DNA from: Duganella sp. OV510
GTDB taxonomy: Bacteria > Pseudomonadota > Gammaproteobacteria > Burkholderiales > Burkholderiaceae_D
NCBI RefSeq assembly: GCF_900100205.1
Contig: NZ_FNEQ01000001.1
Location: 620,001 to 684,000 of the forward strand
Reading direction: 5' to 3'
DNA length: 64,000 nt
In this document: piece after piece, positions 1 through 64,000 of the stretch
Layout of the letters: each line of letters starts with the position of its first letter
How positions within the stretch are numbered: position 1 is the stretch's first letter
The notes under the pieces: model-generated
Databases searched by the model: none
The model's input: the letters and a program-made list of their open reading frames with translations, nothing else
What the model was told of the DNA's origin: nothing
Made by a program: the position numbers and the translations under genes

Positions 1-1
1 G

Positions 2-211
2 CTGCAAGCGCTGACCAAGCGCGCGTGGGGCGTGACGGTATTTGAACGGCTGCGCCAGATCCGCATGGAGCGCGCGCATGAAATGCTGCTGGCAGGCGCC
101 AGCGTGATGCAGGCCGCAGAAGCGGCAGGCTACTCTGCGGCCACCAACTTCGCCACCGCTTATCGGCGCCGCTACGGCGCGACGCCACGCGCGGCACGCG
201 GCGCTGCTTAG
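2..211 (+). CDS. AraC-family transcriptional regulator, C-terminal fragment
   Basis: The window opens inside this gene; only the last 69 codons are present, ending in TAG. The residues match the second half of an AraC/XylS DNA-binding domain: a recognition segment (FERLRQIRMERAHEMLLAG), then a second helix-turn-helix with AAEAAGYSAATNFATAYRRR and the usual RYGATP ending. AraC regulators bind DNA through this tandem helix-turn-helix, while the missing N-terminal half would carry any ligand pocket. The target is unknown. It is convergent with the efflux operon that follows, and its stop codon lies in the first unit of a 13-bp tandem repeat. Confidence 0.85.
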   Translation: MQALTKRAWGVTVFERLRQIRMERAHEMLLAGASVMQAAEAAGYSAATNFATAYRRRYGATPRAARGAA

Positions 212-260
212 TTAGTTGCGGTAGTTAGTTGCGGTAGTTACTTGGGATAGTTACCTGCGG
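209..260. repeat. Four tandem 13-bp units
   Basis: Four consecutive 13-bp units occupy the convergent junction: two identical TAGTTAGTTGCGG units (209-221 and 222-234), then two diverged copies (235-247 and 248-260). The first unit supplies the TAG stop of the AraC gene. The last unit runs into the 3' end of the small minus-strand gene and contains its stop codon. Confidence 0.9.
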
Positions 261-448
261 CTGGCTTCCTTGGCCGCAGCCTTGATGTCGGCGCAGGACA
301 TTGGCTTGCCATTCTTCGCAGCTTCTGCCTCCAACTGCTGGCAACCCTGGTAGCTATGCCAGAACACCAGCACATAACCAGCCACGCCCAGCACAATAGC
401 AACCATCGCCGCAGCCAATCCCAACTTCACAACTTTTTCAGACGCCAT
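251..448 (-). CDS. Small single-pass membrane protein
   Basis: A 65-residue protein with a short charged N-terminus (MASEKVVK), one hydrophobic segment at about residues 8-30 and a polar tail with two Cys. It resembles no family I can name. It overlaps the 3' end of the RND pump gene by 22 nt on the same strand, so it is probably the last gene of the efflux operon. Small membrane proteins sometimes modulate RND pumps (AcrZ is the known example), but nothing in this sequence shows that role. It could also be an independent envelope protein. Confidence 0.6.
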   Translation of the reverse strand: MASEKVVKLGLAAAMVAIVLGVAGYVLVFWHSYQGCQQLEAEAAKNGKPMSCADIKAAAKEASRR

Positions 449-3400
449 TTCTCAACTCGATCAGCAAAAGAGCGCCATGTTAGCATGCGACGGCGCGTCA
501 GCCATTGCACCCCATCGTCGATATAGCTGAACACCACCGGAATCACCAGCAGGCTAAGGAAAGTAGACGACAACAAGCCGCCGATCACCACCACGGCCAT
601 TGGCGCGCGGAAGCTTGGATCGCTGCCCCATCCCAGCGCCACCGGCAGCATGCCCGCGCCCATGGCGATGGTGGTCATCACAATGGGGCGCACGCGCTTG
701 TGGCAGGCATCGACGGTTGCCGCCCAGCGGGTCATGCCCTGCGCACGCGCGATGGCGATGTAATCGACCAGCAGGATGGCATTTTTTGTCGCGATACCCA
801 TCAGCATAATCAGTCCGATCATCGACGGCATCGACAGCGCCGATCCGCTGACATACAGCGCCAGGAACGCACCCGGTATCGACAACACCAGCGCTGCCAG
901 TATGGTGACAGGCTGCGCAAAATCCTTCAACAGCAGCACCAGCACCGCATAGATGCATAGCACGCCGGTCAACATGGCGATGCCGAAGCCGGATGCCAGT
1001 TCCGCCATTTGTTCGGCGTCACCCATCGCGCTGCGCTGCACGCCCGGCGGCAAGGCGCGCAGGCTGGGCAAGGCCAGCGCCGCCTGCTCGACGACACCAA
1101 GCGGCAGCTCATTCAACTCGACCTGCAAATTGATGTTGCGCACCCGGTCATAGCGCGCGATCTGGGCCGGTCCGCTGCCCAACTCCAGGGTGGCGACATT
1201 TTCCAGCGCCACCGGCCCACGCGTGCCGGCCACCGGCAGGCGTTTCAGCGTATCGAGGTCGCTGCGCGCCGACGCTGGCAAGCGCACCACCACCGGCACC
1301 TGGCGCGCGCTGAAATTCAGCCGGGCCAGATCCTGTTCATAATCGCCGCTGGTCGCCACCCGCAATGCATCGGCGATGGCGGCGGATGTGACGCCCAGGT
1401 CGGCCGCGCGGGCAAAATCTGGATGCACCAGCAGTTCCGGCTGCACCAGTCCAGCACTGGAGGTCACACCACCGATGCCAGGAATGGTCCGCAATTCACG
1501 CGCCACCTGAGCGGCATGCCGCGCCAGCAGCTCGCCATCCTCGCCGGACAAGGCCACCACATAGTTTTCACTCGAACCGCCGGAACCCACGCCGACGCGC
1601 ACTCCCGGCAGCAGCGCCAGCGCATCACGCAGTTGCTGCTCGACCTGCTGGCGGCTGATGCCGGGTCGCTCGCTGCGGTGCGCCAGTGTCAGCGTCAGGA
1701 CTGCGTTGCGCACATCGGCCGCGCCGGGCATCTCATCCGGATCATCACCACCCACGCTACCGGCGCCCACGGCGGTGTACATCATTTTCAGCTGGCGGTT
1801 ATCTCGTATCAAACTGCGCGCCCGGTGCGCCGCCGACAGCGTATCGGCCAGCGTAGCGCCCGGCGGCAGCGTCAATCGCACCTGGGTTTGCGCCACATCG
1901 TCAGGCGGGATGAAGGCTTCCGGCAGCCGCGATGCCATCAACAGCCCAACCAGCATGAAGCCCAGCGCCACCAGCATGGTTCTGGCGCGATGCCGCAAAC
2001 ACCATTGCGCCGAGCCGAGATAGCGAGCCATCCACCAGGGTTCGACCGCGCCCTCCGTTGTGTGCGGCTTGAGCATGTAGGCCGCCATCATTGGCGTCAG
2101 CACCCGCGCCACGATCAGCGAGCAAAATACCGCCACTGCGGCTGTCCAGCCAAACTGCACGAAGAACTTGCCCACCACGCCGCTCATGAAGGCGGTCGGC
2201 AGGAACACGGCAATCAGCGTGAAGGTGGTGGCGATGACGGCGAGGCCAATTTCATCGGCGGCCTCCATCGCCGCCTGATACGGTGTCTTCCCCATGCGCA
2301 GGTGGCGGGCGATGTTCTCTATCTCGACGATGGCGTCGTCCACCAGGATACCGACCACCAGCGACAGCGATAGCAGCGTGATGACATTCAGCGTGAAGCC
2401 CATCAGCTGCATGACGGCGAAGGTCGGGATGATCGACAATGGCAAGGCCACCGCCACCACCAGCGTCGCGCGCCAGTCGCGCAGGAACAGGAACACCACC
2501 AATACCGCCAGTGCCGCGCCTTCCCACAACAGGCGTATCGAACCGTCGTAGTTTTCCTCCACCTGATCGACGAAGTTGATGGTTTCGGTGATGCTGATGC
2601 CCGGATGCCCGGCTTTGAGCTGGTCCAGCGCCGCGCGCACGCCGGCCTGCACGTCCAGATCGCCGGCGCCACGGGCGCGCGTGATCTCGAAGCCGACCAC
2701 CGGCCGGTCGCCAAGCAGCGCGGCGGAACGTGGCTCGGCCACCGTATCGCTGACCTTCGCCACCTGGCTGAGACGAAGGCGGCGACCGTCCGGCAGTGCA
2801 ATTTCGATCTGCCCCACCTGTGCGGCCGTCTGTACCGTGGCGATGGTGCGCACTGATTGCTCGATTCCGCCGATGTCCGAACGACCGCCAGCGGCATCCA
2901 GCTGCACCTGGCGCAACTGGCGCGATACGTCGGCGGCGGTCAGGTTCAATGCAAGCAGCTGCGCGGGGTCCAGCTCCACTCTCACTTCGCGCGTAACGCC
3001 TCCCACGCGCCCCACCAGGCCAACACCCGGCACGCCAAGCAGCGTCTTGCTGACTTCATTATCGACGAACCACGACAGGGCTTCATCGTCCATGCGCGGT
3101 GCGGCCACCGTGTAGGTCAGGATCGGCGAACCGGCGAAGGTGGTTTTCTTGATCACCGGATCACGCAGGTCGGCCGGCAGATCGGCGCGCACGCGCGCCA
3201 CCGCGTCGCGCACATCGTCAACCGCTTCCTGCACCGGCTTCTCCAGCTGGAATTCAACCGAGATATTGGCGACGCCGTCGGTCAGCATGGTGTTGATGTG
3301 ACGCAGGCCCTGCACCGTGGCCAGCGAGTTCTCGATCTTGCGCGCGACGTCATTCTCCAGCTGCGTCGGCGAGGCGCCGGGCAAGGCGGCCATGATGGTC

Positions 3401-3546
3401 ACCAGCGGCAAGTCCATATCGGGAAAGTTCTGGACTTTCATCGCGCGGAAGCCTAGCAGGCCGGCCAGCGTCAATAGAATGAACAGCAGGATGCCGGGCA
3501 CCGGATTGCGGATCGACCAGGAGGAGATATTCAGGTTCATGTTCAA
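427..3546 (-). CDS. RND-family efflux pump, inner-membrane permease
   Basis: At 1039 residues this has the full length of an AcrB/MdtB/MexF-type proton-driven exporter. The N-terminus (ISSWSIRNPVPGILLFILL) is the usual first membrane helix. The proton-relay Asp pair is present in GILVDDAIVEIENIARH, and the helix-10 Lys in GIATKNAILLVDY. Two large periplasmic loops separate the two six-helix bundles. It should form a trimer that passes drugs, dyes or other toxic organics to the adaptor and outer channel encoded next to it. It overlaps the adaptor gene by 4 nt. Substrate range cannot be read from the sequence. Expression is presumably set by the two-component system upstream in the same unit. 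Confidence 0.95.
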   Translation of the reverse strand: MNMNLNISSWSIRNPVPGILLFILLTLAGLLGFRAMKVQNFPDMDLPLVTIMAALPGASPTQLENDVARKIENSLATVQGLRHINTMLTDGVANISVEFQLEKPVQEAVDDVRDAVARVRADLPADLRDPVIKKTTFAGSPILTYTVAAPRMDDEALSWFVDNEVSKTLLGVPGVGLVGRVGGVTREVRVELDPAQLLALNLTAADVSRQLRQVQLDAAGGRSDIGGIEQSVRTIATVQTAAQVGQIEIALPDGRRLRLSQVAKVSDTVAEPRSAALLGDRPVVGFEITRARGAGDLDVQAGVRAALDQLKAGHPGISITETINFVDQVEENYDGSIRLLWEGAALAVLVVFLFLRDWRATLVVAVALPLSIIPTFAVMQLMGFTLNVITLLSLSLVVGILVDDAIVEIENIARHLRMGKTPYQAAMEAADEIGLAVIATTFTLIAVFLPTAFMSGVVGKFFVQFGWTAAVAVFCSLIVARVLTPMMAAYMLKPHTTEGAVEPWWMARYLGSAQWCLRHRARTMLVALGFMLVGLLMASRLPEAFIPPDDVAQTQVRLTLPPGATLADTLSAAHRARSLIRDNRQLKMMYTAVGAGSVGGDDPDEMPGAADVRNAVLTLTLAHRSERPGISRQQVEQQLRDALALLPGVRVGVGSGGSSENYVVALSGEDGELLARHAAQVARELRTIPGIGGVTSSAGLVQPELLVHPDFARAADLGVTSAAIADALRVATSGDYEQDLARLNFSARQVPVVVRLPASARSDLDTLKRLPVAGTRGPVALENVATLELGSGPAQIARYDRVRNINLQVELNELPLGVVEQAALALPSLRALPPGVQRSAMGDAEQMAELASGFGIAMLTGVLCIYAVLVLLLKDFAQPVTILAALVLSIPGAFLALYVSGSALSMPSMIGLIMLMGIATKNAILLVDYIAIARAQGMTRWAATVDACHKRVRPIVMTTIAMGAGMLPVALGWGSDPSFRAPMAVVVIGGLLSSTFLSLLVIPVVFSYIDDGVQWLTRRRMLTWRSFADRVEKWRLKKL

Positions 3547-4643
3547 GGCCCCGTCGCCACCACGCGTACCAGGTCGCCATCGTCCAGAAAAGCGCCACCG
3601 TCGGCGACGACCTTGCTGACGCCATCGAGTCCGGCCACGATTTCCACCATGCCACCAATTCGCTGGCCCGGTGTAACCTTGACCTGCTCGACCCGTTGAT
3701 CGGCCGTCAGCCGCATCACATAGCTGTAGCCATCACGCTGCAATACCGTAGCCTGCGGCAGCGCCCACCCGCGCCGCGCCTCGCCAAGTTCAATCTCGCC
3801 GCGCGCAAACATGCCAGCGCGCGCCGTGCTGGCCGCCGGCAGATCGACATACACCACGCCGTTACGCGTTTGCGGGTCCACTGTCGGCGCGGTCATGCGT
3901 ACCTTGCCTTGCATCGGTGCGCCGCCAGCCGGCGTCACCCACACTACCAACCCCGGATTCAGGCGCGCCAGCTCGGGCGCTGCGACTTCCGCACGCCATT
4001 CCAGCCGCCCGCGCCGTATGAGGCGGAACAGCTCCTGCCCGGCCGGTACAACCGCACCGACCGTCGCGCTGCGCGCCGACACCACGCCGTCATCCGGCGC
4101 CAGTACGCTGGCTTGCGCCAGCCGCAGTTGCTGCACTTGCGACAGCGCCCCGGCCGCATCCAGCCGGGCTTGCGCTGTGCGTTCTGTCGTGAGGTACTGG
4201 TTGATCTGCTGCGCGGACAGGGCGCCGCTGGCCTGCAGGCCACGCGCCCGTTGCGCATTGGCCGCAGCCTCCGCCAGCGCCGCCTCGGCCTCGGCATAGG
4301 TGGCGCGGCTGTGTGCAAGGTCGGCGCCAACCGTCGCCGAGGCAAATGTCGCCAGCACTTGTCCGCGCCTCACGCGATCACCGACGTTGACCTTGACGTC
4401 GGTGAGCCGCAGCCCGTCGGCCTCCGCACCAATGCTGGCCTCCTGCCAGGCTGCGATATTGCCGTTGGCCTGCACGCGTTGCGGCAGACTGGCGATTTTT
4501 GCTTGCGTAACCGTTACCGTCAATGCCGGCCTGGCCGTGGCAGCGGCAGCCGGCGGCATGCCGCGCCCTTCCTGCGCCGCGATTATCCCGGCCAGCATCA
4601 ACGCAACTACAGCGACCAGCAGCGCTTTTTTCAATGTCGTCAT
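3543..4643 (-). CDS. RND efflux periplasmic adaptor (HlyD/AcrA family)
   Basis: A 366-residue membrane-fusion protein. A hydrophobic export signal or anchor lies at residues 7-23, followed by a barrel-sandwich lipoyl half (VNVGDRVRRGQVLATF), an Ala-rich alpha-helical hairpin at roughly 105-165, the second lipoyl half (SVLAPDDGVVSARSATVGAVVPAGQ) and beta-barrel domains. It bridges the inner-membrane pump and the TolC-like channel. Its stop overlaps the pump start and its own start overlaps the channel gene's end, as expected for co-translated tripartite pump components. Confidence 0.93.
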   Translation of the reverse strand: MTTLKKALLVAVVALMLAGIIAAQEGRGMPPAAAATARPALTVTVTQAKIASLPQRVQANGNIAAWQEASIGAEADGLRLTDVKVNVGDRVRRGQVLATFASATVGADLAHSRATYAEAEAALAEAAANAQRARGLQASGALSAQQINQYLTTERTAQARLDAAGALSQVQQLRLAQASVLAPDDGVVSARSATVGAVVPAGQELFRLIRRGRLEWRAEVAAPELARLNPGLVVWVTPAGGAPMQGKVRMTAPTVDPQTRNGVVYVDLPAASTARAGMFARGEIELGEARRGWALPQATVLQRDGYSYVMRLTADQRVEQVKVTPGQRIGGMVEIVAGLDGVSKVVADGGAFLDDGDLVRVVATGP

Positions 4644-5956
4644 TGTGTATCCTGTTTTTGAGGGTGTGCCGGCGTCCAGCCACCGGTAGCGCGGTAAAGG
4701 GAAATCCAGGCGATCGCGCTGTCACGCTGCTGGTCGACCAGCGAGGTATGCGCGGCCAGCATGCTGCGGCGTGCATCCTCCAATTCAAACAGGCTGGCCA
4801 GGCCACCACGGTAGAGCGCATCGGCAGCCCGATATGAACGTTCAAATCCGTTGACGGCGTTGTCGGTGTCTGCCCGGCGGCCGGACGCCTTTTTTAAAGA
4901 CAGCAGCGCGGACTCGGTGTCGCGCACGGCGTTGCGCAAGCGCTCGGCATAGCTCACGCCCGCCGCCTGGTAGCGCGCCAGCGCGGCTTGCATGTTGGCG
5001 CGGCGCACACCGGCATCAAACAGCGGCAAAGTGAAAGACACCGGGCCGACAGTCCATATCGGTCCGTTCGTGCCAAGTCCCGCACTGGAAGCACGCGCCG
5101 CACTGATGTTGCCGTTGAGGGTAATGCGCGGCCATTGCTGACCCTGGGCCTGCTGATAATCCGCGCTGGCCGCAATCAGCGCTTGCGCGGCCACCAGCAG
5201 ATCCGGACGCTGTGACAACGCCCCGGCAGGCACCGTGTCCACATCCGCAACGCTGGCTTGCGGCACATGGGCTGTCGCACCGGCCAGCTCATTGCGCAAA
5301 GCCGTTTCGCTGATGGCGGTCAGCGCCGCAAGCGACTTGAGCGCGAGCCCGCATTGTTCCCCCTGCTGGCTCAGCACCGCCCTGCCCTGCGCCGCACTGG
5401 CATCCGCCAGGTCGGCCGACGCCGGCGCACGCATGCCGCCATCTGCTGCCAGCGCTGTCAGGCGCGCAGTTTCAGCGCGCGACTCGGCATCAAATACTGC
5501 ATAGGCCAGTTGCGCCTCACAGGCCCGCAAGTCGACATAGCTGCTGGCCACTTCGGCGGCAACCGCGACCCGCACCCCATGCAGCGCGGCTTCGCTGGCC
5601 GCCAGCCTGGCTTGCGCGGCGCTGGCGCCGGCACGCAAGGCGCCGAACAGATCCACCTCCCAACTGGCCTGCAGACCAATCGAGACGTTGCCTGCGACCG
5701 GCGTGCCTGGAGTGGATATTCCGCGCTCCGCGCTGGCATTCAAGCCCAGCGTGGGCAGCAATGCGCCGTCACTGGCAACGCTGGCAGCACGTGCATCGGC
5801 AATCCGTGCATCCGCCTCGGCCAGCGTTGCGCTGACGCTGACCGCCGCCTGAATAAGGCGTAGCAGCTGCGGGTCGTCGAAATGCGGGCCCTGCGCGCGA
5901 GCGGGGGCCGTCGCGATCAGTACAACACTGATCGCTAGCTTGATGGAGTTTGTCAT
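4640..5956 (-). CDS. TolC-family outer-membrane efflux channel
   Basis: A longer frame is open to 6025, but that would run into the kinase gene. The ATG at 5956 is preferred: it lies 4 nt past the kinase stop and begins a clear signal peptide (MTNSIKLAISVVLIATAPARAQ). The mature protein has the tandem OEP repeat pattern, long Ala-rich helices and the motif LYRGGLASLFELEDARRSM near the C-terminus that is typical of NodT/OprM-type factors. No lipobox Cys is present, so it is not a lipoprotein. As a trimer it would form the outer-membrane exit duct of the neighbouring RND pump. Confidence 0.92.
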   Translation of the reverse strand: MTNSIKLAISVVLIATAPARAQGPHFDDPQLLRLIQAAVSVSATLAEADARIADARAASVASDGALLPTLGLNASAERGISTPGTPVAGNVSIGLQASWEVDLFGALRAGASAAQARLAASEAALHGVRVAVAAEVASSYVDLRACEAQLAYAVFDAESRAETARLTALAADGGMRAPASADLADASAAQGRAVLSQQGEQCGLALKSLAALTAISETALRNELAGATAHVPQASVADVDTVPAGALSQRPDLLVAAQALIAASADYQQAQGQQWPRITLNGNISAARASSAGLGTNGPIWTVGPVSFTLPLFDAGVRRANMQAALARYQAAGVSYAERLRNAVRDTESALLSLKKASGRRADTDNAVNGFERSYRAADALYRGGLASLFELEDARRSMLAAHTSLVDQQRDSAIAWISLYRATGGWTPAHPQKQDTQ

Positions 5957-5960
5957 GGAG

Positions 5961-7256
5961 TTAGAAACGCAGCTGAGCCAGCGTCCCTTTTGAAACGGTT
6001 GAGTTGATGGACAATGACCAGCCAAAGCGCTCGCATATGCGTCGGATCAGGAACAGTCCCAGTCCTTGTCCGCCACCCAGCTTGGCTGAATTACGCAATG
6101 ACATGGAATACGAACGCGCCGCTGCCGCAATATCGAAACCGACGCCGCAATCACGCACAGTCAGGCAATCGCCTTGCAGCGCCACGATGATCGCGCCTTC
6201 ATAGCTGTTTTCCGCCGCGTTACGCAGCAGGTTGCCGATGACGATGCGGACCATCGCCTCAGGCGCCTTCACCCACGTTGGCTGAATATCATCCAGCACA
6301 TAGTCGACCAGCTTACCTTGCAACAGGTGCCGATGATCCGCCACCAGTACCTCCAGCAATGCATCCACCCTGGTGGATTCGTTGAGCGCCTTTCCGTCCG
6401 GTTCGCGCGACAGGTACAGCAAAGCCGCCATGATCTCGGTCAGGTTGTCGGTGGTGGCACGGATGCGCTGCAGCGGCGACATCGCGGTCGGCGGCAAGGG
6501 CTGCTGCATCAACACATCCACCGCGCCGGCGACGACAGCAATCGGCGTGCGGAACTCATGGCTGGCCTGGTCCAGCAAGCTGCGCTCACGCTCGACAAAG
6601 CGTTCGACCCGTTCCAGGTGGCCATTCACCAGCACCGCGATATCGTGCAACTCGGCCAACTGAAAATCGACTTGCAGCCGCATGGACGGCCGCTCCGGAT
6701 TGAGTGCATTCATCGCCCGCGCCAGTTCCTGAAGTTGTAGCCTCAGGCTGCGATAGATCCGCAACACGCTGAACGTCACCATGATCATGCCCATTACCCA
6801 GAACACCGTACTTAATACGGCATTGCGATTCTGCAGCCCTTCCAGCGCGGTGATGTCCACCGCCATGACGATGCGCTCCGCACCGACCGCCGTTACCAGC
6901 ACGGCGTGATCGAAATCCTCTTCGTCGGTCTGCTCTTCGTCATAGAAACCCGGCGCCAACTGCGCGAAATAGGCCGGCATGTCGGCCGGCAGCGGCCCGC
7001 CAGACAAGCGCCAGCCGCGCAAGGGACCAAGCGAAGGCAATGGCGCGTCCCCCTGCCGCCGCGCCAGCGCCAGATACTGCTCGGTGCTGGACGACAGCAG
7101 CTGTTCCCATATCGGATGTACGATCAGCCCCTGGCTAAGCCATGCCTGGAAGCTGATCCCGACCGTCATCACGATGCCAAACAACAGAAACGGCAACGTG
7201 ATTTTCCATTGCAGGCTGCTGCGGCGCATGGCTGGCGCGGTGGCGGAATTAATCAT
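5961..7256 (-). CDS. Two-component sensor histidine kinase
   Basis: A 431-residue membrane kinase. Transmembrane segments lie at about 20-40 and 148-168, bracketing an acidic periplasmic sensor region (YDEEQTDEEDFDH). The H-box is SHEFRTPIAVVAG with phospho-acceptor His233. The ATPase part shows the N-box (NLLRNAAENSYEG), DCGVGFD and GGGQGLGLFLIRRICERFGW. The start overlaps the regulator gene by 8 nt, so the pair is translationally coupled. The kinase gene sits directly before the channel gene, which suggests it senses a compound or envelope stress relieved by the pump; the signal is not evident. Confidence 0.94.
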   Translation of the reverse strand: MINSATAPAMRRSSLQWKITLPFLLFGIVMTVGISFQAWLSQGLIVHPIWEQLLSSSTEQYLALARRQGDAPLPSLGPLRGWRLSGGPLPADMPAYFAQLAPGFYDEEQTDEEDFDHAVLVTAVGAERIVMAVDITALEGLQNRNAVLSTVFWVMGMIMVTFSVLRIYRSLRLQLQELARAMNALNPERPSMRLQVDFQLAELHDIAVLVNGHLERVERFVERERSLLDQASHEFRTPIAVVAGAVDVLMQQPLPPTAMSPLQRIRATTDNLTEIMAALLYLSREPDGKALNESTRVDALLEVLVADHRHLLQGKLVDYVLDDIQPTWVKAPEAMVRIVIGNLLRNAAENSYEGAIIVALQGDCLTVRDCGVGFDIAAAARSYSMSLRNSAKLGGGQGLGLFLIRRICERFGWSLSINSTVSKGTLAQLRF

Positions 7257-7953
7257 GGGCCGGACGGATGCAATAGCCAGTGCCGGTGACGGTCTGGATC
7301 AGTTTTGACACGGTGTCGCCGTCAACGGCTTTACGCAACATATGCATGTGGGAGCGCAAGATGTCGGCATCAGGCACCTCGTTGCGCCAGATCAGGTGCT
7401 CCAGATCCTCGCGCGGCACCACATGCGGCGAGCGTCGCATCAGCATCTCCAGCAACTGGCGACGAATCGGCGACAGCGCCAGCGGGTAACCCGCACGGCT
7501 GACGATCTGGGTATTCAGGTCGAACTGCAGATCGGCCACCTGCAACACGCGTGATTGCGCGTGCGACGTGCGGGCACGGCTGACCACCACCCGCAGGCGG
7601 ATCTCCAGCTCGGCCAGGGCAATCGGCTTGACCATATAGTCGTCGGCGCCGGTCTGGAAACCTTCGATCTTGTTTTCCAGTTGATCCCTGGCGGTCAGCA
7701 TCACCACCGGAATGGACGACTTGTGCTCCCCGCGCAAACGCGCCAGCATCGTCATGCCGTCCATGCGCGGCATCATCCAGTCGAGCACAATGGCGTCGTA
7801 ACGCTGGATCGCCAGCAGGGCCAACGCCGATTCACCATCCGGCGCGGCATCCGGCGTGTGCCCGCAGGCCTCCAGGAAGTCGTAGATATTCGCGGCCAGG
7901 GCCGCGTTATCCTCGACGATCAATATGCTTAGTGGCTGATCGATCACGGTCAA
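7249..7953 (-). CDS. OmpR-family response regulator
   Basis: A 234-residue regulator with an N-terminal receiver domain (acidic pocket around E14-D15, phospho-acceptor Asp58 in VLDWMMPRMDG, conserved Lys in DDYMVKPI) and a C-terminal winged-helix domain (RRQLLEMLMRRSPHVVPREDLEHLIW, then LRSHMHMLRKAVD). It is phosphorylated by the kinase downstream and very probably controls the mipA-like and pump genes of the same transcription unit. Only 30 bp separate it from the mipA-like gene upstream, so its own promoter may be absent or lie inside that gene. Confidence 0.95.
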   Translation of the reverse strand: MTVIDQPLSILIVEDNAALAANIYDFLEACGHTPDAAPDGESALALLAIQRYDAIVLDWMMPRMDGMTMLARLRGEHKSSIPVVMLTARDQLENKIEGFQTGADDYMVKPIALAELEIRLRVVVSRARTSHAQSRVLQVADLQFDLNTQIVSRAGYPLALSPIRRQLLEMLMRRSPHVVPREDLEHLIWRNEVPDADILRSHMHMLRKAVDGDTVSKLIQTVTGTGYCIRPAHD

Positions 7954-7983
7954 CTCCGTCTCTTGAGATAACGACAGATTAGC

Positions 7984-8787
7984 TCAAAAACTGCGCGAGA
8001 CGGCAAACATCAGCGACGCGCTGCCTTTGGTGTCTTTCTCCACCAGCGGGCTATCTTTCAGCTTGCCCGGCAAGGCGCGGTAGGACAGCCCGCCGATCAC
8101 CATCCATTCCCTGTTCAACGGGTGCATGACATCGATGCCGACCACTGGAATGACTGCGCTGCCAGGTTTGTAATCGACCACGCCGCGCGCGACTTCCGCC
8201 CCCAGCGTGCCGTAGTAATAATTGGCCATTTTCTTCGACATCACAGACACGCCGGCATGTGGCGTAATGCGCGTGCCTTGCAATTTGATGGGGTAGCCGT
8301 ATTTCACCGAACCTTCGAAACCCTTGCTGGCACTGCCCGCATCTGCCTTCAGGCCGACATCCAGCTTGCCCCAGTCGCCGTTCCAGCCTGCGGCCAGACC
8401 GATATCCACGCTATCTTTGCGGTCTTCCAGCAGATCACGGTTGATGCCACGCTCGGCCAGCTCGCGCACGCCGAAGTCTTTTTTATCGATGCCGGAGAAG
8501 CGTGCGGACAGCGTGGCGTCCACGGTGAATCCCTGCTGACGAAACAGATGCACACCGCCGCTGATACCGCGCCAGAAAAACCGCTCGCTTTCATAGGTCA
8601 CCAGTGGCACCGGGATCACGCGGCGGTCTTCGCCGGCATATTCTGCCGACGACACCACCACGCCGACACCCAGCCCCCAGCCAGGACGTGGACCTTGTGG
8701 GCCGGCCGGCGGCGCCTTGTCATCGGCGGCGAAGGCGGCGCCATGGCCAGCCAGCAGGGTGAGCGAAACGAGAGTAAAGAGCTTCAT
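7984..8787 (-). CDS. MipA/OmpV family outer-membrane protein
   Basis: The frame is open to 9057, but its first 90 codons are read-through of the tRNA-Leu gene and leader. The ATG at 8787 begins a signal peptide (MKLFTLVSLTLLAGHGAAFA). The 267-residue product has the MipA/OmpV pattern: GPRPGWGLGVGVVVSSAEYAGEDRRVIPVPL near the mature N-terminus in shortened form, alternating beta-strand composition, and a C-terminal aromatic residue (AVSRSF) suited to outer-membrane insertion. MipA scaffolds murein enzymes in E. coli, whereas family members beside two-component systems behave as inducible porin-like proteins. Being first in the unit, it probably responds to the same signal as the pump. Confidence 0.85.
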   Translation of the reverse strand: MKLFTLVSLTLLAGHGAAFAADDKAPPAGPQGPRPGWGLGVGVVVSSAEYAGEDRRVIPVPLVTYESERFFWRGISGGVHLFRQQGFTVDATLSARFSGIDKKDFGVRELAERGINRDLLEDRKDSVDIGLAAGWNGDWGKLDVGLKADAGSASKGFEGSVKYGYPIKLQGTRITPHAGVSVMSKKMANYYYGTLGAEVARGVVDYKPGSAVIPVVGIDVMHPLNREWMVIGGLSYRALPGKLKDSPLVEKDTKGSASLMFAVSRSF

Positions 8788-8936
8788 TGATATTCCTTGT
8801 TGGAGTGAAGAGGAGTATGAAGCCCGGACTATGCCGTAGCGATGTCGCGAAAATGTCGCGATAAGCTTAGATCGAATGACTTGGGGAGAGTGGGCGCGTC
8901 TGCGGCCGCGAGAATAGCGTTTTACTATGTGGTGGG

Positions 8937-9021
8937 TGGTGCTCCGAGCCGGAATCGAACCGGCACGCCTTGCGGCGGCAGATTTTAAGTCTGCAGTGTC
9001 TACCAATTTCACCATCGGAGC
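8937..9021 (-). tRNA. tRNA-Leu (anticodon UAA)
   Basis: Reading the minus strand from 9021, the acceptor stem GCTCCGA pairs with TCGGAGC, followed by A and an encoded CCA (8937-8940). The D-loop GGTGAAATTGGTAGACAC, the anticodon loop ACTTAAAA with TAA, a long variable arm and the T-arm GGTTCGATTCC are all present. The total is 85 nt, and the long variable arm fits a class II tRNA. Confidence 0.97.
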
Positions 9022-9095
9022 CCACACAAGGCCAATATTATGCCATGAACCAGCCATAACTGCCAGACAACTATTGAATCCGTTAAGATGGCGGA

Positions 9096-10763
9096 ATGTT
9101 GAATACCCGCCTGAGGATGCCTATGACTGTCCTGTGCCGCCTGTTGTGCGTCTTGATCCTGACCTTGTGCGGCAGCGCTGCCATCGCCGCCGATCCGCCT
9201 GCCCTGCCGCTGCCCGCGCAGGCCGCCACACCGGCCACGCCGACGGCCAGGCTGGTGGTGGCCAATCGCACCATTTTCATCTTCCGTACCGCGATGGCCG
9301 GCTTCACACCGGAGGACCGTGCCGAGGGCGCGCGCAAACGGCTGGATGCGGTCCTGTCCAGGAATGGCGCGCAGCACGCCGGCATCCATCCGATCAACGA
9401 AGGCACGCAGGTGATGCTGGACGGGACGCTGCTGTTCCTGGTCACGCCCACCGACATCAACCCACTTGCCGGCGACACCACCGACAGCGTCGCCACCGAA
9501 AGCGCCGAACAGCTGACCAAGGCGCTGGCCGAGCGCCGCGAGCAGGTCAGCCCGCGCTACCTGGCGATCGCTGTGGCACTGTGCGCAGCGGTCACGCTGG
9601 CGTATGGCGTGGTGCTGCGCGGCCTGTTCCTGCTGCATCGCTGGGTCGGACGGCGTTCGACGCTGGCCTTGAGCCGACACCTCGGCCGCGTCAAGGTCAA
9701 TAATGTACGCGTGCTGGATGCCGACAACTATGTGCGCTTCATGCAGCATCTGGTCAACCTGCTGATCTGGGCGCTGCGGCTGATCGCCACTTATCTTTGG
9801 CTGGCGTTCGTGCTGGGCAAAGTGCCCTACACGCGCAGCTGGGGCGAGCGGCTGCAGGATTATCTGCTCGATGTGATTGGCGGCGTCGCCGGCAGCATCG
9901 TCAACGCATTGCCAGGGCTGGTGCTGGTGGCGGTGATCGTCGCCATCGCGCGGCTGGTGATGTTGACGCTGGGCTCCGTGTTCAAGCGCGTTGGAAGCGG
10001 CGAGCTGCAAGTCGGCTGGCTGGACCAGGATACCGCCGTACCGACGCGCCGCATCGCCAATGTGGTGATCTGGCTGTTTGCGCTGGCGATGGCCTACCCT
10101 TACCTGCCGGGCGCGCAGACGGCGGCGTTTCAGGGACTGTCGGTGCTGGTTGGCCTGATGGTGTCGCTGGGTGCGTCGAGCATTGTCGGCCAGGGCGCCG
10201 CAGGCTTGATACTGATGTACGCGCGTTCGCTGCGCAAAGGCGAGTATGTGCGCATTGGCGAAGTCGAAGGAACGGTGATCGAACTGGGCATGTTTGAAAC
10301 GCGCCTGCGCACCGGCCTGGGTGAGGAAATCACCATGCCGAATGCGTGGGTACTGTCCAACACCAGCAAGAATTTCTCACGCGCCTATCCTGGCACTGGC
10401 TTTGTACTCGACGCCACCGTCACCATCGGCTACGACACGCCATGGCGCCAGGTGCACGCCATGCTGGAACTGGCCGCTCGCCGCACCGACGATGTCGCCG
10501 ACACGCCCAAACCGTATGTGGTGCAGGTGGCGTTATCGGACTTCTACACCGAGTATCGGCTGGTGGCGTATGCCGCCGCCGAAGCGCCGCGCCAGCGCGC
10601 CGAGGTGCTGAACAAGCTGCACCAGAATATCATCGATGTCTTCCACGAATACGGCGTACAGATTACCTCGCCCCACTACATTCAGGAGCCAGCCACCTCG
10701 CATGTGATCCCCAGGGAAAAATGGTACGCCGCGCCAGCGGTTGCGCCAGATGACCAACCGTAA
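9096..10763 (+). CDS. Mechanosensitive ion channel, MscS family
   Basis: A 555-residue inner-membrane channel. It has a cleavable or anchoring N-terminal signal (CRLLCVLILTLCGSAAIAA), a periplasmic domain to about residue 150, several transmembrane helices and the MscS core: the pore-lining helix SVLVGLMVSLGASSIVGQGAAGLILMY (partly quoted), then the beta domain KGEYVRIGEVEGTVIELGMF. It should release solutes on hypo-osmotic shock. Three in-frame ATGs (9096, 9117, 9123) compete for the start; GAGG just before 9117 could serve the later ones, and the shift is at most nine residues. It stands alone on this strand, divergent from the tRNA. Confidence 0.92.
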   Translation: MLNTRLRMPMTVLCRLLCVLILTLCGSAAIAADPPALPLPAQAATPATPTARLVVANRTIFIFRTAMAGFTPEDRAEGARKRLDAVLSRNGAQHAGIHPINEGTQVMLDGTLLFLVTPTDINPLAGDTTDSVATESAEQLTKALAERREQVSPRYLAIAVALCAAVTLAYGVVLRGLFLLHRWVGRRSTLALSRHLGRVKVNNVRVLDADNYVRFMQHLVNLLIWALRLIATYLWLAFVLGKVPYTRSWGERLQDYLLDVIGGVAGSIVNALPGLVLVAVIVAIARLVMLTLGSVFKRVGSGELQVGWLDQDTAVPTRRIANVVIWLFALAMAYPYLPGAQTAAFQGLSVLVGLMVSLGASSIVGQGAAGLILMYARSLRKGEYVRIGEVEGTVIELGMFETRLRTGLGEEITMPNAWVLSNTSKNFSRAYPGTGFVLDATVTIGYDTPWRQVHAMLELAARRTDDVADTPKPYVVQVALSDFYTEYRLVAYAAAEAPRQRAEVLNKLHQNIIDVFHEYGVQITSPHYIQEPATSHVIPREKWYAAPAVAPDDQP

Positions 10764-10802
10764 CGTGCCGCAGCCGGTGTGGAATTTGGCTATAGTCGCG
10801 GC

Positions 10803-11672
10803 ATGGGCAAAATCTACATCGGCATATCCGGCTGGCGTTACCGGCCTTGGCGCGGCGTGTTCTATCCCGAGGGATTGACGCAGTCGCGTGAACTGGAGTT
10901 TGCGTCGCGCCAACTGCCAACCATCGAGCTCAATGGCTCGTTTTATTCATTACAGCGGCCGTCGAGCTACACCGCATGGTACGAGGCCACGCCGCCCGGT
11001 TTTATCTTCAGCCACAAGGGCAACCGCTACCTGACGCACATTCTGCGGCTAGGCGACGGCATCGAGCCGGCAATGGCGAACGTGATGGCTTCCGGCGTGC
11101 TCGCACTGGGCGAGAAACTCGGGCCATTCCTGTGGCAGCTACCGCCAAATTTCCGTTTTGACGCCGAGCGGCTGGAGCGTTTTTTCCGGCTGCTACCACG
11201 CGACATGCAAGAGGCACAGGCACTGGCGCGACAACACGAGCCGCGCATGAATGGCCGCGTGGCGCTGGACATCGATACCAATCACAAGCTGCGCCACGCG
11301 CTGGAAATCCGTCATGAGGGTTTTAACGATCCAGCTTTCGTGGCGCTGCTGCGCAAATACAAAGTGGCGCTGGTGGTGGCCGACACTGCCGGCAAGTGGC
11401 CGGACTACGAGGACGTGACAGCGGATTTTATGTACATCCGTCTGCACGGCGCGGAAGAGTTGTACGCCAGCGGCTATGACGATGCGGCGCTGGATCACTG
11501 GGCGGCGCGCATACGCGCGTGGGCAAGTGGCAGTCAGCCATCCGACGCCAAGCTGATTTCAGACAAACCACCACCGCGTCGCGCCAACCGCGATGTCTAC
11601 TGCTACTTCGATAACGACATCAAGGTGCGGGCGCCTTTCGATGCGCAGCATCTGATCGCCCGCTTAGGTTGA
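10803..11672 (+). CDS. DUF72 (YecE-like) protein
   Basis: The start at 10803 (MGKIYIGISGWRY) is preferred over an upstream ATG at 10779 because DUF72 proteins begin with exactly this I-G-x-S-G-W strand. The 289-residue product contains family landmarks: FASRQLPTIELNGSFYSLQ, FIFSHKGNRYLTHILRL, LGPFLWQLPP, ALEIRHEGF and a closing YCYFDNDIKVRAP. The fold is a TIM barrel of unestablished function. It is convergent with, and slightly overlaps, the CLC gene. Confidence 0.92.
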   Translation: MGKIYIGISGWRYRPWRGVFYPEGLTQSRELEFASRQLPTIELNGSFYSLQRPSSYTAWYEATPPGFIFSHKGNRYLTHILRLGDGIEPAMANVMASGVLALGEKLGPFLWQLPPNFRFDAERLERFFRLLPRDMQEAQALARQHEPRMNGRVALDIDTNHKLRHALEIRHEGFNDPAFVALLRKYKVALVVADTAGKWPDYEDVTADFMYIRLHGAEELYASGYDDAALDHWAARIRAWASGSQPSDAKLISDKPPPRRANRDVYCYFDNDIKVRAPFDAQHLIARLG

Positions 11673-12929
11673 AGGTGGCTTGCGGTCGCTCGCCACAGGC
11701 GGTAACCGGTGCTTGAGCAAGCCTATCCGCTGCGCACGGTAAATGCCGCAATGGCCGGAAAACAGATACGCCACCACGCAGGCCAGCGCGGCGTAGGGTC
11801 CGATTTGTGGACCGAACAATTCGATCGCCATGATGGTCGACGCCAGCGGCGTGTTGGCGGCGCCAGCGAAAACCGCCACAAAGCCTAATCCCGCCAGCAG
11901 CGCAAACGGCAGGTGCAACAACGGCGCCAGTGCATTGCCCAGCGTCGCGCCAATGTAGAACAGCGGCGTCACTTCGCCGCCCTTGAAGCCGCTGCCCAGC
12001 GATGCGACGGTGAAGGCAAACTTGCCAAGGAAATCCCACGGCGCCACCGGTTGCTGGAACGCTTCCACAATCACCGGGATTCCCAGTCCGATGTAGCGCG
12101 TGCCGAGCCACCACACCGCCAGTGCCACCACCGCGCCGCCGATCATCGGCCGCAACGGCGCATAGCGAATATGACGCTTCATAAACGCCGATGCGGCGTG
12201 TGTGGATTTGGCGAAAGCCATGCCTACCAGGCCAAACAGGATACCCGCCACCAGCACCGCTGCGACGCTCCAGAAGGTGATCGGCACGATGGCGCTCATC
12301 GCGTAGTGTGTGTGATGCACGCCCCAGGCCATGCCCACCTGATCGGCGACAATGGCGGCAACCATGCAGGGGAAAATGGCGTCGTAGCGCAAGCGTCCGA
12401 TCGCCAGCACTTCGAGGCCGAAGATGGCGCCGGCCAACGGCGTGCCGAAAACCGAAGCGAAACCGGCGCTGATGCCAGCCATCAGGACGATGCGGCGCTC
12501 GCTATGACGAAGCCTGAACAGCGGCGACAGTTGGTCTGCCAGCGTGCCGCCCATCTGCACCGCCGTACCTTCGCGCCCGACCGAGGCGCCGAACCAGTGC
12601 GACACCACGGTGCCGAATAACACCAGTGGCGCCATACGCAAGGGAACGACTTTTTGCGGATCGTGGATTTCGTCGATCAACAGGTTGTTGCCTGCTTCGA
12701 CGCTGCTGCCCACTTTCATGTAGATCCAGCCGACCACGAAACCGGCCAATGGCAGCAGCCAGATGATCCAGGCATGCGTTTCCCGCCAATTGGTCGCGTA
12801 GTCGAGTGCGAACAGGAAGAATGCCGATGCGGTGCCGCCGAGCACGGCAATCAGGCCGGCCAACAGGAGCCATTTGCCGATGTACGGCAGCAGCAGGACT
12901 TGTTCCGGATAGCGGGATGGTTTGGTCAT
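11664..12929 (-). CDS. CLC-family anion/proton antiporter, fluoride-type motifs
   Basis: A 421-residue protein with the multi-helix CLC fold. The start at 12929 follows GGAAAG at good spacing; an ATG at 12941 is possible. Signature elements are VEAGNNLLIDEIHDP where chloride CLCs have GSGIP, then GREGT with the gating Glu, and GFKGGEVTPLF. From what I know of the family, Asn or Met in place of the chloride-binding Ser, GREGT and GGEVTP mark the CLC-F clade that expels fluoride in exchange for protons. I see no recognisable fluoride riboswitch upstream. A chloride role remains possible but fits less well. Confidence 0.82.
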   Translation of the reverse strand: MTKPSRYPEQVLLLPYIGKWLLLAGLIAVLGGTASAFFLFALDYATNWRETHAWIIWLLPLAGFVVGWIYMKVGSSVEAGNNLLIDEIHDPQKVVPLRMAPLVLFGTVVSHWFGASVGREGTAVQMGGTLADQLSPLFRLRHSERRIVLMAGISAGFASVFGTPLAGAIFGLEVLAIGRLRYDAIFPCMVAAIVADQVGMAWGVHHTHYAMSAIVPITFWSVAAVLVAGILFGLVGMAFAKSTHAASAFMKRHIRYAPLRPMIGGAVVALAVWWLGTRYIGLGIPVIVEAFQQPVAPWDFLGKFAFTVASLGSGFKGGEVTPLFYIGATLGNALAPLLHLPFALLAGLGFVAVFAGAANTPLASTIMAIELFGPQIGPYAALACVVAYLFSGHCGIYRAQRIGLLKHRLPPVASDRKPPST

Positions 12930-13042
12930 AGAGCTTTCCATACTAGCAAATCTGCTGAGATGGATCAAATCTCGTGCAGATAGGTCTAACACCTTATCTA
13001 CCCGCCATTGCGGCAACCGGCCATCAGGAGGACGATTTCATC

Positions 13043-13606
13043 ATGGAAGAGCGCATAACAAAACTGGAAGCCACATCCAACAGCCACGCTACGGCGATCG
13101 CTGCGATGGAGAACGATATGAACGACCGATTCAACCGCATTGAAGACGAACTCAGCGAGTTACGCCAGAATAAAGCCGACAATGAATCGACTGTTTACAG
13201 GCTGACCAATCTGCAACGCGAAATGAACCGCTGCTTTAGCGAAATCAAGGAAGATATTCACCGGTGCTTTGGCGAAGTCAAGGAAGATATCGAGCGGCGC
13301 TCTGTTGAACTCCGCGCACATATCGACTTCACCACGACCATCAGCCGTGATGAAAACGAAAGACGCTTTACTGACATGCGACGCGACTTTGAAGTCCGTA
13401 TCGAAATGTTACGCAGCATGCAGGAACGACACTTTGAGTACGTCGATAAGCGCTTTGAGCGGGTCGATGAGCGTCTTGGACGGGTGGAGTCCTCCGTTGC
13501 TGATTTGCGCAAGGAACTCCACATTTTCATGCGATGGAGCCTTGGCATTCACGCCACCGTGGTACTCGGCGTGGCGGCACTTCTTGCCAAGGCTTACCTG
13601 GGTTAA
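13043..13606 (+). CDS. Coiled-coil protein with C-terminal membrane anchor
   Basis: The ATG at 13043 follows AGGAGG (13026-13031). The 187-residue product is almost entirely heptad-patterned, charged helix (MEERITKLEATSNSHATA onward). It contains two near-repeats, EIKEDIHRCF and EVKEDIERRS, and ends in one hydrophobic segment (IHATVVLGVAALLAKAYLG). The pattern resembles tail-anchored coiled-coil proteins of DUF1640 type, but I cannot assign it firmly. It is divergent from the CLC gene and convergent with the multicopper oxidase, whose stop overlaps its own. Function unknown. Confidence 0.75.
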   Translation: MEERITKLEATSNSHATAIAAMENDMNDRFNRIEDELSELRQNKADNESTVYRLTNLQREMNRCFSEIKEDIHRCFGEVKEDIERRSVELRAHIDFTTTISRDENERRFTDMRRDFEVRIEMLRSMQERHFEYVDKRFERVDERLGRVESSVADLRKELHIFMRWSLGIHATVVLGVAALLAKAYLG

Positions 13607-14973
13607 TGATGGTGGTGCATATCCCCATCCCGCTTCACCTCCACCGGCGTTGACGGCTTGGATGGCGGTGCGCCGGGAGCGCGCGGTGCGGCGGGAAGAT
13701 CACCGGTCCATTCGCGCGCCACCGTGCCTTGCGGATGATTGTACCAGCCCGGATCTTTATAGTCATTCCGCGCCAGCACTTCCCTCACCTTCACCACCGT
13801 GAACATGCCGCCCATATCCAGGCCACCAAACGGCCCGGTTCCGGTCATCATCGGCAGCGTATTCTCCGGTAGCGGCATCTGCATATCGCCCATCGCACCA
13901 CCCTTGTCGCCCATGACCATATAGCCCGGCACCAGATTATTGATCTTCTGCGCCACGCCGCTATGGTCAACACCGATCATGGTTGGCACATCATGCCCCA
14001 TCGCGTTCATCGTGTGATGCGATTTATGACAGTGGAAAGCCCAATCCCCCGGCTCATCGGCGATAAACTCGATCGCCCGCATCTGCCCGACCGCGATATC
14101 GGTAGTAACCTCCGGCCAACGTGCCGCCGGACGCACCCAGCCGCCATCCGTGCCAGTCACCTCAAACGTATGCCCATGCAGGTGAACCGGATGATTGGTC
14201 ATCGTCAGGTTGCCGACGCGGATGCGTACGCGGTCATTCTTGCGCACCACCATTGGATCAATGCCAGGGAAAGCGCGGCTGTTAAACGTCCACAGATTAA
14301 AGTCCGTCATCGTATTGATCTTCGGCGTGTAGCTGCCCGGATCAATATCGTAAGCATTCAACAGGAACACAAAATCACGGTCCACCGCATGCAGCTTCGG
14401 ATCACGCGGATGCGTCACCCAGAAGCCCATCATCCCCATCGCCATCTGCGCCATCTCGTCGGCGTGCGGGTGATACATGAATGTCCCCGCATTCTTCGCG
14501 ACGAATTCATACACAAACGTCTTCCCCGGCGGGATGCCCGGCTGCGTCAGCCCGGTCACGCCATCCATGCCGTTCGGCAGACGCTGACCGTGCCAATGCA
14601 CGCTGGTGTGCTCCGGCAGCTTGTTGGTGACGAAGATGCGCACCCGGTCACCCTCCACCACTTCGATAGTCGGGCCGGGACTCTGGCCGTTATAGCCCCA
14701 TAGATTGGCCGTCATGCCCGGCGCGATCTCGCGCACCACAGGCTCTGCCACCAGATGAAACTCCTTGACGTCATCTTTCATCCGCCACGGCAGCGTCCAG
14801 CCATTCAGCGTGACGACCGGGTTATACGGACGGCCGTTCGGCGGTGCCACCGGCGGCACGGTTGCCGCTGACGAATGCACATGTGCTTCAGGCAGCGAAG
14901 CCGCCGCTACCTTGCTCACCATGCCGGCGCCGATCAGCGCCGCGCCGCTCAAAAAGGATCTGCGGTTGCTCAT
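13603..14973 (-). CDS. Periplasmic multicopper oxidase
   Basis: A 456-residue oxidase with a twin-arginine signal (SNRRSFLSGAALIGAGMV), so it is probably exported folded. All four copper-ligand clusters are visible: HWHGQRLPNG, HPHADE, HPVHLHGHTFEV and HCHKSHHTMNAMGHD. Met-rich stretches (MAQMAMGMMG, MGDMQMPLPENTLPMM) and a His tail (GDMHHHH) suggest Cu(I) handling. The likely role is oxidation of Cu(I) to less toxic Cu(II). It overlaps the end of the TolC-family gene upstream by 4 nt, so the two are coupled. Confidence 0.92.
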   Translation of the reverse strand: MSNRRSFLSGAALIGAGMVSKVAAASLPEAHVHSSAATVPPVAPPNGRPYNPVVTLNGWTLPWRMKDDVKEFHLVAEPVVREIAPGMTANLWGYNGQSPGPTIEVVEGDRVRIFVTNKLPEHTSVHWHGQRLPNGMDGVTGLTQPGIPPGKTFVYEFVAKNAGTFMYHPHADEMAQMAMGMMGFWVTHPRDPKLHAVDRDFVFLLNAYDIDPGSYTPKINTMTDFNLWTFNSRAFPGIDPMVVRKNDRVRIRVGNLTMTNHPVHLHGHTFEVTGTDGGWVRPAARWPEVTTDIAVGQMRAIEFIADEPGDWAFHCHKSHHTMNAMGHDVPTMIGVDHSGVAQKINNLVPGYMVMGDKGGAMGDMQMPLPENTLPMMTGTGPFGGLDMGGMFTVVKVREVLARNDYKDPGWYNHPQGTVAREWTGDLPAAPRAPGAPPSKPSTPVEVKRDGDMHHHH

Positions 14974-16352
14974 GGTTGTACTCCTTTGTTGGTTGACAGG
15001 CGGCCGCCCAGCGCCGCCTCCAGGTTGGCTTCCGCAGTCCAGTAGTCTTTCAGCGCGCCGATGTAGCCGCTGACAGCAGTTGCCTGCTCGCGCGCATCAG
15101 CCAGCAACTCGAAGACGCTCATCAGCATGCCGTTATAGCGTAGCAGCGTTTGATCAGAAATCTGCTTGCGCAGCGGGACCACATTGTCGCGATAGTGGCG
15201 CGCCAGATCGTAGGATGAGCGGTAGTCCGCATAACTCTCGCGCGCCTCGCTGCGTGCAACGACAGCTGCTTGCGCCAGCTGGTTCACTGACTGCATATAG
15301 GTCGCTTCCGCACGCGCCATGCGCGCCGAGCCCCAGTCGAACAACGGAATCTCCAGCGAGATTTCATAACCGCGCGTGGCCGTGCCACCTTCCGTATTGC
15401 GTACCGCGCCGAGATCCAGCACATTGATAAAGCGCGTGGTACGCGTCAGCCCCAGCGTCGATGCCGTCTGTTCGGCATCCACCTTCGCCGCTTGGATGTC
15501 CAGGCGTTCAGTGACGGCGACCTGCTCGATATCCACCAGCTCGCGCGGCGCGGCCGGCAGGTCTGGCAAATGATCCGGCAAGCGATACTTCGCCGTCTGC
15601 TCGCCGCTCAGGCCCAACAAGCGTGTCAGCTTCTCACGCGTGGCGACTGCGGTCTTCTTCGCGTGCGTGACTTCCGCCACCGTCTGCGCGTGGTAAGCCT
15701 GCTCTCGCGCCTGGTCCAGAGAACTCCAGTTGCCAGCCTTGCGCATGCGCTCCGCCAACTCCGCGCTGGCCTGCGCCGACGCCTCAACCTGCATGGCGTA
15801 ATTGGCGATCTGCGTCGCCGCAACCGCATCCACCCATGCGCGGCGCGTGTCGGCGGCGACTTTCAGCGCCTCGTTCGCCACCAGCAGCTTGGTCTGTTCA
15901 AAGCGACGGCCCTCGATACGGCTGGCCATCGGCGCGGTAATCAGCCCGACCAGATTGAAAGTCAGCGTGCGCTCGTAGCCGACCTCACCGCCGCCGTGGC
16001 TGCGTTTGAAATCGAATACCGGATTTTGCAGGCGGCCTGCCTGCACCAGGTCCGCCTCGGCCACGCCGAGCGACCAGTAGCTCGCTTGCAGGCCGCGATT
16101 GTTCAGCAGCGCCACTTGCACCGCATCGTCGGCGGCCAGCGGCTGCGCCAGTTTCTTGTTGATGACGTCGGCCAGTGCGCGCGCATCGTCTTCATTGCGC
16201 GGCAGGCGTCCTTCGACGCTGGCGCGGGCGCCGGTGCGCTGCTCGCTGATGCCGGCGGCGGCGCTGAAGCCGGCGTCCCCGGACAGCGACGCACAGCCGC
16301 TGAGCAGCAGCACCAGACTGGCGCCACTGGCGAATTTATACAGAGAAGTCAT
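14970..16352 (-). CDS. TolC-family outer-membrane lipoprotein (metal-efflux type)
   Basis: The start at 16352 follows AGAGGAC; a longer frame to 16373 lacks such a site. The product has a lipoprotein signal (YKFASGASLVLLLSGCAS) with the lipobox Cys, then two long Ala-rich OEP repeats characteristic of CusC/CzcC-type channels (for example GLQASYWSLGVAEADLVQAG). No RND pump or adaptor lies next to it, so it must partner with components elsewhere or serve the adjacent copper oxidase. Order in the unit: Met/His-rich protein, this channel, multicopper oxidase. Confidence 0.88.
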   Translation of the reverse strand: MTSLYKFASGASLVLLLSGCASLSGDAGFSAAAGISEQRTGARASVEGRLPRNEDDARALADVINKKLAQPLAADDAVQVALLNNRGLQASYWSLGVAEADLVQAGRLQNPVFDFKRSHGGGEVGYERTLTFNLVGLITAPMASRIEGRRFEQTKLLVANEALKVAADTRRAWVDAVAATQIANYAMQVEASAQASAELAERMRKAGNWSSLDQAREQAYHAQTVAEVTHAKKTAVATREKLTRLLGLSGEQTAKYRLPDHLPDLPAAPRELVDIEQVAVTERLDIQAAKVDAEQTASTLGLTRTTRFINVLDLGAVRNTEGGTATRGYEISLEIPLFDWGSARMARAEATYMQSVNQLAQAAVVARSEARESYADYRSSYDLARHYRDNVVPLRKQISDQTLLRYNGMLMSVFELLADAREQATAVSGYIGALKDYWTAEANLEAALGGRLSTNKGVQP

Positions 16353-16409
16353 GTCCTCTACCTCAAAAATCAATGGAAAACCCAGCTCGCGGACGGAGCT
16401 GTCGTGTGA

Positions 16410-16805
16410 TCAGGCGTAGCGGCCTTGAGGGGGACGTTCAGGATTGGCCAGGTCGACCGCCGGCAGGAAACCGGAATAAAAAGGAACAAGCCGCGATGCA
16501 ACCGGCAGCGCGGGATTGGAGATGTCCAGCGTCAGGACCGGCGCGGCGGCAGCGCAGCACGCGGAACCGCTGCACTTCATGCTGGTGTGGGAGGATGCAC
16601 CATCGTCAGCCTTCGACTCGGCCTGCGCCATGGAGGCCATCATGGCCGCATGGTCGTGCGGGCCGGATGGCATGACCATCGCCGCATGGCTGGCGGGGGC
16701 CGGCACCGGCGCGGCGCACAGCATCATCTGTGCCGCAGCGTATCCCTGATAAGGGAGCGCCAGCAGCACCAGCCAGACAACGATGGATCGGAACAGGACA
16801 GTCAT
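16410..16805 (-). CDS. Met/His-rich periplasmic protein, copper-associated
   Basis: A 131-residue protein with a signal segment (LFRSIVVWLVLLALPYQGYA), then a region rich in His and Met (SHAAMVMPSGPHDHAAMMASM) and a Cys cluster (MKCSGSACC). This layout suits soft-metal binding, and the shape and position match small DUF2946-like proteins that accompany copper oxidases, although I cannot confirm the family. It begins the three-gene copper set and lies 57 bp upstream of the channel gene. Its start codon is not otherwise supported. Confidence 0.7.
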   Translation of the reverse strand: MTVLFRSIVVWLVLLALPYQGYAAAQMMLCAAPVPAPASHAAMVMPSGPHDHAAMMASMAQAESKADDGASSHTSMKCSGSACCAAAAPVLTLDISNPALPVASRLVPFYSGFLPAVDLANPERPPQGRYA

Positions 16806-16851
16806 GCCGCAATGTTATCACAGGCGGCAGCTGTCCATTCTGAGACCAGGC

Positions 16852-18279
16852 TTAATCCTGCTTCGGCACGCGGCCGATGTTTTCCTCCATATTGGCCAGA
16901 TACCAGGTCAGCGAGGTCATGACAGCGACATGGCGCTTCAACTCCAGCGGGCTAACCTTGTCCAGCGTATCGGCCGGCGTGTGGTGGTAGCTGAAGTAGG
17001 AACTGGCGTCGACCAGCGGCATGAACACCGGCACGCCGGCACGCTCCAGCGGGCCGGTATCGGCCGCGCCGGCGAAGTCGCGACGCTCGAAAATGCCTGC
17101 ACCGATAGGCTGCAGCGCGGTTTTCAGCGGCGCGAAGTACTTGACCATCGGCGGCGTCACGCTGCCAATGAAGCCGAACGGACGGCCACCGCCGCTATCG
17201 GATTCAATCGCGGCGAAGTGTTTTTCCAGCTTGGCCTTGTTGTTTTCAAAATAGGCCTTGCCGCCCTGTGTGCCGTTTTCCTCGTTCATCCAGGCGATCA
17301 CGCGGATGGTGCGGCGTGGCTTGAGCTTCAGCTTATTCAGCGTATCAATGACCGCCATGGCGCCGGCCACGCCGGTGCCATCATCGTGTGCGCCGGTCGA
17401 CAGGTCCCACGAATCCAGGTGACCGGAGACGATCACCACCTCGTCGGCCTTGTCGGTGCCTGGCAGGTCGGCGATGACGTTGTAGCTGTCGGCGTCTGGC
17501 AGGGTTTGCGGCGTCAGGGTCAGGTGCATCTTCAGCGGGCCGCGCGCCGACAGACGGTCGATCAGCATGGAGTCCTCGGCGGTGACAGCGGCAGCGGGAA
17601 TGCGCGCGCCGTCCGCCAGCAGCGTGACGCCAGTGTGCGGGATGCGGTAATTGGCGCCGCCAACCGAGCGTACCAGCGCGGCCACGGCGCCCAGTTCAGC
17701 AGCCGCTTTAGGGCCTTGCGTGCGGTAACGTGAACCAGCGCCATAGGCCGGGCCCGCATGGCCGCGATCCGCCATCTCCTGGTCGAACGCGACGTCGAAC
17801 AGCACGATGGAGCCTTTCACCTGTGCTGCCTTGGCTTTCAGCTCATCGAAGCTGCGCACCACGATCAGCGGCGCGGTCAGGCCGGCGACTGGCGTGGCGC
17901 CGGAGCCGCCCAGCGCGGTCAGGACGACTTTTTGCGTGATGCCGGCGGGACGGCCGGCGTAGTCGATCAGCTCTGCCTTCTCTTCGCCACGCACCCAATG
18001 CGGCACTTTGACCGGTTCCAGCGTCACCTTGGCGCCCAGCTTGCGCATGGCCTCCGCCACTTGTTCCACCGCCGCTTCCGCACCACGGGAGCCGGACAGG
18101 CGCGGACCTACCAGGTCGGTCAGGTCCGCAAGGCGCTCGTATGCCCAGTCACTGTTCATCGCGCTGTCGCGGATCTTGTCCAGCGTGGCGGAATCGTTAG
18201 GCGCGGCGAAGGCGCCGATGCTCAGCAGGCTGCTGGCCAGGACGGTCAGCGACAGGGATTTCTTGATGACGGATTTCAT
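16852..18279 (-). CDS. Secreted M28-family metallopeptidase
   Basis: The start at 18279 gives a good signal peptide (MKSVIKKSLSLTVLASSLLSIGAFA); 44 further upstream codons are unlikely. The 475-residue protein has a PA-insert domain at about 130-250 followed by the M28 catalytic core. Zn ligands and catalytic acids are visible: SGHLDSWDLSTGAHDDGTG (His, Asp), MNEENG (Glu-Glu), ESDSGGG and the late YFSYHHTPADT (His). It probably removes N-terminal residues from peptides in the periplasm or outside the cell. It is a single gene, divergent from the acetyltransferase. Confidence 0.92.
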   Translation of the reverse strand: MKSVIKKSLSLTVLASSLLSIGAFAAPNDSATLDKIRDSAMNSDWAYERLADLTDLVGPRLSGSRGAEAAVEQVAEAMRKLGAKVTLEPVKVPHWVRGEEKAELIDYAGRPAGITQKVVLTALGGSGATPVAGLTAPLIVVRSFDELKAKAAQVKGSIVLFDVAFDQEMADRGHAGPAYGAGSRYRTQGPKAAAELGAVAALVRSVGGANYRIPHTGVTLLADGARIPAAAVTAEDSMLIDRLSARGPLKMHLTLTPQTLPDADSYNVIADLPGTDKADEVVIVSGHLDSWDLSTGAHDDGTGVAGAMAVIDTLNKLKLKPRRTIRVIAWMNEENGTQGGKAYFENNKAKLEKHFAAIESDSGGGRPFGFIGSVTPPMVKYFAPLKTALQPIGAGIFERRDFAGAADTGPLERAGVPVFMPLVDASSYFSYHHTPADTLDKVSPLELKRHVAVMTSLTWYLANMEENIGRVPKQD

Positions 18280-18403
18280 GCGGTTCCTGTGTTGGAAAGA
18301 AGTCAGTCTTAAACGATAACCCAACATGACGCAATTGTCATCATGTTGATTTGCCATCCCGGTTACACTACGATACAAGCTCACCTTCCCAAAGAAAGCG
18401 CCT

Positions 18404-18934
18404 ATGCTCAAGGGTCAACTCTGCACCGTCCGTCACCTGCTGACCGCCGATCTGAATACCTTCATCGCACTGGCTAACGACCTGCCATCGCGCGGCGATT
18501 ATTTCTCGACCCACTTCAAATCGCCAGAGACCTTGCGCAGGGAGTTCATGCAGAACAGCTTCGTCACGGAAGATAGTGAACTGTTTATCATCGAGGACGC
18601 GCTGCATCACATCGTTGGCGTCATTACCCACTTCAAAAGCCGCACGCCGGTGTCGCGCGAAATCGGCTATCGCCTGTTCGACGAAAAACTGGCGGGCCGA
18701 GGATATGTAACCGAGGCGTGCAGGCTGCTGGTCGACTATCTGTTCGGCGTCCACCAGTACCACCGGCTTGAATTATTGACGGCGCCGGAGAACGTCGCCT
18801 CGGTGCGGATCGCGCAAAAATGCGGCTTCCAGGCCGAAGGCACCTTGCGCCAGTCATTCTTTATCAACGGCCGTTACCAGGATGTGACGGTATTCAGCCT
18901 GCTACGCCCAGAGTGGGAAATCCGGCGTCTTTGA
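18404..18934 (+). CDS. GNAT acetyltransferase, RimJ/RimL type
   Basis: A 176-residue GNAT protein. The acetyl-CoA-binding region is seen in IGYRLFDEKLAGRGYVTEA and the C-terminal part in RIAQKCGFQAEGTLRQSFFINGRYQD, the usual ending of RimJ/RimL-like enzymes that acetylate protein N-termini or small amines. The substrate cannot be predicted. It is divergent from the M28 peptidase, with about 124 bp between the starts. Confidence 0.88.
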   Translation: MLKGQLCTVRHLLTADLNTFIALANDLPSRGDYFSTHFKSPETLRREFMQNSFVTEDSELFIIEDALHHIVGVITHFKSRTPVSREIGYRLFDEKLAGRGYVTEACRLLVDYLFGVHQYHRLELLTAPENVASVRIAQKCGFQAEGTLRQSFFINGRYQDVTVFSLLRPEWEIRRL

Positions 18935-19080
18935 ATGTATCTCAAATTGTTACAAGCCATTACCGGCAAGGCTGGTTTGTAAGCATCTGTATAAGACATG
19001 GCGTTTCCCTGTCCAGGATTTATAGTGGAGTCACTGGCTAACGGATCATTCCGATCCGGCGCCACAGCAAGGGGATTACC

Positions 19081-19503
19081 ATGTTGAGTAAAAAATTATT
19101 GGGTGTAGCGTTACTGGCCACTGCAGCAGTATCGTCGTCGGTCTTCGCCAGCGACCGTGATTTCAACACGGTCGCCGGTGCTGTGGTTGGCGCCGCCATC
19201 GGCAATAGCGCCGGCGGCCGCGATGGCGCCATCGTCGGTGGCCTGGTGGGTGCGGCAGTCGGTAACAGCATCCGCTCCTCGGACGACCGCTATTACCGTG
19301 ACCATGGCCGCCGCGACTACGTAGAGACCCGTGTGTATACGCAGCCGGCGCCAGTTTATTACGAGCGCCCTGCGCCGGTGTACTATGCGCCGCCTCCACG
19401 CTACTACCAGCCGCCTCCACGCGTGGTGTATGTTGAGCCGCCACGCCCTTACTACCGCGAGTATCGCCATGAGCACCGTCATCGCGATCGCTGGGATCGT
19501 TAA
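19081..19503 (+). CDS. Glycine-zipper envelope protein
   Basis: A 140-residue exported protein: signal peptide (LLGVALLATAAVSSSVFAS), then a glycine-zipper segment (AGAVVGAAIGNSAGGRDGA and IVGGLVGAAVGNSI), then a Tyr/Pro-rich tail (PAPVYYERPAPVYYAPPPRYY). Glycine-zipper 2TM proteins insert in or associate with the outer membrane; the Tyr/Pro tail is typical of Burkholderiales versions. It is a single gene with a 146-bp leader and its own terminator immediately downstream. Exact role unknown. Confidence 0.85.
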   Translation: MLSKKLLGVALLATAAVSSSVFASDRDFNTVAGAVVGAAIGNSAGGRDGAIVGGLVGAAVGNSIRSSDDRYYRDHGRRDYVETRVYTQPAPVYYERPAPVYYAPPPRYYQPPPRVVYVEPPRPYYREYRHEHRHRDRWDR

Positions 19504-19537
19504 TAGTTAAGGTAAAAGCGTTAAGGTAAAAGCCACA

Positions 19538-19563
19538 AAGCCCCGAATCTTCGGGGCTTTTTT
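19538..19563 (+). terminator. Rho-independent terminator
   Basis: AAGCCCCGA, the short loop ATCT and TCGGGGCTT form a strong hairpin followed by a T run. It closes the glycine-zipper gene and ends only 38 bp before the kinase start, leaving little room for a separate kinase promoter downstream of it. Confidence 0.92.
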
Positions 19564-19601
19564 CATGGTCCCTCCGCTAGCGTTCTGCGACGGGGGAAAT
19601 C

Positions 19602-20639
19602 ATGACGACAGCAGACGCAATCATCGCTTTGGAACTGGGCCACTACCGGCTGCGCGAGCAGATCGGTGGTTCGGCCTACGGCATCATCTGGCGCGCTAGC
19701 GGGCCACAGGCCACGCGTGACGTGGCCGTCAAGTTGATCAACCAGGAGCAGATGGACCGCGCCCTGCCCGCGCAGCGTGAGCGCTGGACTAGCAGTGCAC
19801 ACAACGAGATCGCTTTTCTGCAATCGCTGGAACCCTGGGATGAACGGCACATCGTGCGGCTGATGGACAGCGGCTGGCACGATGGCCTGCCCGTACTGGC
19901 GCTGGAGCTGATGGGCTCCGACCTGGGCAAGCACATGATCGCCCTCAAGGGTCGCGGCGAAAGCCTGCCACTGACGCGGGCGCTGAACTGGATCGCGCAG
20001 ATCAATCAGGCACTCGCCAAGGTGCATCAATATGGCTGGCGTTACCTGGATCTGAAACCCGCGAATGTGCTGCTCGATCCGCATCTGCACACCGTCAAGC
20101 TGGCCGATTTCGGCACCAACCGCGAACTGGGCAGCTTGCAGGCACACTCGTATGCCGGCACCGCCAACTGGCAGGCGCCGGAACAGTTCTTTCCCACCAA
20201 CCTGGGCGGCTACGCCACCAGTGCGCGCAGCGATTACTTCTCGCTGGGCGCCATGCTGTATTTCCTGGTCACCGGCGGCATGCCGCTGCGCTTCTGCGCG
20301 GACTGCGGGCTGGCGTATCGCGAACATCACGTGGCTGGCGCCGACCTTCTGCGCAGCAGGAACGGCGGCGAGATCCCTTCAGCCCTGCAACTGGATGAGG
20401 AGGAGCGTTTTGCGGCCGCCATTGCACAGGACAAGCGCGATGCCGCATTGGATCTGCTGCGCGCGCTGCTGCATATCGATCCAGCGCAGCGGCCACGCCA
20501 TGCGATCCAGATCAGCCGCATGCTGAACGCGATACAAGGTGTGAAGCCGGCGCGTGGCGAATTTGATGCGGTGGATCCTGTACTGGGTATGCATCGGCCT
20601 TCCGCCATCAATGGCTGGCAAACCATGCGGGCGGCATGA
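19602..20639 (+). CDS. Ser/Thr protein kinase (non-RD)
   Basis: A 345-residue soluble eukaryote-like kinase. Glycine loop IGGSAYGIIW, ATP-binding Lys44 (VAVKL), catalytic loop WRYLDLKPANVLL with Asp150, DFG at Asp169 (LADFGTNRE), and an activation loop ending in WQAPEQF. The catalytic Asp follows Leu instead of Arg, so it is a non-RD kinase and may not need activation-loop phosphorylation. It has no membrane anchor or sensor domain. GGGGGAAATC precedes the ATG. It overlaps the SEDS gene by 4 nt and begins a block that also encodes a PP2C phosphatase and FHA proteins, so it is the presumed writer of that circuit. Confidence 0.93.
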   Translation: MTTADAIIALELGHYRLREQIGGSAYGIIWRASGPQATRDVAVKLINQEQMDRALPAQRERWTSSAHNEIAFLQSLEPWDERHIVRLMDSGWHDGLPVLALELMGSDLGKHMIALKGRGESLPLTRALNWIAQINQALAKVHQYGWRYLDLKPANVLLDPHLHTVKLADFGTNRELGSLQAHSYAGTANWQAPEQFFPTNLGGYATSARSDYFSLGAMLYFLVTGGMPLRFCADCGLAYREHHVAGADLLRSRNGGEIPSALQLDEEERFAAAIAQDKRDAALDLLRALLHIDPAQRPRHAIQISRMLNAIQGVKPARGEFDAVDPVLGMHRPSAINGWQTMRAA

Positions 20640-23167
20640 TGGCCGCCACCAGCTCGCGCGCGGCCTCGCGCAATGCGCCGCATCGCCTGGTGCTGCGTCC
20701 ATCGATCGTCGAACGCCTGGCTGGCCTGCTGGCCGTCGGCGCGACGCGTTGCCTTGGCGCCGTCCTTCACGCCGCCCGGCGCAATCTGCCGCTGGCACTG
20801 ACGCTGGCCTCACTGGCGGCCCTGTGCGGATTGCAGGGACTGGCCTTGCTGCGCGCGCCTGCGGCCTGGCTTCCTTCCGCCATTACCATTGATCTAGCCG
20901 CAGGCAACAGTATCATACTGGGCCAGCGTGAACTCGCTGCGCCGCAAACGGATCGCCATCATCTGTCGTTACGCCGCGATGCCAACGGCAGCTGGCTGCT
21001 GCGCAATCTCAGCGCGTCCGGACAAGTAGTGTTGATTCGCGAGTCGGGCGACCAGCGCCTGGGAAGCGCGGCCCTGCAAGGACTTCAGCGCTTCCAGATC
21101 GACGGCGCGGTGTTCGATGTACACGCCGCCAGCGATCGGGAAGTCAGCTTTACGCGTGACGGCCAAGAGTGGCGCTACGACGGCGCCGTGCTATACCGCA
21201 ATGGCCGCCAGCAGCCGGGCTGTCCGGAATCGCGGCTGTCAACCAGAGTGCTTGCGGTCTGGAACCGCATCATGCCGCTGCCGCTGACCATCGCCCGTCC
21301 CTTGAGCTTTGGCGGCAACCTGTATTGTGACAATCGGCTTGGCCTGGCGCAGGTGGCGCCTGGCGCGGCGCAGATCGCGCGTGTGAATGGCAGCCTTCAG
21401 CTTTCAGGCGGCAATCCGGATGGTGATCGCGCCGCCGTGCTGGTATCCAGCCACGCGGGACAGCAGGACTTGCGCACGCAAGAAGCCTCGCTCGCCGGCG
21501 TGACTGCCATCGCGGTTGGCCGCACACGTTTCCATCTGAACGCCAGCGAGGATCAACTGGTATTGCAGCCCAGCCGTCACGTCAAGCTGTTCAGCGAACC
21601 GGAACTCAAGCTGCCATCGCAGGTCAGCTGGCAATGGCAACAACGCTCGCTGTGGAGCGGTGCCCACGCGGACGCCATCTGGATAGGTCTCGCCATCTGC
21701 GCGGCCGCCATGACCATTAGCGCTATCGCCAGAGCCAGCGCCGGAACCGCAGGGCGACGCAGCGACGCTCTTGCACGCCGCGCCACCTCGACGCAAGCCG
21801 ATCGGTCGGGTGGCCGCACCGCCTGGGCCTGCGCGCTGCTGGCGACTGTCAGCATGCTGCTGGTCGGCCTGGTTGCGCTGATCTCGCAGCGCGCTGGCGA
21901 CCCGCCGAGTGCTGCATGCTCGCTGCTACTAGGCGCCAGCGCATTGCTGATGTGGCTCGCCCTGCCCGGCCGGCTGACGCTGGCCACCGCCGCCGGCGCC
22001 ATCCTGCTCGCCGCCGGCCTGTTGGCACAACTGGAACTCGGCCTCGCCGCGCCGGAATCGTCCTGGCTGCGCTTCTACCAGAAGAGCGCAGCGATGCTGG
22101 CGATCGGCGCCGGCCTTGGCGGCCTGCTGCGCTTGTGGGCACAACACCAGGCTGCACGCGGCACCCATCTGGCACAACGCAACATTGAGTGGATACTGGC
22201 GCTGTTCGCAGCCATCGCCCTGGCAGCACTGGCAGCCCAGGTGCTATGGGGCGACGAAACCGGCGTCTTCGACCTGCAGCCTGTCGAATTGGCCAAACTC
22301 GCGCTGACCGCCCTCACCGCCCATTGCCTGGCACTGCGCTTCAACTGGCACAACGGCCCGCAACGCCTGGCTGACCACAGCGCCCGCTGGCTGCAATTGA
22401 TCGCTCCCGCGCTGCTGTTCCTGGCACTGCTCGGCCTCGCCCTGGTACAGGTGGACGACTTCTCGCCCCTGATCCTGCTGCTGGTGTGGAGCACCGGCAT
22501 AGGGCTGGCGTACGCCCTCGCCGCCGGCAACCGCATGCTGGCCGTGCTGATTGCCGCTTCCGCGCTGCTAGCGGTCGCCACCATCGCCTACCTGCGCCTG
22601 GCCGGCACCGATGACCTGATCCGCTGGGGCTTTTACGCCGACCGCTTCCTGGTCTGGCTGAATCCAGCCGAACACCCGCACACCGGCCAGCAACTGCTGC
22701 TGGGCGCGCGCGCTGTCGGTGAAGGCGGCTGGTTCGGCACCGATCACTGGCTTGGCCTGCGCACGCTCGGCCAAGCCGCCGGTAACGTGGTCAACATCCC
22801 CGCTGTGCAGGACGACTTTGCCGCCTCATTCTTCCTCAACCGTCACGGCCTGCTGGGCGGCCTGCTGCTCTGGACCGTGCAAGCAGCCTTCCTCACCGGG
22901 ATCGTGCTGGCGGCCCTGCACGCCTACCGCGCGGGTACGCAAGCCCGCAATTTCCGTCACGCCTGGCTGGGACGCTTCCGCTACTTCGCGTTAAGTGGCG
23001 GCGCCGCCTTTGTATTCGCCCACTTCCTGCTGTCCTGGGGCACCAATCTGGCGATCTTCCCCATCATGGGCCAGCCGATGAGTTTTCTCTCGGCTGGCGG
23101 CAGCCATCTGCTGTTTTTCCTCTGCCCCCTGCTTACCTTCGTTGCGATATCTACTGAAGGAGTCTGA
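20636..23167 (+). CDS. SEDS (FtsW/RodA) protein with extra FHA-like domains
   Basis: At 843 residues this is about twice the usual SEDS length. One membrane helix (about 51-72) is followed by some 270 residues containing two FHA-like segments (about 80-165 and 215-315; for example TDRHHLSLRR then GSWLLRNLSASG). The SEDS membrane core begins near 345. Core landmarks: QPVELAKL (from Q548), RFLVWLNPAEHPHTGQQ, IPAVQDDFAASFF with Asp727 at the catalytic position, and FPIMGQPMSFLSAGGSHLL. SEDS proteins polymerise peptidoglycan from lipid II with a class B PBP partner. With the N-terminus inside, the FHA-like part would face the periplasm. It is coupled to the kinase gene by ATGA. Confidence 0.88.
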   Translation: MMAATSSRAASRNAPHRLVLRPSIVERLAGLLAVGATRCLGAVLHAARRNLPLALTLASLAALCGLQGLALLRAPAAWLPSAITIDLAAGNSIILGQRELAAPQTDRHHLSLRRDANGSWLLRNLSASGQVVLIRESGDQRLGSAALQGLQRFQIDGAVFDVHAASDREVSFTRDGQEWRYDGAVLYRNGRQQPGCPESRLSTRVLAVWNRIMPLPLTIARPLSFGGNLYCDNRLGLAQVAPGAAQIARVNGSLQLSGGNPDGDRAAVLVSSHAGQQDLRTQEASLAGVTAIAVGRTRFHLNASEDQLVLQPSRHVKLFSEPELKLPSQVSWQWQQRSLWSGAHADAIWIGLAICAAAMTISAIARASAGTAGRRSDALARRATSTQADRSGGRTAWACALLATVSMLLVGLVALISQRAGDPPSAACSLLLGASALLMWLALPGRLTLATAAGAILLAAGLLAQLELGLAAPESSWLRFYQKSAAMLAIGAGLGGLLRLWAQHQAARGTHLAQRNIEWILALFAAIALAALAAQVLWGDETGVFDLQPVELAKLALTALTAHCLALRFNWHNGPQRLADHSARWLQLIAPALLFLALLGLALVQVDDFSPLILLLVWSTGIGLAYALAAGNRMLAVLIAASALLAVATIAYLRLAGTDDLIRWGFYADRFLVWLNPAEHPHTGQQLLLGARAVGEGGWFGTDHWLGLRTLGQAAGNVVNIPAVQDDFAASFFLNRHGLLGGLLLWTVQAAFLTGIVLAALHAYRAGTQARNFRHAWLGRFRYFALSGGAAFVFAHFLLSWGTNLAIFPIMGQPMSFLSAGGSHLLFFLCPLLTFVAISTEGV

Positions 23168-23170
23168 ATC

Positions 23171-24694
23171 ATGCCGACCTATGTTCAACACGCCGTCCTG
23201 GGACGCATTCCGGACGTATTCAACGCCGAGGCGATCTGGCAGGCGCCTGGCCTGTCGCTTTTCTCGCGCCGCCCGCTGCTGCGCGACCTGCTGGAGCGCA
23301 GCCCGCGCGAACACAAGGGCCGCGCCGCCACCCGCTGCTTCTCGCACGTGACGCTGATGCTGCCGCAGGAAGAAGTCGATGACGACTACCACCTGACCCG
23401 TGGCGCCCGCGCACGCGACCTGGCGCAAACGCTGACGGCTTTGCATCAAAAGGATTTCGGCGATCTGCTCGGCAGCGACCAGGTGCGCTATGACGTGATG
23501 GGGACGGAGGCGCTGGCGCCGGGCGAGATCGAAGTCAAGTTCGGCCACGCCGTTTACTTGCCGGCGCCAGACGAAAAAATCCTGTACAACGTGAACGTGT
23601 CGCGCGACAGCGCCATCTGGCATCCGGTATGCGCCATCTATCCCAACCAGCGCCTGGCGCTGATCGGCGGTGAAGGCGGCGAAGCCAGCGCGGTTGCGCA
23701 GGGCTGGCCATTCGGCCCGGACGCCGCGCTGCTGATCCTCAACGATGGTCCCGATGCGCCGCCAGTGGTGCAGATGCGTCCCAAGGATGCCTTCGACTGC
23801 CGCTACGATCCGCGCAGCGGCTATTACACCGTCAAGTCACTGCGTGAACCGCAAGGCGGCCAGCGACTGCTGGTCAAGATCGCCCGCGCCTCCGCACTTC
23901 CGGCGCGCGCGTCAGCACCAACAGCGCCGTCCAGCAAGCCAGCCGTCTGGCAAAGCCGCACCGGGGCCGCACCGATCGACCTGACCGCCGTTCCCGCCGC
24001 CGCCAGCCACAAGCCGGTCAACCGCGCCGGCGAAAGCGACGCCACCTATGCACCGGTATCGCAACAGCGCGTGTCGCTGGTTGCCCTGGCCTTGCCGCGC
24101 CTGAGCCGCTACCGCGACACTGGCGCACAGGCGCTGGAACTGTCGTTTGATAGCACGCTGTCGCTGTCTGCCGCCGCGCAACCAGCGCTCACGCTGGCTG
24201 TCGACAGCGCCGACAACCTGTACGCCTGCACGCCCGAAGGCCGCCAACCCATCGAAGCGCCCGCCACCTTTGCACCGGTTGACGCACGAACCTTGCGCCT
24301 GCTGGCAGCCGCGCCGGAAATGGCGGATCGCTACCGTGCCATGATCTGTCTCGCCCAGCCAATCAGCGCCGGCGTGGCCTGCGGTGTGCGCTTCACCTTC
24401 GGACGCAACTCGCCGATGCTGGCGGCACTGCGCCTGCTGGATTCCCCTCGCTTCATCAAGCGCACCGACGGCGCCATCAGCGCCAGCGCCGACCGCATAG
24501 GCCTGTCGCGCACCGCCTTCAGCTTTGAAGCAGTCAGCAAGGGCTATACCATCGCCCGGCAGAGTCCTACGCAGGCGCTGTACCACCTGGACGACAAGCT
24601 GCAATTCGTCGCCGCTATCGGCGATGCGCCTTACCTGCTGCCTCACGGCCATCACCTGGTGGCGGGCCACTACGTGCTGCGTTTCGAGGCCTGA
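23171..24694 (+). CDS. Protein with possible FHA-like domains, function unknown
   Basis: A 507-residue soluble protein starting 4 nt after the SEDS stop. I do not recognise the N-terminal half. The last 120 residues read like a degenerate FHA domain: FTFGRNSPMLAALRLLD, then DRIGLSRTAFSFEAVSKGY, ending in GHHLVAGHYVLRFEA. A second weaker stretch at about 150-235 (YPNQRLALIGG ... RSGYYTVKS) has similar strand spacing. The middle is Ala/Pro/Ser-rich and looks like a linker. FHA domains bind phosphothreonine, so a reader role next to the kinase is reasonable but unproven. Confidence 0.65.
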   Translation: MPTYVQHAVLGRIPDVFNAEAIWQAPGLSLFSRRPLLRDLLERSPREHKGRAATRCFSHVTLMLPQEEVDDDYHLTRGARARDLAQTLTALHQKDFGDLLGSDQVRYDVMGTEALAPGEIEVKFGHAVYLPAPDEKILYNVNVSRDSAIWHPVCAIYPNQRLALIGGEGGEASAVAQGWPFGPDAALLILNDGPDAPPVVQMRPKDAFDCRYDPRSGYYTVKSLREPQGGQRLLVKIARASALPARASAPTAPSSKPAVWQSRTGAAPIDLTAVPAAASHKPVNRAGESDATYAPVSQQRVSLVALALPRLSRYRDTGAQALELSFDSTLSLSAAAQPALTLAVDSADNLYACTPEGRQPIEAPATFAPVDARTLRLLAAAPEMADRYRAMICLAQPISAGVACGVRFTFGRNSPMLAALRLLDSPRFIKRTDGAISASADRIGLSRTAFSFEAVSKGYTIARQSPTQALYHLDDKLQFVAAIGDAPYLLPHGHHLVAGHYVLRFEA

Positions 24695-24700
24695 GTCACC

Positions 24701-25180
24701 ATGGACGCCGTCAAACTCCATGCCGTTGCCGCCTTCGCGGCGGGCCTGATCGTCACGCTGTTCCTGGCCGCCTATCTGACGCCGCGCCACTGGTGGCGAC
24801 GTCCGAACATGCGCGCGCTATTCATCATGGTGGCCGGCGCATGGGGCTTCGGCAGCCTGATACTGTACGCCACGCACGGCGCCAGTGCGGTGGCGGCCGA
24901 ACCGCAGCACGCGGAGGCGCCACCACGGGCGCTAGCCGCCGTACCGGCAACCGCCGATGTCACGCCCATCGCGGGCAAACCTTTCCGCGTGCACCGCGAT
25001 TTGAACCTGCGCTCATCCCCCGGCGTGGACGCCGCCCGCATCGGCGTGGTGCCCGCCGGCGCCGAAGTGACGCCGACCGGCGCGCGCGATGGCGACTGGT
25101 GGCAAATCAAAGCTGCCGTTGACGGCAGCGCCAGCACCGGCTGGGTCAGCAGCCTGTGGCTGCGCCGGAGTGGCGAATGA
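24701..25180 (+). CDS. Membrane-anchored bacterial SH3 protein
   Basis: A 159-residue protein with two hydrophobic segments (about 9-27 and 40-58), an Ala-rich linker and a C-terminal SH3_3-type domain (about 93-155: FRVHRDLNLRSSPGVDAARIG, partly quoted, then DGDWWQIK and GWVSSLWL). Bacterial SH3 domains commonly bind peptidoglycan peptides or wall ligands. With two helices, both ends should lie on the same face; a periplasmic SH3 would need one segment to act differently. It lies between the FHA-like gene and the phosphatase and overlaps the latter by ATGA, so it is probably part of the same module. Confidence 0.8.
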   Translation: MDAVKLHAVAAFAAGLIVTLFLAAYLTPRHWWRRPNMRALFIMVAGAWGFGSLILYATHGASAVAAEPQHAEAPPRALAAVPATADVTPIAGKPFRVHRDLNLRSSPGVDAARIGVVPAGAEVTPTGARDGDWWQIKAAVDGSASTGWVSSLWLRRSGE

Positions 25181-26256
25181 CCCACACACCGCCCACCGCC
25201 GCCGCCAGTTTTTCAGCTAAGCTGTGGCCTTTCGCATCCCGCGCTGCGGCGCCCGCACCGATGACACGCATCACCGACCAACTCCACTTCGGCCCCACGC
25301 TGGACATCGCCGCCCGCAGCGCCGCCAGCATCAGCAAGCTGCAGGTGCCGGAAAATCAGGACAACCTGCTGATCATTGACGCTGACGGCAGCGCGATTCT
25401 GCTGCACGAGCAAACCCCGCAAACCACCAAAGTGCCAGGCTGGCCATCGGGCCACGTCCGCCTGGCGGTACTGGACGGCATGGGCGGCCATGGTCACGGA
25501 CGCCAGGCCGCCGAAGCCGTCGCCACCGGCCTGCTACACATTCCGGCCTGCCACTCGCTGGAAGAACTCAGCACGCACCTCGACCAGTTGCACCAGAAAC
25601 TACAGGCCCGCTTCAGCCGTCCCGACGATCACGACACCTTCCGCCGTCCCGGCACCACGCTCACCTTGCTGGAGATCGCCCCCGGCCGCGCGCCGATGCT
25701 GTACCACGTTGGCGACTCGCGCCTGTACGAGATCACACCGCAAGCCGCCACGCCGCTGACCGTCGATCACGTCCCCGCCACCGCGTTCGCCATGCATGGC
25801 CTGCTCGGCGAAGATGAGTGGCGGCAGCAGGTGCACGGCGAACATCGCGCGCAAATCTCCCAGGCCTACATCCTTGGCAACGCCTTCGCCAATCCGCAAA
25901 TGCTGGACGATGGTCTGCTGCCGCTGGACGCCGGTAACCTGCCACCCTTCCTGCACCAGCTGGCCGACCGTCGCACGCTGACCCTGCGCCCAGGCGCCAG
26001 CTATCTGCTGGCCACCGACGGTTTTTGGTCCTGCGCCCGCCCGCAGCCGTGGATCAGCCGCTGGCCAGCGCTGTTGGCGCAGCCGTCGGCAGGCCAGGCG
26101 CTGGATGCGCTGTTCAGGGACTACGCGGAGAACCCGCCGCCGCAGCTGCACATCGACAATCTGAGCGCCATCGTCCTCCGCTTTGAACCAGCCCAAAACA
26201 GTGGCAATGTTGACGAAACAGCACTACCGACAGCACCAATTCCGTCGCATTTTTGA
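25177..26256 (+). CDS. PP2C-family Ser/Thr protein phosphatase
   Basis: The start at 25177 makes an ATGA overlap with the SH3 gene; an upstream in-frame ATG at 25156 is less likely. The 359-residue product carries the metal-binding motifs of PPM phosphatases: VLDGMGGHGHG (Asp100), GTTLTLLEI, HVGDSRLY (Asp180), LLATDGFW (Asp281) and DNLSAIVLRF (Asp327). All canonical metal-binding Asp positions appear to be kept, so it should be active with Mn/Mg. It is soluble. As the only phosphatase in the cluster it is the presumed eraser opposing the two kinases. Confidence 0.92.
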   Translation: MTHTPPTAAASFSAKLWPFASRAAAPAPMTRITDQLHFGPTLDIAARSAASISKLQVPENQDNLLIIDADGSAILLHEQTPQTTKVPGWPSGHVRLAVLDGMGGHGHGRQAAEAVATGLLHIPACHSLEELSTHLDQLHQKLQARFSRPDDHDTFRRPGTTLTLLEIAPGRAPMLYHVGDSRLYEITPQAATPLTVDHVPATAFAMHGLLGEDEWRQQVHGEHRAQISQAYILGNAFANPQMLDDGLLPLDAGNLPPFLHQLADRRTLTLRPGASYLLATDGFWSCARPQPWISRWPALLAQPSAGQALDALFRDYAENPPPQLHIDNLSAIVLRFEPAQNSGNVDETALPTAPIPSHF

Positions 26257-26293
26257 TACCCGCACAGACTCCGTCAAAAATCGGTTGCAAAGT

Positions 26294-26321
26294 TTGCCAA
26301 ACAGCGTGAAAACCGCATAAA
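26294..26321 (+). promoter_or_regulatory. Possible sigma70-type promoter for the FHA gene
   Basis: TTGCCA (26294-26299) and CATAAA (26316-26321), 16 bp apart, lie 30 bp before the ATG at 26351 in the only wide gap (94 bp) of the plus-strand block. Match to consensus is moderate. Confidence 0.35.
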
Positions 26322-26350
26322 CTGACAGGTATCCCATCGGTCGGTTTGTC

Positions 26351-27877
26351 ATGAATAAATGCAGTAATGCCCAGCACCCGCATTGCACCTTCTGGGTCTT
26401 GTCCGGAGCGCAAACTTGCGAAGGCGGCCACGCCCAAGCAGAGCCCTCCAGCTTCGACCTGCTGAACGCATTGCGCACAACCCGTGCCGCCTCGCCGGCC
26501 ACGGTGCTGGATGCCGTACCTGCCACCGAACCTTCCCAGAATTACGCTCGTCCTCACCAGCGCGCCCAGACAGCGCGCCCGCAACTGCACATCAGCGGCT
26601 TTGATCCGCGCGCAGCCGGCGGCCGCCAGACGCTGAAGATGGAACTGCGCGGCATGCCGGACGCCTGCGCACCGCAACTGACGCTGCAACTGCAATCGGA
26701 CCTGATCCCCAACAGCGCCGCGCGCCAGCACTTCGTGCGTGCGGTCAGCGGCGAGTGGCGCCCGGTGTTCGTCGAGTTTTCCTCGCGCGGCAAGGAGCAT
26801 GGCCAGTACCAGATCAGCATCGAGCTGCTTAGCCAGCATCCCGGCATGGCGGCGCGCAAGTGGGTGTGCACCTTCGTCATCCTGGTGCCGCGCCTGGACG
26901 CCACGCTGACCGAAATCCACCGCATCTTCCTCAGCACGCACAAAAACGTGCGCGTGATGGCGGATGACGCTTCCATCGCCCGCGTCAGCGCGCAAGGCGG
27001 CGACAGCCTGGATATCGATGTCACCGCACGCAACGCCGGCATCGCCCACCTGGACCTGAACGCGCCAGCTGGCAAAGTGGACCTGGGCTTCTCGACCATC
27101 GCCTGGGACGAGGACCTGATCGAAATCGACATGCCGCAAGCGGCAGCCTTACACCCGCACGCCAGCCGTGCCGCGTCGCTGGTCAACGCGGCGCCGGAAG
27201 CCGGCGCACAGCGCCAGATCCGGCTGTTTGCGATAGAAGACTGCGTGATCGGCCGCTTTGAACTGATCGATCCGGAATCGGACGTGATGCTGACCCACTA
27301 CACGGCGGACGGCCAGGATACCAATGGCCTGACGCGCCGCCTGTCGGGCAGACACGCCATCATCCGCCGTTCCGGCCTGGGATTTGAAATTGAAGATGTA
27401 TCGCGCTACGGCATCCTGCTGGATGGCGTCTGGCCGGGCAAACACAAGCCGACCGCGCTGCGCCTTGGCATGCGGATTGAATTCAGCGCCAGCATCAAGG
27501 GCATCGTCACCTTGTCGGTGTCGGCCATCATGCCGCACGGCGTGATCCTGCATCGCATCGACCACGGCGCCAATGCCGAATGTTTCTACCTGCTGGCGCC
27601 GGAAACGCATCCGGGTTATCCGGTCAAATCGTTTGCCGCCGCACCGCATGCGGCCGCGCTACCGCTGATGTTCCACCGCGATGGCGGCTTCTGGCACCTG
27701 GACCAGCTGACCGGCAAGGAAACCGCCCTGGCGCCATCCGCCTCGCTGGATAAACTGAGCCGCGTGCCGCGTCACACCCGCTTCGCCAGCGATCCGTATC
27801 CGGAACACTGGATCATCCGCACCAACGGCAACGACATGTACAGCACGGTGGCGGCGAACGCCATGTCCACCGCCTGA
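26351..27877 (+). CDS. FHA-domain protein with N-terminal Cys/His cluster
   Basis: A 508-residue soluble protein. The N-terminus carries a Cys/His set (MNKCSNAQHPHC then TCEGGH) that looks like a small zinc-binding knuckle. Residues about 85-275 are beta-rich and unassigned. An FHA domain follows at about 290-395, with LSGRHAIIRR (Ser332, His335), FEIEDVSRYGILLDG and a final strand IKGIVTLSVSA; the phosphothreonine-binding residues are in place. The C-terminal 110 residues are unassigned. It is probably the main phospho-reader of the cluster and may recruit phosphorylated partners such as the kinases, SEDS or PBP proteins. Confidence 0.85.
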   Translation: MNKCSNAQHPHCTFWVLSGAQTCEGGHAQAEPSSFDLLNALRTTRAASPATVLDAVPATEPSQNYARPHQRAQTARPQLHISGFDPRAAGGRQTLKMELRGMPDACAPQLTLQLQSDLIPNSAARQHFVRAVSGEWRPVFVEFSSRGKEHGQYQISIELLSQHPGMAARKWVCTFVILVPRLDATLTEIHRIFLSTHKNVRVMADDASIARVSAQGGDSLDIDVTARNAGIAHLDLNAPAGKVDLGFSTIAWDEDLIEIDMPQAAALHPHASRAASLVNAAPEAGAQRQIRLFAIEDCVIGRFELIDPESDVMLTHYTADGQDTNGLTRRLSGRHAIIRRSGLGFEIEDVSRYGILLDGVWPGKHKPTALRLGMRIEFSASIKGIVTLSVSAIMPHGVILHRIDHGANAECFYLLAPETHPGYPVKSFAAAPHAAALPLMFHRDGGFWHLDQLTGKETALAPSASLDKLSRVPRHTRFASDPYPEHWIIRTNGNDMYSTVAANAMSTA

Positions 27878-27884
27878 TTCCCGC

Positions 27885-28766
27885 TTACGCTGACGGCTTC
27901 TTGGCCGGCAGCGGTATCCAGTCCGTCTCCCCCGGCACCTTGGCGAAGCGCTGCGCTTCCCAGTCGTCCGCCGCCTGCGCGATGCGCTCCTTGCGCGACG
28001 AAACGAAATTCCAGTACATGAAGCGATGGCCATCCAGCGGCTCGCCACCGATGACCACGAAGCGCGCTTCGGTATTGGCTTTGACGCGTTGCTGGCCACT
28101 GGTATCCAGCAGCGCCATGGTATGCAGCGCCAGCGGCGCGGCGTCGATTTCCAGCTCGCCGCTGATCGGGTAGATTGCCGCTTCGGCCGGCAGCTTGGCC
28201 AGCACCAGTTCATGGCCCGCTTGCAGCACCACGTCCAGGTACAAGGTCTGGCTGTAGGTCTGCACCGGCGAGGTCTGGCCGAAGGCTGAGCCGATCAGCA
28301 CGCGCACCTTGGCGCCGTCGATGTTCAGCTCAGGAATCGCATCGGCCGGCGTGTGGCAGAAGCCCGGCGCTTCCTCCTCATGCGTCACCGGCAGCGCGGC
28401 CCACAGCTGCAGGCCATGGGTGCGGTGTGGCTTGCCGACCAGGTCTTTCGGCGTGCGCTCGGAGTGTACGATACCGCTGCCTGCCGTCATCCAGTTGACG
28501 GCGCCAGGTTCGATGCGCTGGAAGGTGCCCAGGCTGTCGCGATGATCCATCGCACCTTCAAACAGATAAGTCACGGTGGCCAGGCCGATATGCGGGTGGG
28601 CGCGCACATCGTGGTCAGCGTCCAGCGGCACATCGACCGGACCGAAATGGTCGAAGAAAATGAATGGACCAACCGCTTGCTTGACGGCGGACGGCAGGTA
28701 GCGGCGCACCATCAGGCCGCCGCCCAGGTCTTTCTCGTGGCCCTTCAGCAGATTCGAGATGCTCAT
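27885..28766 (-). CDS. Pirin family protein
   Basis: A 293-residue bicupin. The N-terminal cupin holds the metal-binding cluster PHIGLATVTYLFEGAMDHRDS (partly; His-rich) and MTAGSGIVHSERTP. The C-terminal half has GHELVLAKLPAEAAIYPISGELE. Pirins bind iron; some act as quercetinases, others as regulators. The gene lies head to tail with OsmC, 5 bp downstream of its stop, suggesting a stress-related pair. A second pirin, at 62.9 kb, is about the same length but sits beside an azoreductase. Confidence 0.92.
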   Translation of the reverse strand: MSISNLLKGHEKDLGGGLMVRRYLPSAVKQAVGPFIFFDHFGPVDVPLDADHDVRAHPHIGLATVTYLFEGAMDHRDSLGTFQRIEPGAVNWMTAGSGIVHSERTPKDLVGKPHRTHGLQLWAALPVTHEEEAPGFCHTPADAIPELNIDGAKVRVLIGSAFGQTSPVQTYSQTLYLDVVLQAGHELVLAKLPAEAAIYPISGELEIDAAPLALHTMALLDTSGQQRVKANTEARFVVIGGEPLDGHRFMYWNFVSSRKERIAQAADDWEAQRFAKVPGETDWIPLPAKKPSA

Positions 28767-28771
28767 GGTAT

Positions 28772-29170
28772 TCAGCCCAGAACGGTGGTGACTTCGGTGG
28801 TCACGGAAGTCATCAATTTATGGATCGGACATTTCTGCGCGGCCGACAGCAGTTCCGCGCGCTGGGTTTCGGTCAGGTCGCCGGTCAGGTGCAGCGTGGC
28901 CGCCAAGCGATAAGTGCCCTGGCGCTCTTCGCTGGCATCGCGTTCCATACTGACTTCCACATGCTCCAGCGGGATGTTCTTGCGCTTGGCGTACCACACC
29001 ACGGTCAATGCCTTGCAGGCGCTCAGCGCGGCGTCATACAAGTCATGCGGCGACGGGCCGGCATCGTTGCCACCCTCTTCCACCGAGCCGTCGGTGGAGA
29101 TAATGTGATTGCGCACATGGACAATGTGTCGCATTGGAAGTGATTGATCACGCAGGGCTTTGATAGTCAT
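28772..29170 (-). CDS. OsmC-family peroxiredoxin-like protein
   Basis: A 132-residue OsmC/Ohr fold protein. Both redox Cys regions are present: LSACKALTVVWYAKR and AAQKCPIHKLMTS. The motif DAALSAC and the late LYDAALSA region place the first Cys at the start of the central helix, as in OsmC enzymes that reduce organic hydroperoxides using thiols. The GPSPHDL element is also typical. It is transcribed just ahead of the pirin gene. Confidence 0.9.
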   Translation of the reverse strand: MTIKALRDQSLPMRHIVHVRNHIISTDGSVEEGGNDAGPSPHDLYDAALSACKALTVVWYAKRKNIPLEHVEVSMERDASEERQGTYRLAATLHLTGDLTETQRAELLSAAQKCPIHKLMTSVTTEVTTVLG

Positions 29171-29257
29171 TCTGTGTTCCTTGATGGCGTTGAATCAGAA
29201 CCGACAATGTACACCGAATGGCTGAGCCGCGCTTCTACTAAAAGGTCATCACCCGCT

Positions 29258-29974
29258 TCAGAATTCAAACTTGACGATGGTGTCGTCGGACCAGCTTTCG
29301 TCATGGATGGGCGGCGCGTAACGCACCGGGTCCTTTGCGTCCAGACGCTCCGGTTTCAGTTGCTCGCGCCGTTCGCCATCGATCAGGGTGACGCTCCGCA
29401 CTGGCTTCGATGCGGTGGAGAACACCCTGCTCCTGGACGAATGACAGGCGCCGCCCAGGGTACTCAAGTAAGTCCTGGCAAGGAACGACGTATCGAATTT
29501 GTCGACCGCCCAGCGCACCTCGCATTCGAGGCGCAGGTCGCCGAGGCGCCGCTGGTCCGGCGGAATGCCGGGCGTGTGGATATCCGGACGCCAGCGATAC
29601 AGTCCCTTCCTGATGTTGAGTTGCAGGTCCGCGTCGTCCTTGAATGCCGCAGCATCACGCGGCAGCGAGAACGTGGCGTCAGCGGCAATCGGCACATCGA
29701 TGTTGGAGTTGTCGCCAGCGATACGCAACTTGAGATCCGCAAGCGATAGATTGGACTTTTGCGGCTGCAGCACAAATCTCAGCGCGGCGCCCGGCGCCAG
29801 GTTGTGATACTTATCGAAGGCATCCAGCCCATCCACCATGTTGCGATACGGCTTCCAGTCGGGATCTTTGGTGCCGGCGACTGCCACAGACTGCACAGGC
29901 TCATCCTGCTGCGCCAGCGCAGATGCATGCGACAACATCAGGAGGGCGACAAATCCAAATCCAGGGTAACGCAT
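29258..29974 (-). CDS. Secreted protein of unknown function
   Basis: A 238-residue protein with a signal peptide (GFGFVALLMLSHASALAQ). The mature part is beta-rich with one Cys (GGACHSS), and its centre (LADLKLRIAGDNSNIDVPI) suggests an immunoglobulin-like or sandwich domain. I do not recognise the family. It starts directly after the stop of the two-DTG protein, so the two are very likely co-transcribed and may work together in the periplasm. Its C-terminal FEF could suit outer-membrane association, but length and composition do not suggest a barrel. Confidence 0.7.
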   Translation of the reverse strand: MRYPGFGFVALLMLSHASALAQQDEPVQSVAVAGTKDPDWKPYRNMVDGLDAFDKYHNLAPGAALRFVLQPQKSNLSLADLKLRIAGDNSNIDVPIAADATFSLPRDAAAFKDDADLQLNIRKGLYRWRPDIHTPGIPPDQRRLGDLRLECEVRWAVDKFDTSFLARTYLSTLGGACHSSRSRVFSTASKPVRSVTLIDGERREQLKPERLDAKDPVRYAPPIHDESWSDDTIVKFEF

Positions 29975-30835
29975 TCAAATATCCTCGGTAGGGCGCTCTA
30001 TTGACCAGCGCAGGGAACGGTAATCGAGCGTAATGACACTGTCCATCAGATCCCGCAGGCCAAGCAGGCCCACAACTTTTTGCCTAGTGCTGAAATCGGG
30101 ATGCTGACAGTAGGAGACGCGAAAAGTGTCCAGCGTGCGCAGCCCGGCGATGACCAGCGGCCCACGCCTGCTGGTCTCGAAGCAGCTGATTTGCTTGCCC
30201 CAGCTGTTGACTTTATATTCGGTGACGCCCGGCCCCGCGACCGGTGGCAGGTCGACCAGGTCAGCCCACGCGCTGGCCGAGAGCGGGCTTAAACCAAAGC
30301 TTGCGGCGCCGGTATCCAGCATGGCGTACTTGTTGGCGCCGGATGGCAGCTTGACCTCCACCAGCAAGTGCCCGCCGATGTCATACCACTGCGCGTAGAC
30401 AAGCGGCTGTGCCTTTGCTGCGCCGGCCAGGACCGCCGCCTGTTCGAATTGATAGCGCGCATTACGCAAATCCAGCGTCAGGCTGCCGTTTTCAAAGAAG
30501 GCATTGCCAACCGAGGCGACCAACTGACATTGGCCTTGCCGGATTTGCTCCAGATGCTGCTGATCGATGGCTAACTGCTGCACAACACCGGCCACCTCGA
30601 ACCGCACTTGTGTCGTTTCGCCTTTGGCCTCGCCATGCCATTGAAAGGCGCCGTTCATGCCGGTATCCAGTTGCACCGAGCACGAATGTCCATCAAACTG
30701 CGCAGGCAACGTCAGCGCGACGCGCTCCTTGGGGCGATCCGGAGTAATCTGTGCATACTCCCAGTTGAACGAACGCCATTCAGCGTGCGCGTCCGCCGAA
30801 AGAAATATAGCTAGTAAATATAAAGTCAAACGCAT
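29975..30835 (-). CDS. Exported aspartic-protease-like protein with two DTG motifs
   Basis: A 286-residue protein with a signal peptide (MRLTLYLLAIFLSADAHA). Two Asp-Thr-Gly motifs occur in comparable settings: SVQLDTGMNGAFQW (Asp57) and YAMLDTGAASFGLS (Asp174), each preceded by a hydrophobic strand. The late segment VVGLLGLRDLMDSVITLDYRSL resembles the C-terminal part of retropepsin-like domains. One chain with two DTG lobes is the pepsin (A1) arrangement, which is rare in bacteria; a tandem retropepsin-like fold is the alternative. Activity is unproven. A partner secreted protein follows directly. Confidence 0.72.
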   Translation of the reverse strand: MRLTLYLLAIFLSADAHAEWRSFNWEYAQITPDRPKERVALTLPAQFDGHSCSVQLDTGMNGAFQWHGEAKGETTQVRFEVAGVVQQLAIDQQHLEQIRQGQCQLVASVGNAFFENGSLTLDLRNARYQFEQAAVLAGAAKAQPLVYAQWYDIGGHLLVEVKLPSGANKYAMLDTGAASFGLSPLSASAWADLVDLPPVAGPGVTEYKVNSWGKQISCFETSRRGPLVIAGLRTLDTFRVSYCQHPDFSTRQKVVGLLGLRDLMDSVITLDYRSLRWSIERPTEDI

Positions 30836-30873
30836 GAGCGGATGCTATTCGCTATTTAACTTTTTTGCAACTC

Positions 30874-31515
30874 ATGGATAACGTAAACCCGCAACTATTG
30901 GAAAACTGGCTGGCGGCACGCTCGATTGCGCGTGGCTTGCCGGCGCCGATACTGGATCATGGCGGGCTGCGTGTGGACACCGGCTTGCCGGCCGAATTGC
31001 GGCGCTATGTGTTTGCCGGACCTGATCAAGGAATCAGCGAACTGGCGCGGGAAATCAACGAGACCAATGTATTCATCAAGATGTGCGGTCCACGCGAGCA
31101 ATTGCTGTCGCGCGTCACACCGCGCTGGCACTTGCAGGCCGGTGCCTACCTGATGACCAAGCCACCAGGCATCAACCCTGTGCCCTCGCTGCCGCCCGGC
31201 TACTGGATGCAGCAAAAAACCGAGTCGCAAGTAACCACGGCCCGCATTTTCACCGAGGCTGATGTACTGGTCGCCAGCGGCTACGCGGTGGAACATGAGG
31301 GGGTATTTATATTCGACCGCATCTCGGTCGATGTCGTGCACCGTCAACAGGGTCTTGGTGCCGCGCTGATGGCGGCTTTGGGCACAGCCCAGCAATCGCA
31401 GGCTGCCCAGCGCGTGCTGGTGGCCACCGAAATGGGCCGCGCCTTGTATGCGACGCTTGGCTGGCGCGTCCTCTCGCCGTATTCGACGGTAGCGCTTACG
31501 CCACCGCCCGCATAA
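30874..31515 (+). CDS. GNAT-family acetyltransferase
   Basis: A 213-residue protein starting at the ATG at 30874; a TTG at 30865 is also in frame. The N-terminal third is poorly conserved. The C-terminal GNAT core shows DRISVDVVHRQQGLGAALM, whose R/Q-x-x-G-x-G/A loop binds acetyl-CoA, and the late helix ALYATLGWRVLSPYST. The acceptor is unknown. It is divergent from the DTG protein gene and converges, with a 20-nt overlap, on the YjjG gene. Confidence 0.85.
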   Translation: MDNVNPQLLENWLAARSIARGLPAPILDHGGLRVDTGLPAELRRYVFAGPDQGISELAREINETNVFIKMCGPREQLLSRVTPRWHLQAGAYLMTKPPGINPVPSLPPGYWMQQKTESQVTTARIFTEADVLVASGYAVEHEGVFIFDRISVDVVHRQQGLGAALMAALGTAQQSQAAQRVLVATEMGRALYATLGWRVLSPYSTVALTPPPA

Positions 31516-32182
31516 TATCGTGCAGGCTGCTGACCTGATAAGTAGGCACTGCCTCCGACGCATTGACAAGGCGCTCAGGATTGAACCAGCAGCTCTCGAT
31601 GCCGTACCGGTTGGCGCCGAGGATGTCCGCATCCAGGCGATCGCCGATGATGATCGCCTCTTCCTTGACAAACGGCCGCGCCATCTGCGCCGCGTATTCA
31701 AAGAAGCGCACATCCGGCTTGGCATAGCCGCTGGCTTCGGATGTCGCGACGAAGGAGATCGAGTCACGCAGTCCGGACTTGAGGATGCGCTGGTTCTGGA
31801 TCGCTTCCACACCGTTGGTGATGATGCCCACCTCACCAATGCCAGCCAGCGTTTCGCACAGCTGCACCGCACCGTCGATCAACACTACCGTATCCGACAG
31901 CGATTCCAGATACAGCTGGCTGGCCGCTTCCGGGTCCAGCTCAAGGCCGTTCTCCATGAAGGTCTTGCGGAAGCGCTCCACCTTGAGGAAGTCCTTGGAT
32001 ACGGAGCCGGTTTCAAAGGCCCGCCACAGCGCGATATTGATCGCCTGGTATTGCAGGAACAGCGCGGCCATGTCGCCGGTCAGGCCCAGTGCCTGCAAGG
32101 TGCGGGCAAACGACAACTGCTCGGAAGCCTTGAAGTCCAGCAGCGTATCGTCCAGGTCAAACAAAAACAGCTTGTGCTTCAT
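31496..32182 (-). CDS. yjjG: HAD-superfamily nucleotidase, YjjG type
   Basis: A 228-residue HAD hydrolase. Motif I is [12 protein letters not shown], motif II lies in [15 protein letters not shown], motif III has the Lys in [11 protein letters not shown], and motif IV is [12 protein letters not shown]. The cap segment and length fit the YjjG 5'-nucleotidases that dephosphorylate pyrimidine and non-canonical nucleotides. It overlaps the zinc-ribbon gene upstream by 4 nt. Confidence 0.88.
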
Positions 32183-32523
32183 ACGACTTTCTTGACGAAT
32201 TCAGTCTTCAGGCTCATGGCGCCGAAGCCGTCGATCTTGCAATCGATATCGTGATCGGCATCGACCAGGCGAATGTTTTTCACCTTGGTGCCGACTTTGA
32301 CGGTGCCGCCGCCACCTTTCAATTTCAGGTCTTTGATAACGGTGACTGTATCGCCATCCTGCAGCACATTACCGACCGAGTCGCGGTAGACGCGCGCGCC
32401 CTCATCCGCTTCCGCTGCGGCGCCGGCGCTCCACTCGTGCGCGCACTCCGGGCACACCAGCTGGGCGCCATCTTCGTACGTATATTCGGAACTGCATTTA
32501 GGGCATGGTGGCAAAGCGCTCAT
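32179..32523 (-). CDS. PhnA/YjdM-family zinc-ribbon protein
   Basis: A 114-residue protein with an N-terminal zinc ribbon ([20 protein letters not shown], plus ECAHEW) and a C-terminal beta domain ([42 protein letters not shown]). This is the full PhnA/YjdM arrangement. Despite the old name, the family is not known to cleave phosphonates. It overlaps yjjG by ATGA and lies 37 bp downstream of the kinase-FGE stop on the same strand, so read-through from the large block is possible. Confidence 0.92.
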
Positions 32524-32559
32524 AATTAAATCCTGACTTCCAAAGCTCGGCAGTATACC

Positions 32560-34851
32560 TCATGCGAGCTTGCGAGCGACTCTAAAGCCGACGATGTCGT
32601 TGGCCAGCACGGCGGAAAAGCCGTTCCTTACAGCCGATCGCAGGTAGCGCGGGTTGTACAGCCACGAGCCGCCGCGCAACACCCGCCGTACCGGATCGCC
32701 ACCCTGCTCCCACGCGCTGCCATCCGCCGGTGCGCCGGTATAATTATCGTGCACCACGTCCTGCGTCCATTCCCACACGTTGCCGTGCATATCGAACAAG
32801 CCCCAGGGATTCGGCTGAAAAGCGCCAACCTTGCTGGTGCCTTGCAGATAGGCGCCACGCGGGCCGCCGTTGTAGGTGTAATGGCCATCGTAGTTGGCCT
32901 GCTCGGTGCTGATCGTATCGCCGAAACTGAAAGCGGTCTTGGTGCCGGCGCGGCAGGCATACTCCCATTCCGCTTCAGTCGGCAGGCGATATAGCTGTCC
33001 GGTCCTGTCGGACAGCCAGCGCAGATACTGCTGCGCGTCCATCCAGCTGACGCCGACCACCGGATGCTCGTCCGTCTGCGCGTAGCCAGGCGCGCGCCAG
33101 TCGGTGTCGGACTGCGACTCCCAGCCGGTATCTTTGACAAAGCGCCGCCACTGGCCCACGGTTACCGGAAAACGGCCCATGGCAAAGGAGTACTCGATGC
33201 CGACCCAATGCGGCGGCTGCTCGCGGTCCAGCCAGTTCTTTTGCGCGCCCGCCTTGATGGCCAAGGCCTGTTCATGCTCCTGGGAGCCCATCTGGAAGCG
33301 TCCGGTCGGTATCAGCACCAGGTCAGGGCCAGCGCCGCTGCCATCAAGGAAGCGGTCGCGCAGCACACCATTGGCGTCGGCCACCGGCGTGTTGGCCGTC
33401 AATGCTGCCAATTCCGCCGCATGACGTTCCGCCTGCTGCTTGCGATGCCGCTCCTGCTCCTGGCGATAGGCAGCTTCCGCCTTCAGCTGCGCCGCCTTGC
33501 GCTGCTGCTCTTCACGCTCGTCGCGCGCCTGCTTGGCATCGGCGTCGCGGCGCGCCTGCAACTGCTCGCGCAGCACTTGCTTGCGGGCTTGCGCGGCAGC
33601 CTCCGCTTCGGCGCGCTGCTTCGCTTCAAGCGCGCGCCGCTGCTGCTCCTGCTTTTGCTTGTCGACGGCCGCCGCCTGCATCTCGGCCTGCCGGCGCGCT
33701 GCCAGTTCAGCCACCATCGCCTTGCGCTTTTCTTCCGTCTGGCGTGCCTGCTCCGCTTGCGCCGCCTGCTCGTTCCTGCGCTGCTGCTCGCGCTCCGCCT
33801 GTTCGCGCGCTGCCTGCTCGGCCTGCGCTGCCAGTTCCGCTTCGCTCGGACCGGCAGCACGGCGCAACTCCGCCAGCAGCTCATTGACCGATGCCGGACG
33901 ACGCTCCTGCAAATAAGCGAAACCTTCTTGCAGTACCTTCCACTGCCGTTCATTCAGGCCGCGCGGTGGCGACGGATGAAAATCGGCCGGCCGCATATCG
34001 TCGAAAGGCATGCGGCCTTCCAGCAATTGATAGATCATGACCGCCACCGCATACACGTCCAGCTTTGGCGCGGGCTGACGTTGATGGGTGCCTGCTTCCG
34101 GCGCGCGGTAGCCGGCGGTGCCAGCATTCGGCGTTTGCAGGCCAAGGCTGCTGCCGGCACTGCGCGCACGCGAAGCGATGCCGAAGTCCAGCAGCTTCAC
34201 TTCGCCGCGCTGGGTCAGAAATACATTGCCGGGCTTGATGTCGCGGTGTACCAGCTTGTGCTTGTCCCATGCGTACTGCAGCGCTTCGCCGATCGGCGAC
34301 AGCAGCTTGTACACCGATTCCAGCGACAGCGTGCCCTGCTCCGCAAGATAGGCATCCAAATCCTGCCCTTCCAGATACTCCATGATGATGAAGTAGCTGG
34401 AGGTGGCCGGGTCCTGCGCCCACTCATAGACGCGGACGATATGTTCATGCGCCAGTTTGCGCGCCTGCGTGGCTTCTTCGATCAGCAGCTTGGCATGGGT
34501 GGCGCTTTGCGTCAGCTGCGGCGGCAGGATTTTCAGTGCCACCAGTTCGCTGTGCCCCAGCTCCGCGTGCGTGGCCAGGTCGGTCGCCAGCCACACCTGT
34601 CCCATGCCGCCCATGCCAATCAGGCGCTCCAGCCGGTAACGGCGGTTTTGCGGGCCGATTTCCTGGCCGGTCATCAGGCCCAGCTCCGTGCCCTGCCGCT
34701 GCGGCAGTTGCGCAGGTGCGGCCAGGCCTCCTGGTGGCGCGTACTCCGCATCCAGGATGGCGTTCTTGCGACGGTCGAACTCTTGGAGACTCAACAAACC
34801 GTCATCATGTAAGGCCCGCAGTTCGCGGATCTTGTCTCTTGCTGTTTGCAT
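32560..34851 (-). CDS. SHOCT-Ser/Thr kinase-coiled coil-FGE-like fusion
   Basis: The start at 34851 (MQTARDKIREL) is preferred over 34896. The 763-residue chain has a SHOCT-like N-terminus (IRELRALHDDGLLSLQEFDR), a kinase domain at about 68-330 with IGMGGMGQVW, ALKIL, HRDIKPGNV (Asp204), LDFGIAS (Asp222) and GYRAPE, a long Ala/Glu/Gln/Arg coiled coil (about 340-500), and an FGE-sulfatase fold at about 510-763 (VLIPTGRFQMGS, LPTEAEWEYACRAG, MHGNVWEWTQD, LRGGSWLYNPRYLRSAVR). The FGE catalytic Cys pair is absent, so this end is probably a binding module. It is the RD-type counterpart of the 19.6-kb kinase and the last gene of the minus-strand block. Confidence 0.93.
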   Translation of the reverse strand: MQTARDKIRELRALHDDGLLSLQEFDRRKNAILDAEYAPPGGLAAPAQLPQRQGTELGLMTGQEIGPQNRRYRLERLIGMGGMGQVWLATDLATHAELGHSELVALKILPPQLTQSATHAKLLIEEATQARKLAHEHIVRVYEWAQDPATSSYFIIMEYLEGQDLDAYLAEQGTLSLESVYKLLSPIGEALQYAWDKHKLVHRDIKPGNVFLTQRGEVKLLDFGIASRARSAGSSLGLQTPNAGTAGYRAPEAGTHQRQPAPKLDVYAVAVMIYQLLEGRMPFDDMRPADFHPSPPRGLNERQWKVLQEGFAYLQERRPASVNELLAELRRAAGPSEAELAAQAEQAAREQAEREQQRRNEQAAQAEQARQTEEKRKAMVAELAARRQAEMQAAAVDKQKQEQQRRALEAKQRAEAEAAAQARKQVLREQLQARRDADAKQARDEREEQQRKAAQLKAEAAYRQEQERHRKQQAERHAAELAALTANTPVADANGVLRDRFLDGSGAGPDLVLIPTGRFQMGSQEHEQALAIKAGAQKNWLDREQPPHWVGIEYSFAMGRFPVTVGQWRRFVKDTGWESQSDTDWRAPGYAQTDEHPVVGVSWMDAQQYLRWLSDRTGQLYRLPTEAEWEYACRAGTKTAFSFGDTISTEQANYDGHYTYNGGPRGAYLQGTSKVGAFQPNPWGLFDMHGNVWEWTQDVVHDNYTGAPADGSAWEQGGDPVRRVLRGGSWLYNPRYLRSAVRNGFSAVLANDIVGFRVARKLA

Positions 34852-34865
34852 CTTTACCCGATAAG

Positions 34866-37052
34866 TTACTGCAGCGGTGCGCCGCATTCGGCACAAAACT
34901 TGTCATGCTCCCGACCTGGCGGCACCGGGTGGCCGTTGGCGCAGCGATGCTGCACCACCACTGTCGCCGGCGCTGCCGCCTTGGCCACGTTAATCAGGTC
35001 AACCTGATGGCGCCTGTCTTTATCCAGCTCCGCATCGCGGTGCGCACGCTCTTCGAGCACGCGCTCATACGCCATGCGTGCGGCCTCCACCGGCGTGACG
35101 CCCTGCTCGGCCGCCACCACCTGCGACAATGCCTGTATCTGTTCAGCAGTCATGCCCCCCTGGATTTGCAGCTTCATGATCTGCGCCACCGCTTCCACAT
35201 TGGACGGCGCGGCCACGGCAGCAATCGCCATGTCACTCATGCGGTTCATGGTTTCCATGCGGCGGATTTCGTGATCCTGCTGCGACTGCTGGTTGGTGAA
35301 AGCGGCCGCGCGTTCCTGTTCGAATTTTCGCAGCTCGTGCTGCCATGCGGCTTCCTGCTCGCGCTGTTTCAGCACCAGGCGCTGTTCGTCGATCGCCAAT
35401 TGGTCCAGCATGGCCTGCTTGGCGTTGGCCTGAGTCTGGCGCGCGTGCATGCCATCCGCCTCGATGGTGCGCAGCAGCTTTTCATACTGTGCTACCGCAT
35501 CGGCTTGCGCGCCGGTGCGCTTGAGATCCTCAATCTTCTGATTGATCTCCGCCACCTGCACCGCGTTCGTGGCGTCCTTGACCGCATCGCCGCGCAGCAG
35601 TTCGCGCTGCCGGGCCAGTGCCAGCTGATCTTCCCACTCCTGCACACGCTCAGCTTCACGGCGGCGCGCAGCATTCGCTATCGTCATGCCCTGGATGCGG
35701 GCGGCGTGGGCTTCCGACTCGATTTGCAACTCGCGCGCCTTTTCGTCCTTCTCGCGCTGGCGCAGCGCAGCCAGTTCGGCGCGCTTGTGCGATTCGTCTT
35801 CGATCAACAAGGCCTGCGCGATCTGGTTTTCGATCGCCTGCTGGCGCAGCTGATGCGACAGGCGTTGCTGTGCGATCTGGCGCTGCTCGGCGGCGGTCTG
35901 CTGTAGCACTTCCAGCTCTGTGCGCATGCGGATCTGGGCCAATTGGCGCACATGATCCCAATCGGCCTGCTCGCCCTGGCGGTGCGATTTATTCTTCGAA
36001 AGCTCGTGTTCCAGGTCTGCCAGCACGGTGCCAGCACCTTTGTCGATGGCGACCTTGCGAGTCTTGGAATCCATCACGCGGCTGTACAGCTCCACTTCGC
36101 GCGCGCGCAAGGCTTGCACACGCTCAGCTTCTTTCAGCGTCAGCTCGGCCTTGTTGACACTGGCGTCCTGGCGCAGCTCCGCGCGGCGGAAGTCCGAATG
36201 CATCTTCTGCTCGTCGCGGGCGATGGCCTGCCATTCCTCGTCGCTATAAATCTGGTCCAGCTGTTTGGTATGTTCCAGCTGCACGTGGCGCTCATCGGCC
36301 ACCAGCCACAAGGAGCCGATGCGCGCGCGGTTATGGTCAAATTTATCGTGGCGCAGCGCGACGGTGTCCACACCGTCAACCGCCAGCCCGTAGGTGGCCA
36401 GGCGCAGCTTGAGGGCTGCTTGCAGGCGTTCGTTCAGTTGCAGCCGCAGATCGCCATTGCCAGCCATTTCGCGGATCGAGCGGCTGCCGACAAATTCGGC
36501 GACCAACTGGCGCACCGATGGTTGCAGCAGTTCGTGCAGATGCGCGGTGTTGACCACACCCGGCACCGTCATGAAGTGCTGCGCAAAAGCCGGTACGCTT
36601 TCGATACGGATGGCAACCGTGAAGCTGGCCGAAACTTTCAGATGCTCCGCCGTGTGCAGGTCGTCGAACGCGAATTCCACCGGCAGCGGCAAGGTGCGGG
36701 TGATGAGGATTTCGGCGTTCTGGTTACGCAGCAGGTGATTCAGACGGGTGAAGAATCCTTCGATTTCGTATTCACCCTGCGGCACTTCAGTGGCCTTGTC
36801 GGCTTGCAGGATGTAGGCGCGCGTGGTTGCCGGCACGCGCAAGGTCTTGGTGAAGATGCCGGACAGCGTGCTGACGCCGAAGTAAACGGCCAGCTCATTA
36901 TCGCCGGGGATCCAGCGGTTGTCGCGCAATACCGGTTCGCTGCGCGGCGCGCCCAGCGTCAGGCCGCAGTGCTTGCAATAGCCCGACTGGTCGCCGTTTT
37001 TGTGCTCGCACCGCGGGCATTTGACGCCGCCAAAACCAAACATTTGGAACAT
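34866..37052 (-). CDS. Zinc ribbon-SPFH-coiled coil-zinc ribbon protein
   Basis: A 728-residue protein. Residues about 11-32 form a zinc ribbon (KCPRCEHKNGDQSGYCKHCG). An SPFH/Band-7-like domain follows at about 45-235 (for example TKTLRVPATTRAYILQ, then LNERLQAALKLRLATYGLAV). Roughly 270-600 is continuous charged coiled coil. The C-terminus is a second ribbon (HRCANGHPVPPGREHD with FCAECG). It has no transmembrane segment, so it may be a cytoplasmic oligomeric scaffold. AGGAG precedes the ATG. It lies 14 bp before the kinase-FGE start, which suggests a functional pair. Confidence 0.85.
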   Translation of the reverse strand: MFQMFGFGGVKCPRCEHKNGDQSGYCKHCGLTLGAPRSEPVLRDNRWIPGDNELAVYFGVSTLSGIFTKTLRVPATTRAYILQADKATEVPQGEYEIEGFFTRLNHLLRNQNAEILITRTLPLPVEFAFDDLHTAEHLKVSASFTVAIRIESVPAFAQHFMTVPGVVNTAHLHELLQPSVRQLVAEFVGSRSIREMAGNGDLRLQLNERLQAALKLRLATYGLAVDGVDTVALRHDKFDHNRARIGSLWLVADERHVQLEHTKQLDQIYSDEEWQAIARDEQKMHSDFRRAELRQDASVNKAELTLKEAERVQALRAREVELYSRVMDSKTRKVAIDKGAGTVLADLEHELSKNKSHRQGEQADWDHVRQLAQIRMRTELEVLQQTAAEQRQIAQQRLSHQLRQQAIENQIAQALLIEDESHKRAELAALRQREKDEKARELQIESEAHAARIQGMTIANAARRREAERVQEWEDQLALARQRELLRGDAVKDATNAVQVAEINQKIEDLKRTGAQADAVAQYEKLLRTIEADGMHARQTQANAKQAMLDQLAIDEQRLVLKQREQEAAWQHELRKFEQERAAAFTNQQSQQDHEIRRMETMNRMSDMAIAAVAAPSNVEAVAQIMKLQIQGGMTAEQIQALSQVVAAEQGVTPVEAARMAYERVLEERAHRDAELDKDRRHQVDLINVAKAAAPATVVVQHRCANGHPVPPGREHDKFCAECGAPLQ

Positions 37053-37140
37053 GTCAGACTCCTTCTACGATTCATCTTCCGCGCCGCCCTTCGATCTGCC
37101 GATTTTAGCAGGGCAAGCCCGATTTCTTCTTGCGCACAGT

Positions 37141-38151
37141 TTAAATCATGCCAATCTTGTCGATACAGGCCAGCGTCGCGCCTTTTTGGCGCAATCCGGC
37201 CGCGAATCCGGGCGGCAGGCAGTCCTGCCAGTCCTTTGGCAGCAGCACGCGATCGCCATGATTTACTTGATTGAATATCAATTCCAGCTTCGATTCGCGG
37301 CCATCCACGGTGTCGACCCGGCCAGCATGCCATGCGCTGGAGCAGCCGGTGGCGATGATACGGCCGCGCGGTACGAATTCCCGCCCCCGCGCCAGGCGAT
37401 CGGCCATCACCAGTGCCAGCTGGTAGGAGCCACCCTGAAAGCGTGGCTGGCCGAAGCGGACCACAGTGCGCCAGCGCCCCAGGGCCTTGCCATCGAAGTG
37501 GCGCGCGGCGTTCAACGTCTGTTTGACTTCCTGCTGTGCGGTCAGTTCCAGGCCAGGCGCGGTGATGCTGTCTTCCTCGCTGCGCGCTGCCGCTTCAAGC
37601 GGAAAGACGCTGACTTCGAGCCAGCCTAGGGTATCGTTGATGCCACCGCTGTGCAGCGGGAACCAGGTGCGCACCGTGGAGACAGCGGCCGACATGTCGG
37701 CGTGGCCGATCAGCGCGCCAAGATGCGTGATGCGCACCGCATCAACTGGTGCTGCGCCCTCGCCTACCTGCACGGTGCCGTCGACGCGGCCAAGATGCCA
37801 GGCGTCGGAACTGCCTTGTGCGATGGTTGGCTGGATTGGCTGAAGGCCGCGCACCATGCGGTCCGCCAGTACGGCGGCCAGTTCCCAGTCGCGTTCATCG
37901 GCGGCTGGGGCGATGTCCATGCTTAGCATCACCTGGTCACGGCTGTCGAACCGCGCTTCGGTGTGGCGCGCGAGGCGGACGACTTGCTGCATGCGTTCGG
38001 CAATCGATGGAGCGTTTGGCGCCGTGCATTTGACGTCGGCGCGATTGGCGCGTGGACGCCGGCTGGCGGTGATGGTGAGTATGCGGCCATCGGCCAGCAC
38101 GCTGCGGCATTCGGCGTTGGCTGGCACGGCGCTGACTGAGATGGTGGTCAT
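37141..38151 (-). CDS. Protein with two Lon-protease-like units
   Basis: The start at 38151 overlaps the preceding gene by ATGA. The 336-residue product has an internal duplication: SSDAWHLGRVD and SSAWHAGRVD mark equivalent points, each preceded by LADRM or MADRL. The second unit resembles a Lon (S16) protease domain: FQGGSYQLALVMADRLARG, RGRIIATG, GRVDTVDGRESKLEL and GDRVLLPKD. Ser242 and Lys288 fall where the Lon Ser-Lys dyad would be, 46 residues apart (43 in E. coli Lon). The first unit lacks both. No ATPase domain is present. Activity is only an inference. Confidence 0.6.
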   Translation of the reverse strand: MTTISVSAVPANAECRSVLADGRILTITASRRPRANRADVKCTAPNAPSIAERMQQVVRLARHTEARFDSRDQVMLSMDIAPAADERDWELAAVLADRMVRGLQPIQPTIAQGSSDAWHLGRVDGTVQVGEGAAPVDAVRITHLGALIGHADMSAAVSTVRTWFPLHSGGINDTLGWLEVSVFPLEAAARSEEDSITAPGLELTAQQEVKQTLNAARHFDGKALGRWRTVVRFGQPRFQGGSYQLALVMADRLARGREFVPRGRIIATGCSSAWHAGRVDTVDGRESKLELIFNQVNHGDRVLLPKDWQDCLPPGFAAGLRQKGATLACIDKIGMI

Positions 38152-39248
38152 AGCGATGGCTCCGTGCGCGGGACGTAGGTGGTGCGGCGCAATGACAAGC
38201 CGGTTTCCAGGTTGGTGCAGATGCGGTCCGCTTCTTCCAGCAGCAACAGCCACTGTTCCGGGCTTGCCAGTTGAAGGCGGGCAAGCAGCGGCCAGGCTTC
38301 GTCAAGCGCGGTTTGGGCGATTTGCGTTTGCGCGCTGCGCAGGGTTTGGTCAGCTGCTGGCAGTGGCTGGTCTGGCGCGGCCCAGGCCAGAGATGGCATG
38401 GTATTGACGTTCAGTGCCGCCATGCCGAGGCGCAGCAGCACGGACTGCTGTTGCTGGAAAATGTCCAGGCCTTCAGGCAGCGCAAGCAGGCGTAGTTCGC
38501 GGCTCAAGGCCGGCAGTTCGAGGAACAGGCGGCGTAAGGCGCGCGCATCCTGCTCGGCCACGCTCATCTGCCCCACAGGCAGGCAGGTGGCGAGGCCGGT
38601 CGGCGTGGCGACGGGACTCGCTGCAGTGCCGGCGGTGTCGGCCGGGATGGCCGCGCGTTCGGCTTCGGCGGCTTGAGCGGCTCGGGCCTGGAGGACTGTG
38701 GCGTAGTCGATTTCATCGCCCAAGTCCACTGGCACGCAATCGTCTACCGTCACGCCATAGCGCATGTACATCAGCTGATTCAGGCCGGCGCGGAAGGCAT
38801 GCCATTCGTCGAGCGACGTGCACGGCGGCAGATCAAGTGCGCCCTGGGCCAGTTCCGCTTGCAGCGCCATCTGGGCCGCCACCGCAAAGTCTGGCAGCTC
38901 CAGCCTTCCCGCCGTTTCGCTGTAGAGATATAAATCAAACCGTTGTTGCGACACGCGCGGATTTGCCGCGTCCACGACAAACCGCAGCCGCAGGCCCCAT
39001 TCTGGCGCCGCCGCAAACGGCACCAGGTCCACCGTGTAAGGACCTGGATGAAAACAGAACGCCATCTCGCCCTGCTCGCACGAGACTTTGCCCACCGCCG
39101 CGCGCCGCGCATGGCCTGCCGCGTTGAATATCACCACCGCACTCTGCGCGGGCGCAAGGTCGCCATCATCGAGCCGCAGCGCGATCAGGGTGGCGCCCAA
39201 GCCGTTGGTGTCAGTGGCTTGTTTGCGGCGGCGGCTGAATAATCTCAT
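38148..39248 (-). CDS. Unknown protein, possibly SPFH-like N-terminus
   Basis: A 366-residue soluble protein. The N-terminal half (GLRLRFVVDAANPRVSQQRF, with ALQAELAQGALDL and LNQLMYMRYGVTVDDCVPV) has the strand-then-helix pattern seen at the end of SPFH domains, including the YGV turn, and may be a diverged relative of the 728-residue neighbour. A helical C-terminal half follows an Ala-rich linker. I cannot assign a function. It lies 3 bp downstream of the 197-residue gene and overlaps the Lon-like gene, so translation is coupled. Confidence 0.65.
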   Translation of the reverse strand: MRLFSRRRKQATDTNGLGATLIALRLDDGDLAPAQSAVVIFNAAGHARRAAVGKVSCEQGEMAFCFHPGPYTVDLVPFAAAPEWGLRLRFVVDAANPRVSQQRFDLYLYSETAGRLELPDFAVAAQMALQAELAQGALDLPPCTSLDEWHAFRAGLNQLMYMRYGVTVDDCVPVDLGDEIDYATVLQARAAQAAEAERAAIPADTAGTAASPVATPTGLATCLPVGQMSVAEQDARALRRLFLELPALSRELRLLALPEGLDIFQQQQSVLLRLGMAALNVNTMPSLAWAAPDQPLPAADQTLRSAQTQIAQTALDEAWPLLARLQLASPEQWLLLLEEADRICTNLETGLSLRRTTYVPRTEPSL

Positions 39249-39251
39249 CGT

Positions 39252-39845
39252 CTACGGCGCCACCGGCTCGACGGCAAAGCCGGCTCCATACAGTTGAAAA
39301 TGCGATCCGGGCGCGGTGGCGAACGGCCAAACACGCTCGCATTCGCCGTCCGCGTCCAGCCGGCCTTGCAGCACAATGGCGCCGCCGCCGTCGATCACGC
39401 GCAACTGCGGCTGTTCGCGCAGTACGCGCTCGGCAAACGGCGCTTCGGTGGACAGGCTGAGAATCACCTGCCAACCGCCATCCTGCGGCAGGAAGTTCAG
39501 CGTCCAATAACCATCATCAGTGACCAGGGCCTCCAGCGCCTCGGCGGTGGAGGCGGCGCGCAGCATACCGCTGCTGCCCGTCCATACCGGATCGTTGGCG
39601 GCCCGTGGCTGAGCGGCCGCGTGGCGCTCCAATGAGAGCTGCCGGAAGCGACGCAACGTCAGCGGCGATGCCGACAAGGCCTGGCGCTCGTTTGGCGTCA
39701 GCGCGCGCGTGCCGTCCAGCGCTGCCGACAGCGTGGCGTCGGCCAGCATCAGGCGGTCTCCCGGTACGGGACGCGACAGCAACAGGCGCTCGCGCAGCCG
39801 TGCATCCAGATCATCATGTGGCAAGTTCAAATTATTCTCCTTCAT
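39252..39845 (-). CDS. Unknown 197-residue protein
   Basis: A soluble acidic protein. Its N-terminal third (LNLPHDDLDARLRERLL, ALTPNERQALSASPLTLRRF) looks helical, with a short segment like anti-sigma or zf-type N-termini but without Cys. The C-terminal part (DGGWQVILSLSTE, LQGRLDADGECERVWPF) is beta-rich. No family recognised. It overlaps the 437-residue gene upstream by 4 nt. That gene's C-terminus looks like a DNA-binding helix pair, so a regulator/anti-regulator pairing is one possibility among others. Confidence 0.6.
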   Translation of the reverse strand: MKENNLNLPHDDLDARLRERLLLSRPVPGDRLMLADATLSAALDGTRALTPNERQALSASPLTLRRFRQLSLERHAAAQPRAANDPVWTGSSGMLRAASTAEALEALVTDDGYWTLNFLPQDGGWQVILSLSTEAPFAERVLREQPQLRVIDGGGAIVLQGRLDADGECERVWPFATAPGSHFQLYGAGFAVEPVAP

Positions 39846-41152
39846 CGCGTGCCGGCTGCTTGCAGCCTGGCGATCGCTTCATTACGGCGCTTGCGCAGCG
39901 TCGGCATCGAAATCTGGTCCAGCGCCGCCAGTTGCTGTAGCGTTGGCAGCTCGCCGGTGGCCGGGTCCAGCCAGGCGTCGGGATAAGTATCATCCGCAGC
40001 GCCCAGCAGTTTTTGGTACACGGCCAGGCGGATCGGCAGCGATTCGTCGTGCAACATGCGCACCGTCCAGCTGCCGGCTTCCTGCGCGGACCGCGCCATT
40101 TCCAGATAGCGGAGGGGCAGGGAAAGGTCTTCGGCGCGGACTTGTTCGGCGGCCAGTTGCTCGTCACTGGCAAACGGGCCGGTCTCCTCAATGTCATCGT
40201 CGGCGACGTCGGCCGCTTCGTCCGCCTCCGGCGCGGACAGAATGCAGTCATCGTCCGGCGCCTGGCCGCTGGCCTCCGCCTGCTCCGACTCGCCCAGCAC
40301 GCGCCAGTAGTCCTCCAGCCACAACGCGGCCTCGCCAGCATCCGATTGCCACTCTTCGGTACTATCCATATTGGCCGACAGTTCCTCGTAATCGCCAATC
40401 TCCGCCAGCAGCGCCGCGATCTTGTCCGGACTATTTTTCAGGCTGGCGAAGCGCTTGGACCGGGTGTGCAATGGCCCGGGCGAACCGGCAAATTGCTCCA
40501 GTGACTCGCTCCAGCGGATAATCCACTCCGCCTTGCAGGCACTGATGGATTTCATTTGCCGCACCTCGATTGGCGTGCCGGCCAGCGGCCTTCCGAGGAT
40601 CGCGCCGACCTGCGCGGCGTTCTGCTCCCAAGCCACAAACAGGCCGGAGATTTCCCGATAGGCGGTGTCCAGCATGCGGTAGGTGTAGATTTTATTGGGT
40701 GAGCAATCGCGCCCGGAGGCGATGATGTAGTTGTCCGCGTCAACCTTGTCGCGCAAGGTCGCATACATATCATTGACTTTTTTGCGCAGCACGCCCTCGG
40801 CGGCAGGATCGCGCCAGAAATCCCCGCTGCGCGCATGTTCGCTGGCCATGGCGGCGACAAACGCCGTCCAGTAGGCGGTTTGCGCCTGCAGCTCATACAG
40901 CAGCCCTAGCGACAACTCGTACACGCTTTCGCCATAGCTGTTGCCCTCGGCCTCACCGCGCGCGCTGCGGGCATTGGCGCGCAAGGCGGCGGCTACCGCA
41001 TCGGTATAAGCGTCGAGCAGGGCCGCATGCCGCTCGGGTTCGAGCACCTGGTGCATATCAATCTGCCGGAATGCCTGCAACGAGCAAAGCCCCAGCAGCT
41101 TGCGCACTTGTTCCCAGCCGTGCTCCTGATACCGGGTTCCTGGCAAGCGCAT
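39842..41152 (-). CDS. Unknown protein with possible C-terminal helix-turn-helix
   Basis: The start at 41152 follows AGGAC; an ATG at 41200 is also in frame. The product is 436 residues. The N-terminal half is helical (for example YELSLGLLYELQAQTAYWTA). An acidic linker with runs such as EADEAADVADDDIEE separates it from a C-terminal segment, LPTLQQLAALDQISMPTLRKR followed by RNEAIARLQ, that reads like a sigma region 4 or transposase-type helix-turn-helix. I do not recognise the family. It lies 81 bp downstream of the PBP gene on the same strand and is coupled to the next gene. Confidence 0.6.
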   Translation of the reverse strand: MRLPGTRYQEHGWEQVRKLLGLCSLQAFRQIDMHQVLEPERHAALLDAYTDAVAAALRANARSARGEAEGNSYGESVYELSLGLLYELQAQTAYWTAFVAAMASEHARSGDFWRDPAAEGVLRKKVNDMYATLRDKVDADNYIIASGRDCSPNKIYTYRMLDTAYREISGLFVAWEQNAAQVGAILGRPLAGTPIEVRQMKSISACKAEWIIRWSESLEQFAGSPGPLHTRSKRFASLKNSPDKIAALLAEIGDYEELSANMDSTEEWQSDAGEAALWLEDYWRVLGESEQAEASGQAPDDDCILSAPEADEAADVADDDIEETGPFASDEQLAAEQVRAEDLSLPLRYLEMARSAQEAGSWTVRMLHDESLPIRLAVYQKLLGAADDTYPDAWLDPATGELPTLQQLAALDQISMPTLRKRRNEAIARLQAAGTR

Positions 41153-41233
41153 AAAGTCCTGTATAAAAAATGAAGTCAAAAGGCTTTTCAAGCATGCCAC
41201 AAAAAACAGGTTCGCATTATCCCGTTTACAAGG

Positions 41234-44200
41234 CTATTTCCCCTTCTGTTCACCGTTCTGCGCGGCCAGCGTGGACAGAATCGCGGCAATCACCGGCGCC
41301 GCATGCTCGCCGCCAGTGGCGTCGGAGTGGCTGACAAAGGCCGCCATCGCCAGCCGGTGACGCTGGCCGGGCAAGCTGCCCGGTTCCAGCCATCCGGTGA
41401 ACCAGACGGTCGCGGTGTCCTCGCCACTGGGCGCAGTGCCTGTTTTGCCGTACAGGCCCGCACGCACAGCAGCCAGCGAGGCGCCACGAAAAGCGCCCGC
41501 ACCGGTGCCGACATCGACCACGCCTTTCATGCCGGCCTTGATCCGGTCCAGGCGGATGCCCAGCGGTGGCGCGGTCGGCACGCCGGCGCTGGCGCCGTCC
41601 AGCGACAGCAGCATGCGTGGCGCCACCACCCTGCCCTGGCCAACCGCCGCCGACGCCAGCGCCATTTGCAGCGGCGTCACCTGCATACGCAGGCCGATCG
41701 CCATCTGGCGCAGTTCGTGGCGGGTGTGGATAGGATCGATGCGCGCAGGCGTGGCTTGCAGCGCGTCCCAGGTGCGCCAGTTGAAGTCAGCCGGCAGCAA
41801 TCCGCCGTCAAGGCGCAGTGTTTGCTCGAAGCCCAATCGGCGTGCGGCAGCGACAATGGGCCGCACGCTATCCAGCGCATCGGCGTCCAGCGCCTGCACA
41901 TCCGGTGCGCCGCCATCAGGACGGCCGAACAGGCTACGGTCACTCAGTTCGCTGGACCAGGCAAACCAGGTATTCAGGCTGTAGGTCAGCGCTTGCGCCA
42001 GTCCGAGACGCCCCTCCTGCGCGCGGCGATCCAGGCTTTGTTCGCGGTAGTTGGTGATATGCGCCAGGCGCGGATTCATCGGGTAGCTGGCGGCGTCGGT
42101 CTGGAAGCCGTAACCACGCTGCGCCGCCAGGCGATTGATGGCGGGGAGTGGCATCCCGCTTAGCAGCGCATCGATCTGCTGATCATTTTGCGCCGCCAGT
42201 TCGAGGCCCAGCGCGCTGATGACTTTAAAGGTCGAGCCGGGGCTCTGGTGCGCGCCGCCATCGTGTTGCAAGGCCGGCAGGCGCAGTGGGCTGCGCGCGG
42301 GGCTGGTGCGGTCGAAATCGCGCACCTCGGCCCAGTTGGCGGCGTTGACGTCGCCCGCGCCGGCGCCTGTCGCTGCGAGGATGTCGCCGGTTTCGGTGTC
42401 AAGAATGACCATGCCAGCGTGACGGCCTTCAGGTGCGGGCTGGCTGCCGGTGCAGCGACCGTCCTGCCAGCGGCCACGGTGCATGGCGACGCAGTCCAGC
42501 ACCCGTTGGCTCAGTGCTTGCAGTGGCAGGTCGAGCGTCAGCACGGCGTTGACTGTGCCGGCGGGGGCGGGCAAACGGGCCAGCATGCCGGTGACGCTGT
42601 TGGCGTGTTCGCTGCTGATGCCCAGCAGCGGTGCAAGGCCGGCTTCCGTAGCGGATTCGCTAGGTGCGCCGTCCGTCCACAGGGTGGTGCCATTGCGGTC
42701 TTGCAGCTGGACTGCCGATGGCATGTTGCGGCGCGCGCTGACGTTGTCGCTTTGCGCGAGCGGCTGCCAGATCAGGTGGCCGCCGACGACGCGCAGGTGG
42801 CGGTATTTCTGGTCTTCCGGCGTGTTGAAGTCCAGTGGCTGCAAATCCAGGCGGATAGTGCGAACGCCGGCTTGCAGCGTCAGCGTAATTTGCTGAACGT
42901 CGCTGCTATTGGCGCAGGCGCGGCCGGTACATGCGGGCGTCAGCTGGGCGCTGGCGCCATTGATGCCGGCCGCTGCCACCCTCCCTGCGACCAGCATGTG
43001 CAGTATTTCGCCGCCGTTGGCTGCGCGCGGCAGGTTGAGCGTCAGGCGCACGTTGGGGCGACCTCCCATGATCTCTGTGGCCTGCGGCCAGCGGGCGATA
43101 CGTGTCCAAGGCTGCCAGCCTTGTGGCAGCGATGCAAACAGGCGCGATGCGGCTACCGGCATCTGGCTGGTAGTGGCGATGATCACTGGCGCGTTGCCGT
43201 TGCCTGCGTTGTCGGCGGTGGTGGCGCTCCAGTCCAGCGGCAGGTCGGCTGGACCTTTGATGCGCCATGCCAGCAGGCGACGCTCGCTGTTGTAGATGTC
43301 GATCTGCTGGCGAACATAAGCACCGTCGGCCTGGTAATACAGGCGCTTGAAGAGTTTCTGCGTGGCGGGACCTGGCTGGACCTGCTTCCAGTTTCCCAGT
43401 TCCGCAGCGCGCTCGCTGGCATGTGCAGCTTGCCACTGCGGCAGATCGCGCGGAGCGATGTCGATGGCGCCGCTAGGGTTGAGGCGCATCAGTCCTTGTG
43501 CTTGCAGTTGTTCGAACAGGGCCTGGTCTTCCAGTGCGCCAGCTGCGCCTGCGGGAACCTGGTAGTCGCCAGCAGCGAGATAGGCGTTGACTGCGCGGCC
43601 GCGTGCCGGGAACGCGGTGACCAGTGCGGCGACCTGGCCGGCCGGCGCACGCGTGGCCGACGGCGCGGCGGGGCGGTAAATCTGTACGACCAGCTCACCA
43701 GCCTGCGGGCACATGGCGTTGCTGCGGCGTTCGATGCGCAATGCGGCGTTCGCGCCCCACAGCAGCCAGCCTTGCTGGCGCAAAGCGACCTGGCCGCTAC
43801 TGCCCTGCTCGATCTGGCCGAAGCTGGCATCGCTGAGCCAGCGGGCATCGCCCTGGCGTGCGTGCCAGCTGAGTTGCAGCGGTTCGCTCAGCGGATCGCT
43901 GAAATCGCCCCTGGCCATGCCTTCAATCTGTACTTCGGGCATGGCGTCGGCGCCGTTGTTGCGGTCTGCTACCAGCAGGACGTTGCGCAGAGAAATCTGC
44001 ACGTTGGCTTCTTCGTTGCGCTTCACCCAGCGCTTGACGTCGTCGAAGCGGTAGCCGATACGCAGCGGCAGCAGGCGCGTGTCGGTAGGGCTGCGCAGCT
44101 GGCTGCACAGATCCACACGGACTGGCGGTGCGGCTTGCAGGCCGGAAGCGATCAGCAAGACGCCGCCCGGATGCAGGCTGGCGCTGATGCCGGTTTCGGC

Positions 44201-44707
44201 TGGCACGCGGAAGCTGATACCCGGCAGCACGGATTGGTAGGCGTTGGCGGCGCGGATGTTGGCAGCCGACTGTGGCGTACTGGCGGTGGTGGCGGCCAAA
44301 TGGCGCGCGTGGCCGGCGATCAGCGCGCCGCCGCCCGCCGCCAGGACTACGCCTACCGCCGTGATCCAGGCGACGCGCGACGTGCGCGGACCGACCGCGC
44401 CAGCGGAACGGCCATCTTGCCGGGCATGTTCATCGCGCGAGCGGAGCGTGCCGCCTCTGGCGGCTGGGCCGGCGGCATTGTCTGGGGCGGCGGTGGCGGT
44501 GGCGGTGGCGGTGGCGGCGGTGGCGGTGGCGGTGGCGGTGGCGGCGGTGGCGGTGGCGGTGGCGGTGGTTGTGCCAGCGGGTTCGCGGCGCGAGGACACC
44601 AGCCTGACAGCGGGACCGCGCTGTCCGGCGTGCAGGTTGGCGCGGCGACGGCGGGTGCGGCGCCGCTCGGCCCAGGCTTGCAATATGGTGCGGATGAAGT
44701 GCGGCAT
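41234..44707 (-). CDS. Giant class B-like penicillin-binding protein
   Basis: The start at 44707 follows GAGGGG. The 1157-residue protein has a basic N-terminus, a Thr-Ala repeat (about 45-75), one membrane helix (about 115-140) and a long periplasmic region of some 600 residues that I cannot assign. The transpeptidase domain holds all three catalytic motifs: STFK with Ser825/Lys828, SLN at 910-912, and KTGT from Lys1088. Class B PBPs cross-link peptidoglycan and pair with SEDS polymerases, one of which is encoded at 20.6 kb. At over 1100 residues it is roughly twice the usual FtsI/MrdA size. It is the first gene of the minus-strand block. Confidence 0.88.
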   Translation of the reverse strand: MPHFIRTILQAWAERRRTRRRRANLHAGQRGPAVRLVSSRREPAGTTTATATATAATATATATAATATATATAAPDNAAGPAARGGTLRSRDEHARQDGRSAGAVGPRTSRVAWITAVGVVLAAGGGALIAGHARHLAATTASTPQSAANIRAANAYQSVLPGISFRVPAETGISASLHPGGVLLIASGLQAAPPVRVDLCSQLRSPTDTRLLPLRIGYRFDDVKRWVKRNEEANVQISLRNVLLVADRNNGADAMPEVQIEGMARGDFSDPLSEPLQLSWHARQGDARWLSDASFGQIEQGSSGQVALRQQGWLLWGANAALRIERRSNAMCPQAGELVVQIYRPAAPSATRAPAGQVAALVTAFPARGRAVNAYLAAGDYQVPAGAAGALEDQALFEQLQAQGLMRLNPSGAIDIAPRDLPQWQAAHASERAAELGNWKQVQPGPATQKLFKRLYYQADGAYVRQQIDIYNSERRLLAWRIKGPADLPLDWSATTADNAGNGNAPVIIATTSQMPVAASRLFASLPQGWQPWTRIARWPQATEIMGGRPNVRLTLNLPRAANGGEILHMLVAGRVAAAGINGASAQLTPACTGRACANSSDVQQITLTLQAGVRTIRLDLQPLDFNTPEDQKYRHLRVVGGHLIWQPLAQSDNVSARRNMPSAVQLQDRNGTTLWTDGAPSESATEAGLAPLLGISSEHANSVTGMLARLPAPAGTVNAVLTLDLPLQALSQRVLDCVAMHRGRWQDGRCTGSQPAPEGRHAGMVILDTETGDILAATGAGAGDVNAANWAEVRDFDRTSPARSPLRLPALQHDGGAHQSPGSTFKVISALGLELAAQNDQQIDALLSGMPLPAINRLAAQRGYGFQTDAASYPMNPRLAHITNYREQSLDRRAQEGRLGLAQALTYSLNTWFAWSSELSDRSLFGRPDGGAPDVQALDADALDSVRPIVAAARRLGFEQTLRLDGGLLPADFNWRTWDALQATPARIDPIHTRHELRQMAIGLRMQVTPLQMALASAAVGQGRVVAPRMLLSLDGASAGVPTAPPLGIRLDRIKAGMKGVVDVGTGAGAFRGASLAAVRAGLYGKTGTAPSGEDTATVWFTGWLEPGSLPGQRHRLAMAAFVSHSDATGGEHAAPVIAAILSTLAAQNGEQKGK
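44486..44569. repeat. GGTGGC-type hexanucleotide tandem repeat
   Basis: About 84 bp of near-perfect GGTGGC units, interrupted by GGCGGC, within the 5' part of the PBP gene; on the coding strand it gives alternating Thr and Ala. Units are multiples of three, so length changes would alter the linker and keep the frame. Confidence 0.92.
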
Positions 44708-44887
44708 ATACCCCTCGCTATTGGTTTGCACTCTTTAGCCGGGGGACGGGGAAAACCGCCCTCCCATCGCGCCAGAATGCATTTCGGTCCGCAGAAAACG
44801 CATCCCGTCGCAATCCCCGCGCAGCTTGCGTCGCCTTTGGTTACAGTGACTACATCGAAACTCAATCACCAAGCAAAGGAGCACAAA

Positions 44888-45112
44888 ATGAACGTCCTGA
44901 AAAACTTTGAAGCCCTGTTCGTCATCAGCGCAGCCCTGACCTGCGGCGCCGCCTACGCCCTGACCAGCCACACCGCGATCACGCAAGATCCAGCCATGCA
45001 AACGGTGGTGGTCAGCGCCAAGCGTCTGACGCCTGAACAGAAGCTGCAATCGGTACTGGAAGAACGCGCCATCGTCATGGCCGCTGAAGCGGACAAAGCC
45101 AACAAAATCTGA
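44888..45112 (+). CDS. Small exported protein
   Basis: A 74-residue protein preceded by AAAGGAGC. A hydrophobic signal (EALFVISAALTCGAAYA) is followed by a short tail containing QTVVVSAKRLTPEQK. Small proteins with a VVVSAKRL-type core are common in Oxalobacteraceae, but I know of no function. It is transcribed away from the PBP gene, with 180 bp between the two starts. It is monocistronic, with a perfect palindrome just after the stop. Confidence 0.75.
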   Translation: MNVLKNFEALFVISAALTCGAAYALTSHTAITQDPAMQTVVVSAKRLTPEQKLQSVLEERAIVMAAEADKANKI

Positions 45113-45116
45113 ATCC

Positions 45117-45130
45117 GTGCGCCGGCGCAC
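45117..45130. repeat. Perfect 14-bp palindrome
   Basis: GTGCGCCGGCGCAC lies 5 bp after the stop of the small exported protein, flanked by AATCC and GGATT. No T run follows, so it could be a protein-binding site, an RNA stabiliser or a weak terminator. Confidence 0.5.
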
Positions 45131-45267
45131 ATTGGATTTGAACAGCTTTGTGTCATATGTAAAAAGTTGCATCATTCAGCACCACGACGAAAATCGCTTG
45201 ATATAGTTCGTTCATGCGCAGTGCCAAGACAGCAGCAAGCGCACATAAAAGAACGGAGGATTCCATC

Positions 45268-46017
45268 GTGATCAAGCCAATTTTCGCCACCGCCCTGCTC
45301 GCACTGAGCGCGGCAGCTTTTGTACCCGCCACTGCGTCCGCGCAGGTCGGCGTCAGCATCGTGATCGGCAACGCACCGCCACCTCCACGCTTTGAAAGCA
45401 TCCCTGCACCGCGCCGTGGCTACGTCTGGGCACCAGGCTACTGGAACTGGGATGGCCACCGCCACAACTGGGCTGGCGGCCACTGGGAACGCGAACGGCC
45501 AGGCAATTACTGGCGCCAGGCGGAATGGGTACGTGACGGCGGCAGTTGGCGCTTTGCCCCTGGCGGCTGGATCGTCAGCGGCGGCCCGACCCGGGTGGAC
45601 TACATTACCGTTGCTCCGCCAGCACCGCGTTATGAACGCATTCCCGCGCCACGTTCAGGCTATGTCTGGTCGCCCGGCTATTGGGACTGGCGCGGCAATC
45701 GTCACGAATGGGTAGGCGGCAACTGGATCGCGTCGCGTCCAGGCTATGTCTACCAGCAGCCGCGCTGGGAGCAGCGTGACGGTCACTGGTATCGCCAGGA
45801 AGCACGCTGGAACCGTGGCCCGAACGGCGACCGCGATCATGACGGCATCCCGAACCGCTACGACCGTCACGACAACCGTGGCGACCATCGCGGCGACAAC
45901 CGTGGACGCGGAGACCGCGACCACGACGGTGTCCCCAACCGCTATGACCGCGACCGCGATGGCGACGGCGTCCCGAACCGCTACGACCACCATCCTGACA
46001 ACCGCCGCCGCGATTAA
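45268..46017 (+). CDS. WxGxW-repeat envelope protein with Asp-rich tail
   Basis: GTG at 45268 is the likely start: GGAGGA ends 7 bp before it and the signal peptide (IKPIFATALLALSAAAF) begins there. An ATG at 45214 would add 18 polar residues. The 249-residue protein has two copies of an aromatic repeat (PAPRRGYVWAPGYWNW and PAPRSGYVWSPGYWDW, each followed by H-x-W-x-GG-x-W) of the YXWXPGY family. The tail has three DHDG(I/V)PNRYD-type units resembling calcium-binding thrombospondin type 3 loops. Probably a cell-envelope protein; exact role unknown. Confidence 0.82.
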   Translation: MIKPIFATALLALSAAAFVPATASAQVGVSIVIGNAPPPPRFESIPAPRRGYVWAPGYWNWDGHRHNWAGGHWERERPGNYWRQAEWVRDGGSWRFAPGGWIVSGGPTRVDYITVAPPAPRYERIPAPRSGYVWSPGYWDWRGNRHEWVGGNWIASRPGYVYQQPRWEQRDGHWYRQEARWNRGPNGDRDHDGIPNRYDRHDNRGDHRGDNRGRGDRDHDGVPNRYDRDRDGDGVPNRYDHHPDNRRRD

Positions 46018-46679
46018 TGGACAACTCCGAGTTTGAAATGCTGGCCACGGCCGCCTTCAAGGGCGAGCGCGTGGCCGCGCGCCGGTTGGCGGCACGCACG
46101 CAAGTCAGCGAAGCACAGGCGCTGTTGCAGGTACTGTCCCTGGCGGCTGGCGCGCTGGGACTGGCGCAACTGCTGGCCGAACGCCAGGCGCTGCGCCAGC
46201 GCGACGAAGAGCGCCGCGCCGGCCGGCAAGCCGACGCCGCGCACAAGCTGGCGCAGCGCAAGGCCGGCATGCAAGCAACGGCCGCTTGGCGTGGCTGGTT
46301 CGATGGTTCGGCCCACCCGAATCCCGGCCGGATCGGCATCGGCGCGCTGCTCTGCGGGCCGGATGGCCAGCGCGTGGAAATCAGCCGCCGCGCCGGGCAT
46401 GGCAACAGCAGCGAAGCGGAATACCTGGCCCTGACGGCGCTACTGGAAGCAGCACGGGAAATGGGCGCAACCGAACTGGCCGTGCATGGCGACAGCCAGG
46501 TAGTCATCAATGATGTGAATCTGTACGCGGCGCGTGGCGCCAAGGGACTGGAAGAACATCGTGCGCGCGTGATGGCGCTGATGGCGGCACTGGGCGCCGT
46601 GAACCTGCGCTGGGTGCCGCGTCACCGCAATGGCGACGCCGACCGCCTGTCGCAACAGGCGATCGGCCAGCCGGATTAA
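46017..46679 (+). CDS. RNase HI-like protein
   Basis: A 220-residue protein. The first 95 residues are an Ala/Arg/Gln-rich helical extension. The rest is an RNase H fold: WFDGSAHPNPG (Asp), SSEAEYLALTALLEA (Glu), AVHGDSQVVINDV (Asp) and WVPRHRNGDADRLSQQA (final His-x-x-x-x-Asp). All catalytic carboxylates are present, so it should cut RNA in RNA-DNA hybrids. It is the non-RnhA type with an N-terminal extension. TAATG overlap couples it to the WxGxW gene; this may be proximity only. Confidence 0.88.
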   Translation: MDNSEFEMLATAAFKGERVAARRLAARTQVSEAQALLQVLSLAAGALGLAQLLAERQALRQRDEERRAGRQADAAHKLAQRKAGMQATAAWRGWFDGSAHPNPGRIGIGALLCGPDGQRVEISRRAGHGNSSEAEYLALTALLEAAREMGATELAVHGDSQVVINDVNLYAARGAKGLEEHRARVMALMAALGAVNLRWVPRHRNGDADRLSQQAIGQPD

Positions 46680-48280
46680 CGGGCGATCTGCAGCGGCGAG
46701 CGCGTGGTGCGTGCGTGTTGCAGGCGCGGCGTGCCATCCACCTTGAAGACACTCACCGCCTGTGCCAGCGCGGCGGCCTGCTGCTGCATCGATTCCGCAG
46801 CGGCTGCAGCCTGTTCGACCAGCGCGGCGTTCTGCTGCGTCACCGCGTCCATCGAACCGATCGCGTGATTGACTTCGTTGATGCCGGCGCTTTGCTCGCT
46901 GCTGGCGGCGGTGATTTCCGAAATCATGTCGCTGACTTTGTGCACGCTGGCGACGATTTCGTCCATCGTGGTGCCGGCATCGGCCACCAGCTTGCTGCCC
47001 TGGTTGACCTTCTCGACCGAGTCGCCGATCAGCGCCTTGATTTCCTTGGCAGCCGAGGCGGAACGCTGCGCCAGGTTGCGCACTTCCGACGCCACCACCG
47101 CGAAGCCACGGCCTTGCTCACCGGCGCGCGCCGCTTCAACGGCGGCATTCAGCGCCAGGATGTTGGTCTGGAAGGCGATACCGTCAATCACCGAAATGAT
47201 GTCGACAATCTTGCTGGACGACTGGTTGATCGAATCCATCGTGCCCACCACTTCCGCCACCACGGCGCCGCCCTTGACAGCAACCTGCGCCGCCGATGCG
47301 GCCAGCTGGTTGGCCTGGCGGGCGTTGTCGGCATTGTGCTTGACGGTGGACGTCAGTTCTTCCATCGACGACGCGGTTTCCTCCAGCGCGCCCGCCTGTT
47401 GCTCGGTGCGGCGCGACAGATCCTGATTACCCTGGGCGATTTCGGTCGACGAGGTGGTAATGTGATCAGTGCCGACACGTACTTCGGTAACGATGTTCAG
47501 CAGGCTGGCGTTCATTTCCTTCAGCGCCGACAGCAGCTGGCCGGTTTCGTCCTTGGCGCTGTCGTCGATATGGCCGGTCAGGTCGCCGCTGGCGACGCGG
47601 CGCGCGGCCGTCACCGCTTGCTGCAGCGGACGGACGATGCCGGTGGTCAGCAGCCAGGCGCTGGTCAGGCCGAACACCAGCACCAGCGCGGCCAGCACGA
47701 ACAGCAGGTGACGGCTGCTGGTGGCGACATCGTCGATGTGGGCGGCGCTGGCGTCGATCTTCGCACGCTGCATTTTCAGCAGTTCGACGATCAGTTCCTG
47801 ATACTTGGCGGTGCCAGGCCGGAAAACGGTTTCAAAAATCTTCGTGGCTTCATCCAGTTCGCCGGCGGTCTTCAGCTTGTTGATCTGGTCGCGCGAAGAC
47901 AGGTACACTTTACGCTGCGCGCCGATGCGGGTGAACAGTTCCTTCTCGTCGGCGTCGGTGATCAGGCCTTCGATTTTCTTCTGCAGTTCCGAGGAAGCGG
48001 CCGACGAGGCCTTGGACTCTTCGGCGAAGTAGGTGCCGAGCGACGGATCGCTGCTGCGTGCGATCGCGGTGGTGCGGCGGATGCCGCTATCGATCTTGCC
48101 CGACCAGTCGGAGATCATGCGCTCCTTGGCCAGTGGCACCTGCATCATTTCGCTGGTGGCCGAGGCCACGCCTTGCAGACGCCATACGCCGATGCCGGTA
48201 ATCAGCATCGCAAACGCCAGGATGATTGTGAAGCCCAACGCCAGGCGTTTTCCGATACTGATATTCGCCAACATATTCAT
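46676..48280 (-). CDS. Methyl-accepting chemotaxis protein
   Basis: A 534-residue chemoreceptor. TM1 lies at about 10-30, a four-helix-bundle sensor at about 34-190 (4HB_MCP type; TSEMMQVPLAKERMISDW), TM2 at about 191-213, then HAMP and a signalling domain. The tip VIDGIAFQTNILALNAAVEAA (partly) and EVRNLAQRSASAAKEIK are diagnostic. Methylation helices flank it. The C-terminus has no NWETF pentapeptide, so it relies on other receptors for adaptation enzymes. It lies downstream of a CheW gene on the same strand. Confidence 0.95.
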   Translation of the reverse strand: MNMLANISIGKRLALGFTIILAFAMLITGIGVWRLQGVASATSEMMQVPLAKERMISDWSGKIDSGIRRTTAIARSSDPSLGTYFAEESKASSAASSELQKKIEGLITDADEKELFTRIGAQRKVYLSSRDQINKLKTAGELDEATKIFETVFRPGTAKYQELIVELLKMQRAKIDASAAHIDDVATSSRHLLFVLAALVLVFGLTSAWLLTTGIVRPLQQAVTAARRVASGDLTGHIDDSAKDETGQLLSALKEMNASLLNIVTEVRVGTDHITTSSTEIAQGNQDLSRRTEQQAGALEETASSMEELTSTVKHNADNARQANQLAASAAQVAVKGGAVVAEVVGTMDSINQSSSKIVDIISVIDGIAFQTNILALNAAVEAARAGEQGRGFAVVASEVRNLAQRSASAAKEIKALIGDSVEKVNQGSKLVADAGTTMDEIVASVHKVSDMISEITAASSEQSAGINEVNHAIGSMDAVTQQNAALVEQAAAAAESMQQQAAALAQAVSVFKVDGTPRLQHARTTRSPLQIAR

Positions 48281-48364
48281 TCTTGCACCTACCTCTCAGA
48301 GTAAACCAAAAACAAAACTACGGCATCAGCATCGGGTCTTGCCCGTTGTGATGGTGGCTGGCGC

Positions 48365-48859
48365 TTATGCCGCCAGCGCCGTGCTCTCGATCAGCCCCAT
48401 ATCGGCGCTGGACATCAGCTTGTCGATGTCGACCAGGATCAGCATGCGCTCTTCAATCGTGCCCAGGCCGACAATGTGGTCGGTGTTCAGCGCCGAGCCG
48501 ATTTCCGGTGCTGGCTTGATCTGCTCCGGCGCCAGCGTGGTCACGTCCGACACGCGGTCCACCACCATGCCGACCACGCGGTGGCCGATGTTCAGGATGA
48601 TGACGACGGTGAACTGGTCATAGGTTGGCGCGCCCAGGTTGAACTTGATGCGCATGTCGACGATCGGCACGATGATGCCGCGCAGGTTGACCACGCCCTT
48701 GACGAATCCCGGGGCGTTGGCGATGCGCGTCGGCGTTTCGTAGCTGCGGATCTCGCTGACTTTCTGGATGTCGATGCCATACTCTTCCTGACCCAGGGTA
48801 AAGGCCAGGTACTCGCCAGCGGTATTTGCCGAGGCGTTGAGTTCGCTTACGTTGGACAT
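48365..48859 (-). CDS. Chemotaxis coupling protein CheW
   Basis: A 164-residue CheW: EYLAFTLGQEEYGIDIQKV, then NLRGIIVPIVDMRIKF and a closing ILVDIDKLMSS. It couples chemoreceptors to CheA at the inner membrane. The receptor gene follows 84 bp downstream, so the pair may be co-transcribed. No CheA is present in the window, so it feeds a complex encoded elsewhere. Confidence 0.95.
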   Translation of the reverse strand: MSNVSELNASANTAGEYLAFTLGQEEYGIDIQKVSEIRSYETPTRIANAPGFVKGVVNLRGIIVPIVDMRIKFNLGAPTYDQFTVVIILNIGHRVVGMVVDRVSDVTTLAPEQIKPAPEIGSALNTDHIVGLGTIEERMLILVDIDKLMSSADMGLIESTALAA

Positions 48860-49058
48860 AGGTTTTCCTTCATTGCTAAAGTGACTGACCGTAATGTTAC
48901 CTCAAGTCAAGATGCATAGCACCAGTTAAATGCGCTCGGGCAACAAAATAAACTTATTGCAATTACCAGATTGACCATTAAATCATCCTTTTGCCTCTGC
49001 ACAAGGCCACTACTAGCATGTATGATTTGCCACAAACCGCCGATTTTCAGGGAGACAG

Positions 49059-49718
49059 ATGAATAGCTTGCTTACTGGCTGGCACCCGCGCCTGGTCGCC
49101 CTTGCCGCCGCTGCGCAGGGCACGGATGGCGCCCATGACACCAACCATTTGCACCGCGTCTGGCGCAACGCCAGCCTGCTGCTGGACGACTATCCCGAGG
49201 CCGACGCGCTGGTGGTGCTGGCCGGTTGCTACCTGCACGACCTGGTCAACCTGTCCAAGAACGATCCCGAACGCCATTTGGCCTCGCGCAAGGCGGCGCT
49301 GCTGGCCAGCCGCCAGCTGGCCGAACTGGACTTCCCGCCGAACAAGCTGGCGGCCGTCGCCCACGCCATCGAAAGCCACAGTTTTTCCGCCGGCATTCGC
49401 CCGGAGACCATCGAAGCCAAGATCGTGCAGGACGCCGACCGCCTCGACGCGCTGGGCGCGGTCGGCCTGGCGCGCCTGTTCTATACCGCCGGCCGCATGG
49501 ATTCGGCGCTGGCGCACCCGGACGATCCGATGGCGCTGCACCGCGACCTGAATGACAAGGCCTATGCGCTGGACCACATCGACACCAAGCTGGCCACCCT
49601 GCCCGGCAAGATGCAGACCGCCGCCGGCCGCCGGCTGGGCGAAGCCCGCATGCAGGAGCTGATCGCCTTCCGCGACAACTTCATCGCCGAATGGGCCGCC
49701 AGCCCGGCCACGCCGTAA
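49059..49718 (+). CDS. HD-domain phosphohydrolase, YedJ-like
   Basis: A 219-residue HD protein with GGAGA before the ATG. Metal ligands: HDTNHLHRVW (His), YLHDLVNLSK (His-Asp) and IVQDADRLDALGAVG (Asp). LAHPDD and YALDHIDTKLATLP follow as in YedJ/YpgQ-like enzymes, some of which hydrolyse nucleotides. It lies 15 bp ahead of the MFS gene. Confidence 0.9.
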   Translation: MNSLLTGWHPRLVALAAAAQGTDGAHDTNHLHRVWRNASLLLDDYPEADALVVLAGCYLHDLVNLSKNDPERHLASRKAALLASRQLAELDFPPNKLAAVAHAIESHSFSAGIRPETIEAKIVQDADRLDALGAVGLARLFYTAGRMDSALAHPDDPMALHRDLNDKAYALDHIDTKLATLPGKMQTAAGRRLGEARMQELIAFRDNFIAEWAASPATP

Positions 49719-49733
49719 CCTTCCCGAGCACCC

Positions 49734-50963
49734 ATGAGCACAACTGATTCTGCAGCACCGCAGGGCAATCTGAATTTTGTACTGATCAGCGTTTTCATCG
49801 ACATGCTGGGCATTGGCCTGATTGTGCCGGTGCTGCCGGTGCTGGTGGGCGAGTTCACCGGCACGCGTGAAGGCCAGGCCTATTGGTACGGCATGATGGG
49901 CGCTGTCTTCGGCCTGATGCAATTCCTGTTCATGCCGATGCTGGGCGCGATCAGCGACCGTATCGGCCGCCGCCCGGTGCTGCTGTACTCCATGGCCGGC
50001 ATGTGCATCAACTTCCTCACCACCGCATGGGCGCCCAACCTGGCCTGGCTGTTCCTCGGCCGGGTGATCGGCGGCATGTCGTCGGCCAGCATGTCGGTGG
50101 CGTCGGCCTATGCGTCGGATATCTCGACGCCGGAGAACCGCGCCAAAAGCTTTGGCAAGATCGGCGCCGCCTTTGGCCTGGGCTTCATCTGCGGGCCGAT
50201 GCTGGGTGGCTTGCTGGGCACCGTCGACCTGCACCTGCCGTTCTATGTCGCCGGTGCGCTGTCGGCCGCCAATTTCGTCTACGGCTATTTCGTCGTGCCG
50301 GAGTCGCTGCCGGCATCGCGCCGCGCGCCGTTCACATTATCCAAACTGAATCCATTGGCGGCAATCGGCAAGCTGGCGCGCCGTACCGACATCCGTGGCC
50401 TGATCGTCACCTACACGCTGGTGACGCTGGCAGCGATGATGCTGCAAACCACCTGGGTGTTGTACACCACCTTCCGCTTCAACTGGACGCCCGGCCAGAA
50501 TGGCGCTGCGCTGTTCTGCGTCGGCCTGACGGCGGCCGTGGTGCAGGCCGGCCTGCTCGGCATATTGATCAAGCGCTTCGGCGAGGTGCGGCTATCGGTG
50601 CTGGGTTTGGTCTCGGGCGCCATCACCTACCTGCTGTATGGCCTGGCGACGCAAGGCTGGATGATGTATGTGCTAATTGTCTGCAATGTGCTGTCGTTTG
50701 CCATCGGACCGGCGTTGCAAAGCATCGTCTCCAAGAGCACGCCGTCCAATGAACAGGGCGAGTTGATGGGCTCCCTGCAATCGATCAGCAGCGTGGGCGT
50801 GATCATCATGCCGCTGCTGGGCTCCGCGATTCTGGGTGAAGTCAGCCACCTGGCATCCGACGACTGGCGCGTGGGCAGCACCTTCTACCTGTGCGCCATC
50901 ATGCAGGCGGTGGCCATCCTCGTCGCGCGCAACTACTTCCGCAAGCATGAGGTGCCGGCATGA
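49734..50963 (+). CDS. MFS exporter, TetA/DHA1-like
   Basis: A 409-residue, 12-helix transporter. The helix 2-3 motif A is GAISDRIGRRPVLLYS, and the early FIDMLGIGLIVPVLPVL is characteristic of TetA-type drug:proton antiporters. The helix-5 motif is AAFGLGFICGPMLGG. It overlaps the solute-binding protein gene by ATGA. Tetracycline or other drug specificity cannot be inferred. Confidence 0.92.
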   Translation: MSTTDSAAPQGNLNFVLISVFIDMLGIGLIVPVLPVLVGEFTGTREGQAYWYGMMGAVFGLMQFLFMPMLGAISDRIGRRPVLLYSMAGMCINFLTTAWAPNLAWLFLGRVIGGMSSASMSVASAYASDISTPENRAKSFGKIGAAFGLGFICGPMLGGLLGTVDLHLPFYVAGALSAANFVYGYFVVPESLPASRRAPFTLSKLNPLAAIGKLARRTDIRGLIVTYTLVTLAAMMLQTTWVLYTTFRFNWTPGQNGAALFCVGLTAAVVQAGLLGILIKRFGEVRLSVLGLVSGAITYLLYGLATQGWMMYVLIVCNVLSFAIGPALQSIVSKSTPSNEQGELMGSLQSISSVGVIIMPLLGSAILGEVSHLASDDWRVGSTFYLCAIMQAVAILVARNYFRKHEVPA

Positions 50964-51763
50964 CGCCGCGCGTGCTGATGGCGGCCTGTCTTGCCGTCGT
51001 CGCAGCACATGCCGGCGCCACCTGCTCGCGCGATATCGCGGCGCCGGTGTCGTCCAACGGCGCCAGCGTGATGATCGATGGCGAGCAGGTAAAAGGGATT
51101 TATCCGGACGTCCTGCGCAGCATAGGCGCCAAAACCGGCTGCAACATCGTCTTCTCGGTGGTGCCGCGCGCGCGCCAGGTGGCGCTGTTCAACACCGGCA
51201 AAGCGGACGTGCTGGCGCCGGCGTCGCGCACGCCGGGTCGCGACCAGTCAGGCACCTTTATCCCGATGATTAATCATCGCGCGATGCTGATTTCAGTGAA
51301 CAATGGCCGCGCGCCCATCACCAGCGCGCAGGACCTGCTGTCCCGCAAGGAGTTGCGCGTGGCTGTGGTGCGCGGCTTCGACTACGGCGAGCATTACACC
51401 ACGCTGACCACCGAACTGCAAAAGCAGGGCCGCCTGTTCGTCGAAGTCGACGTGCTTGCGGTCGCGCGCCTGCTGCACGCCGGCTCGGCCGACGTCACCA
51501 TCATGGGACCGACGCTGATGGCCGGCGCGATCCGCCGCGAGTCGCGCGTGCACGGCTTGCAGGAAAAGCTGAAGGCCGAGGCGATTCCGGAACTGCCGTG
51601 GATACAGAGCGGCGCCTACCTGTCCAATGCACTCAAGCCGGAAGACCAGGCCATCCTGCGCGAGGCGCTGGAAAAGGCCGGCAAATCCAACCAGATCATG
51701 GAAGGCTACCTGCGCTATTTCCGCGCGGACGTGCTGACCGACAGCGTACGCCCGCGCCCTTAG
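50960..51763 (+). CDS. Periplasmic solute-binding-like protein
   Basis: A 267-residue SBP_bac_3-type protein with a signal peptide (VLMAACLAVVAAHAGA). The domain runs through GIYPDVLRSIGAKTGCNIVF, LLSRKELRVAVVRGFDYGEH and EAIPELPWIQSGAYLS. Such proteins bind amino acids or similar solutes, but no ABC transporter is adjacent. It overlaps the MFS gene by 4 nt, an unusual pairing. Confidence 0.85.
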   Translation: MTPRVLMAACLAVVAAHAGATCSRDIAAPVSSNGASVMIDGEQVKGIYPDVLRSIGAKTGCNIVFSVVPRARQVALFNTGKADVLAPASRTPGRDQSGTFIPMINHRAMLISVNNGRAPITSAQDLLSRKELRVAVVRGFDYGEHYTTLTTELQKQGRLFVEVDVLAVARLLHAGSADVTIMGPTLMAGAIRRESRVHGLQEKLKAEAIPELPWIQSGAYLSNALKPEDQAILREALEKAGKSNQIMEGYLRYFRADVLTDSVRPRP

Positions 51764-51765
51764 CG

Positions 51766-52605
51766 CTAAAGTGCCGCCAACTGGCCGATGAACCGGCAAT
51801 ATGCCGGCTGCACGACCGTAGACGACAGCACATCGTTGTGGCCGGCGCCTGGCGCCAGCACCATCTGCTTGGCGGTGGACGGCAGCGCCGCGTACACCTG
51901 GCGCGCCAGACGCGGCGGCGTCACGCCATCCTCCTCGCCTTCCAGCACCAGCGCCGGCCCGGCATACGCCGACACCGCAGCCACATTGTCGATGTCCTGC
52001 AATTCGGGACTGACCTGCAAGCGTACGAACGGCCATGCATACCACGGCAGCATGGCGTTGGCCCAGTCGCGCGCGTTGGTGGTGGTCGATTCGAGGATCA
52101 GGCCACGTGCGGCGGGGCGCTGCTGCGCCACGTAAGCCGCCACAAAGCTGCCAAGCGACTGGCCATGCAAGACCACCCTTCCTGGACGCCTGGCGTTGAC
52201 GTCGTCGAATATCCGCAGCGCGTCCTGCTTCAGCGCGGCGATGCTCGGCTCCCCTTTGCTGCGGCCATAACCGCGATAATCAAAGATGGTGACATCGGCG
52301 CCGCACGGCGCAACAGCGTCCAGCACCTTGGCGCCATGTTCGTCGAGATGAAAGGCATTACCGCCAAAGTAAAGCACAGTCAGCGCATTGCCAGGGCGGC
52401 TGGCGACGACACCACGCAATTCCGCACCATTCACCGGCAATGCCTGCACATCCAGTTTCCAGGCCGGTGCACTGGCCTGGTCGAGATGCCGGGTGCGCGG
52501 CGGATCTTCCGCCCGGTCTGCGCGCAGCACATTGCGCTCCCCCACCTGCACTGCACAGCCCGACAAACACAGCACCACAGCTACCGCAAACCACATGCTT
52601 TTCAT
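51766..52605 (-). CDS. Alpha/beta-hydrolase lipoprotein
   Basis: A 279-residue protein with a lipoprotein signal (FAVAVVLCLSGCAV). The nucleophile Ser lies in VLHGQSLGSFVAAY, the acid loop in VLEGEEDGVTPP and the catalytic His in GAGHND. FDYRGYGRSKGEPS completes a BEM46/YqiA-like fold. Substrate unknown. It is convergent with the solute-binding protein, with 2 bp between the stops. Confidence 0.9.
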   Translation of the reverse strand: MKSMWFAVAVVLCLSGCAVQVGERNVLRADRAEDPPRTRHLDQASAPAWKLDVQALPVNGAELRGVVASRPGNALTVLYFGGNAFHLDEHGAKVLDAVAPCGADVTIFDYRGYGRSKGEPSIAALKQDALRIFDDVNARRPGRVVLHGQSLGSFVAAYVAQQRPAARGLILESTTTNARDWANAMLPWYAWPFVRLQVSPELQDIDNVAAVSAYAGPALVLEGEEDGVTPPRLARQVYAALPSTAKQMVLAPGAGHNDVLSSTVVQPAYCRFIGQLAAL

Positions 52606-52681
52606 GCCCAGCTCCCGTTTTTAAATGTACAATTCAATATACAACAGCAAAAACTTACTGTAAAACGATAAATTCATAAGC

Positions 52682-53203
52682 ATGAAAATTTCTCTGATCC
52701 GCATCTTTCTGTGGCTATGCGTTGTCGTCCAGGCGACCTTTTTCTTTTTTGCCTGGACCAGCTTCACGCCGGATATCGGCATCGTGAGTATTGAAATTAC
52801 CGGCGAAGGTGTCAGCAGCGCGGCCAGATTGGCAATGTCCGCCCAGCAGCGCGCAATCGGCGCGACACTGGCCGCCGTGCCCTTGCTGGTGTTGGCATAT
52901 GGTTTGTGGCGGCTGGACCGGTTGTTGTTGAACTTCCGTCGCCGTGATTTGTTCACGCCGCAGTCCATCGGCCATCTGCGCGCGTTTGCCGGCGCCACGC
53001 TGGCTTCGACGTTGCTGACGATCGCCGAGCCGCCGCTGCGTGCCCTTGCCTTCTGGCTGCTGGCCGGCGGCGAGCGCCATATGTCGGCCGGGGTCCGTTC
53101 GGAGCAGTTGATACTGCTGCTGGTGTGCAGCCTGTTTTACCTGGTCACGCGCCTGATGCAGGAAGGCAGCCGGCTGGCAGCCGAGAACGAGGCCTTCATC
53201 TGA
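52682..53203 (+). CDS. DUF2975 membrane protein
   Basis: A 173-residue protein with four predicted helices (about 10-30, 58-78, 100-122 and 138-157) and the central element LDRLLLNFRRRDLFTPQSIGH typical of DUF2975. Its stop TGA overlaps the ATG of the small XRE regulator, and the two genes normally occur together. The function of the pair is not established; the membrane protein may control the regulator. Confidence 0.88.
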   Translation: MKISLIRIFLWLCVVVQATFFFFAWTSFTPDIGIVSIEITGEGVSSAARLAMSAQQRAIGATLAAVPLLVLAYGLWRLDRLLLNFRRRDLFTPQSIGHLRAFAGATLASTLLTIAEPPLRALAFWLLAGGERHMSAGVRSEQLILLLVCSLFYLVTRLMQEGSRLAAENEAFI

Positions 53204-53445
53204 TGGCCATCGTTATCAATCTCGACCTGATGCTGGCCAAGCGCAAGGTCAAATCGCGCGAGCTGGCTGCGTATGTGGGCATCACCGAGCAGAACCTGTC
53301 GCTGCTCAAATCCGGCAAGGTCAAGGGCATACGCTTTGCCACGCTGGAGAAAATCTGCGAACGCCTCGAATGCCAGCCTGGCGACATCCTGGAGCGCACA
53401 GCGGACCAGGATGTCGATGGCGGCGAGGCGGAAGCGACGCTGTAG
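53203..53445 (+). CDS. Small XRE-family regulator, YozG-like
   Basis: An 80-residue helix-turn-helix protein: NLDLMLAKRKVKSRELAAYV, GITEQNLSLLKSGKVKGIRF and TLEKICERLECQPGDILE. This is the Cro/CI-like HTH_26 form that partners DUF2975. The TGATG overlap couples translation. It is convergent with the CocE-like hydrolase gene. Confidence 0.92.
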   Translation: MAIVINLDLMLAKRKVKSRELAAYVGITEQNLSLLKSGKVKGIRFATLEKICERLECQPGDILERTADQDVDGGEAEATL

Positions 53446-55350
53446 TTACTTCGCTTCGACCACCGGCAGTTCGATCGCGCTGCGCTGTTCGCCAGCGTGG
53501 TAGACCTTCAGCGTAGCCTTCTGATAATCCGAAGGCTGGGCGTAGAAGATGTTTGGCACATAGGTCTGCGGATTGCGGTCGTACAGCGGGAACCAGCTCG
53601 ATTGCACTTGCACCATGATGCGGTGGCCGGGCAGGAATACGTGGTTGGTGTTCGGCAGCGCGAAGCGGTAGCGCTCCACCGTGTTGGCCGGGATCGGCGA
53701 CGGCGTTTCCAGGCTGTTGCGGTAGCGGCCACGGAAAATATCCATCGAAATGCCCAGCTGATAACCGCCCATTTCCGGCTGCGATGGCACTTCGTCCGGA
53801 TAGACGTCGATCAGCTTGACCACCCAGTCGGCGTCGGTGCCGGTGGTGGAGGCGAACAGGTTGACCATCGGCGCGCCGGCGATCTGCACGCGCGCTTTCA
53901 GCGGCTCGGTCACATAGGTTAGCACGTCGGTGCGGTCGGAAACGCGGCGCTGGTCGGACACCAGCCATGGTTGCCATACAGTGCGGTCGCCCATGCGCAC
54001 GGGACGCGGCACGAACGGCACCGGCTTGGCTGGATCGGAAACGTATTCGTCGTAAGCGGCACCGTCCTTCGGCGCCTCGAAGCCCAGCTTGAAGCCGTCC
54101 TGCAAGTAGATCGGCTTGAGTGGCGTGGCGCAGTCGTCGGCGCAGGCCAGCGGCCATTGCGGCAGCTTCTGCCAGCGATTGACGCCGGTCTGGTAGAACA
54201 GCACTGGCGGCGTGTCGGCAGCTGGCGCGCCATCCTTCAGGTATTGATCGAGGAAAGGCTGCATGAAGTCGCGGCGGAATTCCAGCGCGGTGTCGCCGGT
54301 GAATTTGAGCGCGCCCAGCGTCGAGCCTTCGTAGTTGACGCCACTGTGGCGCCATGGGCCCACCACCAGGTAGTTTTTGTTGTTGTCCTTGTCCTTCGGC
54401 TCCAGCGCCTTGTAGACGGCATAGGCACCGTAGATGTCTTCCTGGTCCCAGTAACCCACCACGGTCATGGTCGGCACTTTCAGTTCGCGCCTGGCGAGGA
54501 TCTTGTCCAGCGCCTGGTGCTGCCAGTAGCTGTCGTAGGCGGGATGCTCGAACAGCTTCCTGGTGAAGTTGAGTTTATCCAGGCCGAACTGGGCGGCGTA
54601 GCTGCCGGCCGAGCCGGCGCGCAGCACGCCCTCGTAATCGTCGTAGACGCCGGTGGCCAGCTGTTTGCCGCTGCCTTTGGCGGCGGTCTGGCTGGCGATG
54701 TAGCTCAGGTTGGGCATGCGGAAAGCGCCGTTGTGGAACCAGTCGTCGCCGCGCCAGCCGTCGACCATCGGGCTCATAGGCACGGCGGCCTTCAGCGCCG
54801 GATGCGGATTGGTCAGCGCCATCAGCACGGTGAAGCCTTCGTAGGACGAGCCTATCATGCCGACCTTGCCGTTGGTTTCCGGGATATTTTTAACCAGCCA
54901 GTCGATGGTATCCCAGGCGTCTGTGGCGTGGTCGTTGCGGGTGTTGTTCAGTGGGCCGATCAGTGGGCGGGTCATCACGTAGTCGCCTTCGGAGCCGTAT
55001 TTGCCGCGCACATCCTGGAAGACGCGGATATAGCCCTCGCCCAGCATGGTTTCGTCGCCCTGGCCGGCGGTGGCCAGCACACTCGGGCTGATGTTGCGGC
55101 TGGCGCGGCCGCTGGCGTTGTACGGCGTGCGGGTCAGGACGATCGGCGCTTTGTTGGCGCCTTGCGGGATCAGGATCACCGTGAGCAGCTTGACGCCGTC
55201 ACGCATCGGTATCATGACTTCGCGTTTGACGTAGTCTGCGTTGGGAATGATGGTGTCGAATTTGGCGGGAATGTCCGGCGCCATCGCTGGCGTTTGCGCA
55301 AAGACAGGGAAAGACAAGGCAAGCAGCGCTGCAACAGCGGTAAAACGCAT
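53446..55350 (-). CDS. CocE/NonD-family secreted hydrolase
   Basis: The start at 55350 gives a signal peptide (MRFTAVAALLALSFPVFAQ). The 634-residue protein has an alpha/beta-hydrolase N-terminal domain: RTPYNASGR, QDVRGKYGSEGDY, and nucleophile Ser in GMIGSSYEGFTVL. A cap and a C-terminal jelly-roll (PVARP-like ending YFRGRYRNSLETP) follow, matching X-Pro dipeptidyl-peptidase S15/CocE enzymes, which cleave peptide or ester bonds such as glutaryl or cephalosporin acyl groups. It is a single gene. Confidence 0.9.
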   Translation of the reverse strand: MRFTAVAALLALSFPVFAQTPAMAPDIPAKFDTIIPNADYVKREVMIPMRDGVKLLTVILIPQGANKAPIVLTRTPYNASGRASRNISPSVLATAGQGDETMLGEGYIRVFQDVRGKYGSEGDYVMTRPLIGPLNNTRNDHATDAWDTIDWLVKNIPETNGKVGMIGSSYEGFTVLMALTNPHPALKAAVPMSPMVDGWRGDDWFHNGAFRMPNLSYIASQTAAKGSGKQLATGVYDDYEGVLRAGSAGSYAAQFGLDKLNFTRKLFEHPAYDSYWQHQALDKILARRELKVPTMTVVGYWDQEDIYGAYAVYKALEPKDKDNNKNYLVVGPWRHSGVNYEGSTLGALKFTGDTALEFRRDFMQPFLDQYLKDGAPAADTPPVLFYQTGVNRWQKLPQWPLACADDCATPLKPIYLQDGFKLGFEAPKDGAAYDEYVSDPAKPVPFVPRPVRMGDRTVWQPWLVSDQRRVSDRTDVLTYVTEPLKARVQIAGAPMVNLFASTTGTDADWVVKLIDVYPDEVPSQPEMGGYQLGISMDIFRGRYRNSLETPSPIPANTVERYRFALPNTNHVFLPGHRIMVQVQSSWFPLYDRNPQTYVPNIFYAQPSDYQKATLKVYHAGEQRSAIELPVVEAK

Positions 55351-55705
55351 GACGGCTCCAGAAGAAAGATTTCCAATGAAGCAATATACCACTAATGCAG
55401 CAGCTTAAAGAGTACGGCAATGAGGCCGGATTGCGCGACCAGCAAGCCTACCGGGCCTCAAGCATAGTTCCACCACCGCGCCAACGCTTTGCGGCTGCGC
55501 AGCAGCCTTGACAGACAGGCCATGACCTGCAACCATACGGCCATGATTTTTTATGCCCCGCTTCACACCCGCACGTATTGGCGCCGCTCCTAGCGAGCGC
55601 GGCCACTGTACACCCATAGTGATGTGATATTTTTATCAACGCCGCCCTAGTCTGGTGGCGTTTTTACATCCACGCGCCAGACTCGGGCAACGTAAAGGAA
55701 CCCTG
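55351..55705. other. 355-bp gene-free region upstream of trpS
   Basis: No credible gene. It must hold the hydrolase promoter (minus) and the trpS promoter (plus). I see an inverted repeat TGAGGCC (55419-55425 region) and GGCCTCA near 55455, a TTGACA near 55508, and the hairpin at 55638-55665 just before trpS. Short frames here lack a start context and are ignored. Confidence 0.7.
55638..55665 (+). terminator. Terminator-like hairpin ahead of trpS
   Basis: AACGCCGCC pairs with GGTGGCGTT (9 bp with one GU wobble) across a CTAGTCT loop and runs into TTT. It reads as a terminator only on the plus strand, where no gene precedes it, and ends 40 bp before the trpS start. It may attenuate trpS or end an uncharacterised small RNA. 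Confidence 0.6.
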
Positions 55706-56752
55706 ATGAGTCTGCCTGAACCAAGCACCGAAGCCGTCTCCACCGCACCGAAAGGCCCGCAAATCATTCTGACCGGCGACCGTCCGACCGGTCCACTGCA
55801 CCTGGGCCACTACGTCGGCAGCCTGCGCAACCGCGTGGATTACCAGCACCAGTTCAAGCAGTTCATCATGCTGGCCGACTCCCAGGCCCTGACCGACAAT
55901 ATGGACGACACCAACAAGGTGCACCGCAACGTGGTCGAAGTGGCGCTGGACTACCTGGCGGTCGGCATCGACCCGGCCAAGTCGACCATCCTGATCCAGT
56001 CGCAGATTCCTGAACTGGCCGAGCTGACCTTCTACTACCTGAACATGGTCACCGTTGCCCGCCTGGAGCGCAATCCGACCGTGAAGACCGAGATCGCCCT
56101 GCGCGGCTTCGAGCGCGACATCCCGGCCGGTTTCCTGACCTACCCGGCCTCGCAGGCGGCCGACATCTCGGCCTTCAAGGCCACGCTGGTGCCGGTCGGC
56201 GAAGACCAGATTCCGATGATCGAGCAGACCAACGAAATCGTGCGCCGCTTCAACCGCATCGTCAACCAGGACATCCTGGTCGAGTGCAAGGCCCTGGTGC
56301 CGGACATCGGCCGCCTGCCGGGCATCGATGGCAAGGCCAAGATGAGCAAATCGCTGGGCAACACCATCAACCTGGGCGCCAGCGCCGCTGAAATCACCGC
56401 CGCCGTCAAAAAAGTCTACACCGACCCGCTGCACCTGCGCGTCGAAGATCCTGGCCACCTGGAAGGCAACGTCGCCTTCATCTACCTGGACGCCTTCGAT
56501 CCTGAAAAGGACAAGCTGGAAGAAATGAAAGCCCACTACGTGCGCGGCGGCCTGGGCGACTCCATCGTCAAGAAACGCCTGGAAGTGGTGTTGCAGGAAC
56601 TGCTGGCGCCGATCCGCGCGCGCCGCGAGGAGCTGGAAAAAGACAAAGGCTACATCATGCAGCTGCTGAAGGAAGGCACGATGCAGGCGCGCGAGGTGGC
56701 AGCCAAAACCGCCGATGAAGTCAAGGCCGCCCTCGGCCTGAGCTACTTCTGA
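55706..56752 (+). CDS. trpS: Tryptophanyl-tRNA synthetase
   Basis: The start at 55706 follows AAAGGAA; the open frame begins earlier at 55655. The 348-residue class Ic synthetase has the HIGH variant [15 protein letters not shown] and KMSKS in [11 protein letters not shown]. It charges tRNA-Trp in the cytoplasm and should be essential. A DUF1294 gene follows directly. Confidence 0.97.
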
Positions 56753-56763
56753 TCGCGCTGACC

Positions 56764-57054
56764 TTGCTATGGCTGGCGTCGTTCTACGGCGTCGCCAGCG
56801 TGGCCTGTTTCATCGCCTACGCGCTCGACAAGTCCGCCGCCATCGAGCGTCGCCAGCGCATTTCAGAACGCACGCTGCTGTTGCTGGGATTGTTCTGCGG
56901 CTGGCCGGGCGCGCTGCTGGCGCAGCGCATGCTGCGCCACAAGTCCAGCAAGACCAGCTTCCTGCTGAAGTTCTGGCTCACCGTGCTGGTGAATGTGGCG
57001 CTGCTGGTCGGCGCTATAAGCCAGATGGATACGTCTCTGGCAAATCCTCCATGA
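56764..57054 (+). CDS. DUF1294 membrane protein
   Basis: A 96-residue protein with three hydrophobic segments and the signature YALDKSAAIERRQRISERTL, GLFCGWPGALLAQRMLRHK and FLLKFWLTVLVN. The start is a TTG at 56764; no ATG is available in frame. It lies 11 bp after trpS and is probably co-transcribed. Function unknown. Confidence 0.82.
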   Translation: MLWLASFYGVASVACFIAYALDKSAAIERRQRISERTLLLLGLFCGWPGALLAQRMLRHKSSKTSFLLKFWLTVLVNVALLVGAISQMDTSLANPP

Positions 57055-57160
57055 CCCAGTGTGACGACAGCTCCAGCGGCTTGACGGCGCTGCTGCTGTC
57101 TTCACGCAGATATGCAACACGCTAGGGTTTATTTGTTTTGTGCTTTGGAAAGAGTGTGCG

Positions 57161-58120
57161 ATGTGGAATGGCGTGTTGTGCGGTTTGCTGGCGGGAGCCC
57201 TGTGGGGCATGGTGTTTATTGTGCCGGAATTCCTGCGTGCGTTCACGCCGCTTGAAATGGCCTGTGGCCGTTACGTCGCCTACGGCCTGATCGCCGCCGC
57301 GCTGATGTCCACCCGCCTGCCGCCGCTGCTGCGCCGGCTCGACCGCAGCGACATTATTGCCATGGTCAAGCACGCGCTGGCAGGCAACATCGTCTACTAC
57401 ATGCTGCTCGCGCTGGGCGTCAAGTTTGCCGGCGTCGCAGCCACCTCGCTGATTATCGGCGTGCTGCCGATTTCGGTCACGCTGATGGGACAGAAGGATC
57501 ACGGCTCGATACCGCTGCGGCAACTGACGCTGCCGCTGCTGCTGGTCGCCGCCGGCATCGCCTGCATCAATATCGATGTCTTCACGCATGATGTCGGCAA
57601 TGGCATGCCGCTGAACGCCAAGCTGTTCGGCGTGCTGTGCGCGGCCGGCGCGCTGGCGTGCTGGACCTGGTACTCGGTCGACAACACCCGCTACCTGAAG
57701 CGCAATCCGCATTTCAGCAGCGGCGAATGGTCGGCACTGTACGGCGTGTCGAGCGGCCTGATCGCCCTGGTGATTTCGGTGGTCGCCCTGGCCGTCTTCC
57801 ATGGCGACGTCACCGGTGCGGCGGCGGTCGCCAGCGGCCGCGACTGGACCTTGTTCTGGATCGTCAACGGCGTGATTGCACTGGGCGCTTCGGCCATCGG
57901 CAATCATTTGTGGAATGTGGCCAGCCGCAAGGTGCCGCTGACCTTGGCCGGCCAGTTGATCCTGTTTGAAACGCTGTTCGCGCTGCTGTACGGCTTTATC
58001 TACAAGCAGCAGTTGCCGCGCACGCTGGAAATTGCCGCGATGGTGCTGCTGGTGGCAGGCGTGATGTGGTCGGTGCGCATCCACGCGCTGGAAGATCCCG
58101 GCAAGGCGCACGCCGATTAA
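57161..58120 (+). CDS. DMT-superfamily transporter (EamA)
   Basis: The start at 57161 follows GGAAAGAG. The 319-residue protein has ten predicted helices in two EamA repeats (GLLAGALWGMVFIVPEFL; SAIGNHLWNVASRKVPLTLA). It likely exports amino acids or metabolites. A TTG at 57140 is open in frame but lacks this ribosome-binding site. It is convergent with the Lon-N-domain gene, with the stops overlapping. Confidence 0.9.
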   Translation: MWNGVLCGLLAGALWGMVFIVPEFLRAFTPLEMACGRYVAYGLIAAALMSTRLPPLLRRLDRSDIIAMVKHALAGNIVYYMLLALGVKFAGVAATSLIIGVLPISVTLMGQKDHGSIPLRQLTLPLLLVAAGIACINIDVFTHDVGNGMPLNAKLFGVLCAAGALACWTWYSVDNTRYLKRNPHFSSGEWSALYGVSSGLIALVISVVALAVFHGDVTGAAAVASGRDWTLFWIVNGVIALGASAIGNHLWNVASRKVPLTLAGQLILFETLFALLYGFIYKQQLPRTLEIAAMVLLVAGVMWSVRIHALEDPGKAHAD

Positions 58121-58731
58121 TCGAGCAGGCCGTTCTCGCTGAGGACGTCCTGCACCAGTTCCAGGCGCAGCACGGGATTTTCCTGCAGCAGCAGGCGCTG
58201 CTTTTCTTCCAGGTCCAGCCGCAGCAACTCGCACCAGCGGTTGGCCACCCAGCCGGCTTCGTCCAATCGATATGGCGGCGCCAGCGACATATTGGCGGTG
58301 GAAATCTGTTTCTTCTGCAGCGAGCGGATCAGCGCGCCCAGGGCGTTGGCCACGTCCTGCTGTTCGCTCGGGATGGGCACCACCATGTCTTCCGCCACCT
58401 CGTCCACATCAGCCATCCACAAGCCATGCTTCAGCTGCTCGGCCGACTTGACCTGGAAACGCGTGGTGCCGATGCAGGAGATTTGCAGCAGGCCCGGCAG
58501 CGGAGCGCTCCAGTCGAGGATCCGCGCCATGGTGCCGCAGCCGGACAGGGTTTCATGCTGGTCCGGCACGCGCAACTCGCTCCCATCAAGCAGCGAGACG
58601 ACGCCGAATTCTTCACCCTTGGCAATGCAGCGCTTGACCAGATCCAGATAGCGCACTTCAAACACCTGTAACGGCAAATGCCCGTCAGGAAACAGGATGG
58701 TTTTCAGCGGAAAAAGGGGAATAGATGGCAT
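58117..58731 (-). CDS. LON substrate-binding-domain protein
   Basis: A 204-residue protein equal to the Lon N-terminal domain alone: IPLFPLKTILFPDGHLPLQV, then FEVRYLDLVKRC and EFGVVSL. There is no ATPase or protease part. Such stand-alone proteins occur widely in beta- and gammaproteobacteria with unclear function. Confidence 0.92.
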   Translation of the reverse strand: MPSIPLFPLKTILFPDGHLPLQVFEVRYLDLVKRCIAKGEEFGVVSLLDGSELRVPDQHETLSGCGTMARILDWSAPLPGLLQISCIGTTRFQVKSAEQLKHGLWMADVDEVAEDMVVPIPSEQQDVANALGALIRSLQKKQISTANMSLAPPYRLDEAGWVANRWCELLRLDLEEKQRLLLQENPVLRLELVQDVLSENGLLD

Positions 58732-58853
58732 TTCGCAATCATCTCACGAAATGTGGCGCTCTGGCTTGCACCAAATGAAAAACGTTTGAATCAACAAGAC
58801 CGGCAGCAGGTTTATCCGATATAAACCCGCCTCGCCAGATTATTACCGGATGA

Positions 58854-59144
58854 TTACTTAATCAGATAATCATCTTTGTTCTTGCCTTCCAGCCATTTTG
58901 GTGCGCGGCCGCGGCCGGTCCAGGTTTGACCGGTGGCGTCATCGCGGTATTTGGTTGGTACTGGTGCGCGTGGCTTGGAGGTCTTGGCTTTGACTGCGCC
59001 GCCCAGATCGGCAACGGTCAGGCCATATTCGCGCATGATGGTGGCGACTTTCTCTTTCGCCTGTGCGATTTCATCTTTGCGGGCAGTTTCCGCCAGATTT
59101 TCCAGCTCAGCGATCTTGGCTTTGTATTCCTGGTAAGTCGTCAT
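58854..59144 (-). CDS. H-NS histone-family protein
   Basis: A 96-residue nucleoid protein. The N-terminal oligomerisation helix is YQEYKAKIAELENLAETARK. The C-terminal AT-hook-like core is TGQTWTGRGRAPKWLEGKNK, which holds the GRGR minor-groove motif. It binds AT-rich DNA and silences foreign genes. Its upstream region is notably AT-rich, consistent with autoregulation. Confidence 0.95.
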   Translation of the reverse strand: MTTYQEYKAKIAELENLAETARKDEIAQAKEKVATIMREYGLTVADLGGAVKAKTSKPRAPVPTKYRDDATGQTWTGRGRAPKWLEGKNKDDYLIK

Positions 59145-59326
59145 CTTATTTCCTTCTTATCGATGGGTCAGATTTTAAAAAACCACAAGTGACAATGTGT
59201 GAGATTTGATAGGCGCAATTTACCATAACTTCACAGGGATATTCCAGATATATCCTGATAAATACCAATATAGCGATAAAAATGGAGATTTTCCACAACT
59301 GTTTGCAAGAGAATATATATGCACCC
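59145..59326. promoter_or_regulatory. AT-rich leader of the H-NS gene
   Basis: 182 bp with strongly raised AT content (runs such as TATATATGC, AATACCAATATAG and AAAATGG) lie between the H-NS start and the LysR gene end. It probably contains the H-NS promoter and its own binding sites. No gene is seen. Confidence 0.55.
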
Positions 59327-60241
59327 TCATTCACAAAGCGTGCGCAGTTGTATCCCCTCCTTCACGACCTTGCGGATTAAATTGGCCAAGCGGCAGGTGG
59401 CCGGGCCGGCTAATTCCGGATTAGCCACCACCAGCGACAAGGACAGTTTGCGCCGTTGGCCCACACGCAATGGCAAAGGCTGAAGCAAACCCTGTTCCAA
59501 TTGTTTTTGAATCTTGTGTTCGGCCAGCCAGCCAAACCCGATTCCATTACAAATCATTTCAAGCCGGGTATGCGGGCTGGTGACGCTCCAGCGCTGATTG
59601 CTATTCAGCCAACCATGATCGCGGGGATTCAAGGTGCCGGAATCGCGCACCACGATATGCAGATGACGGCTTAAATCGTCGATCTCCAATTCGCGCCCCA
59701 GCGCATGCAGCGGATGACAGGGATGGGCGACCGCGACGAATTCAATATCCATCAGCGCGTCGCCGAGAAAACCGGAGGGTATGCGGCTGACGATGGCAAT
59801 ATCCACGCGCTTTTCCAACAGCGCATCCTCCGAGCCGGACAACACCGTCTCCTCCAGATTGAGTCGCGTATGCCGCGCCCACGGCTCGAAATCGCGCAGC
59901 ACCTGCACCAGCAATTCGACCGGGAACAGGCTGTCGACCGCAATGCTGACCTGTGGCTCCCAGCCGTCCGCCAGGCTGCCCGCCAGTTGCTCCAGCTGGA
60001 AGGCATCGCCCAGCAATTCGCGCGCCTTGCTCAGCAGCGCCTGGCCATTTTTGGTCAGCCGGGCACGGCGGCCGTCGATTTCCAGCAGTTCCACGCCCAA
60101 TTGCTCCTGCAGCTTGGCCACCATATAACTGACCGAAGACTGGCTACGATGCAAAGCCTCGGCCGCCTGCGCATAACCGCCGCATTCGACGATCGCCTGC
60201 AAGACTTGCCACTGTTCCAATGTGCTTTTCGGTATCTTCAC
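59327..60241 (-). CDS. LysR-family transcriptional regulator
   Basis: A 304-residue LTTR starting at GTG 60241. The helix-turn-helix is GYAQAAEALHRSQSSVSYMVA; the effector domain contains EPQVSIAVDSLFPVELLVQVL and IAIVSRIPSG. It is divergent from psd. Target unknown. Confidence 0.92.
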   Translation of the reverse strand: MKIPKSTLEQWQVLQAIVECGGYAQAAEALHRSQSSVSYMVAKLQEQLGVELLEIDGRRARLTKNGQALLSKARELLGDAFQLEQLAGSLADGWEPQVSIAVDSLFPVELLVQVLRDFEPWARHTRLNLEETVLSGSEDALLEKRVDIAIVSRIPSGFLGDALMDIEFVAVAHPCHPLHALGRELEIDDLSRHLHIVVRDSGTLNPRDHGWLNSNQRWSVTSPHTRLEMICNGIGFGWLAEHKIQKQLEQGLLQPLPLRVGQRRKLSLSLVVANPELAGPATCRLANLIRKVVKEGIQLRTLCE

Positions 60242-60359
60242 AAGATATTCCCCAGTGAAAAGAATTTACGGGAAAATCATATCACTCTCCATCAACTGCG
60301 CCGAGGTGCGCACGGCAACGTTATAATGCGCGATCATTCATTCGCATGGATTAGCTATC

Positions 60360-61205
60360 GTGTCCGATCGCCTTGCTGTTTTGCCGCAATATCTGCTTCC
60401 CAAGGGAGCGCTGACCAATCTCGCCGGCCGCATCGCCGGCGCCAAGGGTGGCGCGTACACGACTCGCCTGATCCGCTGGTTTGTCGGCAGGTATAACGTC
60501 AATATGGACGAAGCGCTCGATCCGAATATCGCCAATTACAAGACATTTAATGAATTCTTTACCCGCGCGCTGCGCCCGGACGCCCGTCCGCTGGCCGATG
60601 CCGCGTATATCTGCCCGGTGGATGGCCGCATCAGCCAATTCGGCGATATTGAGGACGATCAGATTTTCCAGGCCAAGGGCCACAAATTCAGCACCACCGC
60701 GCTGGTCGGCGGCGACGCCCAGCTGGCAGCGCAATTCCAGCACGGCAGCTTCGCCAATCTTTACCTGAGCCCGCGCGACTACCACCGCATTCATATGCCG
60801 ATCGACGGCAAACTGACCCGCATGATCTATGTGCCGGGCGAGCTGTTCTCGGTGAATCCCACCACCGCGCGCGGCATCCCCGGCCTGTTCGCCCGTAACG
60901 AGCGCGTGGTCTGCGTGTTCGACACCGCCCACGGCCCGTTCATCATGACGCTGGTGGGCGCCACCATTGTCGGCAGCATGGCCACCGTCTGGCATGGCGT
61001 GATCAATCCACCACGCCTGGCGCAAGTCACCGAGTGGAAATACGACGACCAGAATATCGTGCTGAAAAAAGGCGACGAGCTGGGCCGCTTCCTGCTGGGC
61101 TCCACCGTGGTCATGCTGTTCCAGAAGGATGTGCTGAAGTTCAATTCCGCCTGGCAGCCGGCCGCGCCGGTCAAGCTGGGCGAGGAAATGGCACAGCTGA
61201 AGTAG
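60360..61205 (+). CDS. psd: Phosphatidylserine decarboxylase proenzyme
   Basis: A 281-residue enzyme with a GTG start. The self-cleavage motif LGST (in RFLLGSTVVMLF) makes the pyruvoyl cofactor. YLSPRDYHRIHMPIDG and FNEFFTRALRPD are family landmarks. It converts phosphatidylserine to phosphatidylethanolamine at the inner membrane. Confidence 0.96.
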   Translation: MSDRLAVLPQYLLPKGALTNLAGRIAGAKGGAYTTRLIRWFVGRYNVNMDEALDPNIANYKTFNEFFTRALRPDARPLADAAYICPVDGRISQFGDIEDDQIFQAKGHKFSTTALVGGDAQLAAQFQHGSFANLYLSPRDYHRIHMPIDGKLTRMIYVPGELFSVNPTTARGIPGLFARNERVVCVFDTAHGPFIMTLVGATIVGSMATVWHGVINPPRLAQVTEWKYDDQNIVLKKGDELGRFLLGSTVVMLFQKDVLKFNSAWQPAAPVKLGEEMAQLK

Positions 61206-62117
61206 TCACATCCCCACCGGCGCGCCCTGCTCAAAGGCCGCCTCCAGCATATCGATGAATACCCGGGTCTTGGCCGGCATCAGCCGCCGCCCGGGGAACA
61301 CCGCCCAGCCCGTCACCTGCGGAAACGCCCATTCCGGCAATACCCGCACCAGTTCCCCGCGTTGCAGATACGGCCGCGCAATCGCCTCGGTCGAGGCGCC
61401 GATGCCGATGCCGGTGCTGGCCATGCGCACCAGCAGTTCGGGCGAATTGGCCAGCAGCCGCACCGGCAAGTCGCGCTCCCAGGCGGTCTTGCCGCGCAGC
61501 AGACTCCAGCGTATCAGCCCGTTCACCCGTGGCGGCAGGCTCAGCAGGTCGTGCTTGAACAGGTCGTCCGGATGCTCCGGCAGTCCGCGCAGATTGGTGT
61601 AGCGCGGCGAGGCATACAGCGCCAGCGAGCTGAACGTGATGCGCCGCGCCGCCAGTGTGGCGTCATCCGGCAGCGTGCCCATGCGGATCGCTAGGTCGAA
61701 GCCTTCCGCCACCAGGTCGACGCGGCGCGGCGACAGGTCCAGCTCCAGCGAGATGGCCGGATAGCTGTCCATGAACCTGGCCAGCACCGCGCTGACCGCG
61801 ACATTGGCAAAGTCGGCCGGCATCGACACCCGCAACAGGCCGCTCGGCGCTACTTGCCGGTGTTGCGCCAGCGCGCCGGCCGCCTCGGTTTCGTCGGCCA
61901 CTTTTTGCGCATGTTCCAGCAGGCTGGCGCCGAATTCGGTCAGCACCAGCTTGCGCGTGGTGCGCTGAAGCAGACGCTCACCCAACTTCCCTTCCAGCAG
62001 CGTAATCCGGCGCGATACCGTCGATTTCGGCAGTTGCACCCGCTCCGCCGCCAGGCTGAAGCTGCCGCATTCAACGATGCGTGCGAATAAAAGCAGGTCG
62101 CCAGGGTCGATTTCCAT
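61206..62117 (-). CDS. LysR-family transcriptional regulator
   Basis: A 303-residue LTTR: SFSLAAERVQLPKSTVSRRI is the DNA-binding helix pair, and LLRVSMPADFANVAVSAVLA opens the effector domain. Divergent from azoR with 115 bp between the starts, it is the likely regulator of the azoreductase and perhaps the pirin gene. Confidence 0.93.
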   Translation of the reverse strand: MEIDPGDLLLFARIVECGSFSLAAERVQLPKSTVSRRITLLEGKLGERLLQRTTRKLVLTEFGASLLEHAQKVADETEAAGALAQHRQVAPSGLLRVSMPADFANVAVSAVLARFMDSYPAISLELDLSPRRVDLVAEGFDLAIRMGTLPDDATLAARRITFSSLALYASPRYTNLRGLPEHPDDLFKHDLLSLPPRVNGLIRWSLLRGKTAWERDLPVRLLANSPELLVRMASTGIGIGASTEAIARPYLQRGELVRVLPEWAFPQVTGWAVFPGRRLMPAKTRVFIDMLEAAFEQGAPVGM

Positions 62118-62232
62118 AGGATTGTTCCATTAGTGGATTAATGTTATCCATTTTAGCGTCTTCCGGATGGATTTTGAAACGGTTAAAGTTACTCCATCGA
62201 CGCAGCACTCACCAACATTAAGGAGCAACACC

Positions 62233-62832
62233 ATGAACATCCTGCAAATCAACTCCAGCGCCCGCAGCAACGGTTCGGAATCCACTCGCCTGGCTGATGC
62301 CCTGGTCGCAAAAATCAGCGCCGCCAACCCAGGCGCCGCCATCACCCGCCGCGACCTGGCCGCGAATCCGCATCCGGTGCTGGACGAAGTTGCCCTGCAA
62401 GCCCTGTTCACCCCGGCAGACCAGCGCAGCGTCGAACAAGCCGCACGCGTGGCGCTGGACGACGCGCTGATCGCCCAGGCACAAGCGGCTGACGTGATCG
62501 TGATCGGTGCACCGACTTATAACTTCGGCATTACCGCCCAGCTGAAAACCTGGTTCGACGCAGTTGCCCGCGCTGGCGTGACCTTCAAGTACGGCCCAAC
62601 CGGCCCGGTAGGCCTGCTGACCGGCAAGAAAGTCTACGTCGCCCTGTCGCGCGGCGGCATCCACCGCGATGCGCCGACCGATACCCAGCTGGCACATATC
62701 AAGATGTTCCTGAGCTTTGTCGGCCTGACTGATGTGCAGTATGTGTTCGCCGAAGGCCTGGGCATGGGTCCGGAAGCAGTCGCCAAGGCACAAGCCGACG
62801 CGGAAGCAGAAATCAACGCCGTATTGGTGTAA
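62233..62832 (+). CDS. azoR: FMN-dependent NADH azoreductase
   Basis: The start at 62233 follows AGGAGC; an open upstream frame is excluded. The 199-residue flavodoxin-fold enzyme has [35 protein letters not shown] and [12 protein letters not shown]. It reduces azo dyes or quinones with NADH. The pirin gene follows and a LysR gene is divergent. Confidence 0.94.
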
Positions 62833-62870
62833 GCAATCCAGGCGGCGCAAACTAATTAATGGAGAACGAC

Positions 62871-63740
62871 ATGACCGATCAAGTACAAACCCCACGCAGC
62901 GTGGAACGCATCATCACCGGCCAGGCCGTGATGGACGGCGCTGGCGTCAAGATCAATCGCGTGTTGACCCAGACGCTGCAGCGCCGCCTCGATCCTTTCC
63001 TGATGCTGGATAACTTTGGCAGCGACCAGGCCAACGATTACATCGCCGGCTTCCCCAGCCATCCTCACCGCGGCTTTGAAACCGTGACCTACATGCTGGA
63101 AGGCCGCATGCGCCACAAGGACAGCGCCGGCAACGAAGGCCTGCTGACCAACGGCGGCGTGCAATGGATGACCGCCGGCCGTGGCGTGATCCACTCGGAA
63201 ATGCCGGAGCAGGAAGACGGCGTGATGGAAGGCTTCCAGCTGTGGCTGAACCTGCCGGCCAAGGACAAGATGCGCGCGCCATGGTATCGCGACTTCAACG
63301 GCGACGACGTGCCGGTCTTCACCACTGAAGCGGGCGCCAAGGTCAAGGTCATCGCCGGCCGTTCGCACGGTGTGGACGGCGCGGTGCAGCGCGAAGTGAC
63401 CGAGCCGCTGTATCTCGACGTCCACCTGCCGGCAGGCGCGTCGTTGAGCCAAGTGCTGCCGGAAGGCCATAACGCCTTCATCTTCACCTACCGTGGTTCG
63501 GTGACGATCGGTGACAAGCCGGTGGCCAGCGGCCGCATGGCAATCCTGGCCAATACCCAGGGCGCCGATGGTGTGACCATCACGGCGGACGAAGACAGCC
63601 GCTTCATCCTGATCGCCGGCCAGCCGCTCAACGAGCCAATCGCGCAATACGGCCCGTTCGTGATGAACACGCAAGCCGAGATCTTCGCCGCCGTGGAAGA
63701 TTTCCGCGCCGGCAAACTGGGCGAGGAAGCCCAGGCGTAA
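62871..63740 (+). CDS. Pirin family protein
   Basis: A 289-residue bicupin. GGAGA precedes the ATG at 62871; an ATG at 62859 is in frame. Metal-binding motifs: [19 protein letters not shown] and [14 protein letters not shown]. It follows azoR by 38 bp and is likely an oxidative or electrophile stress partner, as such pairs are common. Confidence 0.93.
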
Positions 63741-63806
63741 CAGTTACAACAGCCACCAGGTGCAGACCACCTGCGCCTGGGGCTGCCGATTTCATCTCTC
63801 CCTGTT

Positions 63807-63835
63807 TGGCCGGGCTCATCCCCGGCCATTTTTTT
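63807..63835 (+). terminator. Rho-independent terminator
   Basis: TGGCCGGG, loop, CCCGGCCA, then seven T. It closes the azoR-pirin unit. Confidence 0.92.
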
Positions 63836-63864
63836 GCGATAATCGCTGGATTACAGGAGAGAAC

Positions 63865-64000
63865 ATGAAACAGTGGTTATATCTAGGCATCGCCATCATT
63901 TCCGAAACCATCGCCACGTCGGCGCTGAAATCCAGCGAAGGCTTTTCCAGGCTGCTACCATCGCTATTGGTGGTGGCCGGCTATGGCATCGCCTTCTATT
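63865..64000 (+). CDS. SMR-family multidrug exporter, partial
   Basis: The first 45 codons ([20 protein letters not shown]) match EmrE/QacE-type small transporters, including the membrane-embedded Glu in helix 1. AGGAGAGA precedes the ATG. It runs off the window. Confidence 0.88.

Follow-up and report, generated by a model that had tools for sequence, protein, structure and literature searches.

SEDS-bPBP pairs are core polymerases of the cell wall and drug targets. In the actinobacterial cluster the genes follow the order fhaA-fhaB-pstP-rodA-pbpA-pknA-pknB. FHA folds are chiefly protein-binding and, to our knowledge, FHA-type folds are rare outside the cytoplasm. Among the matches listed in the open-licence PMC literature we found no description of a SEDS protein carrying an FHA-type domain, nor of the cluster presented here. 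In published work, MreC is described as a periplasmic activator of RodA-PBP2 (PMC10257715), PknA and PknB as sharing an operon with RodA and PbpA plus two FHA genes (PMC3989709), and the FHA-type domain of PrgH, from type III secretion, as unlikely to bind phosphothreonine (PMC3635987).

The window analyzed here, a stretch of 64,000 nucleotides from Duganella sp. OV510, carries a SEDS gene that resembles those of RodA-PBP2 and FtsW-FtsI in its core, with the ECL4 Asp and the Q-P-x-E motif, and in having a PBP2-like transpeptidase as candidate partner. Unlike those systems, this SEDS has a predicted periplasmic head of FHA type plus two additional helices, residues changed in ECL2, ECL3 and ECL5, and scores far under the equivalog cut-offs, and the candidate PBP is a protein of 1165 residues with a long N-terminal region that lacks a Pfam match. 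As in the actinobacterial cluster, kinase, PP2C phosphatase, FHA, SEDS and bPBP genes are grouped, but the host is Gram-negative, the FHA-type domain is fused to the SEDS, and the PBP belongs to a separate facing operon. With YscD, PrgH and CdsD the head shares an FHA-type fold with poorly conserved phosphothreonine ligands; those domains are cytoplasmic parts of a secretion ring, whereas the head is tandem, apparently intertwined, predicted to be periplasmic and joined to a putative wall polymerase.

The operon around the SEDS gene, whose conservation was counted over 80 loci, is composed as follows.

19602..20639, plus strand: Ser/Thr kinase whose gene opens the operon (PF00069; 80/80 loci)
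20636..23167, plus strand: SEDS protein (P0001), 843 residues, with TM1, predicted periplasmic FHA-type domain, TM2, two helices and 10-helix core
23171..24694, plus strand: 507-residue protein, FHA-type folds at about 130-243 and 297-507, presumed cytosolic (79/80 loci)
24701..25180, plus strand: small membrane protein with C-terminal SH3_3, probably periplasmic from its sequence (77/80 loci)
25156..26256, plus strand: PP2C-type phosphatase (PF13672; 72/80 loci)
26351..27877, plus strand: FHA protein, its FHA domain spanning residues 299-378, with a Cys/His cluster in the N-terminal part (PF00498; 74/80 loci)

This operon (kinase, SEDS, 507-residue protein, SH3, PP2C, FHA) was retained at most of the 80 loci. 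With regard to the PASTA-type receptor kinase and the FhaA_N domain of the actinobacterial cluster, the operon kinase matched only the kinase-domain parts of models, and an FhaA_N domain, at first suspected at the N-terminus of the 507-residue protein, is not claimed, since 31 members of that family gave no Pfam match to it. A PDB profile search with the 507-residue protein returned nothing at E<=10, and hhalign detected no similarity between it and the head (probability <=2.4%). The PADLOC matches of the two kinases of the locus are ordinary kinase-domain matches and do not point to defence.

The SEDS open reading frame starts with ATG, keeps the ends that the preliminary description had given it, and shares its first 4 bases with the end of the kinase gene upstream. 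PF01098 matched residues 542-832 with 68.7 bits (cut-off 26.4), while the NCBIfam equivalog scores stayed below their cut-offs, with 64.8 vs 336.7 bits for RodA and 59.1 vs 337.5 for FtsW. PF01098 had three matches in the genome, this SEDS at about 70 bits and the other two at 324-330 bits; judged by such scores, the FHA-headed protein is a divergent, third SEDS of the genome. Its parts are listed below.

20786..20851, plus strand: TM1, residues 51-72 (model helix 4-25, hydropathy)
20852..21664, plus strand: predicted periplasmic domain, residues 73-343 (alignment, AlphaFold2 model, structure comparison, hydropathy)
20867..21130, plus strand: FHA-like repeat 1, residues 78-165 (Pfam matches, hhalign, model, alignment)
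21221..21223, plus strand: Cys196, presumed disulfide with Cys231, invariant (74/74 rows)
21269..21553, plus strand: FHA-like repeat 2, residues 212-306 (hhalign, model, alignment)
21326..21328, plus strand: Cys231, invariant (74/74 rows)
21665..21748, plus strand: TM2, residues 344-371 (model, hydropathy)
21827..21964, plus strand: two additional membrane helices centred on residues 408 and 434 (hydropathy)
21977..23149, plus strand: 10-helix SEDS core (PF01098, hydropathy, alignment to RodA and FtsW of the same genome)
22814..22816, plus strand: Asp727 in ECL4, at the alignment position of FtsW's putative catalytic Asp (D297 in E. coli)

Hydropathy averaged over 57 aligned sequences placed the first two membrane segments at about residues 63 and 356, separated by a 274-residue loop. 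The insertion of about 270 residues previously described after TM1 is thus present, but it does not lie directly before the SEDS core, since TM2 and two more helices intervene. The insertion was retained in all rows of two alignments (23/23 and 74/74) and also in the distant genomes G280, G502 and G1138.

The AlphaFold2 model of the head, built from a 74-row alignment, reached a pLDDT of 93.6 and was compared by VIA-align with PDB chains preselected by Foldseek. Among the best 44 VIA rows, 43 were FHA-domain chains, 30 of them with FHA in the title and 13 being FHA proteins under other titles (EmbR, Rad53, TIFA and others); the remaining row, 9qks_H, was left unclassified. The best row had a Z of 7.7 at 2.1 A over 84 aligned residues, the top position being held by CdsD (3gqs) in a tie with others, and folds unrelated to FHA started at Z 4.2; all Z values were below 8, a range where a common arrangement is possible. 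With Foldseek alone, no PDB chain reached E<=0.001, the best FHA row having E 0.12, and a PDB profile search with the domain returned nothing at E<=10. At E<=1, 12 of the 74 members matched Pfam FHA (best E 2.2e-4), and 18 matched Yop-YscD_cpl (best E 1e-4), a domain of FHA type and the commonest Pfam match. In the window protein PF00498 gave 12.6 bits on the segment (E 0.2; cut-off 20.7), and FHA was absent at E<=1 when the full-length SEDS was searched. Family and predicted model together support assignment of the FHA fold that the preliminary description had proposed, with the window protein itself under the Pfam cut-off.

When sub-profiles of residues 76-170 and 205-322 were aligned with hhalign, 88 columns matched with E 8.4e-5 and a probability of 60%, and the reversed control of this pair gave E 0.27. 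Because the best reversed control of the run, in which repeat 1 was set against the middle piece in reverse, reached E 6.2e-4 (29 columns, probability 28%), the alignment of the repeats gives modest support when taken by itself. The structural match consisted of one FHA unit running across both repeats, so the FHA units of the model look intertwined. The two FHA-like repeats described earlier stand, with the correction that the match is not to two separate units. Strands may be exchanged between the repeats; covariation (mutual information, 61 effective sequences) did not discriminate for or against such an exchange. As a separate observation, the head-domain profile had weak matches in genomes G594 and G1065.

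Hydropathy revealed 14 hydrophobic segments in the SEDS protein, arranged as 2+2 helices followed by the 10-helix core, and the loop charges were consistent with a periplasmic head. The pair C196/C231 was present in 74/74 rows, with a matching pair in G280, G502 and G1138. Because of helix parity, loop charges and this Cys pair we place the head in the periplasm, a location that is well supported at the sequence level and in line with the earlier proposal for the FHA-like domains.

The residues that define phosphothreonine-binding FHA domains, Arg of G-R, Ser of S-x-x-H and Asn of N-G, place the head outside that group. The Ser was found in 1/74 rows and N-G in 0/74, while the His of S-x-x-H was kept in 53/74. 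The canonical Arg had been described as lost, which holds for the window protein, where it is Gln, but not for the family overall, where it persists in 29/74 rows. The phosphothreonine ligands thus appear largely gone, and the head may bind something other than phosphothreonine. It could be a sensor for a ligand such as a muropeptide, lipid II, a polysaccharide or a secreted peptide, switching the SEDS on or off and not docking the PBP. The periplasmic location, the probable periplasmic SH3_3 protein of the same operon and the retention of the head in G502 without a candidate-partner PBP agree with such a sensor, which we nevertheless regard as unlikely, as FHA folds bind mainly proteins.

The core kept ten helices with a large ECL4 and its conserved Asp, by hydropathy and by alignment to the RodA and FtsW that this genome encodes; D727 was invariant (57/57) and Q548-P-x-E551 was likewise kept in 57/57. 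Among other residues needed in E. coli FtsW, with positions placed by motif, the equivalents of Q147, G380 and G381 are kept and W138, P196, G199, R243 and Y379 have no counterpart. Because these needed residues are changed, activity or substrate may differ. Peptidoglycan glycosyltransferase activity is putative. Those changes and the scores far under the FtsW and RodA cut-offs would also fit a core that no longer polymerizes peptidoglycan, serving as a regulatory pseudo-enzyme or working on a different glycan linked to undecaprenyl. We find this improbable in view of the conserved D727 and Q-P-x-E, the catalytic motifs kept by the partner PBP (22/22 rows) and, in G280, a lytic transglycosylase with LysM that adjoins the operon.

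The preliminary description had mentioned neither the FHA-type protein encoded after the SEDS, nor a PBP, nor the gene cluster. The candidate partner is encoded by the first gene of the operon that faces that of the SEDS.

41234..44731, minus strand: candidate cognate class B PBP-like transpeptidase, 1165 residues, first gene
39842..41200, minus strand: 452-residue protein of no known family
39252..39845, minus strand: 197-residue protein of no known family
38148..39248, minus strand: 366-residue protein of no known family
37141..38253, minus strand: 370-residue protein of no known family
34866..37052, minus strand: 728-residue zinc-ribbon protein
32560..34896, minus strand: Ser/Thr kinase with a fused FGE-sulfatase-type domain, from the gene that ends the operon

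The transpeptidase domain PF00905 scored 55.2 bits (cut-off 22.1) and was the sole Pfam match of the PBP at E<=0.1, with no GT51 domain; its SxxK (STFK, with Ser833), SxN and KTG motifs were kept in 22/22 rows from 20 genomes. NCBIfam pbp2_mrdA matched with E 5.5e-15, under its cut-off, and PBP_1a_fam weakly (E 0.0087, residues 727-791). A hydrophobic stretch at residues 120-140 is taken as its N-terminal membrane anchor. No Pfam family matched the long N-terminal region, and no PDB entry reached E<=0.001 in a profile search started from the PBP. Comparison of that region with the FHA regions by hhalign yielded only one match, of 23 columns (E 1.9e-4), the best reversed control of the run being E 0.0066.

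SEDS and PBP occurred in identical sets of genomes, 24 of 145 in the family and 5 of 300 in the order. This co-occurrence falls mainly within four genera of a single family and so reflects few independent events. In 18 of the 24 genomes the two operons are convergent on the same contig, 14.5-28.5 kb apart. Among the distant genomes, the PBP adjoins the operon beside its kinase gene in G280 and its gene immediately precedes the SEDS gene in G1138; the gene that begins the operon in G1138 matched the profile of the 507-residue protein only at E 0.053 and is not claimed as its homologue. G502 has the SEDS and a 507-type protein, and its search for a PBP of the candidate-partner family gave none (best E 5.6e-4 over 74 residues). 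The distance between the operons within the family and the result for G502 would suit a link of neighbourhood only, the FHA-SEDS working alone or with another bPBP. The presence of both in the very same genomes, among the 145 as among the 300, and the gene arrangements in G280 and G1138 argue against it, and we judge it quite unlikely. Physical pairing of SEDS and candidate PBP is what we infer.

That the head is cytoplasmic through an inverted or unusual topology, reading phosphothreonine from the neighbouring kinase, is very unlikely: the operon does have a kinase gene upstream and a phosphatase gene downstream, and Arg (29/74) and His (53/74) persist in part, but helix parity, loop charges, the Cys pair in 74/74, the near absence of the Ser ligand (1/74) and N-G (0/74), and two other, presumably cytosolic FHA-type proteins already in the cluster all speak against it.

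We consider it probable that the locus encodes a third, separately regulated SEDS-bPBP synthase in which the SEDS itself includes a periplasmic head for docking or regulation. The SEDS would be the polymerase half of this peptidoglycan synthase in Duganella, Massilia and relatives, and a kinase, a PP2C phosphatase and FHA proteins of its own would control the synthase from the inside, presumably through phosphorylation. The head would be a permanently periplasmic pair of intertwined FHA-fold units that lost phosphothreonine reading. Most likely it would act independently of phosphate as a docking and allosteric module, in contact with the partner PBP at its very long periplasmic part and, perhaps, with the SH3 protein; its role for the SEDS-PBP pair would be that of MreC for RodA-PBP2. 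More tentatively, and as a possibility somewhat short of even, a strand-exchanged FHA pair devoid of phosphate ligands may have moved outside the cytoplasm into this third polymerase; the cytosolic FHA proteins, two kinases and one phosphatase of the locus would process the phospho-signal inside, while outside the periplasmic pair would couple SEDS to PBP, giving an extracytoplasmic FHA module and a wall synthase gated by signals.

If the topology is true, the head is an FHA-type fold outside the cytoplasm. Inheritance of SEDS and PBP together with kinase and phosphatase genes suggests that Duganella, Massilia and relatives have a third machine for wall building under regulation of its own. 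With head, kinase, phosphatase and FHA genes together in a Gram-negative lineage, the locus bears on how signals reach SEDS-bPBP pairs, and signal control of wall synthesis could be tested in it by deleting the head or the pair while RodA and FtsW are left untouched.

The gene at 20636-23167 (+) was intact (843 codons), and the only Pfam domain detected in its product at E≤1 was FTSW_RODA_SPOVE (residues 542-832; 68.7 bits vs. a cut-off of 26.4). The NCBIfam equivalog models scored far below their cut-offs on this SEDS protein (RodA, 64.8 vs. 336.7 bits; FtsW, 59.1 vs. 337.5 bits), and PF01098 matched three proteins in the whole genome, at 329.5 and 324.4 bits, and at 70.3 bits for the FHA-headed SEDS. 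We placed E. coli FtsW residue numbers through the genome's own FtsW, by means of motifs that we take to mark them. On this numbering, Q548, G821 and G822 are the counterparts of FtsW Q147, G380 and G381, and no counterpart of W138, P196, G199, R243 and Y379 was found in the aligned core. D727, invariant in 57/57 rows, aligned to D297, given as the putative catalytic aspartate of FtsW (PMC8765783). Judged from these alignments, polymerase activity is plausible.

Of 145 family genomes sampled, 24 had a match to the SEDS protein at E≤1e-10; at order level it was 5 of 300, one of which (G280) belongs to another family. A scan of the genome collection returned 207 relatives; the loci of the best 80 of these carry the titles Duganella, Massilia, Rugamonas, Pseudoduganella, Janthinobacterium, Herbaspirillum and Oxalobacteraceae, and one only Pseudomonadota. 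A profile of the domain preceding the core (residues 73-343) matched 3 of 369 genomes at class level, namely the window's own, G502 (E 5.7e-45) and G594 (5.1e-6), and 4 of 398 at phylum level (its own, G018, G1138 at 1.7e-7 and G1065 at 9.2e-5). SEDS proteins bearing the domain were confirmed in G502 and G1138. The domain, which is the FHA-like insertion of the preliminary description, was kept in every row of two homologue alignments (A1, 23/23; A2, 74/74).

That description had also suggested that the FHA-like domains would be periplasmic, unless the topology is unusual, and several lines of evidence agree with the periplasmic placement. Mean hydropathy over 57 rows showed 18 peaks, merged to 14 membrane segments, at residues ~63, 356, 408 and 434, followed by ten of the core (~457 to ~834). 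In the SEDS protein encoded in the window, presumed cytoplasmic parts were net positive (K/R:D/E of 8:1 at the N-terminus, then 7:2, 2:1, 2:1 and 4:0), and the main presumed outer loops barely or not so (2:2, 0:4, 6:8 and 0:0; 28:24 in the large domain). When the core was aligned to RodA and FtsW of this genome, the Q-P-x-E loop, ECL4 and ECL5 fell outside. With the N-terminus inside, residues 73-343 are periplasmic. Cys196 and Cys231 were invariant (74/74), with a pair in matching context also in G280, G502 and G1138; a disulfide between them would fit this compartment.

An AlphaFold2 model of the domain, built from the 74-row alignment, reached a mean pLDDT of 93.6 and a pTM of 0.83. It was compared by VIA-align with 994 chains preselected by Foldseek. 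Among the first 44 rows, 30 name FHA in their title, a further 13 are presumably FHA proteins, and one (9qks_H) is unclassified. CT664 of Chlamydia (3gqs_A) ranked best (Z 7.7, 2.1 Å, 84 aligned), and the FhaA FHA domain (3oun_A) scored Z 7.3, values below 8 that may reflect a common arrangement; folds unrelated to FHA start at Z 4.2. In Foldseek alone, no FHA row scored better than E 0.12. Independently of the model, Pfam matched FHA in 12/74 members and Yop-YscD_cpl in 18/74. Profiles of the two repeats aligned over 88 columns at E 8.4e-5 (0.27 with the pair reversed; 6.2e-4 in another reversed control). These results support an FHA-type fold between TM1 and the core. The top VIA-align matches, of ~85 residues, extend over model residues ~32 to ~258, i.e., both repeats, and the linear Foldseek alignment to 3gqs_B (85 columns) has an rmsd of 7.1 Å, which together suggest that strands are exchanged, so that an FHA unit would be made from pieces of both repeats.

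Loss of the canonical Arg, also claimed previously, holds for the protein encoded in the window, where position 97 is Gln, but not throughout the family, as 29/74 rows have Arg. Elsewhere in repeat 1, Gly96 was present in 67/74 rows and His109 in 53/74, the Ser of S-x-x-H was present in 1/74 and mostly replaced by Asp, and N-G occurred in 0/74; in repeat 2, G-G stands for G-R, usually followed by Asn (65/74). Phosphothreonine reading by the head is therefore unlikely, as was likewise concluded for the FHA-type domain of PrgH (PMC3635987). The operon's FHA protein (26351-27877, +) had G301-R302, S332 and H335 in 30/30 rows. Its N-terminal cluster (26351-26431, +), with C4, H9, C12, C23 and H27 invariant in 30 rows, is possibly a zinc site.

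Within 10 kb on each side in the best-80 loci we found the kinase in 80, SEDS in 80, the 507-aa protein in 79, SH3 in 77, PP2C in 72 and FHA in 74, some absences being contig ends. The 507-aa protein, in a weaker model (pLDDT 72.7), matched 3gqs_B (Z 9.3, 2.1 Å, 95 aligned, model residues 297-507) and MxiG (130-243, Z 8.1), a predicted fold signature similar to that of the SEDS head. Some Massilia carry additional genes between SH3 and PP2C (L054, 15813-17057; L069, 17017-18273; L094, 18759-20087), one resembling an MFS transporter by eye. In G280, a lytic transglycosylase SLT gene with LysM (L131, 6482-8014, -) adjoins the 507-aa and SEDS genes. The G502 locus (L134, 9082-13195) is reduced to SEDS with its head and a 507-aa-type protein; the other four operon proteins were not recognised within the 20 kb fetched.

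Downstream of the SEDS operon lies a facing operon, in the order:
41234-44731 (-), PBP-like transpeptidase, 1165 aa (PF00905, 55.2 vs. 22.1 bits)
37141-41200 (-), proteins of 452, 197, 366 and 370 aa, with no significant Pfam or NCBIfam family
728-aa zinc-ribbon protein
32560-34896 (-), Ser/Thr kinase with FGE-sulfatase-type domain (PF00069 and PF03781), last gene

Both operons were present face to face in 5/5 family genomes examined (G144, G070, G052, G139 and G113), with the four proteins conserved between the PBP and zinc-ribbon genes. G280 has counterparts of PP2C, the 507-aa protein, SEDS, kinase, PBP, the FGE part, the zinc-ribbon protein and SH3, and no match to the other five proteins of the two operons; close to the SEDS operon of G280, an FGE domain occurs together with one of caspase type.

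The nearest NCBIfam model to the PBP was PBP2/MrdA (E 5.5e-15, under cut-off), and STFK, SxN and KTGT were found in 22/22 rows from 20 genomes. A 29-residue Ala-Thr repeat precedes its membrane helix (44486-44572, -). SEDS and PBP occurred in identical sets of genomes, 24/145 (congeners G040 and G067 lacking both) and 5/300 (four of the five also in the former set), sets that are phylogenetically dependent, comprising four genera and G280. Both genes lay on one contig in 18/24, convergent every time and 14.5-28.5 kb apart, and on different contigs in the other 6. The G280 homologue (36% identity, almost full length) adjoins the SEDS operon, divergent from the kinase gene, and immediately upstream of the SEDS gene of G1138 there is a PBP gene (profile E 1.8e-29). 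Counting against the pairing, no PBP of this family was found in the genome of G502, where both SEDS and the 507-aa-type protein are present.

SEDS-bPBP pairs and FHA folds are already known; their combination here is apparently new, as the matches listed in literature searches included no SEDS protein that has both a tandem FHA-type head in the periplasm and a signalling locus of its own. An actinobacterial kinase/FHA/RodA/PbpA cluster (PMC3989709) is alike in gene logic, but here the SEDS protein itself contains an FHA-type domain, on the outer side of the membrane. We propose that SEDS and PBP would form a third, dedicated SEDS-bPBP pair, in which the periplasmic head may serve docking or allosteric control, as has been proposed for MreC acting on RodA-PBP2 (PMC10257715), and that the kinase, PP2C and FHA proteins would exert control from the cytosolic side.
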